From Acidobacteriota bacterium (lineage in GTDB: Bacteria; Acidobacteriota; Terriglobia; Terriglobales; SCQP01), in contig DAHUYO010000001.1 of the NCBI GenBank assembly GCA_027315185.1, positions 1 through 64,000 of the forward strand: a stretch of 64,000 nt of DNA. The letters are read 5' to 3'. Under the pieces are notes generated by a model. It had not been told where the DNA came from, did not search any database, and saw nothing but the letters and a program-made list of their open reading frames with translations. This document shows positions 1 through 64,000 of the stretch, piece after piece. The position numbers were made by a program, and so were the translations under genes. How positions within the stretch are numbered: the first letter of the stretch is position 1; each line of letters starts with the position of its first letter.

Positions 1-321
1 GGTGGTCAGCCCACCGTCGCCAAATCCAACGTGCAGCCGCCCATCACGCCCGGCGTCGTCGGCAAGGTGCGGGAGGCAATTGAGGCCGAGCGCTCCGATC
101 AGGCGCTGGCCAAGGCATTGGCCGATTACTCCGTGGAGCACTATGAAGCCGCGACATACCTGGCGCTGGGAGAAATCGCGCGCAACGTCAATCACGCCGA
201 GCACGTTCCGGAGTTCGACCGAATCCGCCAGGAAGAAGAGGAGATGGCGCAGTTCGTGCTCAACGCGATTCCAAAAGCGGTGGAGCCAGCCTTTCCATCG
301 GCGGGCCGGCGCGCGGCCTGA
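1..321 (+). CDS. Ferritin-like DUF892 (YciF-type) protein, 3' part only
   Basis: The reading frame is open from the first base, so the 5' end lies outside the window; about 106 residues are visible. The text DYSVEHYEAATYLAL followed by an acidic EEEE stretch and a conserved IP near the C-terminus matches the last two helices of the DUF892 ferritin-like family, four-helix-bundle proteins often linked to stress. The Glu and His residues in SVEHYE would be part of the di-metal site. The tail after IPKAVEPAF is low complexity and may be slightly extended. An internal GTG at 31 could start a shorter product, but the family similarity runs upstream of nothing visible, so a truncated copy at the window edge is the simplest reading. 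Confidence 0.6.
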   Translation, partial: GGQPTVAKSNVQPPITPGVVGKVREAIEAERSDQALAKALADYSVEHYEAATYLALGEIARNVNHAEHVPEFDRIRQEEEEMAQFVLNAIPKAVEPAFPSAGRRAA

Positions 322-781
322 CCACGGGACGCGACTCTACGTCCGCGGCGGTCCGCGTGGCCAGCCGCGGCGAGCATGGGCGGGGCTTCGCGCGGGCGGG
401 ACTCGATCCCTAGCCGAGTCGGTTCCGCGGCGCTGGAGGCGGCCGCGTTGCGGGGATGCGAAGTTGCCCATTCATTCCGCAGCCGCAGCTTGCCGTGGCA
501 GCTTCGGACTAGAGCCCGGCCGCGCGGGCCCGGCGCCGGCTTGGCGAGGCCGCGGAACTGGGCCGCGCCTGGACAGGGTAGAACAGCCGCTGTAGCACCG
601 CGAATGTTAGGCCCTAGAACATTGGACTTTGGCGCCGGACCCCGGCCGGGAGGGCCCGGAACCGGATTGGGAACGTTGGCCGCCGGCGCTGCCGGCAGTC
701 CCCGCCCGCTTGCGCCTCTCCCCAGTGTGCTGGGCCGGCGGCCCCGCGCCGCGGTGGCCCGCTAGACCGCGCGATAACCCG
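322..781. other. Intergenic stretch without a supported gene
   Basis: This 460-base gap lies between the converging DUF892 gene and frr. It is very GC-rich and has open frames on the plus strand, but their translations are Arg/Pro/Gly/Ala-rich with no recognisable motif. I see no convincing terminator with a U-tract and no RNA gene. Confidence 0.5.
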
Positions 782-1366
782 CTAAACCGTGAGAACTTCC
801 TTCTCCTTCGCCGCCGCGGAGCTCTCCAGCTTTTCCAATTCCGCGTCGGTCAGCTTCTGGATGTCCTCGTGCGCCCGCCGCTCCTCGTCCTCGCTGATTT
901 TCTTTTCCGCCTTCAGCTTTTTCACCCCGTCGTTGCCGTCGCGGCGGATGTTGCGGATCGCGGTGCGGTGATCCTCCAGAACCTTGTGCAAATGCTTGAC
1001 CAGCTCTTTGCGGCGTTCCTCGTTCAGCGGCGGCACCGGCAGGCGGATGAGCTTGCCGTCATTGGCGGGGTTCAGCCCCAGGTCGGCGGCGCGGATGGCT
1101 TTTTCGATCGCCCCCAGGGTGCTGGCGTCGTAGGGCTGAATGGTGATCAGTTGCGCGTCGGGAGCGTGCACCGTCGCCACCTGGTTCAGCGGCATCTCGG
1201 TTCCGTAATACTCGACGCGTACGCCGTCCAGCAAATGGATGGACGCGCGGCCGGTCCGCACCGACGCCAGCGCGGCGCGGAAGTCGCCCACGGCTTTCTC
1301 CATGCGGCTGGTCAGGTTCTGAAAAAGTTCGCGCAGGGCCGGCACGGAGGCGGAGACGACGGGCAT
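782..1366 (-). CDS. frr: Ribosome recycling factor
   Basis: Encodes 194 residues, close to the usual 185. RRF splits the post-termination ribosome together with EF-G and is cytoplasmic. Diagnostic segments are visible: the FRAALASVRTGRAS region near residue 40, the NPANDGKLIRLPVPPL motif in the middle and the RRDGNDGVKKLK stretch before the C-terminal helix. The frame stays open upstream to 1621, overlapping pyrH, but that part is Arg-rich and unlike RRF; the ATG at 1366 gives the family N-terminus with about nine extra residues. It is the last gene of the rplM-frr operon, 125 bases after pyrH. Confidence 0.95.
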   Translation of the reverse strand: MPVVSASVPALRELFQNLTSRMEKAVGDFRAALASVRTGRASIHLLDGVRVEYYGTEMPLNQVATVHAPDAQLITIQPYDASTLGAIEKAIRAADLGLNPANDGKLIRLPVPPLNEERRKELVKHLHKVLEDHRTAIRNIRRDGNDGVKKLKAEKKISEDEERRAHEDIQKLTDAELEKLESSAAAKEKEVLTV

Positions 1367-1491
1367 GAAGACCTCGCAATCAAGATTGGGCGGGCAAAAT
1401 GCCTGCCCCTCGTGGATTATAGCGAATGGCGTGGGGCGGACGCCCGCGTTCGCGGCAGCCCGGCCGCGGACCGCGGCGCGGCGGGCGGCGA

Positions 1492-2232
1492 TTAGCGCGC
1501 TTCTTCGGCCGTGGCGGGCGCGGCGATGCGCGAGCCGACGTTTTCGCCGCAGACCACGCGGCGGATGTTGCCCGCGCGGTGCAGATCGAAGACGATCACC
1601 GGCAGCTGGTTGTCCTGGCACAGCGAGACGGCGGAAATATCCATCACGCGCAGATTGCGGGCGATGAACTCCCGGTAGTCAATCGTCTCGAAGCGATGCG
1701 CGCCGGCGACCTTGACCGGATCGGCGTCATAGATGCCGTCCACCTTGGTGCCCTTCAGAATGACCTCCGCCTTGATCTCCATGGCGCGCAGCGCGGCGGC
1801 GGTGTCGGTGGAAAAATAGGGATTCCCGGTGCCGCCGACGAAGATCACCGCCCGTCCCTTCTCCAGGTGGCGGATGGCGCGGCGGCGAATGAACGGCTCC
1901 GCCACCTGATGCATTTGGATGGCGCTCATCAGCCGCGTGCTCACGCCGCGGCTTTCCAGCGCATCCTGCATGGCCAGTCCGTTGATGACCGTGGCCAGCA
2001 TGCCCATGTGGTCGGCCGCCACGCGGTCCATTTGCCGCGCCTGGAGCGCCACGCCGCGAAAAAAATTTCCCCCGCCCAGCACCAGCGCCACCTGCACGCC
2101 GATTTTCTGGACGCCGGCGATCTCCGCCGCCAAGTCGCCCATCCGCGCCGGATCCACGCCAAAACGCTCGCCCCCGGCCAAAGCCTCGCCGGAAAGCTTG
2201 AGCAGAACCCGGTGGTAGGCGGGCGTGGACAT
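1492..2232 (-). CDS. pyrH: UMP kinase
   Basis: A 246-residue hexameric-type UMP kinase that phosphorylates UMP to UDP using ATP in pyrimidine nucleotide synthesis. The start of the chain shows the KLSGEAL nucleotide-binding motif, followed by [11 protein letters not shown] and the [19 protein letters not shown] segment typical of bacterial PyrH. Length and start match the family. It lies 13 bases after tsf and before frr, the common tsf-pyrH-frr order, so co-transcription is likely. Confidence 0.97.
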
Positions 2233-2245
2233 GGGACTGGGGCCG

Positions 2246-2845
2246 CTAGGACTCCTCGCCGACCTTGTAGCGGGCGAAGCGGTGAATGGCGACGTTTTCG
2301 CCGAACTTGGAGACGTGGCTGGCCACCAATTCGCCCACGCTGACCTTGTCGTCCTTGATGAAGCGCTGGTCCAGCAGGCAAAACTCCTCGTAGAATTTGG
2401 CCAGCTTGCCCTCGACGATCTTCTCCACCACGGCGGCCGGCTTGCCTAAGCTCTGCACCTGCGCCCGGTAGATCTCCTTCTCCTTCTCCAGCACCTCCGG
2501 CGTCACCTGTTCCCGCGACAGAAACCGGGGATTGGCCGCCGCGATGTGCATCGCAACGTCGTGCAGCAACGTTTGAAAATCCTCGGTGCGGGCCACGAAA
2601 TCGGTCTCGCAGGCGATCTCCACCAGCACGCCGATCTTCCCGCCGGCGTGGATATAGGCGCCCACCGCGCCTTCGTTGGCGGCCCGTCCCGCTTTCTTGG
2701 CGGCGGCGGCAATGCCCTTTTTGCGCAGGATGACCTCGGCTTGGGCCAGGTCGCCGCCGCCCTCGACTAGGGCGTCGCGGCAGTTCATCAGGGGGGCCCC
2801 GGTGCGATCCCGGAGCTGCTTAACCAATGCGGCGTTGATTTCCAT
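2246..2845 (-). CDS. tsf: Translation elongation factor Ts (short form)
   Basis: 199 residues; nucleotide exchange factor that regenerates EF-Tu-GTP. The N-terminal UBA-like domain has the family text [20 protein letters not shown], and the core domain has the conserved [11 protein letters not shown] motif at about residue 76-86. This is the short EF-Ts version (about 200 residues) with a reduced coiled-coil insertion, as in many non-proteobacteria. It follows rpsB by 48 bases and precedes pyrH by 13. Confidence 0.97.
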
Positions 2846-2893
2846 GGGGCAACAAAAAAATGGGCGGCAAAATCTCTGGTCGGCGCCGGCGGC

Positions 2894-3805
2894 CTAGGCT
2901 TCCGCCGCGGGCGTGGCGTCGTCCTCGCTTGCGGGCGGCTTAGCCTCCGCTTCAGCGGCTTCATCCTTTGCGGCGTCGCGCGACTCGCTTTCCTCGTCAT
3001 AGCCGCCGTACTTGCGGTCGGCTTCGTATTGCGCGACGTACTCGGCGATATCCGGCGTGACTTCCTCGCCTTCGGCCGGGGCGCTGAGTTCGCCCGCGGT
3101 GAGCGGCTGGCCCGCCGCGTCCATCATTTGCCGGCCCTCCAGGCAGGCGTCGGCGATGCGCGACGCGAACAGGCGAATGGCCCGCAGCGCGTCATCGTTG
3201 CCGGGAATGACGTAATCCACTTCGCTGGGGTCGCAGTTGGTGTCCACCACGGCCACCACCGGAATGCCCAGCTTGCGCGCCTCGCGGACGGCGATCTGCT
3301 CCTTGTTGGAGTCAATGCAGAACAGCACGTTGGGCAGCCCCGGCATGTCCTTGATGCCGGCCAGGTTCAGTTGCAGGTGCTTGCGCTCGCGCTCCAGCTT
3401 GATGACTTCCTTCTTGGGCAGCATTTCATACCGCCCATCGGTGGCCATTTCCTCGATTTCCTTGAAGCGCTTGATGGATTTCTGAATCGTCACCCAGTTG
3501 GTCAGCAAGCCGCCGAGCCAGCGCTGGTTGACATAGAACATCTGGCAGCGGGAGGCTTCCTCCGCGATGGCGTCTTGCGCCTGCCGCTTGGTGCCGACGA
3601 ACAGCACGCTTTTGCCCTGGGCGGCTTGTTCCTGCACGAAGCGCGAGGCGTCCTTGAACAGCTTCAGCGTCTTTTGCAGGTCCACGATGTAGATGCCGTT
3701 GCGCTCGCCGAAAATGTAGGGCTTCATTTTCGGGTTCCAGCGCTTGGTTTGGTGCCCGAAGTGAACCCCCGCTTCGAGCAACTCTTTCATGGTGATGGTG
3801 GCCAA
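2894..3805 (-). CDS. rpsB: 30S ribosomal protein S2
   Basis: 303 residues. The first 230 residues match S2 closely, with [20 protein letters not shown] at the start and [14 protein letters not shown] and [10 protein letters not shown] in the core. The last 70 residues are an acidic tail rich in Glu, Asp and Ala, longer than in Escherichia coli (241 residues in total) but a common type of extension. It heads the rpsB-tsf-pyrH-frr portion of the operon, 71 bases downstream of rpsI; that spacer could hold an additional promoter or leader but I see no clear one. Confidence 0.97.
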
Positions 3806-3876
3806 ACAACCTCCTCGTCAAGTTTGCAATCCCGGCGCCCGGGATTTGTTGTCCCCGCAGGGAGAGATAAGCCAAG

Positions 3877-4272
3877 CTAGCGCTTGGAGAACTGGAACCG
3901 CTTGCGCGCACCCTTTTGCCCGTACTTCTTGCGCTCCTTCATCCGCGAGTCGCGGGTCAGAAAGCCCTCCGCGCGCAGCCGGCTGCGCAGGTCGGCGTTG
4001 TAGTCCAGCAAGGCGCGGGCGATGCCCATGCGCACCGCGCCGCTTTGGCTGGCGATGCCGCCGCCGCTGACCCGGATCAGCAAATCGAACTGGCTGCCCA
4101 GCTCCAGGGTTTGTAGCGGCTGGCGGGCGGCGACGCGCAGCGCGTCGCTGGGAAAGTAGATCTCCCAGGCGCGCCCATTGACCTTGGCTTGGCCGCTGCC
4201 GGGGCGGAGAATGACGCGGGCGACGGAGGTTTTGCGGCGTCCGGTGCCGCGGTATTGGACCAAATCGGCCAT
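3877..4272 (-). CDS. rpsI: 30S ribosomal protein S9
   Basis: 131 residues, the usual length. Recognisable text includes [14 protein letters not shown] at the N-terminus, [20 protein letters not shown] in the middle and the basic C-terminal tail ending FQFSKR, whose terminal Arg reaches the P-site tRNA in known ribosomes. Only two bases separate it from rplM, the standard L13-S9 pair. Confidence 0.97.
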
Positions 4273-4274
4273 GA

Positions 4275-4736
4275 TTATTTCGACTCCTGGGCGGCCGCGC
4301 GGGACTTCACCAGCCGCGCCGCTTGGGGCTTCTGCGCCGCGTGGGGATGCTGCGCGCCCGCATAAACGTGCAAATGATCGGCAAGATGCTTGCCATGCCG
4401 GTTCTTGGGCAGCATGCCCTCAATCGCATCTTGCACCACGCGCTCCGGATGCGCCGCCATGCGATGCCGCATCTGCTGCGTCCGGAGGCCGCCGGGATAG
4501 CCGGTGAAGCGGTGGTACATTTTGTCTTGCAGCTTCTGGCCGGTGATCTTGACCTTGGCGGCGTTGATCACCACCACGTGCTCACCGGTGGACAGAAACG
4601 GCGTGAAGCGAGGGTTGTCCTTGCCGCGCAGCAGGCGGGCCACCCGCGACGCCAAACGCCCCAGCACCTCGCCTTCGGCGTCCACCACATACCAAGATTG
4701 GCCGAGCTCCGCGGCTCGGGGAAAATACGTGCTCAT
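4275..4736 (-). CDS. rplM: 50S ribosomal protein L13
   Basis: 153 residues, slightly longer than the usual 142-150. [19 protein letters not shown] and [14 protein letters not shown] are L13 hallmarks, and [21 protein letters not shown] is the typical C-terminal part. The extra C-terminal residues are Ala/Arg-rich. It is the first gene of the translation operon; a sigma-70-type promoter lies 123 bases upstream of its start. Confidence 0.97.
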
Positions 4737-4858
4737 TATCTGGTTGTCTCCCGATCGGCTCCCGCCGGCGGCGGATTCCGCTAGAGGCCCCGCGCTAGCC
4801 AGGGCGGCCCTTGCCCGCGCGCACGAACCGCTCGGCGAACGCAGCAGGGCAATTTCTA

Positions 4859-4887
4859 AGAGTAAAAGAGCCGGCCGGGCTTGTCAA
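4859..4887 (-). promoter_or_regulatory. Sigma-70-type promoter of the rplM operon
   Basis: On the minus strand a perfect -35 TTGACA (4887-4882) is separated by exactly 17 bases from TACTCT (4864-4859), a four-of-six match to the -10 consensus with the key first T, A and last T. Transcription would start near 4852, giving a leader of about 115 bases before rplM. Confidence 0.75.
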
Positions 4888-4952
4888 CGCGCCCCGCAGC
4901 GCCGCGCGGGGAGTGGTCATCGGCGTGGCGGTTCCCGTCCCCGCCGCCCGCC

Positions 4953-5894
4953 CTAAGCAGCCAGCAACGGCGCCAGCGCCGCCCTATCTCCCGCCGTCAG
5001 CTCCCAGCCGCCGGCCGCGGCGTTTTGGCTGACTTGTTCCGGCCGGGTCGCGCCGGCAATCACGCTGGCTACCTGCGGCCGGGCCAGCAGCCAGCTAAAC
5101 GCCAGCTCCAGCAGCGTGTGCCCGCGTTCCTGGGCAAACCCCTCCAGCCGGGCCGAAAGCTCTAAATTGCCAGGGGTTAAGTACCGCGCCGCCAATCCTT
5201 TGGAGGTTGCCAGCCGGGTGCCGGCCGGCGCGCTTTGGCCGGCACGGTACTTTCCGGTTAATAGTCCATTGGCTAATGGAAAATAAGGCAACAGGCCCAT
5301 CCGGTAGGCCTCGATCGCGGGCAGCAACTCGGCTTCGAGCTGCCGCACTAATATGCTGTACTCGTATTGCCCGCTGGCGAATGGGGTCAGCTGCCGGTCG
5401 CGGGCGGTCCATTGCGCCTCCACCATCTGCCAGGCCGGCAGGTTGGAGCAGCCGATGTAGCGCACCTTGCCGGCGCGAATCAGGTCGTCCAGCGCCCGCA
5501 GCGTTTCTTCGATCGGCGTCAGCGGATCGGGGAAATGGATCTGGTAGAGGTCAATCCAATCGGTTTGCAGGCGGCGCAGGCTGGCTTCCACGGCAGGGAC
5601 AATGTAGCCGCGCGAGGCGCCCTTGAGCCGGCCGGAGTCATCCATCGCGCCGCCGAATTTGGTCGCCAGCACGATCTCCTGCCGGCGGGCGCCCAGCACC
5701 TTGCCCAGGACCGTCTCGGAGCCGCCGCGCTCGCCATAAATGTCGGCGGTGTCGAACAGCGTGATGCCGGCATCCAACGCGCGATGAATGACCGTGCGGC
5801 TGGCCTCCAAATCCAAACGGCCACCAAAGTTGTTGCAGCCGAGGCCGATGGCCGACACGCGCAGGCCGGAAGCGCCGAGGTTGCGGATTTGCAT
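4953..5894 (-). CDS. Aldo/keto reductase
   Basis: 313 residues, a single (beta/alpha)8 barrel of the YghZ/Tas-like group that reduces carbonyls with NADPH. The catalytic tetrad is visible: Asp and Tyr in FDTADIYGE, Lys in LATKFGG and His in YQIHFPD. The C-terminal SVIAGATRPEQV segment is the nucleotide-binding signature. It stands alone between the ribosomal operon and the divergent thiolase gene; the native substrate cannot be told from sequence. Confidence 0.9.
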   Translation of the reverse strand: MQIRNLGASGLRVSAIGLGCNNFGGRLDLEASRTVIHRALDAGITLFDTADIYGERGGSETVLGKVLGARRQEIVLATKFGGAMDDSGRLKGASRGYIVPAVEASLRRLQTDWIDLYQIHFPDPLTPIEETLRALDDLIRAGKVRYIGCSNLPAWQMVEAQWTARDRQLTPFASGQYEYSILVRQLEAELLPAIEAYRMGLLPYFPLANGLLTGKYRAGQSAPAGTRLATSKGLAARYLTPGNLELSARLEGFAQERGHTLLELAFSWLLARPQVASVIAGATRPEQVSQNAAAGGWELTAGDRAALAPLLAA

Positions 5895-6058
5895 GGGTGG
5901 ATTCTCCTTGCTGGGCGGCGCCCCGCGGTGTTGCGGCGGCAGCGGGTTCGCCGGCGCCGGGGCCGGCTGGCTCCCTGCTTCGAATGTAGCGCGAAGCGGC
6001 GGGTTGTGACCGTTCGGTTAGACGGCCCTCCAGGCCAGGGGCATAGAATGAAGGCGAG

Positions 6059-7237
6059 ATGGCGGCGAAGGAAGTGGTGATCGTAGCCGGCGCGCGCACG
6101 CCCATGGCGCGCTACATGGGCGAGTTGAAAAAAATATCGGCGCTCGAGCTGGGGGCGGTGGCCGCCGCCGAAGCCGTCAAGCGCTCGGGCGTGGCGCCGG
6201 AAGATCTGGACCATGTGGTGATGGGCAACGCGCTGCAAACCAGCGGGGACGCCCTGTATGGCGCGCGCCACGTCGGTTTGAAAGCCGGGCTGCCGGTCAC
6301 CACGCCCGCCTTGACCGTCAACCGCATCTGCGGCTCCGGCGTGCAAGCGATTGTTACCGCGGCGCAACTGATCCAATTGGAGGAGGCGGCGCTGGCGCTG
6401 GCCGGCGGCACGGAAAGCATGTCCCAGGCGCCCCATGTCATCCGCGGCGCCCGCGAAGGGTTTCGCTTGGGTGAAGGGCGGCTGGAAGACGCATTAATGG
6501 TGGCGCTGTTGGACAGCTACTGCGGCCTGACCATGGCCCAGACCGCGGAAGGGCTGGCTCAGGACTTGGGCATTGGCCGCCCGTGCCAGGACGCCTACGC
6601 CCTGCTCAGCCAGCAGCGGGCCGCGTCGGCCCAGGCGGCGGGAAAACTTGCCGCGGAGATCACCCCGGTCCCGCTGGGCGAGGGCAAGACATTCTCCGCC
6701 GACAATCATCTGCGGCCGGACACCACTTTGGAAAAATTGGCCGCGCTGCCGCCGGCCTTTTCCCAGGACGGCGCCGTCACCGCCGGCAATGCCAGCGGCA
6801 TGGTGGACGGGGCCGCCGCCGTCGTCATCGCCAGCGCCGAGGAGGCCCGCAAGCGGCGCCTTCCGCCGCTGGGGCGAATCATTTCCTGGGCCGTCGCCGG
6901 CGTCGAGCCCCGCCGCATGGGCCGCGGTCCCGTGCCCGCCTCGCAAGCGGCCCTGGCCAAAGCCGGCATGCGGTTGGCGGAAATGGATTTGATCGAGGTG
7001 AATGAGGCCTTCGCCGCGCAATATTTGGCCGTCGAGCGGGAGCTGGGCTTGGACCGCGAGCGGGTCAACGTCAACGGCGGCGCCATCGCCCTTGGCCATC
7101 CCCTCGGCGCCACCGGCACGCGTTTGGTGCTGACGCTGCTCTACGAACTGGCGCGCCGCGGCCTGCGCTATGGGCTGGCCACCGCCTGCATCGGCGGCGG
7201 TCAGGGCATCGCCATGATCGTCGAGCGCGCGGCCTAA
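6059..7237 (+). CDS. Acetyl-CoA C-acyltransferase (thiolase)
   Basis: 392 residues, the standard thiolase length. It condenses or cleaves acyl-CoA in fatty-acid or polyhydroxybutyrate-type metabolism. The acylated nucleophile is Cys91 in NRICGSGVQ; ALGHPLGATGTR supplies the catalytic His and CIGGGQG the second Cys. An AAGG-type ribosome-binding site precedes the ATG. Together with the two following genes it forms a short beta-oxidation-like or butyryl-CoA-like set: thiolase, 3-hydroxyacyl-CoA dehydrogenase, enoyl-CoA hydratase. Chain-length preference is not deducible. Confidence 0.95.
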   Translation: MAAKEVVIVAGARTPMARYMGELKKISALELGAVAAAEAVKRSGVAPEDLDHVVMGNALQTSGDALYGARHVGLKAGLPVTTPALTVNRICGSGVQAIVTAAQLIQLEEAALALAGGTESMSQAPHVIRGAREGFRLGEGRLEDALMVALLDSYCGLTMAQTAEGLAQDLGIGRPCQDAYALLSQQRAASAQAAGKLAAEITPVPLGEGKTFSADNHLRPDTTLEKLAALPPAFSQDGAVTAGNASGMVDGAAAVVIASAEEARKRRLPPLGRIISWAVAGVEPRRMGRGPVPASQAALAKAGMRLAEMDLIEVNEAFAAQYLAVERELGLDRERVNVNGGAIALGHPLGATGTRLVLTLLYELARRGLRYGLATACIGGGQGIAMIVERAA

Positions 7238-7257
7238 GGTCCCGACGAACTGAATTT

Positions 7258-8151
7258 ATGCCTGAACCTGATCTCAAGGAAATCGCGGTTCTGGGGTGCG
7301 GATTGATGGGCAGCGGCATTGCCCAGGTCTGCGCCCAAGCCGGTTATGAAACCCATGTGCTGGAGACCAGCGAGGAACGGCTGAAGCCCGGCTTGGCGGC
7401 CATTCACAAATCCTGGGAAAAATTCGCCGCCAAGGGCGTGCTGACGGCGGAACAGGCCGCGGCCGCGCAGCGCCGCCTGCACCCCACCACCAACCTGCGC
7501 GATCTGGAAAAGGCGCAGTTCGTCATCGAAGCCGTGGTGGAAAATCTTGCCGCCAAGCAGGAGGTCTTCCGCCAATTGGATGAGCGCCTGCCGCCCGCGG
7601 CGATCTTCGCTTCCAACACCAGTTCGCTTTCCATCACCGAGTTGGCGGCCTCCACGCGCCGGCCGGAGCGCTTCGTGGGCCTGCACTTTTTTAACCCCGT
7701 CCCGCTCATGAAGCTGGTCGAGGTGGCCCGCACCGTGGCCACCGATGAGGCAGTCTTCGAGCGGGCCGTTGCTTTTGCCCGTTCCCTCGGCAAAACCCCG
7801 GTTCGCACCGGCGACCGCACCGGATTCATTGTCAACCGCCTGCTCGTGCCCTACCTGCTGGACGCGGTACGGGCGCTGGAAGAAGGCGTCGGCTCCATCG
7901 TGGATATTGACCAGGGCATGAAGCTCGGTTGCGGCTATCCCATGGGCCCCCTCACGCTGCTGGATTTTGTCGGCTTGGATACCACCTACTACATCGCCGA
8001 GATCATGTTTCAGGAGTTCCGGGAGCGGCGCTTCGCGCCCCCGCCGCTTTTGAAACGCATGGTCCTCGCCGGCTGGAGCGGCAAGAAAGCCGGACGCGGT
8101 TTCTACGACTACCGCCAAGGCGGCGAACCGCAACCCATGAAGCTGAGCTAA
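7258..8151 (+). CDS. 3-hydroxyacyl-CoA (3-hydroxybutyryl-CoA) dehydrogenase
   Basis: 297 residues, slightly longer than single-domain Hbd/PaaH enzymes. The NAD-binding motif GCGLMGSGIAQVCA lies at the N-terminus; SNTSSLSITELA and LHFFNPVPLMKLVEV contain the conserved Ser and catalytic His; the C-terminal dimer domain has DRTGFIVNRLLVPYL and YPMGPLTLLDFVGLD. It follows the thiolase by 20 bases and is probably co-transcribed. It would oxidise 3-hydroxyacyl-CoA to 3-ketoacyl-CoA, or the reverse in synthesis. Confidence 0.95.
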   Translation: MPEPDLKEIAVLGCGLMGSGIAQVCAQAGYETHVLETSEERLKPGLAAIHKSWEKFAAKGVLTAEQAAAAQRRLHPTTNLRDLEKAQFVIEAVVENLAAKQEVFRQLDERLPPAAIFASNTSSLSITELAASTRRPERFVGLHFFNPVPLMKLVEVARTVATDEAVFERAVAFARSLGKTPVRTGDRTGFIVNRLLVPYLLDAVRALEEGVGSIVDIDQGMKLGCGYPMGPLTLLDFVGLDTTYYIAEIMFQEFRERRFAPPPLLKRMVLAGWSGKKAGRGFYDYRQGGEPQPMKLS

Positions 8152-8183
8152 CCCCAAACAGCCCGCGCTTGCAGACCCGTTGC

Positions 8184-8216
8184 GCGCCCCGCCGCAGGCG
8201 GGGCCGGGCCCGCGCC
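8184..8216 (+). repeat. Dispersed GC-rich hairpin element, copy 1
   Basis: Contains the hairpin CCCCGCC-GCA-GGCGGGG followed by a CGGGCCCGCGCC flank. Four related copies occur at 21146-21186, 58824-58862, 58872-58910 and 60104-60142. This copy lacks the AGCGGGA left flank of the others and lies in the spacer before the enoyl-CoA hydratase gene. Confidence 0.6.
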
Positions 8217-8279
8217 AAACAATTCGAACCCCGCGCCGGTGCGCCAGTTCCGGCCGCCGCGGGCCAAAAATACAGATCT

Positions 8280-9056
8280 ATGGAAAACGTACGATTGGAA
8301 ATTCAGGCGCCTTTGGCGCGCGTAACCCTGGACCGGCCCGCGAAGCTCAACGCCCTCAACGCCCAAACCATACAGGAATTGTCCCAGGCGTTCGCCCAAC
8401 TGCGCGATGACGATGCCGTGCGGGCGATCATTCTGACCGGGGCCGGCGACAAGGCCTTTGCCGCCGGCGCCGACATCGGCGAGCTGGCGCGCCTGGAGCC
8501 GATCGCCGGCCGCGATTATGGCCTGCGCGGCCAGGCGTTGTTCCGCGCCATCGAGTTGTTCCCCAAGCCGGTCATCGCGGCCATCAACGGCTATGCCTTG
8601 GGCGGAGGCTTGGAACTGGCGCTGGCTTGCACGTTTCGCCTGGCCAGCGAGTCGGCGCGCCTCGGCCAGCCGGAAGTCAAGCTGGGCATTATTCCCAGCT
8701 ACGGCGGCTCGCAGCGGCTGCCGCGGCTGATCGGTCCGGGCCGGGCATTGGAAATGCTGCTGACCGGCGAGCCGCTGACCGCCGCCGAAGCCCTTGCCTG
8801 TGGCCTGGTGAACCACGTCCTCCCGGCCGCTGAGTTGTTGCCCAAGGCCGAGGCAGTCGCACGCAAAATCGCCGCGAACGCGCCGCTGGCGATTCGGTTA
8901 TGCTTGGAAGCGGTACGCCGAGGAATGGAGACGAACACGGAAGAGGCGCTGACGCTGGAAGCCTCCCTGTTCGCTCTGCTCTGCACCAGCGAAGACATGA
9001 AGGAAGGCACCCGCGCCTTCTTGGAAAAGCGCGCTCCGGCGTTCCAGGGCCGTTAA
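8280..9056 (+). CDS. Enoyl-CoA hydratase/isomerase family protein
   Basis: 258 residues, the normal crotonase length. The two oxyanion-hole regions are visible: [12 protein letters not shown] (about residues 60-71) and [15 protein letters not shown] (about 103-117). The second catalytic Glu probably lies in [11 protein letters not shown]-type context. The frame is open further upstream, overlapping the preceding gene, but the ATG at 8280 gives the family N-terminus. It lies 128 bases after the dehydrogenase, with a hairpin repeat in the gap, and completes the three-step acyl-CoA module. Confidence 0.93.
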
Positions 9057-9157
9057 TGCCACGGGCCGGCCGTGAAGGCTCGCCCCCTCCGAGTGAATGG
9101 CCGCACCACCGCAACGCCGGCGTCACCCAGTCTAGGTTCGGCGCCTTCGTCCGCATC

Positions 9158-9673
9158 ATGCCCTCCTCCCGCCAGCCCCGGTCCCTGCGCACGCACACCG
9201 GCCATTTGCGCGCCGAGGGGCTGCGATTTGCCCTGGTGGTGAGCCGCTTCAACGAGTTCATCACCGAGCGGCTGCTGGCCAGCGCCGTCGACACCTTGCT
9301 GCGCCTCGGAGCGCGGCGGCGGGACTTGGAAATTGTGCGCGTCCCCGGCGCGTTCGAAATTCCCGCCGCGGCGCGAAAAGTAGCGGCGTCCGGGCGTTTT
9401 CAGGCCATCCTATGTTTGGGCTTGATTTTGCGGGGCGAAACACCGCATTTTGATTTCATCAGCCGCGAGGTGACCCGCGGCATTGGCCAATCGGCGCTGG
9501 ACTCAGGCGTGCCGCACGGATTTGGCGTCCTCACTTGCGATACGCTGGAGGAGGCCATCCAACGCGCCGGGCTGAAGGCCGGCAATAAAGGCGGTGAGAC
9601 CGCCTTGGCCGCCGTCGAAATGGCCAACCTATTTTCCGCCGCTGGGGACGCGCGGCGCCGTCTGCGGCGCTAA
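9158..9673 (+). CDS. ribH: 6,7-dimethyl-8-ribityllumazine synthase
   Basis: 171 residues. Catalyses the penultimate step of riboflavin synthesis from 5-amino-6-ribitylaminouracil and a four-carbon phosphate. Visible motifs: [29 protein letters not shown], and [15 protein letters not shown], in which the His is the catalytic acid-base; [14 protein letters not shown] follows. The start at 9158 is chosen because the frame upstream is not RibH-like. No other rib gene and no nusB are adjacent. The short Arg-rich tail is normal. Confidence 0.93.
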
Positions 9674-9739
9674 ACGCGGAGGAAGCGGCCGATCACAGCG
9701 GCTGCCGGCCGTTCGGGTCCGGCGGCGCGGTAGGGGTTT

Positions 9740-10165
9740 ATGAGCACCACGAGTAAACCGGTTGTAGCCGCTGAGGGAGCGGTAGGGGAGCGTCGCATCC
9801 TAGCGGCGGTCGAGGATCTGTTCTTTTTGGCCAAGATTCAGGAGACGGCCCGCCAATTGGGTGTCCGCCTGCATGTGGCCAAAACCGAGGACCAAGTCCT
9901 GCAGTTGGCGCAGGAAGGTACGCCGCCGACGCTCATCATTCTGGACCTGAACGGCGCCGCCACCCGTCCGCTTTCGGTCATTGCCAAGTTGCGCCGCGAA
10001 CCGGCGCTGAAAAAAACCTCCCTGGTCGGTTTCGTCAGTCACCTGCAAGCCGAACTGAAGCTGAAAGCCCAGGAGGCGGGCTGCGATCTGGTCATGCCGC
10101 GTTCGGCGTTTTCCCAAAACCTGCCGTCCCTGCTCCGCCGCCACGGCCTGCCGGAAGAAGCCTAG
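9740..10165 (+). CDS. Degenerate response-regulator receiver-like protein
   Basis: 141 residues, essentially one CheY-like fold with a Ser/Thr/Val-rich N-terminal leader. The likely phospho-acceptor region LIILDLNG keeps an Asp, but the acidic pair that binds magnesium is replaced near AAVEDLFFLAKI and the conserved Lys position reads Arg in VMPRSAF. It is therefore better described as a pseudo-receiver that may bind a partner without phosphorylation. No histidine kinase or output domain is encoded nearby. It follows ribH by 66 bases on the same strand; a functional link is not evident. Confidence 0.65.
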   Translation: MSTTSKPVVAAEGAVGERRILAAVEDLFFLAKIQETARQLGVRLHVAKTEDQVLQLAQEGTPPTLIILDLNGAATRPLSVIAKLRREPALKKTSLVGFVSHLQAELKLKAQEAGCDLVMPRSAFSQNLPSLLRRHGLPEEA

Positions 10166-10351
10166 GGCAGGGCACGTCTTCCCGCCGTGCTTCGCGCCGG
10201 CGGAGCATTTCCCGCAGCGCGCCCCAGCCTTCGTTGCCGGCGCTCGCCGCCCGGCCGCGGCTGCCACCGGAGTGGCTAGCGGCTCCCGCCCCATCGCCCG
10301 GGCTGGTGCCCCCATGCACAGCGATGCCCGTAGGCGGAAGCACGGATTCTC

Positions 10352-10963
10352 GTGGATTGGCGCGGACTGCGGGCTTTGCTAATTTGGAGCCGAATCCTGC
10401 TCCGTGAGGTGCTCGTGGCTGGCTTTGGAAGCTTACTGGATCCCTGGAAACGCGCCGAGGATTACGCGCAGGAACTCGCCCGCGCCGGCGGCCCAAGCAG
10501 GGATGACGCCGCCCAGGGCGTGTCGGCCGAGCTCGAAAGATTGCTGCGCCCGTCGTTCCAACACGTGGTGAAACTGGCCCGGCGCTATGAGAGCGCCAGC
10601 CGGAATGCGGCCCGCCGCCGCGTCCAACGCCCGGCGCGGACCGAGGAGCAGCGGGAAGAGCGGACGAGAGCCGCATTCATGCGCGCGTATTTGCGCTTTG
10701 AGAACACGCTCCGCGACGCAGTCGGCGATGACCGGATCGGCGCCGGGTCGGCGCGCAGGTTCTTCGCCGAGACTTCGGGGATGGGCCGCCGGTCACTGGA
10801 GTTGGCGGAGGCGGGAATGCCGCCGGCCGCCGCCACCCACATGAACCCAGCCGCGGCGGCCAGCGAGGCGCACCCCGTCGCGCGGGCCCCCAGCCGGCAT
10901 TCGTGCGGCCGCCGGGCGGCTGCCGTGGCGCGTGCGCGCCGGGCCCCCGGCGCGCACGCCTAA
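10352..10963 (+). CDS. Hypothetical protein
   Basis: 203 residues from a GTG start. I do not recognise it. The first 170 residues look like a real protein: a hydrophobic N-terminal stretch (RALLIWSRILLREVLVAGFGSLL) followed by amphipathic helices with many Arg, Glu and Ala. The last 40 residues are Ala/Arg/Pro-rich and could be read-through of non-coding sequence. It converges on the epimerase gene, whose stop is 13 bases away. The opposite strand is also open over part of this segment but its translation is more Arg/Pro/Gly-rich and less protein-like. Confidence 0.45.
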   Translation: MDWRGLRALLIWSRILLREVLVAGFGSLLDPWKRAEDYAQELARAGGPSRDDAAQGVSAELERLLRPSFQHVVKLARRYESASRNAARRRVQRPARTEEQREERTRAAFMRAYLRFENTLRDAVGDDRIGAGSARRFFAETSGMGRRSLELAEAGMPPAAATHMNPAAAASEAHPVARAPSRHSCGRRAAAVARARRAPGAHA

Positions 10964-10976
10964 TCGCCGAGCCGAC

Positions 10977-11933
10977 TTAGCCGGCCGCGGCGAGCGATTG
11001 CCGGTACCAGGCCACCGTCCGCTCCAGCCCGGTGGCGAAATCCACCTGCGGCTGATAGCCGAGGTGCCGGCGCGCCAAGGAAATGTCCGCCAGCGAGTGT
11101 TTGACGTCGCCCGTCCGGGGCGGGCCGTTCTTGACCTCGCCGCGATAGCCGGTCAGATCCCGTAGCTGGGCGACCACCTGATTCAGCGTGACCCGCACCC
11201 CGGTGGCGGCATTGAACATGCGCCCGGCGACCTCCGCCTCCGGCGCGGCCGTGGCCAGCAGGTTGGCGTGGACCACGTTGTCAATGTAGGTAAAGTCCCG
11301 CGACTGCTCGCCGTCGCCGTCAATGGTCGGCGTTTTGCCCGCCAGCATTAGGGTGATGAATTTGGCCAAAACGGCGGAATACGGCGAATGGGGATCCTGA
11401 TGCGGCCCGAACACGTTGAAATAGCGCAGCGCTACCGTCGGCAAGCCATAAACCGCGTGGAAGCTGCGCAGGTAATATTCCCCCGCCAGCTTGGCCGCCG
11501 CATATGGGGACAACGGGTCGGGCACCATGTCTTCCCGCTTGGGCAGCGTCGGCTGGTTGCCGTAGGCGGAGGAAGAAGCGGCGTAGACCACGCGCGCCAC
11601 GCCGGCATCCCGCGCCGCGACCAGCAGCTCCACCGTGGCGGTCACGTTGGCGCGGTGCGTGCCCGCTGGGTCGGCGACCGAGCGGGGCACGGAGGGAATC
11701 GCCGCTTCATGGAAGATGCAACGGACGCCGCCGCAAGCGGCCGCCGCGATTTTGGGGTTCGCCAGGTCCCCTTCCATCAGGTCCAGGCCCTTCAAGCCGG
11801 CCAGGTTTTCCCGCCGTCCGGTGGCGAAGTTGTCCACGCCGCGTACGGCATGGCCCTGCGCCAGCAAGGCGCGCGCAATGGCGGAGCCGATGAAGCCGGC
11901 GACGCCGGTCACCAGATAGCGGGGCTCACTCAT
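10977..11933 (-). CDS. NAD-dependent epimerase, WbpP/UDP-GlcNAc 4-epimerase type
   Basis: 318 residues, extended SDR family. The N-terminal GVAGFIGSAIA motif binds NAD, the catalytic YAAAK motif is in LSPYAAAKLAGEYY, and SSSAYG supplies the Ser. The text SVPRSVADP and RYFNVFGPHQDP resembles WbpP-type UDP-N-acetylglucosamine 4-epimerases more than GalE. It is the last gene of the GT2-GtrA, GT-C, epimerase operon and would supply a sugar nucleotide for surface polysaccharide. Substrate is inferred, not proven. Confidence 0.85.
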   Translation of the reverse strand: MSEPRYLVTGVAGFIGSAIARALLAQGHAVRGVDNFATGRRENLAGLKGLDLMEGDLANPKIAAAACGGVRCIFHEAAIPSVPRSVADPAGTHRANVTATVELLVAARDAGVARVVYAASSSAYGNQPTLPKREDMVPDPLSPYAAAKLAGEYYLRSFHAVYGLPTVALRYFNVFGPHQDPHSPYSAVLAKFITLMLAGKTPTIDGDGEQSRDFTYIDNVVHANLLATAAPEAEVAGRMFNAATGVRVTLNQVVAQLRDLTGYRGEVKNGPPRTGDVKHSLADISLARRHLGYQPQVDFATGLERTVAWYRQSLAAAG

Positions 11934-11983
11934 GGAAAGAGACTAACAGGCTTGCCGCGCCCGCTCGCTGCCATCCTGCCCGG

Positions 11984-13513
11984 CTAGGGTCGGCGCCGCG
12001 GAACGAAGAGAAAACTGCGGCGGGAATGGAATGCCAGGCGATAATGGCGGGCAATCGCCGTGGCGAGGGAAGGGAAGATCGTCGGTCCGGTGACGTTTTC
12101 GTAATACCTGACCGGCCGCATGAGTTCCACCACGCTGAATTGCTGCCGGCGCACTTCGGCCAGCAGCGGGCGGGGATCGAGCTGGTGGGTGAGCACGCGT
12201 TCGCTGGCGTCGAAGGGATCGTAGACGTAGGGCTTGCCGGCGCGGGCGCAGTAGAGCAGGTTTTCGCAGAGCGCCGGGCCCGGGTGCTGGCGCAGAAAGC
12301 GCACCTGCGTTTGGAAGCGCGTTTGGCGGCCGGGCAGTTTGAAGATGGCGGTCAGGTGGAACCGCTTATGGGGAAAGCGCGACGAGCGCCGATACCACGC
12401 CGGACCCAGGGACAGGAGCAGCACCAGCGAGACCGCGACCTCCGCCCTACGGCCGGCCCGCGAGGTTGCCGCCCACCGCTGCCCCTCCATCAGCCAGGGA
12501 ACGAACAAGGCGGTGATTGTGGCGGTTGCGAGGAACCAGTCAAAATAGGCGTTGAACCACACCCCGTCGCCGCCGCCGAAGACAAAGCCCACCCCCAGCG
12601 CGCACCAAAACCACAGCGCAACCACCCGCGCCCGTCCAGGCCGCAGGTGGGCCAGGCTCCATAACGCGGCGGCGATCGCGGCGACTTCAATAGGCGCGAG
12701 GCTCCAGCGGAACAGCTTGAACCAGGCCTGCGCGAGGGAATATCGGCGTGCGGACAGCAGGTTGGCGACGAAGTAGGGACCATTGGCCCAGATCTCCCAG
12801 CCGATCGAGACCGCCAAAAACGCCGCGCCCAGGACGATGAACTTGGCCGCCGCGCGGCGGCTCGTCAGCAGGAGGTCGAGCAGCACCGCCAGCGGAAAAT
12901 CCACCAGGTTGTGCTTGATATTGCCGCCGATGACGAACAGCGCCGTCACCGCCGCCAGCCGGCCCCAGTTTGGCTCGCCGCTGATGTAAACGTAGAATCC
13001 GGCGAGAAAGAACATCTGCGCCAGGATCTGCGGATCATCCAGGCCGACGTAGGAACGGGCGGCGATAGCGAAGATGGCGAGGCAGAAGAGAGCGGCGAAG
13101 GCGGCGTGGCGGGCGCCCGCTCCCAACCGCCGCGCGACGTAGGCTACCAGTACGCAGGAAACCAGCAGCGCGCCGAGCGACAGGAAGCGGCCGGCGAATA
13201 GGTAGGAGGCGCCTAGGCCATGCAGCCAGGCGACGATGTGAAACGATAGGGCCGGGTAGTTGAAATCCGTCCAGGCGGGCGGATGGGCGTAGACCTTGCG
13301 CCCATGAAACACCATCCGCGCGGCATACACGTTCCAGCCTTCGTTAAAGCCGAAGCCCGTCAGGTAAAACGCCCGGGCGACCGGATAGGACGCGGCGAGC
13401 AGCGCAATGATTCCGGTCAGAGTCGTGGGCAGCCACAGCCAGCCGCTCGGCCGCGCGCCGGGGGGTGCGGCAGGTGAGACCTCGGGTTGCGGCGGCGCGC
13501 TGGGGGCGGGCAT
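11984..13513 (-). CDS. GT-C (ArnT/PMT-like) membrane glycosyltransferase
   Basis: 509 residues with a Pro/Ala-rich cytoplasmic N-terminus, about nine to eleven predicted membrane segments up to residue 360, and a C-terminal hydrophilic domain. An acidic residue early in the first periplasmic loop (GFNEGWNVY) and LDDPQI in a later loop suit the metal-binding positions of polyprenyl-phosphate-sugar transferases of the GT39/GT83 group. Its upstream neighbour, nine bases away, is a polyprenyl-phosphate sugar synthase fused to GtrA, which would make the lipid-linked donor. Acceptor unknown. Confidence 0.75.
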   Translation of the reverse strand: MPAPSAPPQPEVSPAAPPGARPSGWLWLPTTLTGIIALLAASYPVARAFYLTGFGFNEGWNVYAARMVFHGRKVYAHPPAWTDFNYPALSFHIVAWLHGLGASYLFAGRFLSLGALLVSCVLVAYVARRLGAGARHAAFAALFCLAIFAIAARSYVGLDDPQILAQMFFLAGFYVYISGEPNWGRLAAVTALFVIGGNIKHNLVDFPLAVLLDLLLTSRRAAAKFIVLGAAFLAVSIGWEIWANGPYFVANLLSARRYSLAQAWFKLFRWSLAPIEVAAIAAALWSLAHLRPGRARVVALWFWCALGVGFVFGGGDGVWFNAYFDWFLATATITALFVPWLMEGQRWAATSRAGRRAEVAVSLVLLLSLGPAWYRRSSRFPHKRFHLTAIFKLPGRQTRFQTQVRFLRQHPGPALCENLLYCARAGKPYVYDPFDASERVLTHQLDPRPLLAEVRRQQFSVVELMRPVRYYENVTGPTIFPSLATAIARHYRLAFHSRRSFLFVPRRRP

Positions 13514-13522
13514 GCGGCGATT

Positions 13523-14671
13523 CTATTTTGCCGGCATGCGCAACGGTTCGGGCGCCAGGACCGCGGCGTTCCGGGGCCGAATCCGGGAGGAAGCCGGAGC
13601 CGGCCACGTCAGGGTCGCGTTGGCAGCGAAGTTCCAACTGGAGGCCAGGCCAATCCCCAGCGTGAGCGCCGGCACCCAGCCGATCGCGGGCGTCAGCATC
13701 GCCACGGCAGCCGTGTTGAGCCCCAGGCCGATCAGGGAAAAGGCAAAAAAGCGAAAAAAGCGGCGGACCACGGCGCGGGCCCCGGGGTCGGCCTGGGCGG
13801 CGGCCCGGAATGTAAACGTTTCGTTCCCGGCGAAGTTGTTGGCGATGGCCAGCGCCGCGGCGAGCGCCGCCGCGGGCGCCAGGGGGGCGTCCCAATGCCG
13901 CATGGCGGCGAAGGCGGCGAAGTTCACCACCACCCCGCTCAGCCCCACCAGGCCAAAACGGAACATTTTGCGGAGTTCGCCGGTGGCGGCGGCCAGGGCC
14001 AGCAGTTGCCGCAAGAACTGGGTGGCGACGCCGGCTCCCGCCTTGCTGCGGCCCGCCTGCCGGCGGGCAAACGTAAACGGAACCTCGCTGACCCGCGGCG
14101 GCCGGCAGCGCGCCAGAATCTCAATCAGCAACTTGTAGCCCCGCGGCCGCAGCGCGCTCAGGTCCACGGCGGAGCGGCGGAACAGGAAAAACCCGGACAT
14201 CGGATCGGTCAGGCCGGTCAATACGCCGGGCAGCAGCAGCCCAGCGGCCGCCGAGGCGGCGCCCGTCAGCACGCGCCGCAGCGCCGCGGCGCCGGTGTGC
14301 GCGGCGCCGGCGTAGCGGCTGGCAATGACCACATCGGCGTCTGTATCCCGCTGCCGGCGCACCATCGCCGCTAGCGTTGCCGGCGGGTGCTGAAAGTCGG
14401 CATCCATGCAGGCCAGCAGATCACCGCGCGCTTGGCTCCAGCCGGTGACGACCGCAGTGGATAAATCCCGCGGCCGCGAGACCAGGCGCAGCCATGCCCG
14501 GCCCTCGGCTTGCAGCCGCTGCACCTCGGGACCCGTGCCGTCCGGACTGGAATCGTCCACGACGATAATCTCGAAGCTTTCGCCGCTGGCGGCGAGCGCC
14601 GCCGCCGCCTGGTCTACCACCGCGGCGATACAAGGCCGCTCGTTGTACGTAGGAATGATGAGGGAAATCAT
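13523..14671 (-). CDS. Polyprenyl-phosphate glycosyltransferase (GT2) fused to GtrA domain
   Basis: 382 residues. Residues 1-230 are a GT-A GT2 domain of the dolichol-phosphate-mannose-synthase type: LIIPTYNERP, VVDDSSPDGT and CMDADFQHPP are visible. Residues about 240-360 form a GtrA-like domain with four membrane helices, the part proposed to flip undecaprenyl-phosphate-sugar. The ATG at 14671 is chosen because it directly precedes ISLIIPTYNE; the frame continues upstream without family similarity. First gene of a three-gene minus-strand operon that diverges from the sigma-54 activator across a 455-base spacer. Confidence 0.88.
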   Translation of the reverse strand: MISLIIPTYNERPCIAAVVDQAAAALAASGESFEIIVVDDSSPDGTGPEVQRLQAEGRAWLRLVSRPRDLSTAVVTGWSQARGDLLACMDADFQHPPATLAAMVRRQRDTDADVVIASRYAGAAHTGAAALRRVLTGAASAAAGLLLPGVLTGLTDPMSGFFLFRRSAVDLSALRPRGYKLLIEILARCRPPRVSEVPFTFARRQAGRSKAGAGVATQFLRQLLALAAATGELRKMFRFGLVGLSGVVVNFAAFAAMRHWDAPLAPAAALAAALAIANNFAGNETFTFRAAAQADPGARAVVRRFFRFFAFSLIGLGLNTAAVAMLTPAIGWVPALTLGIGLASSWNFAANATLTWPAPASSRIRPRNAAVLAPEPLRMPAK

Positions 14672-14938
14672 CCGGGCCGGCCTCGTGGGCGGCAAGCAGA
14701 GATTGAGGCAATCCGCGGGCCACCTGCCGCAGCCCGGCAACCGCGGATAAGATCCGTGACAACAGTGAGTTGCGGCATTCGCCCCGGTGAGTTCGCATGT
14801 TTTCGCCGCCCCCTTGCGGCCATGGCGGCCACAATTTGTCAGCTCGCCGCCGTGGCCCCCCTGGGCGCATGCGCCGGGCCGCGCCCGCGCCCCGCCGGAT
14901 GGCGGCGCGGTCAGGAATTGTCAAGCTAACTCTCTGCT

Positions 14939-14956
14939 GGGGAAAGCATTTTCCCG
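14939..14956. promoter_or_regulatory. Palindromic candidate activator site (UAS) upstream of the sigma-54 activator gene
   Basis: The plus strand reads GGGGAAA-GCAT-TTTCCCG, an inverted repeat GGGAAA-N4-TTTCCC. The same palindrome with perfect seven-base arms occurs at 34645-34662. Its centre is about 110 bases before the candidate -24 element at 15057, a usual distance for sigma-54 enhancer sites. It sits in the divergent spacer and could also affect the GT2-GtrA operon, for which I find no good -24/-12 element. The rest of the 14672-15126 spacer is GC-rich with no other feature I can support. Confidence 0.5.
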
Positions 14957-15055
14957 CGACGGCAACGGCCTTCCCGCCCTCCCCTGCCGCTTGCCCTCCA
15001 CCGGCCCTCGGGGAGCGCCACGATGGAGTCTGCAAACTCTTGCATTTGTTCGCCT

Positions 15056-15070
15056 TGGGCACGCTTCTGC
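15056..15070 (+). promoter_or_regulatory. Candidate sigma-54 promoter of the activator gene
   Basis: Reads TGG-N10-GC as TGGGCACGCTTCTGC, with the invariant GG and GC exactly ten bases apart. The TGG and the TGC ends agree with the consensus TGGCAC-N5-TTGC; the central CAC is shifted by one base, so the match is moderate. Transcription would begin near 15081, about 45 bases before the start codon. The placement relative to the palindrome at 14939 raises the likelihood. Confidence 0.4.
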
Positions 15071-15126
15071 CCTCCCGCATTGGCCCCGCGGATGTTTGGC
15101 CCACAAGCTGCTTTATCGGGAGAATG

Positions 15127-16164
15127 ATGGCCACGGAACCACTCATTGCCTCGGCGATGGGCAACGCGCTCCCTCCGGAAGAGGTCGTGTTTGGCGTCTC
15201 TCCGGCAATGGCTCCGGTCCGGCAGTTAGTCGGCAAGGCCGCCGGCGCCAACATTCCGGTGCTCATCCGCGGGGAAAGCGGGACCGGCAAGGAGATCATT
15301 GCCACCCTGCTGCATGAACAATCCCCGTGGGCCGCGGGTCCGTTGGTGAAGGTGAACTGTCCGGCGATTCCTGGTTCCCTGGTGGAGAGCGAGCTGTTTG
15401 GCTATGAGAAAGGCGCGTTTACCGGCGCCCAGGTCGCCAAGCCCGGACGCGTCGAGGCGGCGCACGGCGGCACGCTGTTTTTGGACGAAATCGGCGATCT
15501 CGACCCGTCGCTCCAGGCGAAGCTGTTGCAGCTGTTGCAGGACGGGAACTTCACTCGCATCGGCTCAGCCAGCGATAAACATGTCGAGGTGCGAGTGGTT
15601 TGCGCCACCAACCGTCCTCTCGAGGAGGAGATGGCCGCGGGTGGTTTTCGGCGCGATCTGTACTATCGCATCAACGCCATCACGATTCATCTCCCACCCT
15701 TGCGCGAGCGCAGCGCGGATATTCCCATGCTGGTGGAATACCTCCTCGAGTACTACACGCGCAAGTACAATCGCCAGCCCGCGCGGTTGTCGGCCTTGAT
15801 CATGGGTGAGATGTGCCGCAATTCCTGGCCGGGAAATATTCGCCAGTTGGAAAACCTGATCCGCAGGTACGTGATCGTGGGCTCCGAGGATGTGATCTTG
15901 GCGGAGTTATTGAGCCGCTCCGACGATTGGGCGCTGCCCGTGCCGAACGGGTCCTGCTCGCTCAAAACCGTGACGCGCGAAGTGGTCGCCAAGGTGGAGC
16001 GGAAATTCATCCTGCGAGCGCTACAAGCGGCCAATTGGAACCGGCGTCGCGCCGCGGGAGCGCTCAATATCAGTTATCGCTCCCTGTTGTACAAGATCAA
16101 GGAGGCGGGCATTCCGCCCCACCGCAGCCCGGTGCGCAACAACGTGCAGCGCGAAGAGGCGTAG
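15127..16164 (+). CDS. Sigma-54-dependent transcriptional activator without receiver domain
   Basis: 345 residues: a short N-terminal segment, an AAA+ domain and a Fis-type helix-turn-helix. Walker A GESGTGKE is at 49-56, the sigma-54 contact loop GAFTGA at 96-101, Walker B in GGTLFLDEIGDL, the arginine-finger region in FRRDLYYRI, and the DNA-binding helix near 304-328 (RRAAGALNISYRSLLYKIKEAG). There is no phospho-receiver or sensor domain, so it is PspF-like in layout rather than NtrC-like. GGGAG lies four bases before the ATG at 15127; an in-frame ATG three bases earlier is too close to it. Lying beside exosortase genes, it is a functional counterpart of PrsR, which with RpoN controls PEP-CTERM genes in other bacteria. 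Confidence 0.9.
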   Translation: MATEPLIASAMGNALPPEEVVFGVSPAMAPVRQLVGKAAGANIPVLIRGESGTGKEIIATLLHEQSPWAAGPLVKVNCPAIPGSLVESELFGYEKGAFTGAQVAKPGRVEAAHGGTLFLDEIGDLDPSLQAKLLQLLQDGNFTRIGSASDKHVEVRVVCATNRPLEEEMAAGGFRRDLYYRINAITIHLPPLRERSADIPMLVEYLLEYYTRKYNRQPARLSALIMGEMCRNSWPGNIRQLENLIRRYVIVGSEDVILAELLSRSDDWALPVPNGSCSLKTVTREVVAKVERKFILRALQAANWNRRRAAGALNISYRSLLYKIKEAGIPPHRSPVRNNVQREEA

Positions 16165-16194
16165 CTCCGGCCGCGCGGGGACGCGGTTGCGGGC

Positions 16195-16223
16195 AAAAAA
16201 AAGGGAGCACGCACGGCGCTCCC
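16195..16223 (-). terminator. Rho-independent terminator after the FN3 lipoprotein gene
   Basis: On the minus strand GGGAGC (16223-16218) and GCTCCC (16208-16203) form a perfect six-base stem around a nine-base loop, followed by eight T residues (16202-16195). It lies about 195 bases beyond the stop of the minus-strand lipoprotein gene and 30 bases beyond the stop of the converging activator gene. Confidence 0.75.
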
Positions 16224-16296
16224 TGAAGTGCAAATGTCTGGCGCGTTCGCGCCCTCGGCTAGTGCCCAAAAAAGTTCCGCGGGTTCGCCTCGTCGC

Positions 16297-16326
16297 GGTG
16301 GCGGTGGCGGTGGCGGTGGCGGTGGC
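16297..16326 (+). repeat. Tandem repeat of GGTGGC, five perfect copies
   Basis: Five uninterrupted hexamers in the spacer between the two converging genes, between the terminator and the lipoprotein stop. Such a simple repeat is prone to slippage; it is not in a supported coding region. Confidence 0.85.
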
Positions 16327-16417
16327 GCGCAACGCCTCCAATGCGCGCGTTCTGCTCTCCCCCTGGCGACCTCCGAGCGGCGGCAGCCTGGGCGGTGCGA
16401 GGCGGCCGGCGCCGAAT

Positions 16418-16807
16418 CTACGGGACGACCGCGGTGGCTTGGTTGGAATAGGCGCTCTGGACACCGCCCGAGGTCACTGCCGCCGTCACGTAGTAGTAGG
16501 TGTTTTTCGCCTGCACCGTCTTGTCCGTGTAGGTCGTGTTCGTAATCGGCGAGCTGGTCAGAGCCTTGTAGGGTCCGCCCGACTTCGTGCTGCGGAACAC
16601 CATGTAACCCGCCACGGAGGACGTGCTGGGGGCCCAGGACAACGACACGGAATGGGTTGTCGTGGCGCCGCCGCCGTTATTATTGCTGCTCGAGGAAGAA
16701 CTACTGGAATTGGAGGCGAGTGACGCGGCGCCGCCGCATCCCGCCAAGCCGAGCAGCAGCGGGGCGGCGATCAGGGCAACGGTGAGCGAACGAAGGATTC
16801 GGTTCAT
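16418..16807 (-). CDS. Small lipoprotein with fibronectin type III-like domain
   Basis: 129 residues. A lipoprotein signal ends in LLGLAGC with the acylated Cys at about residue 24. A low-complexity linker of Ser, Asn and Gly follows, then an 80-residue domain with SLSWAPSTSSVAGYMVFRS and KNTYYYVTAAV, text typical of an FN3 beta-sandwich. It probably sits on the outer face of a membrane and binds glycan or protein. It is separated from the deacetylase gene upstream by 113 bases, has its own candidate promoter and is followed by a clear terminator, so it may be expressed alone. Confidence 0.8.
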   Translation of the reverse strand: MNRILRSLTVALIAAPLLLGLAGCGGAASLASNSSSSSSSSNNNGGGATTTHSVSLSWAPSTSSVAGYMVFRSTKSGGPYKALTSSPITNTTYTDKTVQAKNTYYYVTAAVTSGGVQSAYSNQATAVVP

Positions 16808-16879
16808 AGGATCCCCCTACATTAGCTCCATGATGGGGCGTATGAGTCAATCACACCATAAGGCGAAAGACCAGGATCG

Positions 16880-16895
16880 GGCCAGGTCAAAGCCA
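16880..16895 (-). promoter_or_regulatory. Candidate sigma-54 promoter of the FN3 lipoprotein gene
   Basis: The minus strand reads TGGCTTTGACCTGGCC: TGGC, correct GG-N10-GC spacing, and TGGC in place of TTGC. No copy of the GGGAAA palindrome lies at the expected distance upstream, which is inside the deacetylase gene. Transcription would start near 16869, about 60 bases before the start codon. Confidence 0.3.
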
Positions 16896-16920
16896 GGCTG
16901 TTCACAATTGAGACACAGCG

Positions 16921-17697
16921 TCAGCTAGGCGGAGGAGACCCGTCCGGCGTGTACCCCAGTTCGGCTTCCGTTTCGGGTGGGGCGCCCGACCAACGCAGCC
17001 ACAGCCGATGATAGCGTTCGTCGCCGAGCACCGCCTGTAGGCTGCGGGCCGCCAGGCGTCGCAACCGCTGCCGGCCGAGCGCGGCAGGCTTGGCGGCGAG
17101 TCGCGCGGCGATATCAGCGGCGGTGTCGTGCCGGCGGGCCATGTAGCGCCCCAGGACCTCCACTCCGGCGAGGACCCGGGGCTGGGCGCCCGCCTCCGAG
17201 GTGAACACCCGGGCATAGCCAGCCTCGGCGCAGGCCGCCACGACGCTCCCGTTCCAGCGTCCGGCCGGCATGGAGATCTCGCTGACTTCCCGTCCGATTC
17301 GGTCTTCGATCACTTGCTTGGACCGGCGCAATTCCTCATGTAGCTGTTTGCGGTCGCAGGCGGGCAGAAACACATGCGACCAACCATGCGATTGCACCGA
17401 GTGCCCGAGGTCGGCGAGTGCCGACAGCTGGCTCCAGCTGAGAAATCCGGCCCGCGCCCCGATCCATGCCGCGGTGATGAATAATGTGGCCTTGGCGCGG
17501 CAGGCTTCCAGCCGGGGCAAAGCGTAGTCGAAAATGGAGGCGTCGCCGTCGTCGAATGAGATCGCGGCGTCCGGGGGCAGACGCGCGGCGGCCGGGGCCA
17601 GCACCTCTAAATGCGCGGCAAACTGTTCCGGCGTGACGGAATACAGGTAGCGCGCGGACTCACTTGGCCGAATCTGATGATAGGTGAGGTGGAACAT
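16921..17697 (-). CDS. Polysaccharide deacetylase (NodB family)
   Basis: 258 residues. The NodB motifs are recognisable: SFDDGDASIF with the catalytic and metal-binding Asp pair, HGWSHVFLP with the HxxxH metal ligands, and SMPAGRWN in the position of motif 3. It removes N- or O-acetyl groups from glycans. No signal peptide is evident, so it may act on a cytoplasmic lipid-linked or nucleotide-linked intermediate. It lies 146 bases downstream of the TPR lipoprotein gene in an exosortase locus, where such deacetylases are regular members. Confidence 0.85.
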   Translation of the reverse strand: MFHLTYHQIRPSESARYLYSVTPEQFAAHLEVLAPAAARLPPDAAISFDDGDASIFDYALPRLEACRAKATLFITAAWIGARAGFLSWSQLSALADLGHSVQSHGWSHVFLPACDRKQLHEELRRSKQVIEDRIGREVSEISMPAGRWNGSVVAACAEAGYARVFTSEAGAQPRVLAGVEVLGRYMARRHDTAADIAARLAAKPAALGRQRLRRLAARSLQAVLGDERYHRLWLRWSGAPPETEAELGYTPDGSPPPS

Positions 17698-17843
17698 CCG
17701 CGGCGGTTTCCCCCATCTCCATCTTGCCGGAAGGAGCGCGCCCGCGCTAGCCGTCCCGGACGGGCGCCGCGTGCGGCATGGAATGGGAAGCCGTGAGCGG
17801 ATGGGGCGTGGTTCGGCCGGTGGCGGCGGGGAGAAATCCGTCT

Positions 17844-20108
17844 TCAGTGGGCGGCCAGAATGCGCTGCGCTTCCGGGCGTTGGCGGAGCGCTGCGTTCAG
17901 CCGCACCGCGGCGGAGAGCGCAACCCGCGCCTGCCGTTTGTGGCCGTCCGCGAACAGCGCCTCGGCTAAATGGAAATGGAACATCGCGTTTTGGGGTTGC
18001 TGCTCGACCGCCGGCCGCAGGAGCGCAATGGCGCTGGCGTTCAGGCGCATTTTGAGATAGACCGTAGCCAGCGTATCGGCGACCGTGGGCACGTTCGGCA
18101 GCGCATGCAGCGCCCGCTGCGCCAGCACCATCGCTTGCGGCAGGTCACGCCCCTGTTTCGCGTAGAGATAGGCAAGATTATTGTTCGCCACCCCGGAATC
18201 GGGCGCGATGGCCAAGGCGCGCCGGTAGTCGCGTTGCGCCTGAGCCTCGTCGCCGTTCTGCTCGGCAATCATTCCGAGCATGGTCCATAGGCCGGCATTG
18301 TGGGGATGCCGCCGGAGCGCGGCGGCGTATTCGGTCTCTGCTTGGGGCAGCTGGTGGTCTTGGGCGTAGAGGCTGGCGAGGAGCAGATAGGGCGTCAGGC
18401 TCGCGGGAGACAGCCGCACCGCGCGTTGCAGCGTTTGCTCCGCGTCCTCGGTCCGGTGTTGCCGGGCATAGAGGCTGGCGAGCAGTTCATCGAGCGGCGC
18501 GGTCTCCTGCCGGCGGACCTGGGCGCGCACCAGCTGGAGAGCTGCGCCGGGATGGCCCTGGGCAAGCTGCACGTTGGCCAGCCCAGCCACCGCCGCGGGA
18601 TCGCCCGGCGCCAGCCGAAGCGCTTGCTGAAACTGCTGCTCGGCGGCCGGATAGTCCCGTCCCCGCAAGTACGCGCCGCCGAGGCGCAGGTACGGTTGCG
18701 GAAGACGGGGAGCCAATTGCTCCGCCTGACGCCAGTCCTTGGTGGCCGCGAAATTCTGGTGCAACTGGGCTTCCGCGTCACCTCGCACCAACCATGCCCC
18801 GGCAAATTGCGGCCGCCATGCGCTGGCCTGGGTGGCGTAGTCGAGCGCTTGGTTCGGATGGCCTTGGGCCAGCAGCAGCCGCGCCAGTGCGGCGGCGGCC
18901 AGCGCATCGCGGGGGTGGGCGCGGAGCGATCGCTGATAGGATGCGACGGCCTTCATGGGTTGGTGCAACTGGGTGTAGGCCTGTCCCAGCAGATCATCCA
19001 CCGCGGGGAGACCGGAATTGAGCTGATGCGCGGCGGTTAAGTCTTGCAGCGCCGCTTGGCTCTGGCCCAAAGCCAATTCGATCCGCGCGCGCAGCAGGCG
19101 CACCGCCGCTTGGTGGGGATGTTCTTGCGCCAATGCGTCCGCTAAGCTCCGTGCGCGGGCGTTACGTCCTTGCGCGAAGTCAATCTCGATCCGCTGCAGG
19201 CGCGCGGGCAGAAAATTCGGCGCCGCATGCGCCAGCGCGACATCGATCGCTTTGGCCTGTTGAGGATGCCCCTGGCTTTCCAGGAAGCGGGCCAGCGCAA
19301 AGCGCGCGGCTGGGGCGCCATGTTCCAGGCGCACCACGGCGCGCAGGGCGGCCTCGGCGCGCCGTGGGTGATGCTGCTCCGCGTAGAACATTGCCAGCGT
19401 GCCGCGAGCTCGGGCGGAGCGGGGATGGGCCTGGACCGCCGCCAGCAGCTCCCGCTCCGCGGCCCCAGGATGGTGCTCGCTCAGATCCAGTCCGGCGAGC
19501 TCCCGCCGCGCCTCCAATGACCCGGAATTGATGGCGAGCACTTGGTTCCAGGTAGCGCGCGCCGCGGCCGAATCGCCGCCCGCCAGTTCCACCGCACCGA
19601 GCGCCAATAGCCCCGGCTGGAACCGGGGCTGGCGGGCGACCAGCGCCCGCAGCAACTTCCGCGCCTCCGGTGCCTTCCCTTGCCGCGCCAGCGCCGCGGC
19701 AAGCAGGATGGTGGCATGGCCATCGCCGGGGTGCCGGGCCAGCACCGCCTGGGCGTCGGCCTGGGCCTTGGCCGTTTGCCCCGCCGCCAGCTCGATCCGT
19801 CCGGCCGCTAGCCGGGCCGCGGCGTCAGCCGGGCGCAACCGGATCGCCTGGCGATATTCTCTCAGCGCTAAGCCGAACTGCTGCTCGTGGGCGTAGGCGC
19901 GGGCCAGGCGGAGATGCAGAGCAGCGGACTGAGGCGCGATCCGCAGTGCGTTGCGGAGTTCGATGACGGCGGCGGCGTACCTGCCGCTCCGCATGTCGGC
20001 GCGGGCTTGGGCCCGCAAGTGGGCTTCCCGCTGGGCGGGGCTGCTGCATCCGGCAGCGGCTGTGAGTAGCATTGCCGTCGCGGCGAGGAAAAGGAGATGG
20101 CGTTTCAT
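17844..20108 (-). CDS. prsT: TPR-repeat lipoprotein of the PrsT (PEP-CTERM system) type
   Basis: 754 residues. A lipoprotein signal (MKRHLLFLAATAML then LTAAAGC, acylated Cys21) is followed by about twenty consecutive TPR motifs, for example YAAAVIELRNALRIAPQ and DYPAAEQQFQQALRLAPGDP. Length and architecture match the PEP-CTERM-system TPR lipoprotein family, thought to aid export or assembly of surface polymer. The ATG at 20108 overlaps the exosortase stop as ATGA, giving tight coupling, and decides the start; the frame is open further upstream inside the exosortase gene without meaning. Confidence 0.88.
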   Translation of the reverse strand: MKRHLLFLAATAMLLTAAAGCSSPAQREAHLRAQARADMRSGRYAAAVIELRNALRIAPQSAALHLRLARAYAHEQQFGLALREYRQAIRLRPADAAARLAAGRIELAAGQTAKAQADAQAVLARHPGDGHATILLAAALARQGKAPEARKLLRALVARQPRFQPGLLALGAVELAGGDSAAARATWNQVLAINSGSLEARRELAGLDLSEHHPGAAERELLAAVQAHPRSARARGTLAMFYAEQHHPRRAEAALRAVVRLEHGAPAARFALARFLESQGHPQQAKAIDVALAHAAPNFLPARLQRIEIDFAQGRNARARSLADALAQEHPHQAAVRLLRARIELALGQSQAALQDLTAAHQLNSGLPAVDDLLGQAYTQLHQPMKAVASYQRSLRAHPRDALAAAALARLLLAQGHPNQALDYATQASAWRPQFAGAWLVRGDAEAQLHQNFAATKDWRQAEQLAPRLPQPYLRLGGAYLRGRDYPAAEQQFQQALRLAPGDPAAVAGLANVQLAQGHPGAALQLVRAQVRRQETAPLDELLASLYARQHRTEDAEQTLQRAVRLSPASLTPYLLLASLYAQDHQLPQAETEYAAALRRHPHNAGLWTMLGMIAEQNGDEAQAQRDYRRALAIAPDSGVANNNLAYLYAKQGRDLPQAMVLAQRALHALPNVPTVADTLATVYLKMRLNASAIALLRPAVEQQPQNAMFHFHLAEALFADGHKRQARVALSAAVRLNAALRQRPEAQRILAAH

Positions 20109-21073
20109 ACGGGCTCGTGAGGGTCGAGGCGCGCGGCGCCCCGCGGTGGTTCCTGGTGGTGCCGCGCGCGTTCTCCGCGCCGCAGCCAAACGAGCAGCGG
20201 CCAGAGCAGCACCAGGGCAATCAGGAAGAAGACAAAGCCGCCCTCCCGGTGCAGCCGCCCGTAAAGAAATCCGCGGTTGACGTGCAGGGCCAGCAGGCAG
20301 AGGGTGCAGATGCGGATCGCGTTCTTCACCACCGAAAAGGGAATCGCGACCAACACCAAGACGGCGCGGCGCCAAGGCGAGCGCAGATAGAAATATCCAG
20401 CCAATAGGGCGGTGATGGCCAGGGCTTGGCTGGAGCGGATGCTGCTGCACTCCTTGGCGACGTGGATCGTGATGGTGGGAATAAACAGGTCAAACCCCTG
20501 CCGGAAAACCGGCACGCCCAAGGCGTCGAAGATCCAGGCGCACAGGTGCGTCGAGCCCGCCTGCAGCCAATAGATGGAATGGTCGAGCAGAAATGGCGGA
20601 AACGGGATGATGAGCAGCAGAAATAGCCAGGCAAACAGCCCGGCCTGGAAGACCCGGCGGCCGTAGATGGCGAAGACCCCGGCAAACAGAAACAGCACCA
20701 GGCTGAGGGCGAGAAGGCTCAGGTGATCGGCATACGCCACCCGCCCCGCCCATCCCAGGGCCCAGCCTGCGCTGAGGGCGCCCGCGGCGGCGCAGATCGT
20801 CGCGGCCAACCCGTCGCGACCGGGGTGCGCGAAAATGGACCGCCGCTCGGTCCACAGCAGGTAAATGGAGACGAACGGAATGAGGGGAATGTAGGAGCAA
20901 AAATCGTGGCCCAGGGCGAAGGCGAGCAGTTCGCGCAGGGGCTGCGCGAATAGGGCCAGCAGCGCCGCGAAATAAATTATCAGCGCGCGGCGGCGCCGCG
21001 GGTCCGCGGCGGTGCTGGCGCGGGAGGCGGAAGGGGTTTCAGTGGCGGGGTTCACGGGGAGAAGCGGTCTCAT
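20105..21073 (-). CDS. Exosortase
   Basis: 322 residues, an integral membrane cysteine protease/transpeptidase that sorts proteins with a C-terminal PEP-CTERM-like tripartite signal. After a short cytoplasmic N-terminus there are about eight membrane segments. The proposed catalytic residues are visible: Cys209 in AKECSSIRSS, Arg254 in VKNAIRICTL and His275 in YGRLHREGG. The ATG at 21073 is chosen because the upstream frame is Arg/Gly/Pro-rich and carries the hairpin repeat. It follows the metA-like gene by 143 bases and is coupled to the TPR lipoprotein by a four-base overlap. No protein with an obvious PEP-CTERM tail is encoded in the window. The exact exosortase subfamily cannot be assigned by eye. 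Confidence 0.93.
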   Translation of the reverse strand: MRPLLPVNPATETPSASRASTAADPRRRRALIIYFAALLALFAQPLRELLAFALGHDFCSYIPLIPFVSIYLLWTERRSIFAHPGRDGLAATICAAAGALSAGWALGWAGRVAYADHLSLLALSLVLFLFAGVFAIYGRRVFQAGLFAWLFLLLIIPFPPFLLDHSIYWLQAGSTHLCAWIFDALGVPVFRQGFDLFIPTITIHVAKECSSIRSSQALAITALLAGYFYLRSPWRRAVLVLVAIPFSVVKNAIRICTLCLLALHVNRGFLYGRLHREGGFVFFLIALVLLWPLLVWLRRGERARHHQEPPRGAARLDPHEPV

Positions 21074-21145
21074 TTCGTGGGGGTCGCGCCGTTTGCATTT
21101 GGGCAAAGCCGGCGCGAGCCGGGTTCCCAGTCCCGCACGCGCGGC

Positions 21146-21186
21146 GAGCGGGACGCCCCGCCGCAGGCGGGGCTGGGCCCCGCGCC
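21146..21186 (+). repeat. Dispersed GC-rich hairpin element, copy 2
   Basis: AGCGGGACG flank, then the hairpin CCCCGCC-GCA-GGCGGGG, then CTGGG and a CCCCGCGCC end. It lies in the spacer between the metA-like and exosortase genes, and its hairpin is identical to copy 1. Confidence 0.7.
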
Positions 21187-21216
21187 AGGCGATGCCGGGG
21201 GTAAGCGCTCGTCCAA

Positions 21217-22260
21217 CTAGCGCGAAGACGAGGCGCCGGAGCGCGCGCCCGCCATCCGGGCGGATGCCGGAGCCGGGGTGGTCGCCATCCGGCGCGCCGC
21301 TAGGTAGTCGAGCCAGTTCCGGTACAAACGTACCGCATCCACCGCCCAGCTGCATTCGAGTCTCGCGGCGATGGGGCCGTCCGGGAACTCGGCGAGCAGC
21401 GCGGGATCGGGGCGCGCCAGCGCCTGCCGCTCGAATGCCGCCAAGGACCGCGTGGATTCGGGATCAAAGTAGTTGTGCGGCAGCGACGGGTAGTCCAGGC
21501 GCTCGCCGCGCAGAAAGCGCCGCACGTCGCGCCGGTATTCCTTGAGCAGCGTGGCGGCGTGATATTCCGGATGGCCCTGCAGATGGACGAACAAACTGCG
21601 GCCGCGCGGCTTGACGAACAGACCCGTGCCGGCCCCCGGCGCGTGGGTCAGGATGGCGTAGCCATGGACGGCGAGATCTTCTTGCCGCAGCTCATTCCAG
21701 CGCGAGTGGGGAAAGTAGACGGTGGGGCGGGCCCCGCGGGTCAGCGGGTGCGCCTGCGCCACCTGCTCGGCAAACACGCCGATGCGCTTCCGGGCCAGCG
21801 GCTGACGCGGGATTCCGCTCTCCTGCAAGACGGCGGCGTGGGCCGCGAGGCAGGACAAAACCGCCGAATGCGTGTGGCTCTCGGCCCAGCCCAGCAGCGC
21901 GGCGAGTTCGGGCCAATACGCCTCGGCCCGCAGATCCGGCTGCAAGGGCTCGGCGCCCGTGATGATCACGCCGTCATAGCTGCGGTTGAGCAATTCGGCA
22001 AGGCTGAAATACGCGTGGTCCAGCCGGGCTCGCGCCTCCGGCCCGCGCGGCACCGCCGGCAGATAGTGAAACGCCAGCTGCACCGGCCGCTCGCCGGCCG
22101 CCGCCGTGAGCAGTGCGGTGAACTGCTCCTCGGTGTCGGCCAACGCGGCGTCCGGCATGTTATTGACCAATGCAATGCGGAGGCTGGCGCGGGCCGGGCC
22201 AGTGGCCCGCCCACGCGGGGTCGGTCGCGACGATGGCGGATGCTCAATGGCGACGGGCAT
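21217..22260 (-). CDS. metA: MetA-like homoserine O-acyltransferase
   Basis: 347 residues, against about 310 for Escherichia coli MetA. The family transfers a succinyl or acetyl group from acyl-CoA to homoserine. The nucleophile is likely the Cys in VLSCLAAHAAVL; PHSRWNEL and VHLQGHPEY, with its catalytic His, are also typical. The succinyl/acetyl choice cannot be read by eye. The ATG at 22260 gives a MetA-like MPV N-terminus; in-frame starts up to 22365 would nearly abut the preceding gene and remain possible. It ends the run that includes a metY-like gene, so it may feed O-acylhomoserine to that enzyme, either for methionine or for a dedicated product. The C-terminal 25 residues are Ala/Ser/Arg-rich. 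Confidence 0.85.
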   Translation of the reverse strand: MPVAIEHPPSSRPTPRGRATGPARASLRIALVNNMPDAALADTEEQFTALLTAAAGERPVQLAFHYLPAVPRGPEARARLDHAYFSLAELLNRSYDGVIITGAEPLQPDLRAEAYWPELAALLGWAESHTHSAVLSCLAAHAAVLQESGIPRQPLARKRIGVFAEQVAQAHPLTRGARPTVYFPHSRWNELRQEDLAVHGYAILTHAPGAGTGLFVKPRGRSLFVHLQGHPEYHAATLLKEYRRDVRRFLRGERLDYPSLPHNYFDPESTRSLAAFERQALARPDPALLAEFPDGPIAARLECSWAVDAVRLYRNWLDYLAARRMATTPAPASARMAGARSGASSSR

Positions 22261-22368
22261 GGGAGACTCGCGGGCCAAGCTGCGAAATAGGCGTATTGCT
22301 TGGGGCGCTGCTGCAAATCGGATCGCCTTCCGCGTCATGCCGGGAGCCCGGCGCACCGCCCGCAATCC

Positions 22369-23358
22369 TCAATAGGCGCCGGAGACGACGTTATGCAGCG
22401 GAGCGGCTTGCAGGTAACGCCGCAGCTGAGCGGCTGCAAAGCGCATGGCGCGGACCATGAACTCCGGGCTCGATGCGGCGACGTGGGGCGTGATCAGCAC
22501 GTTGGGAGCCCGCCACAGCGGATGATCCGCCGGAAGCGGCTCGGGATCCGTCACATCCAGGGCGGCACGGATCCGGCCCTGGCGCAGCTCGGCGACCAGC
22601 GCTTCGGTATCCACGACGGAACCGCGGGCGGCGTTCACGAGCAGCGCCCCGCGCCGCAGGCGGGCCAGCTCCGGCGCGCCAAGCAACTGCCGGGTCTCCG
22701 GAGTGAGGGGCACCGTGAGGATGACCACATCCGCCAGCGGCAGCAGCCGGCGCAGCTGCGTGGCGGGCCAAATGCCCGGGCGCGCGCGGCGCGCAACCCT
22801 TAGGATCCGGGTGCGAAATGGCGCCAGGAGGCGCTCAATCTCGGCGCCAATCGCCCCGTATCCGACGATCAGAACGGATTTTCCGCGCAACTCCTCGAGC
22901 CGCACGGGCGGATAGCAGTGCGGTGCTTCGGGAAATAACGTCCGGAACCGCGCATCCGATTCTCCCCGGCGTTTCCAGGCGGCGTCCCGCTGGATATCTC
23001 CATATAGCGGAAGATATTTCAGCGACGCCAGAATCGCGGTCAAAACCCATTCGGCTGTCGCCACGGTATGAACGCCCCGCGCGTCGCAGACGACAATCCC
23101 CGGGGGAGCCAGCGGCAGCAGCCAGTCCACGCCCGCGAGTACGGATTGAATGACCCGCAGGCCGCGCAGGCGCGGCAGGGTTATTTTGACGTCCTCGGCA
23201 TAGGGCGGGGCAATCCAAAACTCGACGCGGACCGCCGTTGGCGGCGGGCGTCGCAGCCGCCGTAGCTGGATGCCTGACGGGAGGGCGCTCAGCAGCGCGG
23301 GCGTGACTGCCTCGGAAACCCCAACCGCGAGTTTGCTGCGCGATGGCACCTTCCCCAA
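22369..23358 (-). CDS. D-isomer-specific 2-hydroxyacid dehydrogenase
   Basis: 329 residues. The NAD-binding motif LIVGYGAIGAEIE lies in the middle; the catalytic Arg is in NAARGSVVD, the Glu region in DVTDPEPLPADHPLW and the catalytic His in VLITPHVAA. The family includes 3-phosphoglycerate, lactate and glyoxylate dehydrogenases; the substrate here is unknown. The gene starts five bases after the AMP-ligase stop and is plainly in the same operon. Position in a carrier-protein cluster suggests it prepares or reduces a hydroxy- or keto-acid precursor; this is inference. Confidence 0.88.
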   Translation of the reverse strand: MGKVPSRSKLAVGVSEAVTPALLSALPSGIQLRRLRRPPPTAVRVEFWIAPPYAEDVKITLPRLRGLRVIQSVLAGVDWLLPLAPPGIVVCDARGVHTVATAEWVLTAILASLKYLPLYGDIQRDAAWKRRGESDARFRTLFPEAPHCYPPVRLEELRGKSVLIVGYGAIGAEIERLLAPFRTRILRVARRARPGIWPATQLRRLLPLADVVILTVPLTPETRQLLGAPELARLRRGALLVNAARGSVVDTEALVAELRQGRIRAALDVTDPEPLPADHPLWRAPNVLITPHVAASSPEFMVRAMRFAAAQLRRYLQAAPLHNVVSGAY

Positions 23359-23363
23359 GCCGC

Positions 23364-24881
23364 CTAGCCTGCATGCGCCGCGGAAAGCAGCGCGCGCAGC
23401 GCCTCCTTGCGAATCTTGCCGGTCGGCGTCAACGGCAGCGCCTCGATCTCGATCATCCGCGCAGGCTGCTTGTAGTGGGCCAGGCGCGGCCGCAACCAGG
23501 CCGTGATCTCGGGTAGGGGTAAGGGGCCATGTGCGGGCTGGAGGAAAGCAAGAATTTCTTCCCCCCCCGCCGCGCCCGCCGTGGGTTCGGCCAGGACCGC
23601 GGCACGCTGAATCGCGGGATGTTGCTCCAGTACGGCCTCGATTTCCGCCGGATAGACATTGAAGCCGAACCGGAGGATCAGTTCCTTGGTCCGGCCCAGC
23701 AAGGACAGCGAGCCGTCCTGCCGGCTGCCCAGGTCCCCGGTGTGAAACCAGCCGGCTTGGTCCACCACGGCGGCGGTTTCAGCCGGTGAGCGGTAATACC
23801 CCAGCATGAGGTTGGGACCGCGAACCCAGATCTCGCCGGCTTCCCCCTCCGGCAGCGGCCGGCCGGCCGAATCCGTGATCTGAACCTCGACGCCAGGGTA
23901 GGGGCGGCCGACCGAGGTGTCTTGGCGAGGCGCGTCCAGCCGCGTCGCGGAGATGCCCGGTGAGCATTCCGTGATGCCGTAGCCGTTATGCAACACACGT
24001 TCGAGCAAGGCCTCGGTTTGCCGCTTGGTTTCGATCGGGAGCGGGGCCGAGCAGGAGGACAGCAAGCGCAGTCGCGGCGCTTCCACCCGTTCCAGGCCGC
24101 GGTATCGCGCATATTCCACCAACTGGGCGAACATCGCGGGCGCGCCGATCCAGACCGAGATGGCGCGTTGGCGCAGCCACTCGAGGGTTGTCACCGGTTC
24201 GGTGCGCGGGGGGATGTCCACGCAGGCCCCGGCGGCAAGCCCCGCCAGCAGCACCAGCGACAGACCGCTCGAATGGGTCAGGGGCAGGCCGCCCAGCAGG
24301 CGATCCTCGGGCTGAAAGCTCCGGATTTCGGCTGCCGCGCGCGCCGCGAAGATCAGTCCGCCGTGCGAGAGCATGACGCCGCGCGGGGTTCCCGTGGTCC
24401 CTGACGTATAGAGGACCGCGCCCACGCGGTTGCCGGGGTCCACGGCCGCCGGTTCGGGCTCGGTCGTCGGATCCAGCGGTCCGGCCGCGACCTCGCCCAA
24501 GGTTGCGACCGGATCATAGCGCGCATGGAAATGCTGGGCGTGCATCTCCGCGCGGCGGGAACGGGTGAAGACCATGCGCCGCGGACTGGCGTGCTGGGCG
24601 ACGGCTTCGATTTCCGCCGTGGCCAGCCGGGCGTTGACCAATACCGGCCAGGCGTCGAGCCGCGCGGCGGCGAAGAGCAGGGCCACGTAGGCGCGGCAGT
24701 TGTCGCTGACCAACAGCACCCGGTCGCCGGGCCGCACGCCCAACTCCGCCAGCCACGCCGCCGCGGCGTTCACCGCGCCGCGCAAGTCGCCGTAGCTCCA
24801 TGCGCCGGCCGCGTCCGCTAGGGCGGGGGAGTCCGGGGCCGAACGCACCCAGGGATCAATGAGATCAGAGATGCGGTTCAT
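23364..24881 (-). CDS. AMP-forming acyl-CoA/acyl-carrier ligase
   Basis: 505 residues of the ANL superfamily, which adenylates a carboxylic acid and transfers it to CoA or a phosphopantetheine carrier. Motifs: LYTSGTTGTPRGVMLSH (P-loop), HNGYGITECSPG (A5), GWFHTGDLG (A7), LGRTKELILRFGFNVYPAEIE (A8) and PTGKIRK with the catalytic Lys. A similar ligase is a regular member of exosortase A loci. The start overlaps the metY-like stop as ATGA. A free-standing carrier partner is encoded in the same operon (28148-29290) and another at 53347-53610. The acid substrate is not predictable by eye. Confidence 0.88.
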   Translation of the reverse strand: MNRISDLIDPWVRSAPDSPALADAAGAWSYGDLRGAVNAAAAWLAELGVRPGDRVLLVSDNCRAYVALLFAAARLDAWPVLVNARLATAEIEAVAQHASPRRMVFTRSRRAEMHAQHFHARYDPVATLGEVAAGPLDPTTEPEPAAVDPGNRVGAVLYTSGTTGTPRGVMLSHGGLIFAARAAAEIRSFQPEDRLLGGLPLTHSSGLSLVLLAGLAAGACVDIPPRTEPVTTLEWLRQRAISVWIGAPAMFAQLVEYARYRGLERVEAPRLRLLSSCSAPLPIETKRQTEALLERVLHNGYGITECSPGISATRLDAPRQDTSVGRPYPGVEVQITDSAGRPLPEGEAGEIWVRGPNLMLGYYRSPAETAAVVDQAGWFHTGDLGSRQDGSLSLLGRTKELILRFGFNVYPAEIEAVLEQHPAIQRAAVLAEPTAGAAGGEEILAFLQPAHGPLPLPEITAWLRPRLAHYKQPARMIEIEALPLTPTGKIRKEALRALLSAAHAG

Positions 24882-26170
24882 GCCGGTGGGTTCGCCACGG
24901 CGAGGGCCTGCTCCAAGTCCGCCCGGAGATCGTCAATATGCTCGATGCCCACGCTCAAGCGCAGCATCTCCGGCGTGATGCCCGCCTTGGCTTGCTCCTC
25001 GGCTGTCATTTGCCGGTGCGTGGTCGAGGCGGGATGGCAGGCCAGCGACTTGGCGTCGCCGAGGTTGACCATTTGCCGGAACAGGCGCAGGGCATTGACG
25101 CATTTCTTGCCGGCCGCAAAGCCGCCCTTCACGCCGAAGGTCAGCAAGGAGCAGTCGCGGTCGCCAAGGTAGCGCCGCGCCAAGGCGTAGCTTGGGTGTT
25201 TGCGGAAACCGGTGTAGCTGACCCAGGCGACTTGGGGATGGCTCGCCAGGAACTCCGCCACTTGGCGTGCATTGGCGACATGGCGCTCCATGCGCAGGGC
25301 CAGGGTTTCGATGCCCTGAAGGATCAAGAACGCGTTGAACGGCGCCAGCACCGCGCCGCCGTTGCCCAGGCCGACGGTGCGGCAGCGGGCGGCGAAGGCC
25401 GCGTCGCCAAAGTGGTCGTTGTAGACCACGCCGTGATAGGCCGGATCGGGCTGGCTGAAGCGGGGAAAACGATCCGCGTGCGCCCGCCAGTCAAAGCGCC
25501 CGCTGTCCACGATCACGCCCCCGAGCGTGGTGCCATGGCCGCAGAGAAACTTGGTTGCCGCGTGCAGGACGATATCGGCGCCGTGCTCGATCGGCCGCAG
25601 CAAAATGGGCGTGGCCACGGTGTTGTCCACGATCAGCGGCACCCCATGGCGGTGGGCAACCGCGGCCAAGGCGGCAAGATCGGCGACGTTGCCGGCTGGA
25701 TTGCCGACGCTTTCGCAGAACACGGCGCGGGTACGGGCGTCCATAAGCCGTTCGACGTCCGCGGCGGCATCGCTGGCGGCGAAGCGCGCCTCGATGCCCT
25801 GTTGGGAGAAGACGTGCGCGAACAGCGTATAGGTGCGGCCGTAGAGCTGCGGCAGGGAAATGAAGTTGTCTCCCGCCGCGACCAGATTGGCGAGGGCGTA
25901 CTGCACGGCGGTCATGCCGGAGCTGACCGCCACCGCGGCGACGCCGCCCTCGAGGGCCGCGACGCGCTCCTCCAGCACCGCATTCGTGGGATTGCTGAGC
26001 CGGCTGTAAATGTGTCCCTCGACCTCGAGATTGAATAGCGCGGCGCCGTGCTCGGCGCTGTCAAAGCCGTAGGCGACGGTTTGGTAGATGGGTACGGCGA
26101 CGGCATGGGTCGCCGAATCGCCGCCAAACCCGGTGTGCAGGGCGATGGTCTCGGGGTGCATATGCGTCAT
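24878..26170 (-). CDS. metY: O-acetylhomoserine sulfhydrylase-like PLP enzyme
   Basis: 430 residues of the Cys/Met-metabolism PLP family. The PLP Lys is in LHAATKFLCGHGTTLGG; SRLSNPTNAVLEERVAALEGG and FCESVGNPAGNV are family text. MetY adds sulfide to O-acetylhomoserine to give homocysteine; relatives perform other gamma-replacements. The start at 26170 overlaps the amidotransferase stop as TGATG; an ATG nine bases on is an alternative. Exosortase A loci often carry a PLP decarboxylase, but this is a different fold family. With the metA-like gene three genes on, it forms an O-acylhomoserine pathway embedded in a surface-polymer operon. Confidence 0.88.
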   Translation of the reverse strand: MTHMHPETIALHTGFGGDSATHAVAVPIYQTVAYGFDSAEHGAALFNLEVEGHIYSRLSNPTNAVLEERVAALEGGVAAVAVSSGMTAVQYALANLVAAGDNFISLPQLYGRTYTLFAHVFSQQGIEARFAASDAAADVERLMDARTRAVFCESVGNPAGNVADLAALAAVAHRHGVPLIVDNTVATPILLRPIEHGADIVLHAATKFLCGHGTTLGGVIVDSGRFDWRAHADRFPRFSQPDPAYHGVVYNDHFGDAAFAARCRTVGLGNGGAVLAPFNAFLILQGIETLALRMERHVANARQVAEFLASHPQVAWVSYTGFRKHPSYALARRYLGDRDCSLLTFGVKGGFAAGKKCVNALRLFRQMVNLGDAKSLACHPASTTHRQMTAEEQAKAGITPEMLRLSVGIEHIDDLRADLEQALAVANPPA

Positions 26171-28020
26171 CAGGCCGGCCGGTAGCGCTGCGCGAGGACG
26201 CACGCGCTGAGCATCTGCATCAGCATGCCATCGTGGGCGGCCCGCTGCGTTTCGTCCGCGCCCCGCAGCTGATCGAGCAGAGTGCTTACGCGATCGTAGT
26301 CAAAAAACGGCAGTTCGGCCATCGCCCTGCTGCGCAGCGTGTCCTGCACCAGGGCGCTCAGACGTCCCGCCGGCTCCGCGAGCAGCGGGGGGTTCAGAAA
26401 GGCTTGTTTGCGATGGCGGTAGACCGCATCGGGCACGACATCGCGAACCGCCTCCCGCAGCACGAACTTATGCACCGGGCCGCGAATTTTCTGCGCCGCC
26501 GGCTGCCGCTGCGCCGCCTCGACGACCTTGTGGTCGAGAAACGGCACGCGGCCCTCGATCGAGTGCGCCATCTCCATCCGATCGCCGAGCGCGGTCAAGA
26601 GATAATCGGGCAGCCGGGTCTTCGACCATAAATACAAAGACTGCCGCAGCCGGTCTCGCCCAGCAAGCTGCCCGTCGACATCCAGTTCGTCCAGCCACGC
26701 GGCGTCGCGTCCGGTTCCGCTCGCCAGCATCTCCGGCCGGAGCCATGGGTGCATCCTTGCCCCTTGCATGACGGCAATCCGCAACCAGCCGGGCACGAAC
26801 CCCAGCCGGTCTTCAATCGCCGCCAGCGCCGGTCCGGCGCCATTCGCCGCCGCCATGCCAGCTTCCGCCCCATTGACGCGCAGATCTTGGCGGAAATGCA
26901 TGTAACCGCCGAGGATCTCGTCGGAGCCCTCGCCCGTCAACACGACCTTGTATCCGGCATCGCGTGCCGCACGGCTGAGCAGGAACTTCGCAACCGCGTG
27001 GGCATTGGAAAACAGCATCTCCGCCTGGGCGATGGCGTCCGGCGCGTGCTGCGCGATTTCGTCTTGCTGGACCAAGACAGGCTGGAACTCCGCGCCCGCG
27101 CGCGTCGCCATTTCCTCGGCCGCGGCGCGCTCGTCGTAGTCGGGTTGCGCGAAGGAGAGTGTAAACGCGCGCAGCGGTCCGGCGCAGTGCCGCGCCGCCA
27201 GACCCAGGATCGCGCACGAGTCGATCCCGCCACTCAAGTAACATCCGACCGGCACATCAGCGCGCAGGCGCAACCGGACCGCCTCTTCCAGAACCGCGCG
27301 AAATTCCGCCGCCCAATCCGCGTCCGAACGCTCCGGACGGTCCGCCGTCGGATATTCGAAGTCCCAGTACCGGTGGGATGTGATTCCGCCCGCCTCGATC
27401 AGCAGGTAGTGTCCCGGCAAGATCGGCCGCACACCGGCAAACAGCGTCCGGCCCGGCGTGCCGCCGAGCAGCAGCGCATCGCGCGCCGCGGCCATGTCCC
27501 AGCGGGCATGCAGGCCAGCCGTGAATAACGCCTTGGCCTCCGAGCCGAGATAGATGACCCCGTCTTGCTCGGCGTGGAATAGTGGCTTAATGCCGAAGCG
27601 GTCCCGCGCCGCGAGCAGTCGCTGGCGTTTTTGGTCCCAGAGCAGGATAGCGAATTCTCCGCGCAATTCCGCCAGGCAGTCCGGCCCCCGCTCCTCGTAC
27701 AGGTGGAGTACGATCTCGCTATCACTGCGAGTCCGGAACTGGTGGCCCCGCGCCTCGAGCTGGCGGCGGCAGCGCTCGAAATCGTAGAACTCACCGTTCA
27801 CGACCGCCCAAAGCGTCTCGTCCTCGTTCGCGATCGGCTGGTCGCCCGTGGCCAAATCAATGATGCTCAACCGGGCATGGCCGAGCCCGACGCGCTGGTC
27901 CGGGGCAAGCCACCACCGCTGGCCGTCGGGACCGCGATGCGCGAGGCTGCGCGTGGCCCGGGCAAGCGCCTCACCGTCAATGGGCGAGCGATGGGATACG
28001 ATTCCTACAAGACCGCACAT
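26170..28020 (-). CDS. Asparagine synthase-like amidotransferase (exosortase-associated type)
   Basis: 616 residues. The N-terminal class II glutaminase domain has the nucleophile Cys2 in MCGLVGIV and the conserved VVNGEFYDFE and RDRFGIKPLF segments. The C-terminal synthetase domain has the pyrophosphatase loop LSGGIDSCAI near residue 265. Both half-sites look intact, so it should make an amide from a carboxylate with glutamine as nitrogen donor. Similar amidotransferases mark exosortase A loci. It begins 127 bases after the carrier-thioesterase gene and overlaps the next start by one base. Whether it acts on aspartate or on a glycan or carrier-bound acid is unknown. Confidence 0.9.
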   Translation of the reverse strand: MCGLVGIVSHRSPIDGEALARATRSLAHRGPDGQRWWLAPDQRVGLGHARLSIIDLATGDQPIANEDETLWAVVNGEFYDFERCRRQLEARGHQFRTRSDSEIVLHLYEERGPDCLAELRGEFAILLWDQKRQRLLAARDRFGIKPLFHAEQDGVIYLGSEAKALFTAGLHARWDMAAARDALLLGGTPGRTLFAGVRPILPGHYLLIEAGGITSHRYWDFEYPTADRPERSDADWAAEFRAVLEEAVRLRLRADVPVGCYLSGGIDSCAILGLAARHCAGPLRAFTLSFAQPDYDERAAAEEMATRAGAEFQPVLVQQDEIAQHAPDAIAQAEMLFSNAHAVAKFLLSRAARDAGYKVVLTGEGSDEILGGYMHFRQDLRVNGAEAGMAAANGAGPALAAIEDRLGFVPGWLRIAVMQGARMHPWLRPEMLASGTGRDAAWLDELDVDGQLAGRDRLRQSLYLWSKTRLPDYLLTALGDRMEMAHSIEGRVPFLDHKVVEAAQRQPAAQKIRGPVHKFVLREAVRDVVPDAVYRHRKQAFLNPPLLAEPAGRLSALVQDTLRSRAMAELPFFDYDRVSTLLDQLRGADETQRAAHDGMLMQMLSACVLAQRYRPA

Positions 28021-28147
28021 ATCGGCATCCCTTTTCTTCCGCGCGCAGCTACGACCGGATGAGTTGTTACCGAGTTCGTCGGCGTCCGCACGGCAGGGGT
28101 GAGCGGGCCGGTGCCGGCGGACGAGAGCTCCTGCATCGAGCGGTGCA

Positions 28148-29290
28148 TCACCGCGCCGACACGCCGCGTCCGTCGCCTTCTACCTTCGGGCATGCGCTGC
28201 AGGCCGCGCGCGCCCGTTCGAGTTCCAGCCGCAGGGCGGCGGCGGTTTCGGCGACGTACGGCTCCACCAACATCGTGGCGGGATAGAGCGGCAGAATGCA
28301 GGATTCGGCGCCACCCGCGGCCAGCCGCTGCCAGTCCGCGTCGGCCTGCCGCAGGCCGTGGTACTGCCATTTGGGCCGAAATTCGGTGATCCGTCCCGGA
28401 TAGGACAGGGCCCGGTACTCGGCGCAGGCGCGGTCGTTGGCCGCCCACACGGCACTGAGCGGCGCGCGCGCGGTCTTCGATCCGGGAACCCGCAGCCGGT
28501 CCCGCCACACCGGAACGCGGGCACGAAGGATCTTTATTTTTTCGCGCCACAGACGCCGGCGGTCCAAGGCATTGAGGCGGGCAAAGGCCTGCGCGTGAAA
28601 GCTCAACCGCTCCAGCTGCTTCCGTAGACGGCTCCCGACGGTCGCTTTCGGGAGCGCGCTCCAGTTTCTGGTATCCAGCAATCCGAGGAAGGCAACAGAC
28701 TGGCCCGCGCGGGCGAGTTGTTGGGCCACTTCGTAGGCGATGGTGCCGCCGCCGCAATAGCCAGCAAGGTAATACGGCCCGGTGGGCGCGACGGAGCGTA
28801 TCGCGGGGATATACGCGGCCGCCATCGCTTCAATGCTTTGCGCCGGCTCGACCTCGCCGTCGAGGCCCGAGGCGCGGACGCCGTACACCGGCTGGTCGGG
28901 CCCCAGTCGCTGCGCTAGATGGCGGTAACCGAAGACGTCGCCGCTGGCGTCATGCAGCAGGAACAGGGGCGGCCAGGCGCCCTCGGCTTGGAGGGGAACG
29001 ATGCGCGGAGGTAGGGCGGGGGCGCGATCCGCGAGCAGCGCGGCAAGCGAACTGACGGTTGGCGCCTCGAACAGAACCACCACCGGCAGCCGACGCCCGA
29101 ACTCCCGTTCGATGCGGGAAAACAAGGCCACCGCTAGCGAGGAATCGCCGCCCAGGTCAAAGTAGTTGTCATCGGGGCCGACGCTGTCCAGGCCCAACAC
29201 CTCGCGCCAAATGGCGGCGAGCCGGATGGCGGCGTCCTCAGCTGCGCCGGTGGGCGTGGCCGGCATCGAGCGGTCGAGGTTTGCGGGCAT
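28148..29290 (-). CDS. Peptidyl/acyl carrier domain fused to thioesterase-like alpha/beta hydrolase
   Basis: 380 residues. A carrier domain occupies about residues 17-90 with the phosphopantetheine site LGGDSSLA, Ser50. From about 105 onward is an NRPS/PKS type I thioesterase fold: LFLLHDASGDVFGY, then GPYYLAGYCGGGTIAYEVA with Cys179 in place of the usual Ser, and ATMLVEPYVAETAAAL near the C-terminus, where the catalytic His expected just before ATML appears to be Pro. The domain could therefore transfer rather than hydrolyse, or be inactive. It lies two bases after the second NodB deacetylase gene. The nearby AMP ligase is the natural candidate to load it. Confidence 0.85.
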   Translation of the reverse strand: MPANLDRSMPATPTGAAEDAAIRLAAIWREVLGLDSVGPDDNYFDLGGDSSLAVALFSRIEREFGRRLPVVVLFEAPTVSSLAALLADRAPALPPRIVPLQAEGAWPPLFLLHDASGDVFGYRHLAQRLGPDQPVYGVRASGLDGEVEPAQSIEAMAAAYIPAIRSVAPTGPYYLAGYCGGGTIAYEVAQQLARAGQSVAFLGLLDTRNWSALPKATVGSRLRKQLERLSFHAQAFARLNALDRRRLWREKIKILRARVPVWRDRLRVPGSKTARAPLSAVWAANDRACAEYRALSYPGRITEFRPKWQYHGLRQADADWQRLAAGGAESCILPLYPATMLVEPYVAETAAALRLELERARAACSACPKVEGDGRGVSAR

Positions 29291-29292
29291 CG

Positions 29293-30744
29293 CTACGAAT
29301 CCTGCCGGGCCGTTAGCGCCGGCTGATGCGTGGCGCCGGCGGTGGGAAGGACGTACCGCAACCGGTCGTCATGGATTTCCGCATACGCGATTCGGGCGCG
29401 CTCGGCCCCATCGCCTGCGATGCGCCAAGCCGCGCCGTCGTGGCGCAAGGTCATGGCGCGCCGCTGCCGCCACCAGCGGCTGATGTCGCGCGGCAGGGCG
29501 AACCAGCGCTCGCCCCGACGGCGCTCCGCGTCAAGTAGCTTCCCAAGGGTCTGGAAGGCATCGCGCGCCCGTTGCTCGATGATGTAGTCGGGATGGATCG
29601 AGAAACACATCACGCCATGGGCGGCGGCGGTGGCGGCGAGCTGCTGTTCCCAGACTTGGGTGGAGTAGTCGCCCAAAATGTGGAACAGGATGTAATCCTG
29701 CGCCGCCGTCCCCGGGATCTCCACCATATCGCCCAGGAAGTATGGGCGAACCGCGCAGCATCCTCCCGCTTGGGGATGAAAATGCGCGCCGTTGGGCAGG
29801 GACATGTCGTAATCAAAGCGCAGGGCGCCGAACCAGTCCAAATTCCGGTAGAGCACGGCGGAACGAAAGCCCTGGGCTCCCCATTGGCGGCCATAGGCGT
29901 TGATGCGCTCGGCGCGGCGCAAAAACTCATCGTGACGGCTGAAGAGGCGGCCGTCGTGGTTCAGGTCATGAACGTTAATTTCAAAGCCGCGATCACGGAT
30001 GCTCGCCAGCCATACCTCCGGGACGTCATACCGGTGCTCGGGAATGATTTCGAAGGCGGCCTTCATGCCATAGCGCTCGTCCAGGTCCATGAGGGTTGGC
30101 GTGAAATCGCGGCCGGAGGCGGTCTCAACATCGTGGGTCATGGCGACCGCGGAGAAATAGCCATCGGGCCAGAACCAAATGAATGGAATCCGGTCCACGC
30201 CGCGGGCCCGCATGGCCAGCAGCAGCAGCGTGTCCAGCGCGCGCTCGACCGTGGTATCAATCGGCCACGCCGGGAAGCTCGGCGCCGCCTTCCGCTTGCG
30301 GCCCACCACGGAGCGCTGCAGATGCTTGCGGATGCCGACGGGCAACATCGGCCGGAGGGTGTAGTAGGCCTGGGCCGCGGCCCGCTTCCAGATGGGGCCG
30401 GCGCCGGCCGGCTGTCCGGCTCCAGGGTAGCGCTCGAACAGCAGGTTGTTGATGGCCTCGGCGGCATCGAACGGCAGGCGGCATTCGCCATCGCCCATCA
30501 CGACCGCCTGGAGGGCGTCCACGCGTGCATCCTCGGGCCGCTGCGCCGCGCCGCCCGAAGCCAAGCCGGCAAACAAGGTGATGTCCGGCCCGAACCGGAA
30601 AAACCCCGTCTCGCCGGCGCCGTCGGCGGGCGCACGCAGGACGTCAATGTCATCGGGACATCGGAAGTGTTCTTGCAAAAGCCCCGTCATCGTAATTGCA
30701 GGCCCTTCTTTAGCGGCCTTGATCGCCGCCGGCGGTATGTCCAA
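29293..30744 (-). CDS. Polysaccharide deacetylase-like protein
   Basis: 483 residues, larger than simple NodB enzymes. The first 190 residues have no motif I recognise. From about residue 200 the NodB-like barrel begins: VAMTHDVETASG with an Asp, and INVHDLNHDGRLF with the HxxxH pattern, then FRSAVLYRN in the motif 3 area and CFSIHPDYI near the end. No signal peptide is seen. It follows the FemAB-like gene by 54 bases and precedes the carrier-thioesterase gene by two. It probably deacetylates a sugar or lipid-linked glycan, possibly freeing an amine for acylation by neighbours. Confidence 0.75.
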   Translation of the reverse strand: MDIPPAAIKAAKEGPAITMTGLLQEHFRCPDDIDVLRAPADGAGETGFFRFGPDITLFAGLASGGAAQRPEDARVDALQAVVMGDGECRLPFDAAEAINNLLFERYPGAGQPAGAGPIWKRAAAQAYYTLRPMLPVGIRKHLQRSVVGRKRKAAPSFPAWPIDTTVERALDTLLLLAMRARGVDRIPFIWFWPDGYFSAVAMTHDVETASGRDFTPTLMDLDERYGMKAAFEIIPEHRYDVPEVWLASIRDRGFEINVHDLNHDGRLFSRHDEFLRRAERINAYGRQWGAQGFRSAVLYRNLDWFGALRFDYDMSLPNGAHFHPQAGGCCAVRPYFLGDMVEIPGTAAQDYILFHILGDYSTQVWEQQLAATAAAHGVMCFSIHPDYIIEQRARDAFQTLGKLLDAERRRGERWFALPRDISRWWRQRRAMTLRHDGAAWRIAGDGAERARIAYAEIHDDRLRYVLPTAGATHQPALTARQDS

Positions 30745-30798
30745 CTGAAGCGGTGTTTCGCGGGTGATCGGCTTTGGCAGGCCGGCTGTGCGCCGGCA

Positions 30799-31956
30799 TT
30801 AGGCAATATGCCGGTACAGGAGCTCGCCGGCGGCAATCAACAACGGCTGCGGCAAATAGCTGGCTAACGCCAGCGCCGGTTTCCGCGCTAGTTGGCGCCA
30901 ACCGGCGCGACGCGCGCCGGCGCCGGAACTCGGGAAACGGAAATAGGTCAGCGACTGCCGCTGGGCGTTCCAATGGCTCTTAAACGCGATCAGCCCGACG
31001 TTGTCGGTTGCTGAGCGGCCCAGCTCCAGCGTGCGGGCGCCGCGCCGCCGTCCCTCTTCAATCGCCCGCCACATCAGCAGCGGCATGGCCCCCAGGGCGT
31101 GCCAGGCCGCATCCGATGCCCCGTATTTGTACGTCAGGCGCTCGCGGAATTGCAAGGTTACGATCGCCGCGATGGCCCTTCCCTGCTTGCGCGCGACATA
31201 TACCGTGAGCGTGTCGCCACACGCCTCCGCCAAATGGCGAAACCAGGCCCGCGGCTGGGGCGGCAGTCCGTGCCGCCGGCGGGTGAGCGCGTGGAGCGCA
31301 AAAAAGGCATCCAGCAACGCGGGCGACCGGCCCATCTCGACATCCAGCTGTTCCCGCTCCGCGCGGCGAATGCGGCGCTGCACGCAGTCCTTGTGGAAGC
31401 TGCGCAGCAGGGGTTCGCGTGCGCCGGCGATGGGCGCAGTGTGCTGCGCATACTCCGCAGACGGGCCCCATTCTGTGTTGCCCGTCTCGCCCCAGGGCGT
31501 GCGCAATGGACGAATCTCGATGTAGCCGCGCCGGTCGCGCTGCGCGGCGGTGATCAGCCGCTGCCAGCTTTTGCCGGCATCGTCCGGGGCGCGCGCCAGC
31601 AACGGCTGGCAATGGTCGGCAAAGGGCACGGATACCATGCGCTCGCGGGTCAGCCAAGTCCGGACGCGGCAGAACACCAGCCCATCGGACAACGGCTCGC
31701 CCGGATTTGCGGACGTATAGGCGACGGGCTCATATCCATAGCAGGCTTGCAGCGCGCGCAACCACGCCGTGGTGTGGAAGACGCCGGCGTCGGGATGCCA
31801 GGCCAGCAGTTGCTCCCAGCGCGGGTCGCTGAGCGGATCGAATTGCCGCGCCGCCCGGGCCGGCGCCGTCTTGGCGACCACGATGGGAACCGCGCTGGGC
31901 GTCCCGGCGGCAGCGCAATTGCCGCTCGGGTGGGGGGTGGCCATCGCATCCATCAT
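30799..31956 (-). CDS. FemAB/GNAT-type transferase, exosortase-associated
   Basis: 385 residues. The pattern of SDPRWEQLLAWHPDAGVFHTT near the start, VSVPFADHCQPLL, then KDCVQRRIRRAEREQLDVEMG and YKYGASDAAWHALGAMPLLMW is that of FemAB-like proteins with two GNAT folds, known from exosortase A loci. Classical FemA/B enzymes use aminoacyl-tRNA to add amino acids to a peptidoglycan precursor; the target here is unknown. The start at 31956 is chosen because the upstream frame lies inside the ATP-grasp gene. With an ATP-grasp ligase next to it, amino-acid transfer to a surface precursor is a reasonable hypothesis. Confidence 0.82.
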   Translation of the reverse strand: MMDAMATPHPSGNCAAAGTPSAVPIVVAKTAPARAARQFDPLSDPRWEQLLAWHPDAGVFHTTAWLRALQACYGYEPVAYTSANPGEPLSDGLVFCRVRTWLTRERMVSVPFADHCQPLLARAPDDAGKSWQRLITAAQRDRRGYIEIRPLRTPWGETGNTEWGPSAEYAQHTAPIAGAREPLLRSFHKDCVQRRIRRAEREQLDVEMGRSPALLDAFFALHALTRRRHGLPPQPRAWFRHLAEACGDTLTVYVARKQGRAIAAIVTLQFRERLTYKYGASDAAWHALGAMPLLMWRAIEEGRRRGARTLELGRSATDNVGLIAFKSHWNAQRQSLTYFRFPSSGAGARRAGWRQLARKPALALASYLPQPLLIAAGELLYRHIA

Positions 31957-31981
31957 GGGAAATTTGTGCACAAACTCGCGG

Positions 31982-33226
31982 CTAGAATCCGCGCTTGGCG
32001 AACAGATACGGCAACAGGAAAATCTCGACCAAGCCCGGCCAGGGGTCGCGGCGGGAAAAGACCGCTTCGGTATTCGCCCGGCGCAGGGAGCGCCAATACT
32101 CGCTCCAGCGCCGCCGGCCGGCCCAGGCATCCAGCAGGCCGACGGGCAGATCGGTGGCCAGGCGCACCCAGCGGACGCCGGTGCGAGCGCGGCCCTGGGT
32201 GGTGGGCAGGCCGAGCTGATCGGCGAACAGCAGATAGGGAAAGTCCACGCCCGCCGCCGGTCCAAGGCTGTGATACCCCCAGGTACGGCCGTTCACGTCC
32301 AGCAATTTATAGCGGCCATCGCGGGGATCCAGCTTGTACTCCATCTCCACCAGGCCGTAGTAGCCGATGGCACGCAGGAACCGCTCGGAGACTTCCTCCA
32401 GGTGTGGCGCTTCCACGGTTTCCACATAGGTGCTGGCGCGGCCGAACTCCGGGGGATGCTGGCGCAGGCGGCAGACGGTCATGCTGGCCAGCGCGCGGCC
32501 ATCCTTGAACATGGCGCAGTAGGCGAATTGCTGGCGGCCGTCGCCCGGAATCAATTCCTGGATCATGACCTCTTCGGCGCCGACCTGCGCCGAGGCCCGG
32601 CGGAAGGCGTGGTGCAGTTCCTGGCGCGAGTTGGCGCGCCACGCCTTGACCCTGGTGGCGTAGAAGAAATGCTCCTTGATGGCGGGCTTGACCACATAGG
32701 GCGGGTCGGCGGTGACGGTGTCCAACTCGTCCTCGCTCCGGACCAGCCAGGTGGCGGGGGCGGCGATATCGAGTTCGCGGGCACGGGCGTAGGTGTTGCG
32801 CTTGTCCCAAATCCACTGCACCGCATCCCAAGCGGGCGTCGGGACGCGGAACCAGGGCGCCAGTTCGGCGCGATGGCGGGACAGCGCGGCCACGGTTTCA
32901 TCGCGGGTGGGAAACACGACCCAACCGTCGAGGTCGCGGCGCCGACCGAGCTCGACCAGGGCGGCGATCGTCGCGTCTTCATCGCGCAAATTGGCGACAT
33001 GGACGGCGCCGGTCGCGTAGCGGGAGTAGCGGGCGACGGAATGCTCATTGTCGAGCACCAGCGCCGGCACACCGTGGCGGCCGAGGCTGCGGACAATGCC
33101 CAGCCCTTGATAGTCCCCGCCGATGACGACCGCGCCGGTGACGCCCACCGCGCCCGGCGTTGGCACCGGAGCGGCGGCGGAGGGGCGGGCCGGGGGTTCG
33201 GACACAGCGGTCAGGCGCATTGCCAT
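31982..33226 (-). CDS. ATP-grasp family ligase
   Basis: 414 residues. After an Ala/Pro-rich leader, GAVVIGGDYQGLGIVRSLGRHG begins the N-terminal nucleotide-like fold; PPYVVKPAIKEHFF carries the ATP-binding Lys; EEVMIQELIPGDGRQQFAY and VEMEYKLDPRDGRYKLLDVNGRTWG give the acidic magnesium ligands typical of carboxylate-amine ligases. These enzymes join a carboxylate to an amine through an acyl-phosphate. The gene overlaps the flavoprotein stop by 16 bases and is followed after 25 bases by the FemAB-like gene. The substrate is not predictable. Confidence 0.85.
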   Translation of the reverse strand: MAMRLTAVSEPPARPSAAAPVPTPGAVGVTGAVVIGGDYQGLGIVRSLGRHGVPALVLDNEHSVARYSRYATGAVHVANLRDEDATIAALVELGRRRDLDGWVVFPTRDETVAALSRHRAELAPWFRVPTPAWDAVQWIWDKRNTYARARELDIAAPATWLVRSEDELDTVTADPPYVVKPAIKEHFFYATRVKAWRANSRQELHHAFRRASAQVGAEEVMIQELIPGDGRQQFAYCAMFKDGRALASMTVCRLRQHPPEFGRASTYVETVEAPHLEEVSERFLRAIGYYGLVEMEYKLDPRDGRYKLLDVNGRTWGYHSLGPAAGVDFPYLLFADQLGLPTTQGRARTGVRWVRLATDLPVGLLDAWAGRRRWSEYWRSLRRANTEAVFSRRDPWPGLVEIFLLPYLFAKRGF

Positions 33227-34425
33227 TGGGGCGCCAGCCGGGCGCGGTAGCGAGGCGCGAAATACGCCAACAGCGCCGGTCCGGCGTACCGGGTTCCGGA
33301 GACAAACTGCATGATGGGGCCCACCGTGCGCGCCGCCGGGGCGCCGAGGATGTGCAGGCCGGGAACCGAGGTTTCAAAGCCGGGACCCAGGACCGGATAG
33401 CCCTTGACGCGGTGCACCCCGGCAACCAATCCGGGGGCAAGAAACGCGTAACGGGCGATGTCCACCTCGTAGCCGGTGCCGAGCAGCAGGTGATCCACCT
33501 GGCGATCGGTTCCGTCGCTGAGGCGCGCCAGCACACGGCCGCCTTTCTCGGCCACCGAGGTGACTTCGTAGCCCAAGCGCAGGGGAACCTCCCGCAGGCG
33601 ATCCACCAGCCAGCGGGCGCCGGCGGGGCGCACGGCGCGGCGCCAGAGGCGGTCGCGGAGGCCGCGCGGCAAGGTGTTGAACAGCGCGGGGCGGGCCAGC
33701 AACTGGCTGAGGCCGGCGGGGCCGACGTCGGTCGGTGCATAGAGCAGCTTCGGCACCAAGGATCCCATCTGGTGATGAAACAGCTTGGAGGCGCGGCCCT
33801 GCAACCAGTGGATGATGCGATCGCGGGCGATGACTTCGACTTGGGCGCCGGACTCATGCAGCAGCGCGGCCGACTCCAGCGCGCTTTGGCCGCCGCCGAC
33901 GATCAGCACGCTGCGGCCGGCGAAACGGCCCAAATCGGGATGCTCGGCGGTGTGGGAAACCAATTCGGGAGGGAGTTGGGAAAAGCGTTCGGGCCGGCGC
34001 TCGAAGCCGCGAATGCCGGCGGCGACGATGACGCGCTCGGCTTCCACCGTCTCGCCGTCGGCGAGGCGCAGGCGGAAACCGCGCGGCGCGGCTTCGACGC
34101 TGGCGACCTGGCGCCGGTCCACGCTGGGCACGGCATGGCGCTGGAACCACTCGCCGTAGGCGACAAAGCGATCGAGCGGAACCGGATAGGGCACCGCGCC
34201 CTCATCGGCGGCGAAGGCGTCCAGGCCCAACCGCGCGGCTTGCGCGGCGGGCGCGGCGATATGCGTGGCCGGCCAGTTGGAGCGCAGCAGCATACCGCGC
34301 GGCATGCTGCGCCAAAACGACATGGGCTCGCCAAAGATGCGAACCTGCAACCCGGGAATGGCAGCCAAATGGGCCGCCGTGGACAGGCCGTAAGGGCCGG
34401 CGCCAACAATGGCAATTTCGCTCAT
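33211..34425 (-). CDS. FAD/NAD(P)-binding oxidoreductase or monooxygenase-like flavoprotein
   Basis: 404 residues. IAIVGAGPYGLSTAAHLA is the FAD Rossmann motif at the N-terminus; a second Rossmann motif, LIVGGGQSALESAALL, lies near residue 170; LLLGTGYEVDIARY is the typical ATG-like motif before the C-terminal FAD contact LHILGAPAA. This layout resembles flavin N-monooxygenases and related single-chain oxidoreductases, but I do not see enough to assign an N-hydroxylase. It is the first gene of the long operon leading to the exosortase; a strong sigma-54 promoter lies 110 bases upstream. Confidence 0.85.
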   Translation of the reverse strand: MSEIAIVGAGPYGLSTAAHLAAIPGLQVRIFGEPMSFWRSMPRGMLLRSNWPATHIAAPAAQAARLGLDAFAADEGAVPYPVPLDRFVAYGEWFQRHAVPSVDRRQVASVEAAPRGFRLRLADGETVEAERVIVAAGIRGFERRPERFSQLPPELVSHTAEHPDLGRFAGRSVLIVGGGQSALESAALLHESGAQVEVIARDRIIHWLQGRASKLFHHQMGSLVPKLLYAPTDVGPAGLSQLLARPALFNTLPRGLRDRLWRRAVRPAGARWLVDRLREVPLRLGYEVTSVAEKGGRVLARLSDGTDRQVDHLLLGTGYEVDIARYAFLAPGLVAGVHRVKGYPVLGPGFETSVPGLHILGAPAARTVGPIMQFVSGTRYAGPALLAYFAPRYRARLAPQWQCA

Positions 34426-34534
34426 GGGAAAATCACCCGGAAGGGGGATAAAGCTCCGCCCTGTCAGTTCAGGCGATAGGACCCAGTTGCAGCCAGGGGT
34501 CCTCCGGGGGCACGCCTAAAGCGCAATAGGACCT

Positions 34535-34550
34535 GCAAGTGGTTGGCCAA
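34535..34550 (-). promoter_or_regulatory. Sigma-54 (-24/-12) promoter of the flavoprotein-exosortase operon
   Basis: The minus strand reads TGGCCAACCACTTGCA. Both conserved blocks, TGGC and TTGCA, are exact and the GG-N10-GC spacing is correct; only the central A-C of TGGCAC differ. Transcription would begin near 34524, leaving a leader of about 100 bases. A palindromic candidate enhancer lies about 105 bases upstream. Confidence 0.7.
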
Positions 34551-34644
34551 CTTGATAGTTGTGGCAAAGTCTTTGAAAATCCTCATTCCCTGGAAATGGT
34601 TTTTCGAACCGTCGTGCAGCCAGGGGCAAGAGGGGTGCTCTAGC

Positions 34645-34662
34645 GGGGAAAATGATTTCCCC
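34645..34662. promoter_or_regulatory. Palindromic candidate activator site (UAS), perfect copy
   Basis: GGGGAAA-ATGA-TTTCCCC: seven-base perfect inverted arms with a four-base spacer. The shorter-armed sister copy is at 14939-14956 before the sigma-54 activator gene. Arm length and distance from the -24 element suit binding by a dimeric enhancer-binding protein. The remainder of the 34426-35037 spacer holds no supported gene. Confidence 0.6.
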
Positions 34663-34984
34663 TTACGGCATTGCATGGACAAAAAATGGCTGCCGGCCCT
34701 CGCAATTGCGGCGAACGGTCCGTAGCCACACGGCGCCGGGATGGCCGGCGCGGGCTCGACTGGCCCGGCGCGGGCGGTGGGCAGAGCCGGAGATTTTCCA
34801 GCGGGCGATGTAACGTGCCAGATCCTTTGTTTCCAATGGATTACGGACGAAGATGTTACGTTTTGGCATGCTGTTGCGCGGGCGGCATCGGGAGGCGCCG
34901 ATCGGTTCCGGCGCCGGCCGCCGGAGCACGATGATTGCCGGGCGAAGCCGAGCGGAAGTTTAGGCGCTAAGGCGACAGCTTGTA

Positions 34985-35029
34985 GCGGAAACTGCCTGCA
35001 CTCAAGCAGTTCCGCGAGGAGTTTCGCGG
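34985..35029 (-). terminator. Hairpin pair downstream of the GT4 gene, no U-tract
   Basis: Two inverted repeats follow the GT4 stop. CCGCGA/TCGCGG at 35012-35029 is a six-base stem, and GCGGAA(A)CTGC/GCAGTTCCGC at 34985-35015 is a ten-base stem with one bulge; they overlap and are mutually exclusive. Neither is followed by a T run, so at best they are processing or weak termination signals, or alternative structures. Confidence 0.3.
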
Positions 35030-35037
35030 GGCGGCGG

Positions 35038-36366
35038 TTACCGCTCCGCACGCTGCGCAGCGGCTTGTGGGGTAGGGTGGGGGTCCGGCTGCGCGTCCGC
35101 CTTCGGCTTGGGGCCGGCGCCGGCGGCGGCGAACCCGCGACGGCCGGTGAAGGCACGGTCGTAGGCGGCGAGCAGGTGCGGCACGGAGAATTTCCAAGCC
35201 AGGCTATCGTCGAGGCGGCGGCGGCCGGCAGCGCCCATCTGGCGGCGCTCCTCGGGATGGTCGAGCAGCCAGGCGATCTTGTCGGCGAAATCCTCGACGC
35301 CGCGGGCGGGGTCGGCGTAGAGCGAGCCCTCGCCGGCGCTGACGCGACCCTCGGTGGACTGAAACTGCACGATCGGCTTGCCCAGCGCCATGTACTCCAT
35401 GATCTTGATCATGGTCGAGATGTCGTTCATGCGGCAGGGCTTGTCGGGATTGGCGCAGATGTCGGCGGTGGACAGGACTTCGAGCATTTCGCGGTCGGGC
35501 AGGCGGCCGGCGAAGGTGACCAGATTGTCCAATCCGGCAGCGGCGACGGTGGCCTTGAGCGCGGGCAGGGTGCGACCGCCGCCGACCAAGGTGAAGTGCG
35601 TGTCCAGGCGGCCCCGAGCCTTGAACCGGGCGGCGACTTGCAGCAGCAGGTCGAGGCCATCCTGTTCGCCCATGGAGCCGACGTAGCCGACCATGAAGCG
35701 TTTGCCGAAGCGCCAGGCGGGGTTTTCGGGCACGGAGAAGACGCGGCGGGGATCGGGGGCGTTGCGGACGACGAAGACCTGGTCCGGCGAGCGACGGCCG
35801 CGGGCAATAGCCAACCGGCGGTAGCTTTCATTGGTGGCCATGACCACGTCGCTGAGGCGATAGGTGAGCCGCTCGAGCGCCACCTGCACGCGGTGGGCGA
35901 AGCCGCGCTTGTTGTATTTGGCTTCGTACAGCTCCGGGGCGGCGTCGTGGTGGTCGAAGATGTAGCGGACGCCGAAGACTTTGAAGGGCGCGGCGACCAG
36001 GCAGATGGTGTCGGGGGGATTGCAGCCCTGAATGACGCGGAAGCCGTGGCGGACGAAGATCCACCCGGCGAGCGCGAACTCAAGCGCCAGGGCGACCAGG
36101 TACTCCAGCAGGTAGCCGCCGCGGCCGCCGTCGGCGGAGGGGCTCCAGTGGTGGTAGACGCGGACGCCCTCCGGCACGCGGACCACCGGCGCGCGGGAAT
36201 CGCGCGGGCAGATCACCGTGACCTGATAACCGGCGGCGGCGAGGGCGGTGACCTCGTTTTGCACCCGCGGGTCGAACTCGTAGGCCGAGTTCTCGACGAT
36301 TACCAGGACCTTGCGGCGGCGGCGCGGGGCCGAGGGGTTACCAGCAGAAGCCGTCGTATTGGCCAT
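35038..36366 (-). CDS. Glycosyltransferase family 4
   Basis: 442 residues with a GT-B fold. The N-terminal domain begins VLVIVENSAYEFDPRVQNEV; the donor-binding C-terminal domain shows MVGYVGSMGEQDGLDLLLQVA and STADICANPDKP followed by IMEYMALGKPIV, where the EX7E-type acidic motif lies. The C-terminal 35 residues are Pro/Ala/Lys-rich and probably unstructured. The start overlaps the upstream dehydrogenase gene by 29 bases. Donor sugar unknown; a role in assembling the repeat unit is implied by the locus. Confidence 0.9.
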   Translation of the reverse strand: MANTTASAGNPSAPRRRRKVLVIVENSAYEFDPRVQNEVTALAAAGYQVTVICPRDSRAPVVRVPEGVRVYHHWSPSADGGRGGYLLEYLVALALEFALAGWIFVRHGFRVIQGCNPPDTICLVAAPFKVFGVRYIFDHHDAAPELYEAKYNKRGFAHRVQVALERLTYRLSDVVMATNESYRRLAIARGRRSPDQVFVVRNAPDPRRVFSVPENPAWRFGKRFMVGYVGSMGEQDGLDLLLQVAARFKARGRLDTHFTLVGGGRTLPALKATVAAAGLDNLVTFAGRLPDREMLEVLSTADICANPDKPCRMNDISTMIKIMEYMALGKPIVQFQSTEGRVSAGEGSLYADPARGVEDFADKIAWLLDHPEERRQMGAAGRRRLDDSLAWKFSVPHLLAAYDRAFTGRRGFAAAGAGPKPKADAQPDPHPTPQAAAQRAER

Positions 36367-37651
36367 TCAGGCTGCCTCGGTCGGCGATGCGAACAAAATC
36401 GAGCAAACGCTGGCCGGGCTTGAGCCGGCCGGGAACGTTCTCGAAGTCGGGATCGCGGTTGGCGATGACCACGGTTTCGGCGTGGGCGAGAACTTCCTCG
36501 ACGCTCGCAACCATGAGCTTGGAAATGTGGGGAATGCGGTTGAGGATGAAATCGCGATTGGCGCCGACCAGGCTGGCCAGGCGCACGTTGCGGTCATAGA
36601 GGCGCAGATCAAAACCCTTGCCGAGCAGCCGCTCGATGACCTCGATGACCGGGCTTTCGCGCAGATCGTCGGTGCCGCCCTTGAAGCTGAAGCCCAGGAT
36701 GCCGATTTTGCGATGGCCCTGGTCGGCGATCATTTGCACGCCGCGGGCCACCTGGAGTTCGTTGCTGGGGAGGATGGAACCCAGGATGGGCAGTTCCAGA
36801 TCGCGGCTCTTGGCGGCGTAGGACAAGGCGCGCAGATCCTTGGGCAGGCAGGAGCCGCCGAAGGCGAAGCCGGGCTGGAGGTAGGCGGGGGAGATGTTCA
36901 GCTTGCGGTCCTGGCAAAAAATGTCCATCACGCGGTGGGAGTCGAGCTCCAGGCGCTTGCAGAGGACGCCGATTTCGTTGGCGAAGCCGACCTTGAGCGC
37001 ATGCCAAACATTATCCACGTATTTGATCATCTCCGCCGTGGCCAGGTCGGTGCGAATCAGCGGGCCGGGCAGGCGGGCGTAGATCTCGGCCACCATATCC
37101 CCGCTGGCGGGGTCGAGGGCGCCGATGACGGTCTTGGGGGGATGGTGGAAGTCGTGGACGGCGGTGCCCTCGCGCAGGAACTCGGGATTATTGGCCACGC
37201 CGAAGTCCGCGCCGGCGCGCTTGCCGGAGAACTCCTCGAGCATGGGGACGACGATCTCCCGCATGGTGCCGGGCAGGACGGTGCTGCGGATGACCACGGT
37301 ATGGCGGGCAGATTTGGCTTTGAGGGCGGCGCCGATCTCCTCGCAGGCATGGCGGACGTAGCGCAGGTCGAGGTTGCCGTTGGGCTGGCTGGGGGTGCCG
37401 ACGCAGACCAGGGACAGATCGGTGGCGGCGATGGCGGTGCCGGCGTCAGCGGTGGCGCGGAGGCGGCCGGCGGAGGCGGCGGCGGAGAGGATGGGGCCGA
37501 TCTCCGCCTCGATGATCGGGGACTGCCCGCGATTGATGAGGTCCACCTTGGTGGGGACGGGATCCACGCCGACGACTTCATGACCGTCATGGGACAAGCA
37601 GCCGGCGGAGACGACGCCGACATAGCCGAGGCCGAAGATGCTGATCTTCAT
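36338..37651 (-). CDS. Nucleotide-sugar 6-dehydrogenase, AlgD-like
   Basis: 437 residues of the UDP-glucose/GDP-mannose dehydrogenase family. MKISIFGLGYVGVVSAGCLSH is the NAD-binding start; the catalytic Cys is in FAFGGSCLPKDL, preceded by DIFCQDRKLNISPAYLQPG, text closer to GDP-mannose 6-dehydrogenase (AlgD) than to UDP-glucose dehydrogenase. It would make an activated uronic acid in two NAD-dependent oxidations. The ATG overlaps the aspartate kinase stop as ATGA. A second, more Ugd-like dehydrogenase is at 62278-63780, so the polymer may contain two different uronic acids or derivatives. Confidence 0.88.
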   Translation of the reverse strand: MKISIFGLGYVGVVSAGCLSHDGHEVVGVDPVPTKVDLINRGQSPIIEAEIGPILSAAASAGRLRATADAGTAIAATDLSLVCVGTPSQPNGNLDLRYVRHACEEIGAALKAKSARHTVVIRSTVLPGTMREIVVPMLEEFSGKRAGADFGVANNPEFLREGTAVHDFHHPPKTVIGALDPASGDMVAEIYARLPGPLIRTDLATAEMIKYVDNVWHALKVGFANEIGVLCKRLELDSHRVMDIFCQDRKLNISPAYLQPGFAFGGSCLPKDLRALSYAAKSRDLELPILGSILPSNELQVARGVQMIADQGHRKIGILGFSFKGGTDDLRESPVIEVIERLLGKGFDLRLYDRNVRLASLVGANRDFILNRIPHISKLMVASVEEVLAHAETVVIANRDPDFENVPGRLKPGQRLLDFVRIADRGSLNGQYDGFCW

Positions 37652-39216
37652 GCTTCTCTCCGATTGTCTCCGGCCACGGGCGAGGCCGGGATCCGGTGGT
37701 GGGCGGTTTCCGCGCCGCCGCCGGCGGCGGCGGGGGCCGGCGCGCCCAAGTCCTCCGGCGGGTGCTGGACCGGCGGCAGCAAGCCGCGGTGCAAGGCGGT
37801 CATGGCGGCGGGCAGGTCCGATTGGAATACGGCGACCGCGACGCCCTCCGGCGCGGGGGAGATGGCGGAGGCGAGACAGGCGACGCCCGCATCCCGGAGG
37901 GCGGCGGTGGCGCGGGCATGAATTTCCTCGCCGGCGGCGCCGCCGACCCCGGCGACCAACGCCACGCCAGGGACCAGGCGCAAGCGCGGATCGCCGGCCG
38001 GCAGGCGCAGCGCCCAGCGCCAAACGGCGAGAACCGCCGCGGCCTGCGCATCCGGCACGGCGATTTGGAGGATGCCATCCCGCGGGAGGAAGCGAAAGGC
38101 GACGGCGTCATCGGCCAGGGCGGGCCAGGCCCGCGCCTGGAGCTGGGAGCGCGCTTCTCCAGTGGGATCGCGATAGGCCACGAGGGCCAGGTTGGAACGC
38201 GCGGCCAGGCCCAATGGCCGCGTTGCCGCGCCGAGGTGGGGCGACGTGGCGCCGGCGGTGACTTGGGTGCCCGGGCGCTCGGGGCGAAAGGTGTTGCGAA
38301 TGGAGAGCGGAATGCCGGCGGCGCGGGCCGGCGCCAGACATTGCGGGTGCAGGACCTTGGCGCCGGCCCGGGCCAGGAGGGCGGCGTCCTGATAGGACAA
38401 CGCGGGCAGGACCTGGGCGGCGGGGACCAGGCGGGGGTCGGCGTCGTGGACGCCATCCACGTCGGTCCAGATGACGGCTTCGCGGGCGTGCATGCAGGCG
38501 GCGACGAGGGTGGCGGAATAATCCGAACCGCCGCGGCCCAAGGTGGCGGGGGCGGCGTCGTGGCGGCGGCAGATGAAGCCGGTGACCACGGGCAAGACGC
38601 CGCGCTGGAGCAGCGGGCGGAGGCGGGCGCGGCAGCGGGCGGTGGTTAGCGCCATGTTGGGCTCGCCTTCGGGGTCCAGGCTGATCAGTTCGGTGGCGGC
38701 GATGGCCTGGCTGCGGCGGCCGGCGGCGGCCAGCGCCGAGGCCAGCAACGGGGCGGCGAGGCGCTCGCCCAGGCCGGTGATTTCCGCCGCGTCGGCGGCG
38801 GACAGCGGATGGCCACCGGCGGCTTGGCGGCAGATCTCCGCGGCGCCGGCGAAGAGTGCGGCGATGTGGGCGGAATAGGCACGGCAGGGCGCGGCGGGCA
38901 AAAGCTCGGCGGCGACGGCCTCATGCCGGGCGCGCAACGCGTGCAGAGTTTTCAAGGCGGACGCGGTTTGGCCGCCGCCGGCAGCGGCGGCGCAGGCGAC
39001 CAGTTGGTCGGTGACGCCGGCGAGAGCGGAAACGACGACGATCAAAGTCGCCGCGTCCACCGCGCCATTGATGATGGCGACCACGCGGCGAAGACAGGCG
39101 GCGTCGGCGACCGAAGTGCCGCCGAATTTCATAACGATGGGGCGGGCGGGCGGAAACGCAAGCGACCGCGGGGACACCGGCGCCTTTTCGCCCGAATTGT
39201 TTCCGTTCTGCTGCAT
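37648..39216 (-). CDS. lysC: Aspartate kinase
   Basis: 522 residues. The kinase domain starts with IVMKFGGTSVADA at about residue 27 and continues with GLGERLAAPLLASAL, LGRGGSDYSATLVAA and WTDVDGVHDADPRLV, all hallmarks. The C-terminal third is two weak ACT-like regulatory domains ending in a disordered Ala/Gly tail. It phosphorylates aspartate, the entry to lysine, threonine and methionine. Residues before MKFGG already look like beta-strand 1, so the ATG at 39216 is preferred over the one at 39132. The gene is translationally coupled to the AlgD-like dehydrogenase in a polysaccharide locus, an unusual place for lysC. Confidence 0.93.
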   Translation of the reverse strand: MQQNGNNSGEKAPVSPRSLAFPPARPIVMKFGGTSVADAACLRRVVAIINGAVDAATLIVVVSALAGVTDQLVACAAAAGGGQTASALKTLHALRARHEAVAAELLPAAPCRAYSAHIAALFAGAAEICRQAAGGHPLSAADAAEITGLGERLAAPLLASALAAAGRRSQAIAATELISLDPEGEPNMALTTARCRARLRPLLQRGVLPVVTGFICRRHDAAPATLGRGGSDYSATLVAACMHAREAVIWTDVDGVHDADPRLVPAAQVLPALSYQDAALLARAGAKVLHPQCLAPARAAGIPLSIRNTFRPERPGTQVTAGATSPHLGAATRPLGLAARSNLALVAYRDPTGEARSQLQARAWPALADDAVAFRFLPRDGILQIAVPDAQAAAVLAVWRWALRLPAGDPRLRLVPGVALVAGVGGAAGEEIHARATAALRDAGVACLASAISPAPEGVAVAVFQSDLPAAMTALHRGLLPPVQHPPEDLGAPAPAAAGGGAETAHHRIPASPVAGDNRREA

Positions 39217-39314
39217 GCGCCGCGACCGCCAAGGCAAAGCGCCCCCTATGGTTCGCCCCTGGGCGCGGCCAAGGGGTGGCATGGGCAAGCGATTTCTAAT
39301 CTGGGGCTTTGGGA

Positions 39315-39330
39315 AGCACATAAAGGGCCA
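39315..39330 (-). promoter_or_regulatory. Candidate sigma-54 promoter upstream of lysC
   Basis: The minus strand reads TGGCCCTTTATGTGCT with correct GG-N10-GC spacing, exact TGGC and three of four bases of TTGC. It lies about 100 bases before the lysC start, like the stronger promoter before the flavoprotein gene. No GGGAAA palindrome is seen upstream. Confidence 0.35.
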
Positions 39331-39395
39331 AATGGCCAAGGCTTGGCCGGGGCGGGGTTGGCGGTGGATGGGCAACGGCAAAGTGCGGCGAGGCG

Positions 39396-39411
39396 CTGCA
39401 AGATGTTGCAG
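39396..39411. promoter_or_regulatory. Perfect palindrome CTGCAA-N4-TTGCAG
   Basis: Six-base perfect inverted arms with a four-base spacer in the 279-base gap before lysC, about 75 bases upstream of the candidate -24 element. Geometry resembles a dimeric regulator site, but only one copy was found, so function is open. Confidence 0.35.
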
Positions 39412-39495
39412 ACAGCGGGAAGGCATTGGGCCGCCGTGCGGGGACGAGGAAGGTTGGCCGAGGAAACGGCGGCGCCGATTTTCCGAGATGTTGGT

Positions 39496-40779
39496 TCAGG
39501 GTCTGGCCGGGCCGGTTTTTTCTAGAGCTAGGTACAGGGCGGCGAGGGCGGAGACCATGGTCGCCTGACCCCAGTGGAGCGTGGGGGTGCGATTCACGAT
39601 GCGGCGGGAATACCGGCGGTAGTAGAAGTAGCCGGAGCGGTCCTGCATATTGGCGATGGTCCAGCGGGCGACGCGGAGGGCGAGATCCAGCGCGCCGGGG
39701 TCGCGGTCGGAGAAATAGACCAGCGTGTCAATCGCTTGCGAGGCGCATTGGATGTCCAGGGGCAGAGTCTTGTTGTGGTAATAACGCGGCGTTCCGTCGG
39801 GCAGGAAAAACGTTTCCTTCCAATAGGCGTAGCCGCGCTCGAGCTGGGGATTGAACGTGGCGTCGCCGGCGGCGTCGGCGTAATGGCGCAGGGAATCCAG
39901 AACGTAGGCGGTGTGGAAGTTGTCAATCCAGTGGACGATTTCCGATTCGCCGTAATACCAGGCGCCGTCGGGGAGCTGGCGCTCGGCGGTATACATGGCG
40001 GCGCGGCGGGCGAGATCGCGGAGGGCCTCCTCGCCGGTTTCGCGATAGGTTTCGGCGAGCAGGGCGGCGCCGAGGACGTTGGCGTTATGCACCTGGCATT
40101 CCACGCCGACGATGTAATTGATGCAGACCGCCTCGCCATGGCGGTGCTGGGCCAGATCGCGCTGGATGTGGCGGCAGGCGCTGACCGTGGCGTCGAGGTA
40201 ACGGCGGTCGCCGAGCTGGCGGTAGCCGTCGAGGAAGGCCAGGCCGATGAGCGAGGTCCAGACGACGGTGGGCGCGCCCTTGGGCAAATAAAATCCGCGG
40301 GACTGATAGTCGAAGTGATTGCCCCAGCAGAGGCCGGAGTAGCCGGGGGAGGCATGGTCAAGCAGCCAGTCCAGGGCGGTGCGGGCCTCGGATTGCCAAG
40401 CTTCCCGTTCCGCGGCTTCGCGGGCGGCGGCGGCGAGGCGGAGGTAGCCGCGGGCGATGAAGGCCTGGCCCTTGGTGGAGCGGCGCTTGGGGATGCCGAG
40501 GATGGGGCGGATGTTGAGGGGGAAGCGGCGGACGGCCTGCTGCAACATTTGGCGCGGCAGCTTGCGCTCCAAGGTGAAGGGGCGCAGGTACCAGGCGCTG
40601 AGGCCGTCGAAGGTGTCGTAGGCGGCGTAGTCGTGGGCGCGGAGCCAGGCGATGAGGCGGTCCAGGGCGGCGCGGATCTCGGGCGGAACGGTGGTATCCG
40701 CGGCGGATCGCCCGCCGGGGGATCGCGCGGGGGCAGCCGGCGCGGCGTGGCGCAAGGATGTCGTGATGGGCTCGGTCAT
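39496..40779 (-). CDS. (alpha/alpha)6-barrel-type protein of polysaccharide loci
   Basis: 427 residues, no signal peptide. Repeating helical pairs with conserved aromatic and acidic residues (DYQSRGFYLPKGAPTVVWTS, ANVLGAALLAETYRETGEE, GAWYYGESEIVHWIDNFHTAYVLDSL, YFYYRRYSRRIVNRTPTLHWGQATM) suggest a six-hairpin toroid like glycan epimerases, lyases or unsaturated-glucuronyl hydrolases. I cannot assign a reaction. It is coupled to the preceding GT2 gene by an ATGA overlap, so it probably acts in building or modifying the same glycan. Confidence 0.7.
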   Translation of the reverse strand: MTEPITTSLRHAAPAAPARSPGGRSAADTTVPPEIRAALDRLIAWLRAHDYAAYDTFDGLSAWYLRPFTLERKLPRQMLQQAVRRFPLNIRPILGIPKRRSTKGQAFIARGYLRLAAAAREAAEREAWQSEARTALDWLLDHASPGYSGLCWGNHFDYQSRGFYLPKGAPTVVWTSLIGLAFLDGYRQLGDRRYLDATVSACRHIQRDLAQHRHGEAVCINYIVGVECQVHNANVLGAALLAETYRETGEEALRDLARRAAMYTAERQLPDGAWYYGESEIVHWIDNFHTAYVLDSLRHYADAAGDATFNPQLERGYAYWKETFFLPDGTPRYYHNKTLPLDIQCASQAIDTLVYFSDRDPGALDLALRVARWTIANMQDRSGYFYYRRYSRRIVNRTPTLHWGQATMVSALAALYLALEKTGPARP

Positions 40780-41828
40780 TTCGGTTCCTTCGTTGCCGCG
40801 CCGGCGGCCGCGGGTGTCGCCGCGGCAGCGGCCGCGGGTCTGACTTCCGCAACCGCGGTTGGCGGGGGCGCTGGCGCGGTCCGGCGCGGCGCCTCGGGGC
40901 CTCCGCGGGCGGGGAGGCGCAGCAGGGCGCGCAGCTTGGCCATTTGCTCGCCGCGGTGGAAGCGGACGAGTTCGGCGGAGACGGGGCGGGGCTCGCGGCG
41001 CAGCCAGGCCCAGAGGTAGCCGGCGCCGACGGCGCCGCCGTCGAGCAAATAGGGCCGCCGGGTCATGCGATACGCGACGCGGAACGCCTCCCAGAGGGGA
41101 TGGCCGCCGAGGCGGTAGTCCTTGGCGCCATAGGCGAAGGCGGCGGCGAGCGGGCCGCGGCCGGCGGTGCCGATCTTGCGGTGATGGTGGAACGTGCGCT
41201 CACTGAAGCAGCGCGTCGTCCAGCCCTTCATGCGGGCGGTGGTGACGGCCGACCAGTCAATACCGCCGCCGGGGATGGCCAGATAGCCGCCAATATCGGC
41301 CCAACATTCACGGCGAAACATTTGGCAGGCGCCGGAGACATGGGCCTGGCCGGCGAAGGTGTCGCGGTCGGAGCGGTAGCCGCCGTCCTCGCAGAAGGGC
41401 GTGCCGGCGACGCCGAGCGTGGGATCCGCCTGGAAGCGGGCGAGGAGGAACTCGAAGTGATCCGGGCCGAAGGAGGTGTCGGCGTCGAGATTGCCGAGGA
41501 TGTCGTAATCGAGGCCGGCCATGCGCTCCAGGCCGGCGTTGAACGCCTGCACCTTGGCGGCGAAATGGCGCTCCTTGCGCGGCGGGCGCTGGACCAGCTC
41601 GATCCAGGGATGGGCGGGGAGATAGCGTTCCACGATGGCGGCGGTGTCGTCGGTCGAGGCGTCATCCACGATGACCCATTTCAGCGGCGGGACGGTCTGG
41701 CGGGCCATGGAATCCAGGGTCTTGCCGATAAAGGCCGCCTCATTCCGCGCCGGAGTGATGAGGACATAGCGGGGCAATTTGGTCGTGGCGTGGTCTTTTG
41801 GGCCAACCCCGCTGGAGGCGAGTGACAT
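40776..41828 (-). CDS. Glycosyltransferase family 2
   Basis: 350 residues, GT-A fold. YVLITPARNEAAFIGKTLDSM, VIVDDASTDDTAAIV, ILGNLDADTSFGPDHFE (DxD) and FCEDGGYRSDRD are visible. The ATG at 41828 has AGGA seven bases upstream, and the sigma-54 promoter at 41904 would start RNA near 41893, which argues against longer in-frame starts at 41888. The C-terminal 45 residues are Ala/Pro-rich. First gene of a two-gene unit with the barrel protein. Confidence 0.88.
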   Translation of the reverse strand: MSLASSGVGPKDHATTKLPRYVLITPARNEAAFIGKTLDSMARQTVPPLKWVIVDDASTDDTAAIVERYLPAHPWIELVQRPPRKERHFAAKVQAFNAGLERMAGLDYDILGNLDADTSFGPDHFEFLLARFQADPTLGVAGTPFCEDGGYRSDRDTFAGQAHVSGACQMFRRECWADIGGYLAIPGGGIDWSAVTTARMKGWTTRCFSERTFHHHRKIGTAGRGPLAAAFAYGAKDYRLGGHPLWEAFRVAYRMTRRPYLLDGGAVGAGYLWAWLRREPRPVSAELVRFHRGEQMAKLRALLRLPARGGPEAPRRTAPAPPPTAVAEVRPAAAAAATPAAAGAATKEPK

Positions 41829-41903
41829 CTGATTCCTGGTGATTGCCATGGGCATCAGCGGCGGGTCAGGCGCGGGTTGGTCCGGCACGATGGGCTGGAT
41901 TCA

Positions 41904-41919
41904 CGCAATTTGGGTGCCA
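41904..41919 (-). promoter_or_regulatory. Sigma-54 (-24/-12) promoter of the GT2-barrel operon
   Basis: The minus strand reads TGGCAC-CCAAA-TTGC followed by G: an exact match to the core consensus TGGCAC-N5-TTGC. It is the best -24/-12 element in the window. It lies 76 bases before the preferred GT2 start. The GGGAAA palindrome is not found upstream of it. Confidence 0.75.
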
Positions 41920-42366
41920 AAACGGAATTAGGGCGGGCGTCCCATAGCCTGCGACCGCGTTTGGGCTGGGGCCGGGTTTTGGGCTGGGTTTTGGGCCGGG
42001 GCGTGGGACGCGGGCCGCGGCGGGGATTGGACCGGCTAGGGCGACGGTCGAAATTGGGTGAGAGGCCCCATGTTGTTACCCCATTTGGGCTGTTCCAGCG
42101 GGCAAGGGGCTGTCCGGTGGGACAGAGCGGAGCCAGTCTGGGGCAGCGGGCCCACGACTCGACGAGAAACCAGGCGATTTTTTTTGCGGCGTAGTGCAAT
42201 CCTCTGGCTATAGGGGGGACTCATGTTGGTAAAGTATTCCCAATCAGTTTGCGCCCTAGGCCCCGGAAGCGAGGGGGCCGAATCCGCGCCGCTTGGAAGA
42301 AATGCGCACCGGCAGGGGGAGTTGGGGGCCGGATTGCGCCGCGGTTCGAGAGGGGAGAAGAAACTG
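41920..42366. other. Divergent spacer between GT2 operon and beta-helix gene
   Basis: About 450 bases with no supported gene. It holds G-rich near-repeats of GGGTTTTGGGCTGGG type around 41968-42002 and an inverted repeat GACCG-N10-CGGTC near 42029-42048. On the plus strand I find no good promoter for the beta-helix gene; the nearest sigma-54-like string (AGGCGATTTTTTTTGC near 42172) has the wrong spacing. Confidence 0.5.
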
Positions 42367-44301
42367 ATGAGGCACCGTCTTTTGCGAGCGTTCGGATTGT
42401 TGTTTGCGGCCGCCTTCGCGCTGGCCGCGGGCGCCCCCGTGCGGGCGCTGGCGCAGACGCCGCCCTGGACGGGCATCATCGCGCCCAGCCGGGCGATTGA
42501 CTGGTCGCAGGCGGGCGTGCCGGGAGGGATTCCGGTGCGGACCACCGTTTGCGCCTCGATCGCGCCGGAGGGCTCATCTTCGGCGCCGGTGGCGCCGACG
42601 GACGTCAACGCCGCCATCGCCAGCTGTCCCGCGGGCGAGGTCGTGTACTTGCAGCCGGGCAATTTTTATTTCTCCAGCGGCATTGATTTCGCCAACCGCA
42701 GCAATGTCACGCTGCGCGGGGCGGGCGCCGACCAGACGTTCCTTTATTTCTACGGCGACGCGCCCTGTAACGGGCTGGGCGCCGATATTTGCGTCGAGAA
42801 CGGTTCGAATACTTGGGCCGCGTCTACACCATCGGGCGGCAACTATACCCAGGCGAACTGGACGGCGGGCTATGCACCGGGGACGACGCAGATCACGTTG
42901 GACAACACATCGGGCATCGTGCCGGGCCAGACCTTGCTGATTCTGGATCAGTTGAACGATTCCAACACCGACAATGGCGGGCTTTGGGTCAACGACACCA
43001 ACGGCGTTGCCGAGGACGACAACCCCACCAACAATTACCGCTCCGGACGCAGCCAGGAGCAGCTGGTGCTGGCGACGGCGGTGAGCGGGAGCACGGTGAC
43101 GATTTCGCCGGGCATTTACATGCCCAACTGGAGCTCCTCCCAGTCGCCGCAGGCTTGGTGGTCCAGCCCTTCGGTGACCGGCGATGGTGTGGAAGACCTC
43201 GCGATGGACAACAGCAATAGCAACGGGAGCGCGATCGTAGTTCGAAGCGGCTATGGCGATTGGATCAGCGGGATCCGCAGCTACGAGGACGGGGGCATGG
43301 CGCACGTGCTGGTCTACGAGTCCGCTCACTGCACAGTCCAGAGCTCCTATTTTTACGGAACGCCGAACGCCGCGACGGAGAGCTACGGTTTCAGCGAGGC
43401 GATGGCGTCCGACGACCTGGTCGCGAACAATATCTTCCAGCACATCGTGGGCGCCGTGGTCGTTGACGGCTCCGACGATGGGACGGTGGCCGCTTACAAC
43501 TACGCCCTCGATGACTACTATACCGCGTCGTCAAACTGGATGATGCCGGCCTACGAGCCGCACTCCGCCGGCGATGAGCTGGATCTTTTCGAGGGCAACG
43601 TTGGCGACGGTCTCAACGCCGACGACATCCACGGCACCGGGGACCTGTGGACGTTGTTCCGGAACCGGCTCTACGGCTTTGACCCGCCCGATCCCAGCCG
43701 CACGAATGACACGGTCGCGCTCACGATCGACTCCTATCACCGTTTTATGAACGTGGTGGGCAACGTTCTAGGCGACTCGGGGATGACGACGACCTACCAG
43801 ATCGCCGCTCCGGGGGGCAGCAACCAGGACCTCTCCTTCGAGGTCTACAACCTGGGCTGGAGCAACTGGGCGGGTTGGCTCGTTAACGACCCCCTGACGG
43901 TTTCGACGCTGTTCCGGTGGGGCAATTACGACGTGGTGAACAACGCGGCGGAATGGAATCCGCTGGAGGTGCCGAGCAGCCTGAGCACGCTGGCGAACCC
44001 GGTCCCGACCACGGAGACCTTGCCGGCGTCTTTCTTCCTGTCTGCGAAACCCGCTTGGTGGATTACGCCCTGGGGGACGCCGCCTTGGCCGGCGATCGGG
44101 CCCGATGTCACCGGCGGGACGGACGCGTCGGCCAATGGCCACGCTTATGCAATCCCGGCGCAGCTTTGTTATGAGAACAGCCAGAATGATCAGAATTATC
44201 CGCAGGACCAGTCTGGGCTGTACGTGAAGGTTTTCAATGCCGGGAGCTGCTACGGCCAGCCGCCGGCAGCGCCCACGGGCCTGACGGCGGCAGTGCAATA
44301 G
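42367..44301 (+). CDS. Secreted parallel beta-helix protein
   Basis: 644 residues. A signal peptide (LLRAFGLLFAAAFALAAG, cleavage after ALA before QTPPW) leads into a pectate-lyase-like right-handed beta-helix: VVYLQPGNFYFSSGIDFANRS resembles the first coils, and repeated N, G, V and S-rich turns follow. The last 13 residues, PPAAPTGLTAAVQ, look like the first strand of an FN3 domain that then stops, so the gene may have lost a C-terminal domain. A GGAG-rich ribosome site precedes the ATG. It is the only plus-strand gene among the polysaccharide genes from 17 to 64 kb; a polysaccharide lyase, epimerase or surface-binding role is possible. Confidence 0.8.
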   Translation: MRHRLLRAFGLLFAAAFALAAGAPVRALAQTPPWTGIIAPSRAIDWSQAGVPGGIPVRTTVCASIAPEGSSSAPVAPTDVNAAIASCPAGEVVYLQPGNFYFSSGIDFANRSNVTLRGAGADQTFLYFYGDAPCNGLGADICVENGSNTWAASTPSGGNYTQANWTAGYAPGTTQITLDNTSGIVPGQTLLILDQLNDSNTDNGGLWVNDTNGVAEDDNPTNNYRSGRSQEQLVLATAVSGSTVTISPGIYMPNWSSSQSPQAWWSSPSVTGDGVEDLAMDNSNSNGSAIVVRSGYGDWISGIRSYEDGGMAHVLVYESAHCTVQSSYFYGTPNAATESYGFSEAMASDDLVANNIFQHIVGAVVVDGSDDGTVAAYNYALDDYYTASSNWMMPAYEPHSAGDELDLFEGNVGDGLNADDIHGTGDLWTLFRNRLYGFDPPDPSRTNDTVALTIDSYHRFMNVVGNVLGDSGMTTTYQIAAPGGSNQDLSFEVYNLGWSNWAGWLVNDPLTVSTLFRWGNYDVVNNAAEWNPLEVPSSLSTLANPVPTTETLPASFFLSAKPAWWITPWGTPPWPAIGPDVTGGTDASANGHAYAIPAQLCYENSQNDQNYPQDQSGLYVKVFNAGSCYGQPPAAPTGLTAAVQ

Positions 44302-44317
44302 CGGCTGTGCACCGGGG

Positions 44318-45592
44318 CTAGGGGCGGGGCGCCAGCAGTTCGTACTGGCGCTGCACGGCTAGGGCGACGCCGGGCCAGCCGTACCGCTGTTCCGCCCAGG
44401 ATTGGATCTGATTGCGGTCCCAGAGGCCGGGGCCCGGGGCGCTTTCGCCGGGCTGTTGCTCGAACGCGCGCTCAACGGCGGCGGCTAGGGCGCTGGGATC
44501 GCGGGGTGGGCAGACGAACCCGGTCTCGCCTTCCAGAATCTCTTCGCGCAGCGCGCCCACGTCGGTCGCAACCGCGGGTAGGCCAAAGGTGTAGCCGAGG
44601 ATCAAAACGCCGCTCCAAGAAATGTCGTTGTAGGGCAAGACCATCAAATCCGCGGCCTTGAGGTAGATTTCGGTTTCAGCGTCGGGGATGAACTCGAAGC
44701 GGGCCAAAATGCGTTCGGCGAATCTGGAGCGTTGGATCTCGGATTGGATCTCCTGCAAATATTGCTCATCGCCGAAATGGGGCGCGCCGGCGATGAGCAG
44801 GCGCAAACGGGGATCGCGGGGAGCGAGCAGGGCGAAGGCGCGGGTCAGGTTTTCCAGGCCCTTGTAGGGGCGGATGTTGCCGAAAAAAAGAAGGGCGCGG
44901 TTGTCCGGGCCGAGGCCGAGCTTGGCGCGGGCTTCCTCGCGGGTCAGGGCGGTGATCGGCGCGTCGTTGTTGATCCCGAAGGGAATGACGGCGACTTTGG
45001 CGGGGCGGACGCCGAATTGCCGGCAGAGCCTTGCCTTCATGCCCTCGGTGTGGACAAAGACGCGATCAGCCAGGCGGTATTGGATGCCGAGCGTCAGACG
45101 GTTCCAGGCGGAATCATGGCCGTCGCGGGCGGCTTGGTTGATGTTGTGGGCCGTGACGACGAGTTTTTTCCCCAGCGTTTTGTAACCCACCATCAGCAGC
45201 GTGCGATCGAGGGCTTGGAACTTGTTGTTCCAGAGGATGTGGAAGATTTTCGGCTGGGCGGTCGCCGCGTAGCGCAGTAGCCGGGCGTAGTAGCGCAGGA
45301 CGCGGCGGATTTTGGTTGCGGCGCTGGCGCGGGCGGTTTGGTCGCCTCTGAGGTTGAGGAACCGGATGCGGGGATTGGAGTGGTATTCGGGGCAATCGAG
45401 GCGGCCGCCGCCGATGATTTCGACTGGGACTCCCGCCGCGGCCAATGCCGTTGCCAGGCCGTAGGTGTAGGGCTTGTCAAATCCGCCGGTGAGGAGCGCG
45501 ACGGATGGGTCCACAGGCCGCTGGGCGGCGCCTGGCGCGTCGGGCGCGGGGCGGGCGGCGGCGTGGGGTGCAGCTGGGGCGGCGGGGGTCAT
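44318..45592 (-). CDS. Glycosyltransferase family 4
   Basis: 424 residues, GT-B fold. VALLTGGFDKPYTYGLATALA opens the protein after a Pro/Ala-rich leader; VVTAHNINQAARD, ALLFFGNIRPYKGLENLTRAFALL and YLKAADLMVLPYNDISWSGVLILGY with GLPAVATDVGALREEI form the donor-binding half. The ATG at 45592 overlaps the previous stop as ATGA, which decides the start. It converges on the beta-helix gene, whose stop is 16 bases away. Confidence 0.88.
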   Translation of the reverse strand: MTPAAPAAPHAAARPAPDAPGAAQRPVDPSVALLTGGFDKPYTYGLATALAAAGVPVEIIGGGRLDCPEYHSNPRIRFLNLRGDQTARASAATKIRRVLRYYARLLRYAATAQPKIFHILWNNKFQALDRTLLMVGYKTLGKKLVVTAHNINQAARDGHDSAWNRLTLGIQYRLADRVFVHTEGMKARLCRQFGVRPAKVAVIPFGINNDAPITALTREEARAKLGLGPDNRALLFFGNIRPYKGLENLTRAFALLAPRDPRLRLLIAGAPHFGDEQYLQEIQSEIQRSRFAERILARFEFIPDAETEIYLKAADLMVLPYNDISWSGVLILGYTFGLPAVATDVGALREEILEGETGFVCPPRDPSALAAAVERAFEQQPGESAPGPGLWDRNQIQSWAEQRYGWPGVALAVQRQYELLAPRP

Positions 45593-45903
45593 GCGTGGCA
45601 AACGGGGACGTAATTGGGGTGCCTGGTCCCTGGCATTGGTGTGCGCAGCGGGCAATCGGCGGTGGGCCAGCGGGCGCGGCCCTCGTGGACGAGCGGCTGG
45701 CGAATTTCCGGAAAGTCGTCCGGGCCGAGGACGTCCACGTGGCTGAAGACTGCGCGGTGTTTCTCGAAATGCCCGAAATCGGCGAAGGGGCCGTGATAGG
45801 CACAGATCGGACATTGGAAACGCGGTTTCCGCGGGTGCGGCAGACGGAAAACCGGCGCCGGTGGCTGGATCCGGTCCCTCAATTTCCGGATCGGGCTCGG
45901 CAT
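45589..45903 (-). CDS. Small protein with CxxC zinc-ribbon start, possible methyltransferase remnant
   Basis: 104 residues. The segment FQCPICAYHGPFADFG is the usual opening of a family of SAM-dependent methyltransferases found in polysaccharide loci, but the methyltransferase domain is absent; instead the chain ends after a His/Pro/Arg-rich stretch. It starts four bases after the GT2 stop and overlaps the next gene as ATGA, so it is still translated in line with the operon. It could be a decayed gene or a genuine small metal-binding protein. Confidence 0.55.
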   Translation of the reverse strand: MPSPIRKLRDRIQPPAPVFRLPHPRKPRFQCPICAYHGPFADFGHFEKHRAVFSHVDVLGPDDFPEIRQPLVHEGRARWPTADCPLRTPMPGTRHPNYVPVCHA

Positions 45904-45907
45904 GGGG

Positions 45908-46930
45908 TTACCGCCGTCCTTTGCCCGGCCCCCCGGTCGCCGCGCCGCCGGGGTTGGGCGGCGGCAGGGCATCGGTTCGGGAGCGTGAATCTCCGCGGGT
46001 ATTCGCAGCGCCGCGGTGCGGGCGGCGGGCGAGTTCCCACGAGCCGACGATCGCTCCAGCAATCGAGGCGGTGAAGGCGGCCCAGCGCATCCTGCTCCTG
46101 CTGCTCGGGGACAACAAACAGCGCACCGTGCAAGCGAATGTGCGGCCAAATAGGCGCAGCGGTACGCCCGCTAGGCATGGGTTTTCGTGCGGGCGACCTA
46201 GCAGCGCGTCGGACCTGCCCTTGGCGAAGAACCACTTCAATACGAACGCCCTGCGCGCGCGGTGCGGGGCGACGGGGTGGTGCACGATCGCCCCCGGCTC
46301 GTAGCGCAGGCGGTGCCCGGCGGCGAGAACCCTCAGGCCGAGTTCGGTGTCCTCGACCGCGAACGAGAGCCGCCCGGCTATTGGCCCGAGGCCAGGGTTG
46401 AAACCACCGCAGGCTGCGAACACCCCCTTGCGATACGCCATGTTGGCGCCGATCGGTGGAATCTTGAGCTCGCCCGCAGCGCCGCCGGGATCGAATTGCA
46501 CCGAGACTCCGTCCCAGCCCCCGAAGTCGGGGAGCCATTTCGGTTTCGGACCCTGCCACGCCGGGACCACCCGCCCCGCGGCGCCGGCCCATTCGCCAGC
46601 GAGGAGGTTCGCGGTGAGGCGGGCCAGCCAGTCCGGGGCTACGGTGACGTCGTCGTCCGTGAAGGCGATGATGTCTCCGCAGGCGGCGCGAATGCCGGCG
46701 TTGAGGGCCACCGACTTGCCCTGAAGCGGCTCGAACAGATATCGCAGGCGGCTGGGGTGGGCGGCGCTGACTTCTGCGACGACCTGCTTGGTGCCGTCGG
46801 AGGAGTTGTTGTCCACGACGAGGATCTCCCAGGCGACGCCTTGCGGCATTTGCGACCCGGCGATGCTCTCGATCGCCTGTCGGAGCAGCGCGCAGCGGTT
46901 ATGGGTGCAGACCAACACGGTTATATCCAT
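45908..46930 (-). CDS. Glycosyltransferase family 2
   Basis: 340 residues. ITVLVCTHNRCALLRQAIESI, LVVDNNSSDGTKQVV, IIAFTDDDVTVAPDWLARL (DxD) and VEDTELGLRVLAAGHRLRYEPGA (ED motif with acceptor-side text) are standard. The ATG at 46930, thirteen bases after the flippase stop, is preferred over longer in-frame starts. The final 35 residues are disordered. Donor and acceptor unknown. Confidence 0.88.
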   Translation of the reverse strand: MDITVLVCTHNRCALLRQAIESIAGSQMPQGVAWEILVVDNNSSDGTKQVVAEVSAAHPSRLRYLFEPLQGKSVALNAGIRAACGDIIAFTDDDVTVAPDWLARLTANLLAGEWAGAAGRVVPAWQGPKPKWLPDFGGWDGVSVQFDPGGAAGELKIPPIGANMAYRKGVFAACGGFNPGLGPIAGRLSFAVEDTELGLRVLAAGHRLRYEPGAIVHHPVAPHRARRAFVLKWFFAKGRSDALLGRPHENPCLAGVPLRLFGRTFACTVRCLLSPSSRSRMRWAAFTASIAGAIVGSWELARRPHRGAANTRGDSRSRTDALPPPNPGGAATGGPGKGRR

Positions 46931-46943
46931 CGCGCGTCCTTGG

Positions 46944-48587
46944 TCAGTCGCTGCGTGGACGGATGATGTTCGGGGCTGCTGCGGCGTCGGGGGCTCCGCA
47001 GGGCGACAGGGCAAGCGTGGCGGGTCGGGGCGCAAGCTCGCGGAGCAGCCCACCGAGCTGGCGGAACGGCGCCAACCCGCGGTGCAACGCGATCACCGCC
47101 GCCGCGTAGAGCGCGGCGAAGAGCGCCGTGCCCCACACCGCCCGCTCCAGCGCGCCGAATGCGCCGGGAGTGGCGGCGGATAATGCGAAGCGTGTCACGA
47201 CGAAATATGCGGCGCCGAACGCGATGCCTGAGGCGGCGAAATAGCGCCAGACCGCTGAAAGAACTGTGCCTGCGCCCAAATTGATCGGCTTGCCGGCATA
47301 CCAGAAGCCGGGGATGGCCAGGACGAAATAGGCGATGGTCCAGGCGGCGGCGACACCGCGGGGACCGAAGGGAAGCGCGGCGACGAAGAGCCCGGTCGTC
47401 AAGAGCAGCTCCACCACACCCCAACGGAGCCAGCGAGCGGGGCGGCCGATGGAGACGTGAATCCAGCCGGTGGCGGCATAGAGCAGCATGACGCCAATGC
47501 CGGGGCCGAAGAGCTGGAAGATGCGGCCCGCCTCGCCCCATTGTGGGCCCAACAAAAACCGAACCAAATCGCGGCCGACCAGAGTGAAGTCCGCGCCGAT
47601 GCCCATGCCGGCGAAGGCGACGACGCCAATGGCGCCCAGCAGATAGCGGCGGTACTGGGCCATGTCCTGGCGGACGCGGCTGAGCGTGGTGATGACGACG
47701 GACCAGACTGGGGCGGTCAACTGGTTCGCCGGCAGGACGAAGATGTCGTAGGCTTTTTTGTAAAAGCCTAGTGCCGAGGCGCTGAACCGCCAGCCGACGA
47801 GCAGGTTGTCGGTGTTGTTGATCCCGTATCCCATGGCGTAGCGGGCGTAGATCTTCAGGCCGAAAGCCAGGCTTTCGCCGGTGCCCTTCGAGCGCCCTGG
47901 CCATTTCGGCAGCCAACGGGAGGTCGCGAGCGCACCGGCGGCCCGCGTCACGCGGCTGGCAAAATAGCCCGCAACCAGCGCCCAGAAGCCCCAGCCGGCG
48001 AGAGCCAGGGCGATCGAGGCGGCGACCTGAGCGATGCGCGCTGCCACGGAGACGGATGAGGCGGTGCCGAAGCGCATGCCGCGCTGGAGGAGGGCCATGG
48101 GAACTGTGGCCAGGCTATTGATGACGATGACTCCGGCCATGGCCTCGGCGACGCCGCGGACCAGGGCGTCGTGGTAGAAGCCGGCGAGCAGGCCCCCGGT
48201 TCCCGCGAGGGCGGCCGCGAGGAGCAGGGCCCCGGCGACGTTGATCCAGAACAGGTTGCTGACCAGGCCATGGGTGATGCCTTCGCGCTGAAGGATGGCT
48301 TCGGTGAATCCGGCCATGCCGAAGCTCTCCAATAGCAGGCTGAACGTGGTGACCATGGCGACGACGCCGAAATCGGCGGGCGTGAGCACGCGGGCCAGGA
48401 CGACCATGGCGCCGAGCTGAACGGCGAAGGAAATGCCGGCGGCAAAGACGGTTGCGCCGGCGCCACGGACGGCGGCGCGGCGGAGGCCGGCTGCGAGCGC
48501 GGTTGCCTGCCGGAAGCTGCCCTCGGCGTCAAACGGCCCCACGGAGGTTCCATTGTTGCGGGCGCCCGCCGCCGACGCCGAGGCCAC
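46944..48587 (-). CDS. Wzx-type polysaccharide flippase (MOP superfamily)
   Basis: 547 residues from a GTG start, with about twelve to fourteen hydrophobic segments. VLARVLTPADFGVVAMVTTFSLLLESFGMAGFTEAI near residue 65 is the typical N-terminal text of the polysaccharide transporter family. It would flip undecaprenyl-pyrophosphate repeat units across the inner membrane. The start overlaps the polymerase gene by 59 bases; no better start is seen within the overlap. It is followed after 13 bases by a GT2 gene. Confidence 0.87.
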   Translation of the reverse strand: MASASAAGARNNGTSVGPFDAEGSFRQATALAAGLRRAAVRGAGATVFAAGISFAVQLGAMVVLARVLTPADFGVVAMVTTFSLLLESFGMAGFTEAILQREGITHGLVSNLFWINVAGALLLAAALAGTGGLLAGFYHDALVRGVAEAMAGVIVINSLATVPMALLQRGMRFGTASSVSVAARIAQVAASIALALAGWGFWALVAGYFASRVTRAAGALATSRWLPKWPGRSKGTGESLAFGLKIYARYAMGYGINNTDNLLVGWRFSASALGFYKKAYDIFVLPANQLTAPVWSVVITTLSRVRQDMAQYRRYLLGAIGVVAFAGMGIGADFTLVGRDLVRFLLGPQWGEAGRIFQLFGPGIGVMLLYAATGWIHVSIGRPARWLRWGVVELLLTTGLFVAALPFGPRGVAAAWTIAYFVLAIPGFWYAGKPINLGAGTVLSAVWRYFAASGIAFGAAYFVVTRFALSAATPGAFGALERAVWGTALFAALYAAAVIALHRGLAPFRQLGGLLRELAPRPATLALSPCGAPDAAAAPNIIRPRSD

Positions 48588-50001
48588 GGCGGGCTGGGCC
48601 TGTGCTCACTGCCCCGGCCCATGCGCCATCTCCGGCCGGGCCGGCTCCTTCTGCGCCGGCGTCAGACGCGAGCTGCGGTCTGGCAAGAATGCCGGCGGCG
48701 CAGGCGAAGGACAGGAGGAGGAAGATCCAAGCCGGGTCCAGCATGCGAAAGCCGGCCTCGGTGATGTTGTAGACCGCGACCGCGACGACCGCGGCGGGCA
48801 TCAGGGCGCCGAGCGCCGGATCGCGGGCGAAGGCGGCGGCGGCACGGCGGTAAGCGCCGAGCAACAATAGGGCGATGAGCGCGGCGCCGACCAAGCCCAA
48901 CTGGGCGTAGACCTCGATGTAGCCGTCATGGGATTCGTTGACCCAAACGCCTCGGGGTAAGAGGGCCCAGACGCGGTAGGTGTTGGTTCCCAGCCAGAAG
49001 CTCTCAAAGCCGGCGCCGAATATAGGATGGTCGGCGGCGACGTGCAGCACCGCGCCCCAGATCACGGTCCTGCCGGTGAGGTTCGACTTGCGGCCCATCG
49101 CATGCGTCACGCCCCGCTCGCCGCCCAGCCAGTAGGTTGTGGCGCCTGCGAGCAGTGCGGCCAGAACCAGGGCGTGGAGCGCGGCGGGTTTGCGGAAGGC
49201 GGGCAGGGAAATCAGCAGGAGGAGGACGGCGCCCAGGAATGCGGCGGCGATGGAGGTGTCGGAATGGGAGAGCGCCAACACCCAGACCGCGAAGCCTACC
49301 GCCGCCGTCCAGGCGATGAGTCGGCGCCGGCGGCCTGGCGCGGTCTTATCGCGGAATAACGCCAGGAGGCGCCAGAAGATGCCGAGCGCCAGGACGAACG
49401 CGATCACCCCGAGCACGTTCTTGTTCGTGGTAACGCCGGTGTTCATTTCGAGGCCGGTATGCGGGTTGTGGACGCGACCGAGGTTGGGAAAATACTTGAT
49501 CAGCATCACCGAGGCGGGCAGGAGGACGAAGCCTACGCGGGCGAATAAGCGGCGCAGGCCGGCGCTAATATTCGGTTCTGTGGCGACAATGAGGACCATG
49601 GCCAGGTCGCCCCAAGATTTGACCCAGCGCTTGGCGGAAACTTCGGTGTAGGCGGACCACAGGGTGCTCATACCGCAATAGGCGAAGTAGAGCAGGATGG
49701 GCCAGGCGAGCTTGAGGATGGGCTTGACCTGTTCGCGGCGGCGCCAGAGCACGGCTAGGCCGGCGGCCAGGAGGGCGCCGAAGACAGCGGCGTCCAAGGG
49801 ATTGCCCTCCATGATCTGCTGCGGCGTCGGATTGGCCGGGCCGACGCCGAGCCAGACAGAGACCGGACGGGAACCGATGTCCATGAGCCAGAGCGTGGGC
49901 AGCCAGAGCGCCCGCGTCACGCCCTGGGCATCGCCGCGGTCGAGGTAAAAAAGCCCGGCGACGCCGATGGCGCAGAGCAGGAGGGCGAGGTCGGGAGTCA
50001 T
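48529..50001 (-). CDS. O-antigen ligase/polymerase family (Wzy/WaaL-like) membrane protein
   Basis: 490 residues with ten or more membrane segments and a large periplasmic loop near residues 300-370 that contains SNLTGRTVIWGAVLH, HPIFGAGFESFWLG and WVNESHDGYIEVYAQLGLVG. This arrangement (Gly-Arg before a helix, His in a downstream loop) is characteristic of the WaaL/Wzy_C superfamily. Beside a Wzx flippase it is most likely the repeat-unit polymerase. The C-terminal 40 residues are Ala/Gly-rich. It starts 41 bases after the asparagine synthase-like gene. Confidence 0.87.
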   Translation of the reverse strand: MTPDLALLLCAIGVAGLFYLDRGDAQGVTRALWLPTLWLMDIGSRPVSVWLGVGPANPTPQQIMEGNPLDAAVFGALLAAGLAVLWRRREQVKPILKLAWPILLYFAYCGMSTLWSAYTEVSAKRWVKSWGDLAMVLIVATEPNISAGLRRLFARVGFVLLPASVMLIKYFPNLGRVHNPHTGLEMNTGVTTNKNVLGVIAFVLALGIFWRLLALFRDKTAPGRRRRLIAWTAAVGFAVWVLALSHSDTSIAAAFLGAVLLLLISLPAFRKPAALHALVLAALLAGATTYWLGGERGVTHAMGRKSNLTGRTVIWGAVLHVAADHPIFGAGFESFWLGTNTYRVWALLPRGVWVNESHDGYIEVYAQLGLVGAALIALLLLGAYRRAAAAFARDPALGALMPAAVVAVAVYNITEAGFRMLDPAWIFLLLSFACAAGILARPQLASDAGAEGAGPAGDGAWAGAVSTGPARRGLGVGGGRPQQWNLRGAV

Positions 50002-50042
50002 TTGCGGGCGCTGGGGCCGGGCGGCGGGCCCCGGCGCCGGGG

Positions 50043-51950
50043 CTAGGCCCGGGAGTTGGTGGGCTGCCGGGCGGACTGGGCGGCGGCGAGGCCGGCGCCG
50101 GCGGGAAAGGCGGGCGCATCCGCGTCCACGAGGGCACGGTGCAGCAGCTCGAGGGACAAGAGGCGATGGATTTCGTCGGTGTAATTGCGGTCGCCCTTTA
50201 CGTGGCGGCGGACGATTTGCTCGACAGCGGCGCGGCGGAGGTAGGGGCGGGCGAGGGAGCGGGGATCGAGGAGGATCTCACGCACGTAGTCGGCCAGCAC
50301 GGTACGGAACCAGATGCGGAAATGATAGACCTTGTGGCGGCCGAGCCAAAGGCGCTCGAGATGCAGGGGGGCGAGGAAGCGATCGGCCGCGGCGACCCAT
50401 TGCGGCATGCCGTAGTCGTAGGCGTATTCGGCTTTGAACGTGAACTCGAGGTAGGCGCGCTGGATTGCGGCGAAGAAGCCTTGGCCGCCGATGCCGCGGT
50501 CGGTGCGGAGGCGCGCCAATGCCGGGCTGGCGTCTGCGGCGAGGCGGGGGCGGGGGTCGAAGTCTGAGTCCGGCGCGCGGAATGCGATTTGCGCCACCAC
50601 ATTGTCCAAAAACGGCGAGCGGATGGCCAACTGGGTTTGTTCCAGCCCCAACACGCCATAATGGTGCCAGGGCGATTGGCGAAAGGCGACGAAGCCGGCG
50701 GCGTTGCCTTCGCGGGCACGGCGGTAGGTTTCGACCGCCGCCGCGACGTGGGCCATGGCTTCCGGGGCGAATACGCCCGGCTCCGGCGCGTGCGGCTTGA
50801 ACATGACAGCGCGATTGATGATTTCGCTGCCATAGGTGCCGACCATGCGGACCGGGGCGATGCGGCAGGCCTGCTCGCTGACGTAGAGGTCCGGCACGCG
50901 GCGAGTGTCCACGCCGCCTTCGGTCAAATACATCGTCCGTTCGGCGTAATGGCGAAAGTGGGAAAGAAACGTGTCATCCACCGGGATGACCTGGTGGGAT
51001 TGGCCGCAGATCGCAGCCACGCGGCGGGCTAGTTTGACGTCCTGGTTGTCGCGATAGGCGGAGCCGTAGGTGTAGCAGGGCAATGTGCCGGGGGCTGCGA
51101 GCGGCGGTTGCCCAGCGTGCGCCGTACAGGCCTGGGCCATGATGACGCGGGTATCCCAGCCGCCGGTGAGGGAGACGCCGATTTTTTCCGGGCCTTGAAA
51201 ATAGTTGGGCAGGGCGGCGGCAAAGGCGTCACGGAGCTGGCGGTAATATTCCTCCTCGCCCAACGGCTCCTGCTCCTCCCATTCCCGCGGCTGGAAATAG
51301 CTGCCCTTTTCGATCAATTTGCCGGCGCGGAAGCGCCAAGCCGAGCCGGGGGGAAGGGCGTTGATGCCGGGGAACAATGTCCGGCCCTCGAGCGCGCAGC
51401 CGCAGGAGATGAATTCCCCGAGGGCGCGGGGATCGAAGGCGCGCAGTTCGGGGCGGACGGCGAGGATGGCCTTAGCCTCGCAGGCGAAATAGAAGCCGTC
51501 CTTGGCTTGATGGAAATAGACCGGCTGGAGGCCGAAGCGGTCGTTGAAGAGGAGGGTGGTTTGGGTGCGGCGGTCCACGGCCAGGCCGTGGAGGCGGCCA
51601 TTGAGCCGGCGGGGAAAATCGGGCTCTTCCTCGATACGGTGGACGAGGTAATCCGGGCCGTCGCCGGAGACGGCGTGGCCGCGGCGGCGAAGTTCGGCGC
51701 GGAGGCCGGGCTCGGGATATTCCTCGCCGCCGACGAGTAGGGTGACGTCGCCGGTTTCGTTGCGCAGCGGCATGCCGTCGGCGAAGGAGCCCTCGCGGGC
51801 GACCCAGCCGGCATAAACGCCGAGGCCGGCATCTACCCAGAGGCCGGAGCGGTAGAACTGCTCATGCACCAGCACGCGGCACATGGCTTCAACCTCGGCG
51901 CGGGCGGCGGCGGCGGGGCGGTTGGTGATGAGGCCAAAAATTCCGGGCAT
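50043..51950 (-). CDS. Asparagine synthase-like protein lacking the glutaminase Cys
   Basis: 635 residues. The fold is that of asparagine synthase B, but the chain begins MPGIFGLI, with Pro where the glutaminase nucleophile Cys should be, so it cannot use glutamine in the normal way. The synthetase domain keeps a pyrophosphatase loop variant, SLTGGWDTRVIM, in place of SGGxDS. Such proteins with a dead glutaminase domain occur in polysaccharide and antibiotic pathways, where they adenylate a carboxylate and use ammonia or an internal amine (as in beta-lactam synthetase). It heads the polymerase-flippase-glycosyltransferase run downstream of a tRNA gene. Confidence 0.85.
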   Translation of the reverse strand: MPGIFGLITNRPAAAARAEVEAMCRVLVHEQFYRSGLWVDAGLGVYAGWVAREGSFADGMPLRNETGDVTLLVGGEEYPEPGLRAELRRRGHAVSGDGPDYLVHRIEEEPDFPRRLNGRLHGLAVDRRTQTTLLFNDRFGLQPVYFHQAKDGFYFACEAKAILAVRPELRAFDPRALGEFISCGCALEGRTLFPGINALPPGSAWRFRAGKLIEKGSYFQPREWEEQEPLGEEEYYRQLRDAFAAALPNYFQGPEKIGVSLTGGWDTRVIMAQACTAHAGQPPLAAPGTLPCYTYGSAYRDNQDVKLARRVAAICGQSHQVIPVDDTFLSHFRHYAERTMYLTEGGVDTRRVPDLYVSEQACRIAPVRMVGTYGSEIINRAVMFKPHAPEPGVFAPEAMAHVAAAVETYRRAREGNAAGFVAFRQSPWHHYGVLGLEQTQLAIRSPFLDNVVAQIAFRAPDSDFDPRPRLAADASPALARLRTDRGIGGQGFFAAIQRAYLEFTFKAEYAYDYGMPQWVAAADRFLAPLHLERLWLGRHKVYHFRIWFRTVLADYVREILLDPRSLARPYLRRAAVEQIVRRHVKGDRNYTDEIHRLLSLELLHRALVDADAPAFPAGAGLAAAQSARQPTNSRA

Positions 51951-52065
51951 GGCTTTTGGGCTTGAGCCGGGCGCGCGACGGGGGCTTTTGCCGCCCCGGG
52001 CGGCCGGGCCGTCCCGCGGTTAGCGCGGGGCGTGCGGCGCGGCCGGGCTGCGCGGGGAGGAACGT

Positions 52066-52141
52066 TGGAGCCGGCGGGGGGGTTCGAACGCCCCGTCTCC
52101 CGAAAACGATTCGGTCGCTCTGCCCATTGAGCTACACCGGC
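52066..52141 (-). tRNA. tRNA-Thr (anticodon CGU)
   Basis: The cloverleaf folds on the minus strand. Acceptor GCCGGTG (52141-52135) pairs with CGCCGGC (52076-52070), discriminator T and encoded CCA follow. D arm GCTC/GAGC, five-base variable loop and T loop TTCGAAC are present. The anticodon loop reads A-U-CGU-U-U. Unusual points: a U at position 37 where a purine is expected, an A-G pair at 27-43 and a C-C at 52-62, so reduced function is possible. The gene lies between the FemAB-like/GNAT gene and the second asparagine synthase homologue. Confidence 0.8.
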
Positions 52142-52156
52142 GTAAACTATTTTGGG

Positions 52157-53350
52157 CTACGAACCGCGGCTCTCGCTGTCGGTCGTCCCTGCGACCGCGG
52201 GCGCGGTCCGCGGCGGGCTGGCTGGCCTCGATCGGCGCATCAGGCCTCGTCCGCGCAGGGCGAGTCTGACCGCCCAGGGCGGGAGAATTCCCAGAAGCCC
52301 CTTGTGCAAACCCAGGCGCAGGGCCAGCCGCCCGCGCAGGGTCAGGGGAACATAATAGCGCGGGATCAGGATTTCCGAGAAGCCGTTGCGCAGCTTAAAT
52401 TCGCGTAGCGAGCCCTCGCGCTTGTTGCCGTAATTGAGCTGGCCGTAGACAAGGTGCGGAATCTTTTCGTCCGCGCAAAGGCGTACGACTCGGGCCAGAA
52501 TGGCGTTGGCGGGGCGCTTGTCAGCGTGGCTGGGGCGCGTCAGGGTGGTCAATACGGAAGCGAATGTGCCGCAATGGACGATCTTCATGTAGCCGATCAG
52601 TTCGCCGGCGTGGTAAGCGCAGACGTACCAACTGCGGTCAGCGAAACTGATGTGGTCCTTCCAAACTTCTTCGATCCCGCGGCCGAAAAAGCGCGACTTC
52701 TTACCCTGCACCACGGGGCATTCGTCGTTCACGGCCTTGATGCCGCGGATTAACTCGTCGTCCAACCGCTGGACGCGGAGCTCAACGCCGCGGCGCTCGG
52801 CGCGGCGGACATTCTTGCGCGTTTCCTGGGGCAGCGCCGCCCACCAGGCGTCGGACGTCTCCAACTTCAGGGCGGCGACGCTGACGGACTCGAACGGGTA
52901 GGGGAATCGGGGCTGGGTGTCCGGCAGGCGCTGCGAAAATGCGAACAGGTCGGCACGGCGGCTGCCGACTCGCCGCCGGCGCAGCGCGGCGACCCAGGGC
53001 TCGGGATCGGCCAGACCGGCCGGGGCGAAGTCTTCGTCGCGGATCACGGCCGTGCGCAGCCAGCGCCCGCGCAGGAACACCGCCGTGTCCCCGGACGCTA
53101 GGGCCGGGACAATTTGCCAGCGGCCCGAAGTCGCGACCTCCGCTTGGCGCGGCTCGATCCGCTGGCCCGCCGCCGCGATCTCCGCCTCGCACGGCTCGAC
53201 CCTCCGGTCCGTGGCGGGCGTGGACGCCTCCGGGGGCGCCGCTTCGCCGGCGCGGGTTTGCCCCTGCTCCGTCAGCGCCGCCGCGTGGCCGGGGCCGCCC
53301 GCGGTGGCCGCGGCCGCGCGGTGGCCGTTGGTTTCCGCGGGGCGGGTCAT
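52157..53350 (-). CDS. GNAT-fold N-acyltransferase (FemAB-like)
   Basis: 397 residues. The first 75 are low complexity with a short internal repeat (RVEPCEAEIAAAG and RIEPRQAEVATSG). The rest shows WWAALPQETRKNVRRAERRGVELRV, SWYVCAYHAGELIGYMKIVH and HLVYGQLNYGNKREGSLREFK, typical of FemAB/GNAT proteins of polysaccharide loci that acylate or aminoacylate a sugar. The start is fixed by an ATGA overlap with the carrier-protein gene, which suggests that the carrier-bound acyl group is its donor. The product ends 16 bases before the tRNA gene. Confidence 0.8.
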   Translation of the reverse strand: MTRPAETNGHRAAAATAGGPGHAAALTEQGQTRAGEAAPPEASTPATDRRVEPCEAEIAAAGQRIEPRQAEVATSGRWQIVPALASGDTAVFLRGRWLRTAVIRDEDFAPAGLADPEPWVAALRRRRVGSRRADLFAFSQRLPDTQPRFPYPFESVSVAALKLETSDAWWAALPQETRKNVRRAERRGVELRVQRLDDELIRGIKAVNDECPVVQGKKSRFFGRGIEEVWKDHISFADRSWYVCAYHAGELIGYMKIVHCGTFASVLTTLTRPSHADKRPANAILARVVRLCADEKIPHLVYGQLNYGNKREGSLREFKLRNGFSEILIPRYYVPLTLRGRLALRLGLHKGLLGILPPWAVRLALRGRGLMRRSRPASPPRTAPAVAGTTDSESRGS

Positions 53351-53610
53351 CTAGGGATCGTCCTGGGGCCGCCTTCGGGGACGGTGGCACCGCATCGCGC
53401 TAGGAGTGCGCGGATGGCGGCGAGGTTGCGAAAATTGTCCGGGACGATGTCGGCGACGTCTATAAAAATCTGGTAGCGCTCCTCGAGGGAGGAGACGAGG
53501 GTGATTAGGCCAAGCGAGTCGAGCACGCCTTGGGCGAAGAAATCCCCGACTTTGGGGTCGCCGAGGCCCGGGCGCAGGGATTCGAGGAAATGGGCGAGGT
53601 CGTCGGTCAT
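53347..53610 (-). CDS. Free-standing acyl carrier protein
   Basis: 87 residues. The phosphopantetheine attachment site is Ser32 in FFAQGVLDSLGLITLVSSLE, followed by the helix III text typical of carriers. It overlaps both neighbours by four bases (ATGA), FkbH-like upstream and GNAT downstream, so the three are made in step. In known pathways an FkbH protein loads glyceryl or related C3 units onto such a carrier; the GNAT could then transfer the unit to a sugar. Confidence 0.88.
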   Translation of the reverse strand: MTDDLAHFLESLRPGLGDPKVGDFFAQGVLDSLGLITLVSSLEERYQIFIDVADIVPDNFRNLAAIRALLARCGATVPEGGPRTIPR

Positions 53611-55301
53611 AAGGCCGGTACCAGGGCAGGCGCGGTGGCTTCGACTGTGATGAACTCAGGGCGGGAGATGCGCGCGAGGCTGAGGGCAGCGCCCGCGCCG
53701 CTGTATTTACCGGCGAAGAAGCGCCGGGCGGGTTCGTTTCGCGGTCCCTCGGTGGCGGGGGCGACAATGGGCCCAGGGCCGAGCTCCCGGGCACGCTCGA
53801 CGATGTAGGCGAGGATGGCCTCCTCCACGCACTTACCCATAACGCGGCAGCTCATGACGAAATCGGTGATTCTGACCCCGCCATTCTCCGCGGAGAGGCT
53901 GGCCAGGGCGGCCAGGCCGAAGTCACCGAACCGGTCGGCGATGTGAAACACGTAGACCGAGTTCCCGGGGCGGCTCGCCCACGCGGCGAACGCGTTTTCC
54001 TCGGCCCGACGCAGGGTCAGATTGAATTGATTGGTCTTGTTTAGGAGCTGGGCGGCGCGCGGGAGCGAGGAGGGGTCTAGAGGCGAGGCGCGAACCCGGA
54101 GGTCGAGCGACGCCAGCCAGCTATTGACGTCGGCGCCCGGGCTGGCGGCGGCGCGGCGGTCGCGTTCGGCCTGGTAGGCGGCCGTGCGCTGGGCGTCCTC
54201 GGCGCTGATGGTCGTGGTCTCGAAGCAGTCAAGAGCGGTGATCAGGGGCGCGATGGCGGCGGGGGAGGCGGGACAGTCGGGGACGAGGACGTCCGGAAGC
54301 AGCGCGCGCACCTGGTCGCGTTCCTCGGGGCTATCGTCCAGGAAGACGAAGGAGTCGAGGCCGAGGTTTAGCTCGGCGGAGAGGGAGCGGAGGTTGTCGG
54401 CCTTCTGCTCCCAATTGATGCGCCAGGCAGCGAAATCGCCGCGGCGAAGGGACATGCCCGGGTGGCCGTCAATTACGGAGAAGGCGTGGTCCTCGTCGTT
54501 CTTGGAGCAGATGGCCAGGAGCAGGCCGCGGTTACGCAGCGCCTTCAGCGCCTCCTGGGCGGCGACGAAGCACTCGCCCACAGGGTCGGGCGCCTGGAGG
54601 CGGATCCCAGCTGCGCCGTCCTCGCCGAGGATTCCTCCCCAAAGCGTGTTGTCGAGGTCGCAGACCACGACTTTTCGGGACCGGCCGAGCGCGCCGCGGA
54701 GCGCGGCCTTGATTTCGGCGGCGGCCTTGCCGAACATCGCGGGCGTGTACATCACCTTCGCGACCGCGTACATTCGGGGGTCGTGCGAGGGCTTGGAAAG
54801 GCTCGACTGCCAGTGGGCCGCGTCGAGCATCAGGATGTTCCGCTGGCCGGCCCATGCGTCGGCGAGGGCGAGGTTGGCACGCGCGAGGAGGTTCGCGATG
54901 CCGCCGTGCCGCCAGGTCATGGACTGGACCCACCGCTCATGGGCCGGGAGAATCCAGCTGGGAACGATCGTCAAACGCACTCGCTGTGCGGCTGCGGCAA
55001 CGGCGGCGGCGAATTCCTTGGCCTCGGCGACGACGGCCTCAGGGTCGGCGCTCTGGAACCTGAGGGCGGCGTTGAGGCTGGGGAGCGTGAGCTGCGGTGA
55101 GGTCCACACAGCCAAGTAGTCCGGTTCCGGCTGCCACGCGGGATGGGATGGGTCCATCAGAATCTGGTAGACCTGGCCGTATGGCGCGGCGGCGGCGTCG
55201 AGCGTGGGCCCGCCGGGCGCCTGGGCCAGTGCCGCGGCGAGCGGGTCCAGGGTGGTGTCGCCGACGAGCAGCAGGCGGCGGGGATTGGGGGTTCCGTCCA
55301 T
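53607..55301 (-). CDS. FkbH-like HAD-IIIC protein
   Basis: 564 residues. An N-terminal SGNH-like region is followed near residue 215 by the HAD motif VVVCDLDNTLWGGILGEDG, with DDSPEERDQVRALLPDV further on, and a C-terminal GNAT-like part containing LNKTNQFNLTLRR and DRFGDFGLAALA. FkbH proteins take 1,3-bisphosphoglycerate, remove phosphate and load glyceryl onto an acyl carrier protein in polyketide pathways; lactyl or related loading is also known. Coupled by ATGA to the ACP gene and placed five bases after the AAC(3)-like gene. Confidence 0.9.
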   Translation of the reverse strand: MDGTPNPRRLLLVGDTTLDPLAAALAQAPGGPTLDAAAAPYGQVYQILMDPSHPAWQPEPDYLAVWTSPQLTLPSLNAALRFQSADPEAVVAEAKEFAAAVAAAAQRVRLTIVPSWILPAHERWVQSMTWRHGGIANLLARANLALADAWAGQRNILMLDAAHWQSSLSKPSHDPRMYAVAKVMYTPAMFGKAAAEIKAALRGALGRSRKVVVCDLDNTLWGGILGEDGAAGIRLQAPDPVGECFVAAQEALKALRNRGLLLAICSKNDEDHAFSVIDGHPGMSLRRGDFAAWRINWEQKADNLRSLSAELNLGLDSFVFLDDSPEERDQVRALLPDVLVPDCPASPAAIAPLITALDCFETTTISAEDAQRTAAYQAERDRRAAASPGADVNSWLASLDLRVRASPLDPSSLPRAAQLLNKTNQFNLTLRRAEENAFAAWASRPGNSVYVFHIADRFGDFGLAALASLSAENGGVRITDFVMSCRVMGKCVEEAILAYIVERARELGPGPIVAPATEGPRNEPARRFFAGKYSGAGAALSLARISRPEFITVEATAPALVPAL

Positions 55302-55306
55302 AGCGG

Positions 55307-56281
55307 CTAGTTCTTCGCCCGCCCGTAGACCGTGATGCCCTCGCGGGCGGCGGCGATGAGGCGCGCGGTCAGGGTGCCCGCGTCAGCGACCATGAACATG
55401 GGCACCCCGTGGAAGCGCCACTCGCGGAGCTCTTCTCGCGATAGCAGGGACCACAGCACTGTTAGGTCCAGGCTTGCTTTCGTCTTTCCGCTGCGGTCGG
55501 GTACGCCCAGGCGGTAGGGGAGGCGCGCGCCCGCCCGGTCCACGAGCGTCACTTCGACGGTTTGGCCATCGCGGCCGTTGCCGGTGGCGGGAAACTCGTC
55601 GCCCATCTCGGCGGCGGCGGTATGGGCGTGCGTGAGACAGCGGAAGTATTCGACTCCCAGGCCCAGGATAACGGTTCGATGCCGCGTCATGAAGCCGAAC
55701 GGCGTTCCGGGCCCTATGCCATTGGCGGCGTGGTAGTGGCCGGCGGTCATCTGGGCGGCGTGCGGGCCCTGCGCGGAGATGCTGCAGGTCGGGTGTAGAC
55801 TGCGCTCAACCCCCGGGGATCTCCGGAAGACCTCCGTGATGATCCCGACCTCGGACGGGGTCCGCCGGACGTCAAAGGGGCGGGAGGCGAAATAGCCTGC
55901 AACGTCTTGGCTAGGCCCGCCCATGACGAAAGCGGGCATCGCGATTGTCCGCTCAGGGCCGGCCAATTCGCGCAGTGCCGCTATCACGTCCTGGGGGGTC
56001 CCCTTGAACATCGGAAGCATCTGGTCGTAGGCCGAGTGAACCATCAAGATGTCGAAATCCGCCGGCAGGAGGGGGCGGAGGTGGGCCACGAGGTCCGCGC
56101 GGTCGAATGTTCCGTGGATGGCCCTTAGGGCTGGTTCGACCCGTTTGCGCGCCGCGCCCTGGAGGGCCTTGAGGCGGACCCGCTGCCCCGGGCTGAGGCC
56201 CGCGCGAAGCAGCTTGCGTATCGCCGCTCGCGCCTGGACCCGGGTTCTGTTCGATGCCGCCATTGAATTTGCCGCCGCCAT
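55307..56281 (-). CDS. AAC(3)-family N-acetyltransferase-like protein
   Basis: 324 residues. DFDILMVHSAYDQMLPMFKGTPQDVIAALRELAG, TIAMPAFVMG, and RSLHPTCSISAQGPHAAQMTAGH are the signature segments of the aminoglycoside 3-N-acetyltransferase fold; the HP-S-G-H text contains the catalytic His. In polysaccharide loci, such proteins act on amino sugars rather than antibiotics. ATG 56281 lies 19 bases after the aminotransferase stop; an ATG at 56263 is an alternative. The open frame further upstream runs antisense-like through the aminotransferase gene and is not coding. Confidence 0.85.
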   Translation of the reverse strand: MAAANSMAASNRTRVQARAAIRKLLRAGLSPGQRVRLKALQGAARKRVEPALRAIHGTFDRADLVAHLRPLLPADFDILMVHSAYDQMLPMFKGTPQDVIAALRELAGPERTIAMPAFVMGGPSQDVAGYFASRPFDVRRTPSEVGIITEVFRRSPGVERSLHPTCSISAQGPHAAQMTAGHYHAANGIGPGTPFGFMTRHRTVILGLGVEYFRCLTHAHTAAAEMGDEFPATGNGRDGQTVEVTLVDRAGARLPYRLGVPDRSGKTKASLDLTVLWSLLSREELREWRFHGVPMFMVADAGTLTARLIAAAREGITVYGRAKN

Positions 56282-56300
56282 TGCGTGCTCCGCGGAGTGT

Positions 56301-57551
56301 TCAGACCCGCGCGGCCACGGCGCGCTCGGGCGCGGCGGTTTCCGGCGCGTGCTTGGCCGGCGCGCCGAGATGGGCGGCGATGGCGGCGACGGTGGCGGTG
56401 ATTTGCCCGTCGGTGAGCTGGGGGAACATGGGGAGGGACAAGATGCGCTGGGCGGCCTGCTCGGTGCGGGGCAGGTCGCCGGGGCGATAGCCGAGGCCGG
56501 CGTAGGCGCGCTGCAAATGGAGCGGCACGGGGTAATGCAGGCCGGTGGCGATGCCGGCGGCGGCGAGGGCTGATTGCAAGCCGTCGCGGTCCGGGACCTG
56601 GACGACATAGAGATGGAAGACGGGGCGGCTGGAGGCGGGAACGTGGGGCGGGATGACGGCCGGGGCCAGGGGGCGGAGGAGTTCGGTGTAGCGGGCGGCG
56701 TGGCGGCGGCGGGCGTCGTTCCAGGCGGGCAGGCGGCGGAGCTTGGCGGAGAGAAAGCCGGCTTGGAGGGAGTCCAGGCGGCCGTTGTAGCCCTCGAAGT
56801 CGTGGTAGTACTTTTTGGACTGGCCATGGTCGCGCAGCATGCGGACGCGGCGGGCCAGGTCGTCGTCATCGGTGGTGACGGCGCCGCCTTCGCCGCAAGC
56901 GCCGAGGTTCTTGCCGGGATAGAAGCTGAAGGCGGCGAGGCGGCCGATGGAGCCGGCCTTGCGCCAGCGGCCCTCGCGCGCGGAGTGGACTTCGGCGCCG
57001 TGGGCTTGGCAGGCGTCCTCGACGACGGTTAGGTTATATTCCTCGGCGAGTTCGAGGATGGGGTCCATGTCGGCGCATTGACCGAACAGATGCACGGGGA
57101 CGATGGCGGTGACGGGACGATTGGTGCGGCGGTGGATGGTCCGGCGCAGGCGCTGGTCGAGAACGCACTCGCGCTGGAGAAAGTCGCGCAGCAGCTCGGG
57201 GTCCAGGTTGAAGGTGCGGGGATCAATGTCCACGAAGAGCGGGCGCGCGCCGGTTTGGCTGATGGCCTCGCCGGTGGCGATGAAGGTGTTGGCGACGGTG
57301 AGGACGGCCTCGCCGGGGGCGACGCCGGCGGCGATGAGGGCGAAGCGCAGGGCGTCGGTGCCGCTGTTGACGGCGATGGCGTGGGATGCGCCGCAGTAGG
57401 CGGCGAAGTCGCGCTCGAAGTCCTCCACCAGCGGGCCGCCGATGAAGGATGCGCCGCGCAGGACGGCGCGAGTGACGGCCAGGAGTTCTTCCTCCATCTC
57501 CAGATGGGGAGCGATGAGATCCACAAATGGCACGGCGTGGGTTGGGTTCAT
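56301..57551 (-). CDS. DegT/DnrJ/EryC1-type sugar aminotransferase
   Basis: 416 residues, PLP-dependent. VPFVDLIAPHLEMEEELL opens the protein; NSGTDALRFALIAAGV binds phosphate, VVEDACQAHGAEV holds the cofactor Asp, and the PLP Lys is in FSFYPGKNLGACGEGGAV. The C-terminal part has FHLYVVQVPDRD and GLHYPVPLHLQ. It would convert a 3- or 4-keto nucleotide sugar into an amino sugar. With the MocA-type oxidoreductase and the hexapeptide acetyltransferase nearby, it resembles the WbpB/WbpE/WbpD set that makes UDP-3-acetamido sugars. Its start overlaps nothing but its own ATG is shared with the ChbG-like stop as ATGA. Confidence 0.9.
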   Translation of the reverse strand: MNPTHAVPFVDLIAPHLEMEEELLAVTRAVLRGASFIGGPLVEDFERDFAAYCGASHAIAVNSGTDALRFALIAAGVAPGEAVLTVANTFIATGEAISQTGARPLFVDIDPRTFNLDPELLRDFLQRECVLDQRLRRTIHRRTNRPVTAIVPVHLFGQCADMDPILELAEEYNLTVVEDACQAHGAEVHSAREGRWRKAGSIGRLAAFSFYPGKNLGACGEGGAVTTDDDDLARRVRMLRDHGQSKKYYHDFEGYNGRLDSLQAGFLSAKLRRLPAWNDARRRHAARYTELLRPLAPAVIPPHVPASSRPVFHLYVVQVPDRDGLQSALAAAGIATGLHYPVPLHLQRAYAGLGYRPGDLPRTEQAAQRILSLPMFPQLTDGQITATVAAIAAHLGAPAKHAPETAAPERAVAARV

Positions 57552-58312
57552 ACGATTTCCTTGAGGCGAAGTGACCTGGCCGAGACGGTCGCGGGCGGGA
57601 CAGCGGGACGGCCGAGCAGGGCGAAGACCGCGCCTTCGGTCAGGAATGCGTACTCGGCGCGGTTGACCGGATGGGTTTCCACCTCCACCGACGCGGCGGC
57701 GGCAAGCGCCGCGATGTTCCGCAAGCGTTCCGGGTATAGCGGCGGCAGGGAGAAGAAATAGTCGGTGAGGGGGTGGCGGCGGGCGAGCCAACGGTCGCCG
57801 AGGCGGCGGAACCAGCGGTTGGCGGCGCTCTTTTCTCCGGGGGCAAAAGAGAAGTTGCGGCGGGCGGCAACGCCGGCGGGCAGCAGCCCGGCGAACTGAA
57901 CATTGGCGCAGAGGTGCATGTGGTGGTGGCCATCCACGCGCGCGGGCGGAGCGCCGTAGAGGCGCTCGAACTCATCGAGCTGGGCGCGAACGACCCAGGC
58001 AAAGTCGCGCGCTAGGCCGGGGTGGTAGACCACGGGGGCGAAGCGGCTGCCGCGCAGGAAGGCGGCGATGCGGCGTTGGCGGGAGGCCAAGTCCGCGAGG
58101 ACGTCCGGGCCGTCGAAGGGGGTTGTGAGGTTTAGATGCAGTCCCGCGTCCAAGTTCATTTCCCGGGCGGATGCAGCGGCCTCTTCGGAACCGGCCATGA
58201 AGACCATCGCGCTGACGGAGGAAAGCGCTCCGAGGCGCGCGCAGTCGCGGATGCAGGATGTGGTGGCCGCGTCGCGGCCCCAATCGTCGGCGTTGAGGAT
58301 GAGCTGGCCCAT
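57548..58312 (-). CDS. ChbG/YdjC-like carbohydrate deacetylase
   Basis: 254 residues. LILNADDWGRDAATTSCI has the catalytic and metal Asp pair, DAGLHLNLTTPF a metal His, and VDGHHHMHLCANVQF the other His ligands; ETHPVN appears near the end. The family removes N-acetyl groups from sugars such as chitobiose. It lies seven bases after the acetyltransferase gene, so addition and removal of acetyl groups are encoded side by side. Confidence 0.88.
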   Translation of the reverse strand: MGQLILNADDWGRDAATTSCIRDCARLGALSSVSAMVFMAGSEEAAASAREMNLDAGLHLNLTTPFDGPDVLADLASRQRRIAAFLRGSRFAPVVYHPGLARDFAWVVRAQLDEFERLYGAPPARVDGHHHMHLCANVQFAGLLPAGVAARRNFSFAPGEKSAANRWFRRLGDRWLARRHPLTDYFFSLPPLYPERLRNIAALAAAASVEVETHPVNRAEYAFLTEGAVFALLGRPAVPPATVSARSLRLKEIV

Positions 58313-58319
58313 GGGGCGG

Positions 58320-58976
58320 TTACCGCGCGGTTCCCGCGGCGTCCCGCGCCGGGTCGAGATAGCGCAGCAGCTTGGCGGGGTTGCCGGCGACGATGGCGCG
58401 GGGCGGGACGTCGCGGGTGACGACGCTGCCGGCGCCGACAATGGCTTGCTCGCCGATGGTGACGTTGGCGAGGATGGTGGCGCCGGAGCCGATGGAGGCA
58501 CCGGCCTTGACGATGGTTTTTTCCACCTTCCAGTCGGCCTCGGTTTGCAATTCGCCGCCGGGGTTGACGGCGCGGGGATAGGTGTCATTGATGAAGACGA
58601 CGCCGTGGCCGACGAAGACGCCGTCCTCGATGGTGACGCCTTCGCAGACGAAGGTATGGCTGCTGATTTTGCAGTTGGCGCCGATGGCGGCGTTCTTCTG
58701 CACCTCGACGAAGGCGCCGATCTTGGTGTTGCCGCCGATGGAGCAGCCGTAGAGGTTGATGAACTTGGAGAGCTTGACGCCGGGGGCGAGGCGGACGTCG
58801 GGGGCGATGGCCAGCCATTGATTGGCGCGGGCCCCAGCGCGGCTGCGCCGCGCGTCCCGCTTCGGCTGATAGGCGCGGGCCCCAGCCCCGCCGGGGGCGG
58901 GGCGTCCGGCGCGCCCAAGGCGCTGGGCGGCGCGCGGGGGCGCGGGGCGCTTCGCTGGTTTTGCCGGGCGTTTCAT
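58320..58976 (-). CDS. Left-handed beta-helix (hexapeptide) acetyltransferase with repeat-derived N-terminus
   Basis: 218 residues. From about residue 58 the hexapeptide pattern is clear: IAPDVRLAPGVKLSKFINLYGCSIGGNTKIG and so on, with FVCEGVTIEDGVFVGHGVVFINDTYPR and AIVGAGSVVTRDVPPRAIVAGNPAKLL near the end, as in WbpD-type UDP-sugar N-acetyltransferases. The first 57 residues are Arg/Ala/Pro-rich and are encoded largely by two copies of the dispersed hairpin repeat (58824-58862 and 58872-58910), which read through in frame as ARAYQPKRDARRSRAGARAN. No start codon between the repeats and the conserved part is in frame. Confidence 0.87.
   Translation of the reverse strand: MKRPAKPAKRPAPPRAAQRLGRAGRPAPGGAGARAYQPKRDARRSRAGARANQWLAIAPDVRLAPGVKLSKFINLYGCSIGGNTKIGAFVEVQKNAAIGANCKISSHTFVCEGVTIEDGVFVGHGVVFINDTYPRAVNPGGELQTEADWKVEKTIVKAGASIGSGATILANVTIGEQAIVGAGSVVTRDVPPRAIVAGNPAKLLRYLDPARDAAGTAR
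58824..58862 (-). repeat. Dispersed hairpin element, copy 3, within the acetyltransferase gene
   Basis: In minus orientation: AAGCGGGAC, hairpin GCGCGGC-GCA-GCCGCGC, then TGGGGCCCGCGCC. Aligned with copy 5 at 60104-60142 it shows one mismatch in 39 bases. The stem differs entirely from copies 1, 2 and 4 yet still pairs. Confidence 0.8.
58872..58910 (-). repeat. Dispersed hairpin element, copy 4, within the acetyltransferase gene
   Basis: Begins 48 bases after copy 3 in the same orientation. It shares the GGCGCGGGCCCCAGC end (plus-strand view) with copy 3, but its stem is CCCCGCC/GGCGGGG with a GGG loop, like copies 1 and 2. Copies 3 and 4 together form an imperfect tandem pair of 48-base period, which keeps the reading frame. 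Confidence 0.75.
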
Positions 58977-58995
58977 GGTTGGCCGTGGCGGCGGG

Positions 58996-60000
58996 CTAGA
59001 GTTCGACGAGCTGGCCGCGCTGGCAGAGGGACTGATCGGCGGCGGCGAGCATGCGGACCACTTCCAGGCCGGCCTCACCGCCGTTGTGCGGGGCTTCGTC
59101 GCGCTCCAGGCAGTCGAGGAAGTAGTTAAGTTCGGTGGTCAGCGCCTCGCTGGGCTCGACGCGCGGCGCCCACATGTCGCCGGAGCGGTAGCTGACCAGA
59201 AGCTGGTAGATGCCCTGGCCGTTGCCGACGTCCACGCCCTTGTCATAAACCTTGACCTTTTCATCGGCTTCGAGGTCATTCCAGACAACCATTTTCTTTT
59301 CGCCGCCGATCAGCGTGGTGCGGACCTTGACGGGCGAGAGCCAGTTGACGTTGATGTGGGCGATGACGTTGTCGGGATAGTAGGCGGTGAGGTAGGCGAC
59401 ATCGGCATGGCCGTTGAGATGGTGCTGGCCGGTGGCGACGACGGCCTGCGGCGGGCGGCCGATCAAGTGGGCCATGATCGAGAGGTCATGCGGGGCCAGG
59501 TCCCAGAGGACGTTGACGTCATGCTGGAACAGGCCGAGGTTGACGCGGGTGGAGTCGTAGTAAAAGAGCCGGCCGAGGGTGCCGTCGCGGAGCAGCTCGC
59601 TGATTTTGCGCACCGCGCCGGTGAAGAGGAAGGTGTGGTCCACCATGATGTGGCGGCGCTTGCGCGCGGCCAGCTCGATGAGGCGTTGGCCCTGCTCGAC
59701 GGTGGAGGTGAAGGGCTTTTCGACGAAGACGTGCTTGCCGGCCTCCAGGGCCGCCTGGGCCAGCTCGAAATGGGTCCAGACCGGGGTGATGACCGCGACC
59801 ACGTCCACGTCCGGGGAGGCGATCAGCTCGGCGGCGTCGGAGAGGAGGCGGACGCCGGGATTGTCCCGCGCCGCGCGCTGGCGCGCCTTCTCGCTGCCGT
59901 CGCAGATGGCGGCGACGCGGGAACGCTCCAGCTTCTGCAAATTGCGGACGACGTTCGGTCCCCAGTAGCCGTAGCCGATGATGCCAAAACCGATTTTCAC
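58996..60000 (-). CDS. Gfo/Idh/MocA-type nucleotide-sugar oxidoreductase
   Basis: 334 residues. GFGIIGYGYWGPNVVRNL binds NAD(P); HVFVEKPFTSTVEQGQRL has the family EKP motif; VNVLWDLAPHDLSIMAHL carries the catalytic Asp-His pair. Likely a 3-dehydrogenase acting on a UDP-sugar, supplying the keto-sugar to the DegT aminotransferase three genes on (a WbpB-like role). The start at 60000 follows a 211-base spacer that carries hairpin copy 5. Confidence 0.9.
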   Translation of the reverse strand: MKIGFGIIGYGYWGPNVVRNLQKLERSRVAAICDGSEKARQRAARDNPGVRLLSDAAELIASPDVDVVAVITPVWTHFELAQAALEAGKHVFVEKPFTSTVEQGQRLIELAARKRRHIMVDHTFLFTGAVRKISELLRDGTLGRLFYYDSTRVNLGLFQHDVNVLWDLAPHDLSIMAHLIGRPPQAVVATGQHHLNGHADVAYLTAYYPDNVIAHINVNWLSPVKVRTTLIGGEKKMVVWNDLEADEKVKVYDKGVDVGNGQGIYQLLVSYRSGDMWAPRVEPSEALTTELNYFLDCLERDEAPHNGGEAGLEVVRMLAAADQSLCQRGQLVEL

Positions 60001-60103
60001 AGTGACTCCCCTCGACTGTCAGAGGCGCGGGGCAGGGTTCCCGCCGCCCCGCGGCAAGCGACCGCCGGGCTGGGGTTCCGGGTCTCCGGCCCAGCCTGCG
60101 GGT

Positions 60104-60142
60104 AAGCGGGACGCGCGGGGCAGCCGCGCTGGGGCCCGCGCC
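60104..60142 (+). repeat. Dispersed hairpin element, copy 5
   Basis: AAGCGGGAC, then an imperfect stem GCGCGG/CCGCGC around GGCAG, then TGGGGCCCGCGCC. It differs from copy 3 (opposite orientation) by one base in 39. It sits in the spacer between the GT2 and oxidoreductase genes, the one long gap in an otherwise tight operon. Confidence 0.8.
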
Positions 60143-60211
60143 GATCATTTGGTTGCGCCGTGCCGCGCTGACCGCGAATGCAGGTTACCTGGGCGAGCCC
60201 GGCCGCCGACT

Positions 60212-61254
60212 TCATGCCCGCTGCTCCATTCCGCCGGCTGCCGGGGGCAGCCCCGGGCGGCCCTGGAGCCGCCACAGCATGCCGTCCAGGCGGCGGCGCG
60301 CCGCCAGCTTGGCGCCGGGCAGCGTCACCTGGGCCTGGCGCACCGCGCCGGGGCCGAAGAGGGGACGCAGCCAGGCGTATTTCCAGGATGTTTCGGGCAG
60401 CCGCAGTTCCCCGCCCAGCTCGCGCGCCAGCGCCTGCGCTTGCTCCACCAGATCCATGCGGTCCGGATAGAACGCGCCCAGCCAGTTCTGCAAATACGTG
60501 CGGCAGGCGGCGCGGGCCCGCGGGCCGTCGTCCAGCGAGCGGACGTAGCCGATGGTGAGCTGCATGGAGCGCCACTGCGCCTCCATCTTGCGTTGCGAGC
60601 GGCCGATATACGCCAGGCTCGCCGGGGCGATCCGGTAGTAGACGCGCGCGCCGGGGACAAAATGCACGCCGTCGCTGGCCAGCAGCACGCGGGCGAAGTA
60701 TTCGCCGTCATCGTCGCCGAGCAGGGCGGTGTTCCAAGGGCCGGCCGCGGCGGTCAGCTCCCGGCTGACCAGCCAGCAGGCGGTCTGGAGGTAGGTGTTG
60801 TTCTCCAGCTTGCGGAGCATCCACTCGGCCCGGTCGAGATCCTGGTAGAGGGGATTGGGGCGGAAGCTGGCCGCGCCGGGGCGGTAGAGAAACCGGCCCC
60901 ATGCACAGGAAAAGAGGGCGCGGGGATTTGCCAGGCGCTGCGCTTCCCGCATCTGGCGCTGGACTTTGTCGGGCGAGAGGAGGTCATCCGCGTCCAGCCA
61001 TTGGATGTAGTCGCCCTGGCAAAGCGTGAACAGGCGATTGCGCGTGGCGGCGGCGCCCTGGTTTTCCTGCGTTTGGACGCGGACGCCGCGGGACTCGAAG
61101 CGGCGGGCGACGGCCAGCGTGCCGTCGCGCGAGCCGTCGTTGAGGACGATGATTTCCTTGCGCGGCCAGGTCTGGGCAAGGGCCGACTCCACGGCCGCGG
61201 CGAGCCATTCCCCAGCGTTGTAGGCGGGAATGAGGATGGAGACCAGCGGCTGGC

Positions 61255-61258
<4 letters not shown>
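60212..61258 (-). CDS. Glycosyltransferase family 2
   Basis: 348 residues. [38 protein letters not shown] and [16 protein letters not shown] (DxD) mark the GT-A domain; [19 protein letters not shown] is the acceptor-side region. The C-terminus is basic and Gly/Pro-rich. The ATG overlaps the UDP-xylose synthase stop as ATGA, which fixes the start. Confidence 0.9.
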
Positions 61259-62265
<1,007 letters not shown>

Positions 62266-62277
62266 AGGTTTCCTTGG

Positions 62278-63780
62278 CTAGCGGCCCGCTTCGGCGAGCG
62301 CGGCCCGGGGATGGGCCGGGCCGGCGGCGGTTTGGACGGGCGCGGCTTTGCTCGGCGCCGCCGACACGGCTTTGCCTGGCGCCGTTGACACGGCTTTGCT
62401 CGGCGCCGCCGACACGGCTTTGCCTGGCGCCGTGGAAACGGCCTTGCCGATGCCGACGCATTGGATGCCGTGGGCGGCGAGGTCGGGGGCGGGGAGGGCG
62501 TTGCGGCCGTCGAAGATCAGCGGGCGGGCCATGGCGGCGGCGACGCGGGCCCAATCCAGCTGCTGGAACTCCTTCCACTCGGTCAGCAGCAGGGCCGCGT
62601 CGGCCCGCTCGGCCGCGGCGTAGGCGTCGGCATGGAGGTGGATGGCGGGCAGTTCGCGCTGGGCCTTTTCCATGGCTTGGGGGTCAAAGGCGTGGATCTC
62701 GGCGCCTTCGGCGAGCAGCCGGCGGATGATGGCGATGGCGGGGGCGAAGCGGACGTCGTCGGTTTCCGGCTTGAAGGCCAGGCCCCAGACGGCGATCTTC
62801 TTGCCCGCGAGCGTCCAGAGCTCGTCGCGAAGCCGGGCGACGAAGCGGTCCACGCGGGCGAGGTTGATGGCCTCGACTTGCTTGAGGAGCCCGAAATCGC
62901 AGCCGAAAGTCTCGGCGATGCGGACGAACGCCTGGAGATCCTTGGGGAAGCAGAAGCCGCCGAAGCCGATGCCGGGGCGCAGGAACGAGGCGCCGATGCG
63001 GCGGTCGCCGCCGATGCCCTGGACCACGCTGTCCACGTCCGCGCCGGCGGCCTCGCAGAGGTCGGAGACCATGTTGATGTAGGAGATCTTCATGGCCAGG
63101 AAGGAATTGGAGGCGTGCTTGATGAGTTCCGCGCTGTTGGTGTCGGTGACGATGAAGGCGGCGGGGGCGCGGCCCGGCGGGCAGGCGGCGTGGACGGGGC
63201 AGGCGAAGGACTGGTCGAGCACGGGCCGGTAGATGTCCTCCATCAGGCGGCGGGCGCGGCCGGATTCGGCGCCGACGACGATGCGGTCGGGGTGGAAGAA
63301 ATCCTCGACGGCGGAGCCTTCGCGCAGGAATTCGGGATTGGAGACGACGTCATACTCCAGGCCGGCGCGGCCGTAGATGTCCAGATGGCGGCGCAGGCGC
63401 TGGCCGGTTTGGACGGGCACGGTGCTTTTCTCGACGATGAGGCGGTAGCCCTGGGCGTGGCGGGCGATCTCGCGGGCGACGGACTCGATGGCGGAAAGAT
63501 CGGCATCGCCGTTGGCCAGGGGCGGGGTGCCGACGCAGATGAACAGTGCCTCGCCGTGCGCGAGGGCCTCGTGCGCCCCCACGAACCGCAGGCGGCCGTT
63601 GGCGCTGGCGGCGGAGACGATCGCGTCCAGGCCGGGCTCATAGAAAGGCATGCGGCCGGATTCCAGGACGGCGAGCTTGCCACGGTCGCTGTCGGTGCAG
63701 CGCACTTCGTGCCCGATGTGCGCCAGGCACGCGGCCGTGGTCAGCCCGACATAACCCGCTCCGATGACACTGATCTTCAT
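62278..63780 (-). CDS. ugd: UDP-glucose 6-dehydrogenase
   Basis: 500 residues, about 60 longer than usual. KISVIGAGYVGLTTAACLAH binds NAD; the catalytic Cys is in IGFGGFCFPKDLQAF; VWGLAFKPETDDVRFAPA is the C-terminal UDP-binding signature. It oxidises UDP-glucose to UDP-glucuronic acid. The added C-terminus consists of a repeated Gly/Ser-Lys-Ala-Val-Ser segment encoded by the 24-base tandem repeat at 62343-62438. Start chosen at the Met directly before KISVIGAGYVG. It follows the initiating transferase by 79 bases. Confidence 0.93.
   Translation of the reverse strand: MKISVIGAGYVGLTTAACLAHIGHEVRCTDSDRGKLAVLESGRMPFYEPGLDAIVSAASANGRLRFVGAHEALAHGEALFICVGTPPLANGDADLSAIESVAREIARHAQGYRLIVEKSTVPVQTGQRLRRHLDIYGRAGLEYDVVSNPEFLREGSAVEDFFHPDRIVVGAESGRARRLMEDIYRPVLDQSFACPVHAACPPGRAPAAFIVTDTNSAELIKHASNSFLAMKISYINMVSDLCEAAGADVDSVVQGIGGDRRIGASFLRPGIGFGGFCFPKDLQAFVRIAETFGCDFGLLKQVEAINLARVDRFVARLRDELWTLAGKKIAVWGLAFKPETDDVRFAPAIAIIRRLLAEGAEIHAFDPQAMEKAQRELPAIHLHADAYAAAERADAALLLTEWKEFQQLDWARVAAAMARPLIFDGRNALPAPDLAAHGIQCVGIGKAVSTAPGKAVSAAPSKAVSTAPGKAVSAAPSKAAPVQTAAGPAHPRAALAEAGR
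62343..62438 (+). repeat. 24-base tandem repeat (four units, 48-base super-period) in the 3' end of ugd
   Basis: Units 62343-62366 and 62391-62414 are identical; units 62367-62390 and 62415-62438 differ from each other at two or three positions near the end. A fifth, decayed unit may follow. The repeat is a multiple of three bases, so copy-number change would keep the frame and lengthen or shorten a Lys-Ala-Val-Ser-rich tail by eight or sixteen residues. Confidence 0.9.
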
Positions 63781-63859
63781 GGCGATTTTCCTGTTCCGGT
63801 TTGACGCCGGTAAACTTTTGGGTCGCGCGCGGCGATTTTCTCGGCGGCGCTGATGGGGC

Positions 63860-64000
63860 TTAATAGGCGCCGCTGCCGAAGAAGACCGCGCGGGGGGTGC
63901 GGAGCAAAATCTTGAGATCCAGCCACAGGGACCAGCCGCGGACGTAGCGCAGGTCGAGGCGGACCATTTCATCGAAGGCGGTGCGGCTGCGGCCCTCGAC
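63860..64000 (-). CDS. Undecaprenyl-phosphate sugar-phosphate transferase, C-terminal end
   Basis: Only the last 46 codons are inside the window, ending with TAA at 63862-63860. The translated text MVRLDLRYVRGWSLWLDL, followed by KILLRTPRAVFFGSGAY, is the conserved C-terminal signature of the WcaJ/WbaP-type bacterial sugar transferases that start repeat-unit synthesis on undecaprenyl phosphate. Its position before ugd makes it the likely first known gene of the operon seen here. The exact sugar cannot be deduced from this fragment. Confidence 0.85.
   Translation of the reverse strand, partial: VEGRSRTAFDEMVRLDLRYVRGWSLWLDLKILLRTPRAVFFGSGAY

What the first reader, a model, noticed from the sequence alone, without database searches (positions are those of the whole stretch)
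52157..55301. FkbH, carrier and GNAT locked by two ATGA overlaps
FkbH proteins load a three-carbon glyceryl-type unit onto a carrier protein in polyketide assembly. Here the carrier is directly followed by a FemAB/GNAT transferase in a polysaccharide operon, with no polyketide synthase. The logical product is a glyceryl- or lactyl-type amide or ester on a sugar.
Basis: partly seen in the sequence, partly recalled or inferred. Interest (0 to 1): 0.65.

Follow-up and report, generated by a model that had tools for sequence, protein, structure and literature searches.

The report
Sugar-decorating operon with private tRNA
In a soil acidobacterium's polysaccharide operon, the enzyme that was thought to take its acyl group from the neighbouring FkbH-loaded carrier looks instead like an enzyme that takes threonine from a transfer RNA, and an odd, apparently dedicated threonine tRNA gene lies right beside it and beside its closest relatives.

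Summary
The FkbH, carrier and GNAT genes and both ATGA overlaps are real. The proposed chemistry is only half right.

FkbH and carrier look active, and form a triad with an AAC(3)/FrbF-like acyltransferase five bases upstream (55307-56269). The three genes recur together in a second genome of the order and in a Verrucomicrobiota-labelled contig. This acyltransferase, not the GNAT, is the better candidate to use glyceryl-ACP. FkbH+ACP without a polyketide synthase is common.

The GNAT's conserved neighbours are different. Across 52 homologues it sits with a Cys-less asparagine-synthetase-like gene, Wzy and a flippase, almost always without FkbH. In a fully supported clade, all 15 have a tRNA gene beside or overlapping them (13 Thr; 2 with a decayed tRNA-Thr plus a new tRNA-Cys). 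The tRNA-Thr family is non-canonical: bulged T-stem in all members; U33 and G18G19 often lost; threonine identity elements kept. Canonical tRNA-Thr genes exist elsewhere in the genome. A blind RNA search found one held-out copy, and it also lies at a GNAT. The GNAT model matches aminoacyl-tRNA-dependent transferases (streptothricin synthases, FemX, MprF) and has an invariant FK lysine.

Best reading: a FemX-like enzyme adds threonine from a dedicated tRNA to the polysaccharide, beside a separate glyceryl module. Untested at the bench.

The parts
55307..56269 (-). AAC(3)/FrbF-like acyltransferase (PF02522), proposed user of glyceryl-ACP
   Evidence: 107.5 bits to PF02522; best profile hit in PDB is FrbF 3sma with the RSxHP..S..A.G motif kept; H159 invariant in the three triads; 5 nt upstream of FkbH
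53607..55301 (-). FkbH: BF1531-like N-terminal part, HAD-IIIC domain and C-terminal FkbH region; proposed glyceryl-ACP synthase
   Evidence: TIGR01686 265.9 bits; 3slr BF1531 E 6e-45; D215, D217, S266, K300, D322, D323, C485 invariant in five FkbH
53347..53610 (-). acyl carrier protein, phosphopantetheine Ser32 (LDSLG)
   Evidence: PF00550; D31-S32 invariant in nine FkbH-linked ACPs; 49-50% identical to the ACPs of the other two triads and 15-23% to the rest
52157..53350 (-). FemX-like GNAT, proposed threonyl-tRNA-dependent transferase
   Evidence: PF13480; AF2 pLDDT 83.6; Foldseek top hits Sbb17/Sba18, FemX, MprF; K319 invariant in 52 of 52
52066..52141 (-). non-canonical tRNA-Thr(CGU), CCA encoded, bulged T-stem; proposed dedicated donor tRNA
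   Evidence: ARAGORN; family alignment and structure; lowest-scoring of 41 tRNAs of its genome, 42.1 bits
50043..51950 (-). asparagine-synthetase-like protein without the glutaminase cysteine (MPGI), conserved partner of the GNAT
   Evidence: PF00733/PF13537; proline at residue 2 in nearly all homologues; Foldseek TsnB9, AsnB, beta-lactam synthetase
48529..50001 (-). Wzy_C polymerase/ligase
   Evidence: PF04932
46944..48587 (-). polysaccharide flippase
   Evidence: PF13440
56301..57650 (-). DegT-type sugar aminotransferase
   Evidence: PF01041 362.6 bits
57548..58387 (-). YdjC-like deacetylase, possible source of a free sugar amine
   Evidence: PF04794
58320..58991 (-). hexapeptide sugar N-acetyltransferase
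   Evidence: PF00132, NeuD-like
58996..60000 (-). Gfo/Idh sugar dehydrogenase
   Evidence: PF01408; NF040723 UDP-GlcNAc 3-dehydrogenase, below cut-off

Best explanation
The locus holds two separate side-chain systems for one surface polysaccharide. (1) FkbH dephosphorylates and transfers the glyceryl group of 1,3-bisphosphoglycerate onto the carrier protein, and the AAC(3)/FrbF-like enzyme encoded just upstream moves it from the carrier to an amine of a sugar precursor in the cytoplasm. (2) The GNAT is a FemX-like aminoacyl-tRNA-dependent transferase. The tRNA gene directly after it makes a dedicated tRNA-Thr that ThrRS can still charge but that is probably poor for translation, and the GNAT moves threonine from it to an amine of the polysaccharide precursor. 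The Cys-less asparagine-synthetase-like partner probably makes a further amide. Shown here: gene content, conservation, the tRNA family and its odd features, the tRNA-GNAT linkage, the fold match, and the co-occurrence of AAC(3)-FkbH-ACP. Inferred: all chemistry, the acceptor, charging by ThrRS, and exclusion from the ribosome or EF-Tu.
For: GNAT fold: Foldseek top hits are Sbb17/Sba18 (streptothrisamine aminoacyl-tRNA-dependent synthases), Weissella FemX, MprF and A-/L-PGS. FK lysine K319 invariant in 52/52; PMC12945691 names catalytic Lys305 (FemX) and Lys329 next to Phe328 (DhpH-C). tRNA linkage: 15/15 of a 100%-supported GNAT clade, plus L135, have a tRNA at the gene; label T needs 3 changes on the tree against 12.5 shuffled. 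In two genomes the tRNA-Thr at the GNAT 3' end is decayed and an intact tRNA-Cys lies at the 5' side, as if the donor was switched. Blind covariance-model search of 399 genomes: ten score at least 89 bits, the next are ordinary tRNAs at 78.5 or less; the one held-out genome, G370, has the tRNA at a GNAT. tRNA oddities: 52-53 is YG in 13/13 against GG in 31/31 tRNAs of the own genome; the bulged T-stem pairs 99.5% of cells against 91.4% for the canonical register and is the predicted minimum-energy fold in 4/5; U33 lost in 5/13 and GG missing from the D-loop in 9/13; G1-C72, C2-G71, G35-U36 and U73 kept. S. aureus non-proteinogenic tRNA-Gly also changes G18G19 and the T-stem (PMC4052509). Canonical Thr tRNAs (GGU, UGU, CGU) lie elsewhere in the genome. 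Triad: AAC3-FkbH-ACP order kept in window, L088 and L135 with 55-58/56-58/49-50% identity, while the GNATs of those two loci are only 36-37% identical and the closest GNAT (51%, L047) has no FkbH.
Against: No biochemistry. TM-scores are modest (0.48 query-, 0.65 target-normalised, rmsd 5.6 A). The catalytic lysine was matched by motif and invariance, not by a structure-based residue alignment. The window copy of the tRNA keeps U33 and a GG in the D-loop. Most group-2 GNATs have the same lysine but no tRNA gene, so a dedicated tRNA is not required by the whole family. The triad is known from only three loci, one a MAG contig labelled Verrucomicrobiota that could be mis-binned. AAC(3)/FrbF enzymes are known to use acetyl-CoA, so use of acyl-ACP would be new. 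The glyceryl identity rests on the FkbH family.
Confidence: 0.72

Rival explanations
1. One reading: the GNAT takes the glyceryl (or lactyl) group from the FkbH-loaded carrier and puts it on a sugar.
For: ACP and GNAT overlap by ATGA in the window. Elsewhere FkbH-ACP pairs do sit beside other, unrelated GNATs (L137, L138, L095).
Against: The GNAT family occurs without FkbH/ACP in nearly all genomes; order and adjacency are not kept in L088 and L135; the fold is aminoacyl-tRNA-dependent; tRNA linkage.
Confidence: 0.12
2. The tRNA beside the GNAT is incidental: an integration site, a tRNA-like RNase P processing signal in the mRNA, or a decaying duplicate of a normal tRNA-Thr.
For: Some copies are decayed (L056, L057), several have lost U33, and in six loci the GNAT reading frame runs through the whole tRNA.
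Against: Conserved in two phylum labels and in 15/15 of a clade; acceptor stem, CCA, anticodon G35-U36 and a shared T-stem bulge are kept; decayed copies are accompanied by a new tRNA-Cys; the neighbour has a tRNA-dependent fold. tRNAs in control FkbH loci are few and of random type (5 in 632 kb).
Confidence: 0.13
3. FkbH loads the carrier as proposed, but the acyl group is used by another enzyme of the operon (hexapeptide acyltransferase) or is a different C3 acid such as lactate.
For: Elsewhere FkbH-ACP pairs sit with hexapeptide, MBOAT or other GNAT acyltransferases, so partners are exchangeable. The window also encodes a hexapeptide acyltransferase.
Against: The hexapeptide, DegT and Gfo/Idh genes are conserved in many loci without FkbH, whereas the AAC(3)-like gene of this subfamily was found only with FkbH-ACP (3/3).
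Confidence: 0.25

Closest known systems
FemX/FemABX peptidoglycan transferases and natural-product relatives (Sbb17/Sba18 and BD-12 Orf11 on streptothrisamine, DhpH-C, PacB, VlmA)
   Same: Fold, FK lysine; Orf11 makes an amide on the aminoglycoside-like streptothrisamine with Gly-tRNA (PMC12945691).
   Different: Lies in a polysaccharide operon with Wzy and flippase, and carries its own tRNA gene beside it; the review read here mentions no tRNA gene in such clusters.
Staphylococcus aureus non-proteinogenic tRNA-Gly used for pentaglycine bridges
   Same: Extra isoacceptor with altered G18G19 and T-stem, consistent with weak EF-Tu binding, feeding a FemABX enzyme (PMC4052509).
   Different: Threonine (or cysteine) instead of glycine; tRNA gene physically linked to or overlapping the transferase gene; bulged T-stem; target is a polysaccharide locus.
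FkbH-ACP glycerate-loading pairs of polyketide pathways (e.g. Mad7/Mad8, Mad14/Mad12 in tetromadurin)
   Same: FkbH plus stand-alone ACP, all catalytic residues (PMC7489565).
   Different: No ketosynthase or methoxymalonate genes; paired with an AAC(3)/FrbF-like acyltransferase in a glycan operon.
AAC(3)/FrbF (PF02522) N-acetyltransferases
   Same: Family and core motif RSxHP.
   Different: Distant (best PDB hit 51.5 bits); conserved next to an ACP, so acyl-ACP rather than acetyl-CoA is proposed as donor (inference).
D-glyceroyl-substituted O-antigens (Pragia fontium 97U124)
   Same: The proposed product type, glyceroyl amide on an amino sugar, exists (PMC10609480).
   Different: Its biosynthesis was not examined here; no link to FkbH was found in the papers searched.

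Membership tests
FkbH (TIGR01686) | profile score above cut-off | tested here: met
   265.9 bits against 146.65
FkbH (TIGR01686) | HAD catalytic residues and conserved Cys | tested here: met
   D215/D217, S266, K300, D322/D323, C485
FkbH (TIGR01686) | loads glyceryl from 1,3-bisphosphoglycerate on ACP | not testable with these tools
   needs enzyme assay
Acyl carrier protein (PF00550) | phosphopantetheine serine in DSL motif | tested here: met
   Ser32 in LDSLG, invariant in nine
AAC(3)/FrbF (PF02522) | profile score and RSxHP core motif | tested here: met
   107.5 bits; motif aligned to FrbF
AAC(3)/FrbF (PF02522) | acetyl-CoA as donor | not testable with these tools
   donor proposed here to be acyl-ACP; needs assay
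FemABX aminoacyl-tRNA-dependent transferases | double-GNAT FemX-like fold | tested here: met
   Foldseek E 1.6e-11 to 8e-11 to Sbb17 and FemX, TM 0.44-0.49 query-normalised
FemABX aminoacyl-tRNA-dependent transferases | catalytic lysine (FemX Lys305) | tested here: inconclusive
   K319 in an FK motif invariant in 52/52, but not superposed on FemX
FemABX aminoacyl-tRNA-dependent transferases | PF02388 FemAB profile match | tested here: not met
   only PF13480 Acetyltransf_6 is matched; it works like FemX but is not a sequence member of PF02388
Non-proteinogenic dedicated tRNA (S. aureus tRNA-Gly type) | extra isoacceptor besides the canonical set | tested here: met
   canonical Thr GGU, UGU, CGU present elsewhere; CGU and UGU also in complete genome G370
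Non-proteinogenic dedicated tRNA (S. aureus tRNA-Gly type) | altered T-stem and G18G19 (weak EF-Tu binding) | tested here: inconclusive
   T-stem bulge in 13/13 and GG missing in 9/13, but the window copy keeps GG; EF-Tu binding not measured
Non-proteinogenic dedicated tRNA (S. aureus tRNA-Gly type) | charged and used in cell-surface synthesis | not testable with these tools
   needs experiment

The most novel reading that the evidence does not exclude
Bacterial polysaccharide operons encode private, non-translational tRNAs, physically linked to (even overlapping) a FemX-like transferase, that serve only to deliver an amino acid (threonine; in some lineages cysteine, perhaps glycine or asparagine) to a glycan, and the amino acid is changed by swapping the tRNA gene.
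Probability: 0.6. Interest if true: 0.9.

Novelty: new variant of a known kind. Interest (0 to 1): 0.8.

Why it matters
Amino-acid amides on bacterial polysaccharides are common, but how the amino acid is activated is often unclear. If right, this gives a directly testable route: an operon-encoded tRNA plus a FemX-like enzyme, with the amino acid predictable from the anticodon. It would be a tRNA gene family apparently kept for glycan synthesis rather than translation. The FkbH-ACP-AAC(3) triad would be a second activation route, glyceryl from a glycolytic intermediate, feeding glycans rather than polyketides.

Tried and rejected
Full-text searches for FkbH with O-antigen, or with glyceric acid and polysaccharide, gave no paper; searches for tRNA genes in polysaccharide clusters gave no match to this arrangement (open-access library only). 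PDB sequence search with the GNAT alone gave nothing and with its profile only weak single-domain GNATs; only the fold search was informative. No GNAT homologue on plasmids. The special tRNA was not found outside the class in a 199-genome phylum sample. Considered and rejected: GNAT as acyl-ACP user; tRNA as random neighbour (all 14 ARAGORN tRNAs in 789 kb of GNAT loci lie near a GNAT end, against 5 scattered ones of random type in 632 kb of control loci). The canonical T-stem register was rejected because one pair is never formed in 10 sequences and another fails in 7.
Full report
OBSERVATION. The three genes and both ATGA overlaps are as described. FkbH matches TIGR01686 at 265.9 bits, the carrier matches PF00550, and the GNAT matches PF13480. 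The operon runs from Gfo/Idh (58996-60000) through hexapeptide transferase, YdjC, DegT, an AAC(3)-like gene, FkbH, ACP, GNAT, a tRNA-Thr gene (52066-52141), an asparagine-synthetase-like gene and Wzy to a flippase at 46944-48587. The genome is a 3.77 Mb MAG, 86% complete.

FKBH AND ITS PARTNER. All HAD motifs and the invariant Cys485 are present, so the refuting condition of an inactive HAD site is not met. The genome has two more FkbH genes; one is followed by an ACP and a hexapeptide-type acyltransferase. The FkbH sequences closest to the window's are L135 (58%), L088 (56%) and L136 (53%). In L088 and L135 the gene order AAC(3)-FkbH-ACP is kept, but one gene (L088) or three genes (L135) separate the ACP from the FemX-like GNAT. 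The ACPs of the three triads are 49-50% identical to the window's, while ACPs of other FkbH loci are 15-23% identical. The AAC(3)-like proteins are 55-57% identical and resemble FrbF best among solved structures. In 399 genomes of the class the only close AAC(3) homologue outside the window is the one in the triad of G254. In a tree of 53 FkbH the three AAC(3)-linked ones are one side of a branch (support 87), and with L136 form a fully supported set. L136 has an ACP of another type and no AAC(3) in the 1.2 kb of contig upstream.

FKBH-ACP IN GENERAL. Among 123 FkbH loci the ACP cluster occupies position +1 in 57 and -1 in 20; some cluster members at -1 are fusions. Other acyltransferases sit beside the pair: MBOAT O-acyltransferases with an unassigned 350-aa neighbour in Pseudomonas, Acetobacteraceae and Paraburkholderia, and two other GNAT groups. 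FkbH-ACP without a polyketide synthase is therefore frequent, with exchangeable acyltransferases.

THE GNAT. Homologues were found in 43 of 299 genomes of the class. In 48 fetched neighbourhoods the GNAT is usually followed by the asparagine-synthetase-like gene, with Wzy and flippase nearby, and only L088 also has FkbH and ACP. A 38-sequence alignment gave an AlphaFold model with pLDDT 83.6. Its best PDB matches are Sbb17 and Sba18, aminoacyl-tRNA-dependent synthases that act on streptothrisamine, then Weissella FemX, then MprF and A-/L-PGS. Lys319 in an FK motif is invariant in all 52 homologues; PMC12945691 describes the catalytic Lys305 of FemX and Phe328-Lys329 of DhpH-C.

THE tRNA. ARAGORN on the neighbourhoods showed a tRNA gene at the GNAT in window, L047-L058 and L135, plus L080 and L086. 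Thirteen complete copies form one tRNA-Thr family: window, L047-L055, L058, L135 and the later-found L246. Their T-stem carries an extra pyrimidine (GGRG-Y-G). Reading it as a bulge pairs 99.5% of cells with a compensatory A-U/G-C change in three sequences, while the canonical register pairs 66% of the T-stem cells. Positions 52-53 are YG in 13/13, against GG in all 31 own-genome tRNAs checked. In complete genome G370 the other tRNAs read GG or AG. U33 is C or A in five copies; GG is missing from the D-loop in nine. Position 34 varies among C, A and U, while G35-U36, G1-C72, C2-G71, U73 and the encoded CCA stay. The window copy is the weakest of the 41 tRNAs of its genome, and canonical tRNA-Thr genes for all three anticodons lie elsewhere. 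In S. aureus, three non-proteinogenic tRNA-Gly genes that feed the cell wall also change G18G19 and T-stem pairs (PMC4052509).

TESTS OF THE LINKAGE. A covariance model from ten copies, run over 399 genomes, gave ten genomes at 89-103 bits and then a gap to ordinary tRNAs at 78.5 bits (the top ordinary hits were read and lie at no GNAT). Nine of the ten were training copies. The tenth, G370, had not been in the GNAT sample, and its tRNA overlaps the end of a GNAT gene followed by the asparagine-synthetase-like gene. On the GNAT tree a 100%-supported clade of 15 is entirely tRNA-linked, 13 Thr and 2 Cys; L059's tRNA is partly masked by N, and L135 branches just outside. In the two Cys genomes a decayed tRNA-Thr remains at the GNAT 3' end and an intact tRNA-Cys lies at the 5' side, which suggests a change of donor. 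In six loci the GNAT frame runs through the whole tRNA and stops 8 nt beyond it. Neighbourhoods of FkbH control loci have 5 tRNAs of random type in 632 kb; the GNAT loci have 14 in 789 kb, all near a GNAT end.

THE PARTNER. The asparagine-synthetase-like protein has Pro instead of the catalytic Cys2 in nearly all of 41 homologues, while other asparagine synthetases in the same loci keep MCGI; Pro2 is invariant in 21 aligned sequences. Its model resembles TsnB9, AsnB and beta-lactam synthetase. It should bind ATP but not use glutamine, so it may join a carboxylate to an amine (inference).

WHAT IS SHOWN AND WHAT IS NOT. Shown: gene content, conservation, tRNA family, linkage, fold. Inferred: charging with Thr, transfer to a sugar amine, glyceryl as the ACP-bound group, AAC(3) as its user. 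The Verrucomicrobiota label of L135 rests on a MAG bin and may be wrong.

Noticed in passing
L181 5135-10018, L142, L155, L159, L175, L184, L192, L199 and others: FkbH-ACP pairs next to an MBOAT O-acyltransferase (PF03062) and a 350-aa protein without Pfam match that I read as SGNH/AlgJ-like: looks like a Dlt-type export acylation system with FkbH in place of DltA.
   Followed up: partly
window 50043-51950 and homologues in L047-L094: Asparagine-synthetase-like protein with Cys2 replaced by Pro (MPGI) in nearly all homologues, conserved next to the FemX-like GNAT; ordinary MCGI synthetases occur in the same loci.
   Followed up: partly
L014 13781-16216 (contig C111:103781-106216 of the same genome): Second FkbH-ACP pair followed by a hexapeptide-type acyltransferase, about 50 kb from the first.
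   Followed up: partly
L048 9966-10048, L050, L051, L052, L053, L058: The GNAT reading frame runs in frame through the entire tRNA gene and stops exactly 8 nt after it, so tRNA maturation would cut the GNAT mRNA.
   Followed up: partly
L056 8775-10030 and L057 8780-10069: Decayed tRNA-Thr at the GNAT 3' end together with an intact tRNA-Cys at its 5' side: apparent swap of amino-acid donor.
   Followed up: partly
L080 8837-8912 and L086 1870-1945: tRNA-Gly (with C33) and tRNA-Asn near GNATs of the other subgroups; possibly further dedicated tRNAs.
   Followed up: no
L049 8308-10304 and L047 1387-3245: Tandem GNATs, one of the tRNA-linked clade and one of the other clade, side by side.
   Followed up: no
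window 22369-34425: Second cluster with ACP-thioesterase didomain, acyl ligase, FemAB-like protein (TIGR03019-like), ATP-grasp and asparagine synthetase: another carrier-protein pathway, not analysed.
   Followed up: no
G370 C1:1228477-1232305: Dense array of about 20 low-scoring tRNA genes in 4 kb, as on a mobile element.
   Followed up: no
L138 2893-5792, L141 5530-8698: MaoC/SDR genes directly before FkbH, suggesting that the ACP-bound group is further processed in some loci.
   Followed up: no
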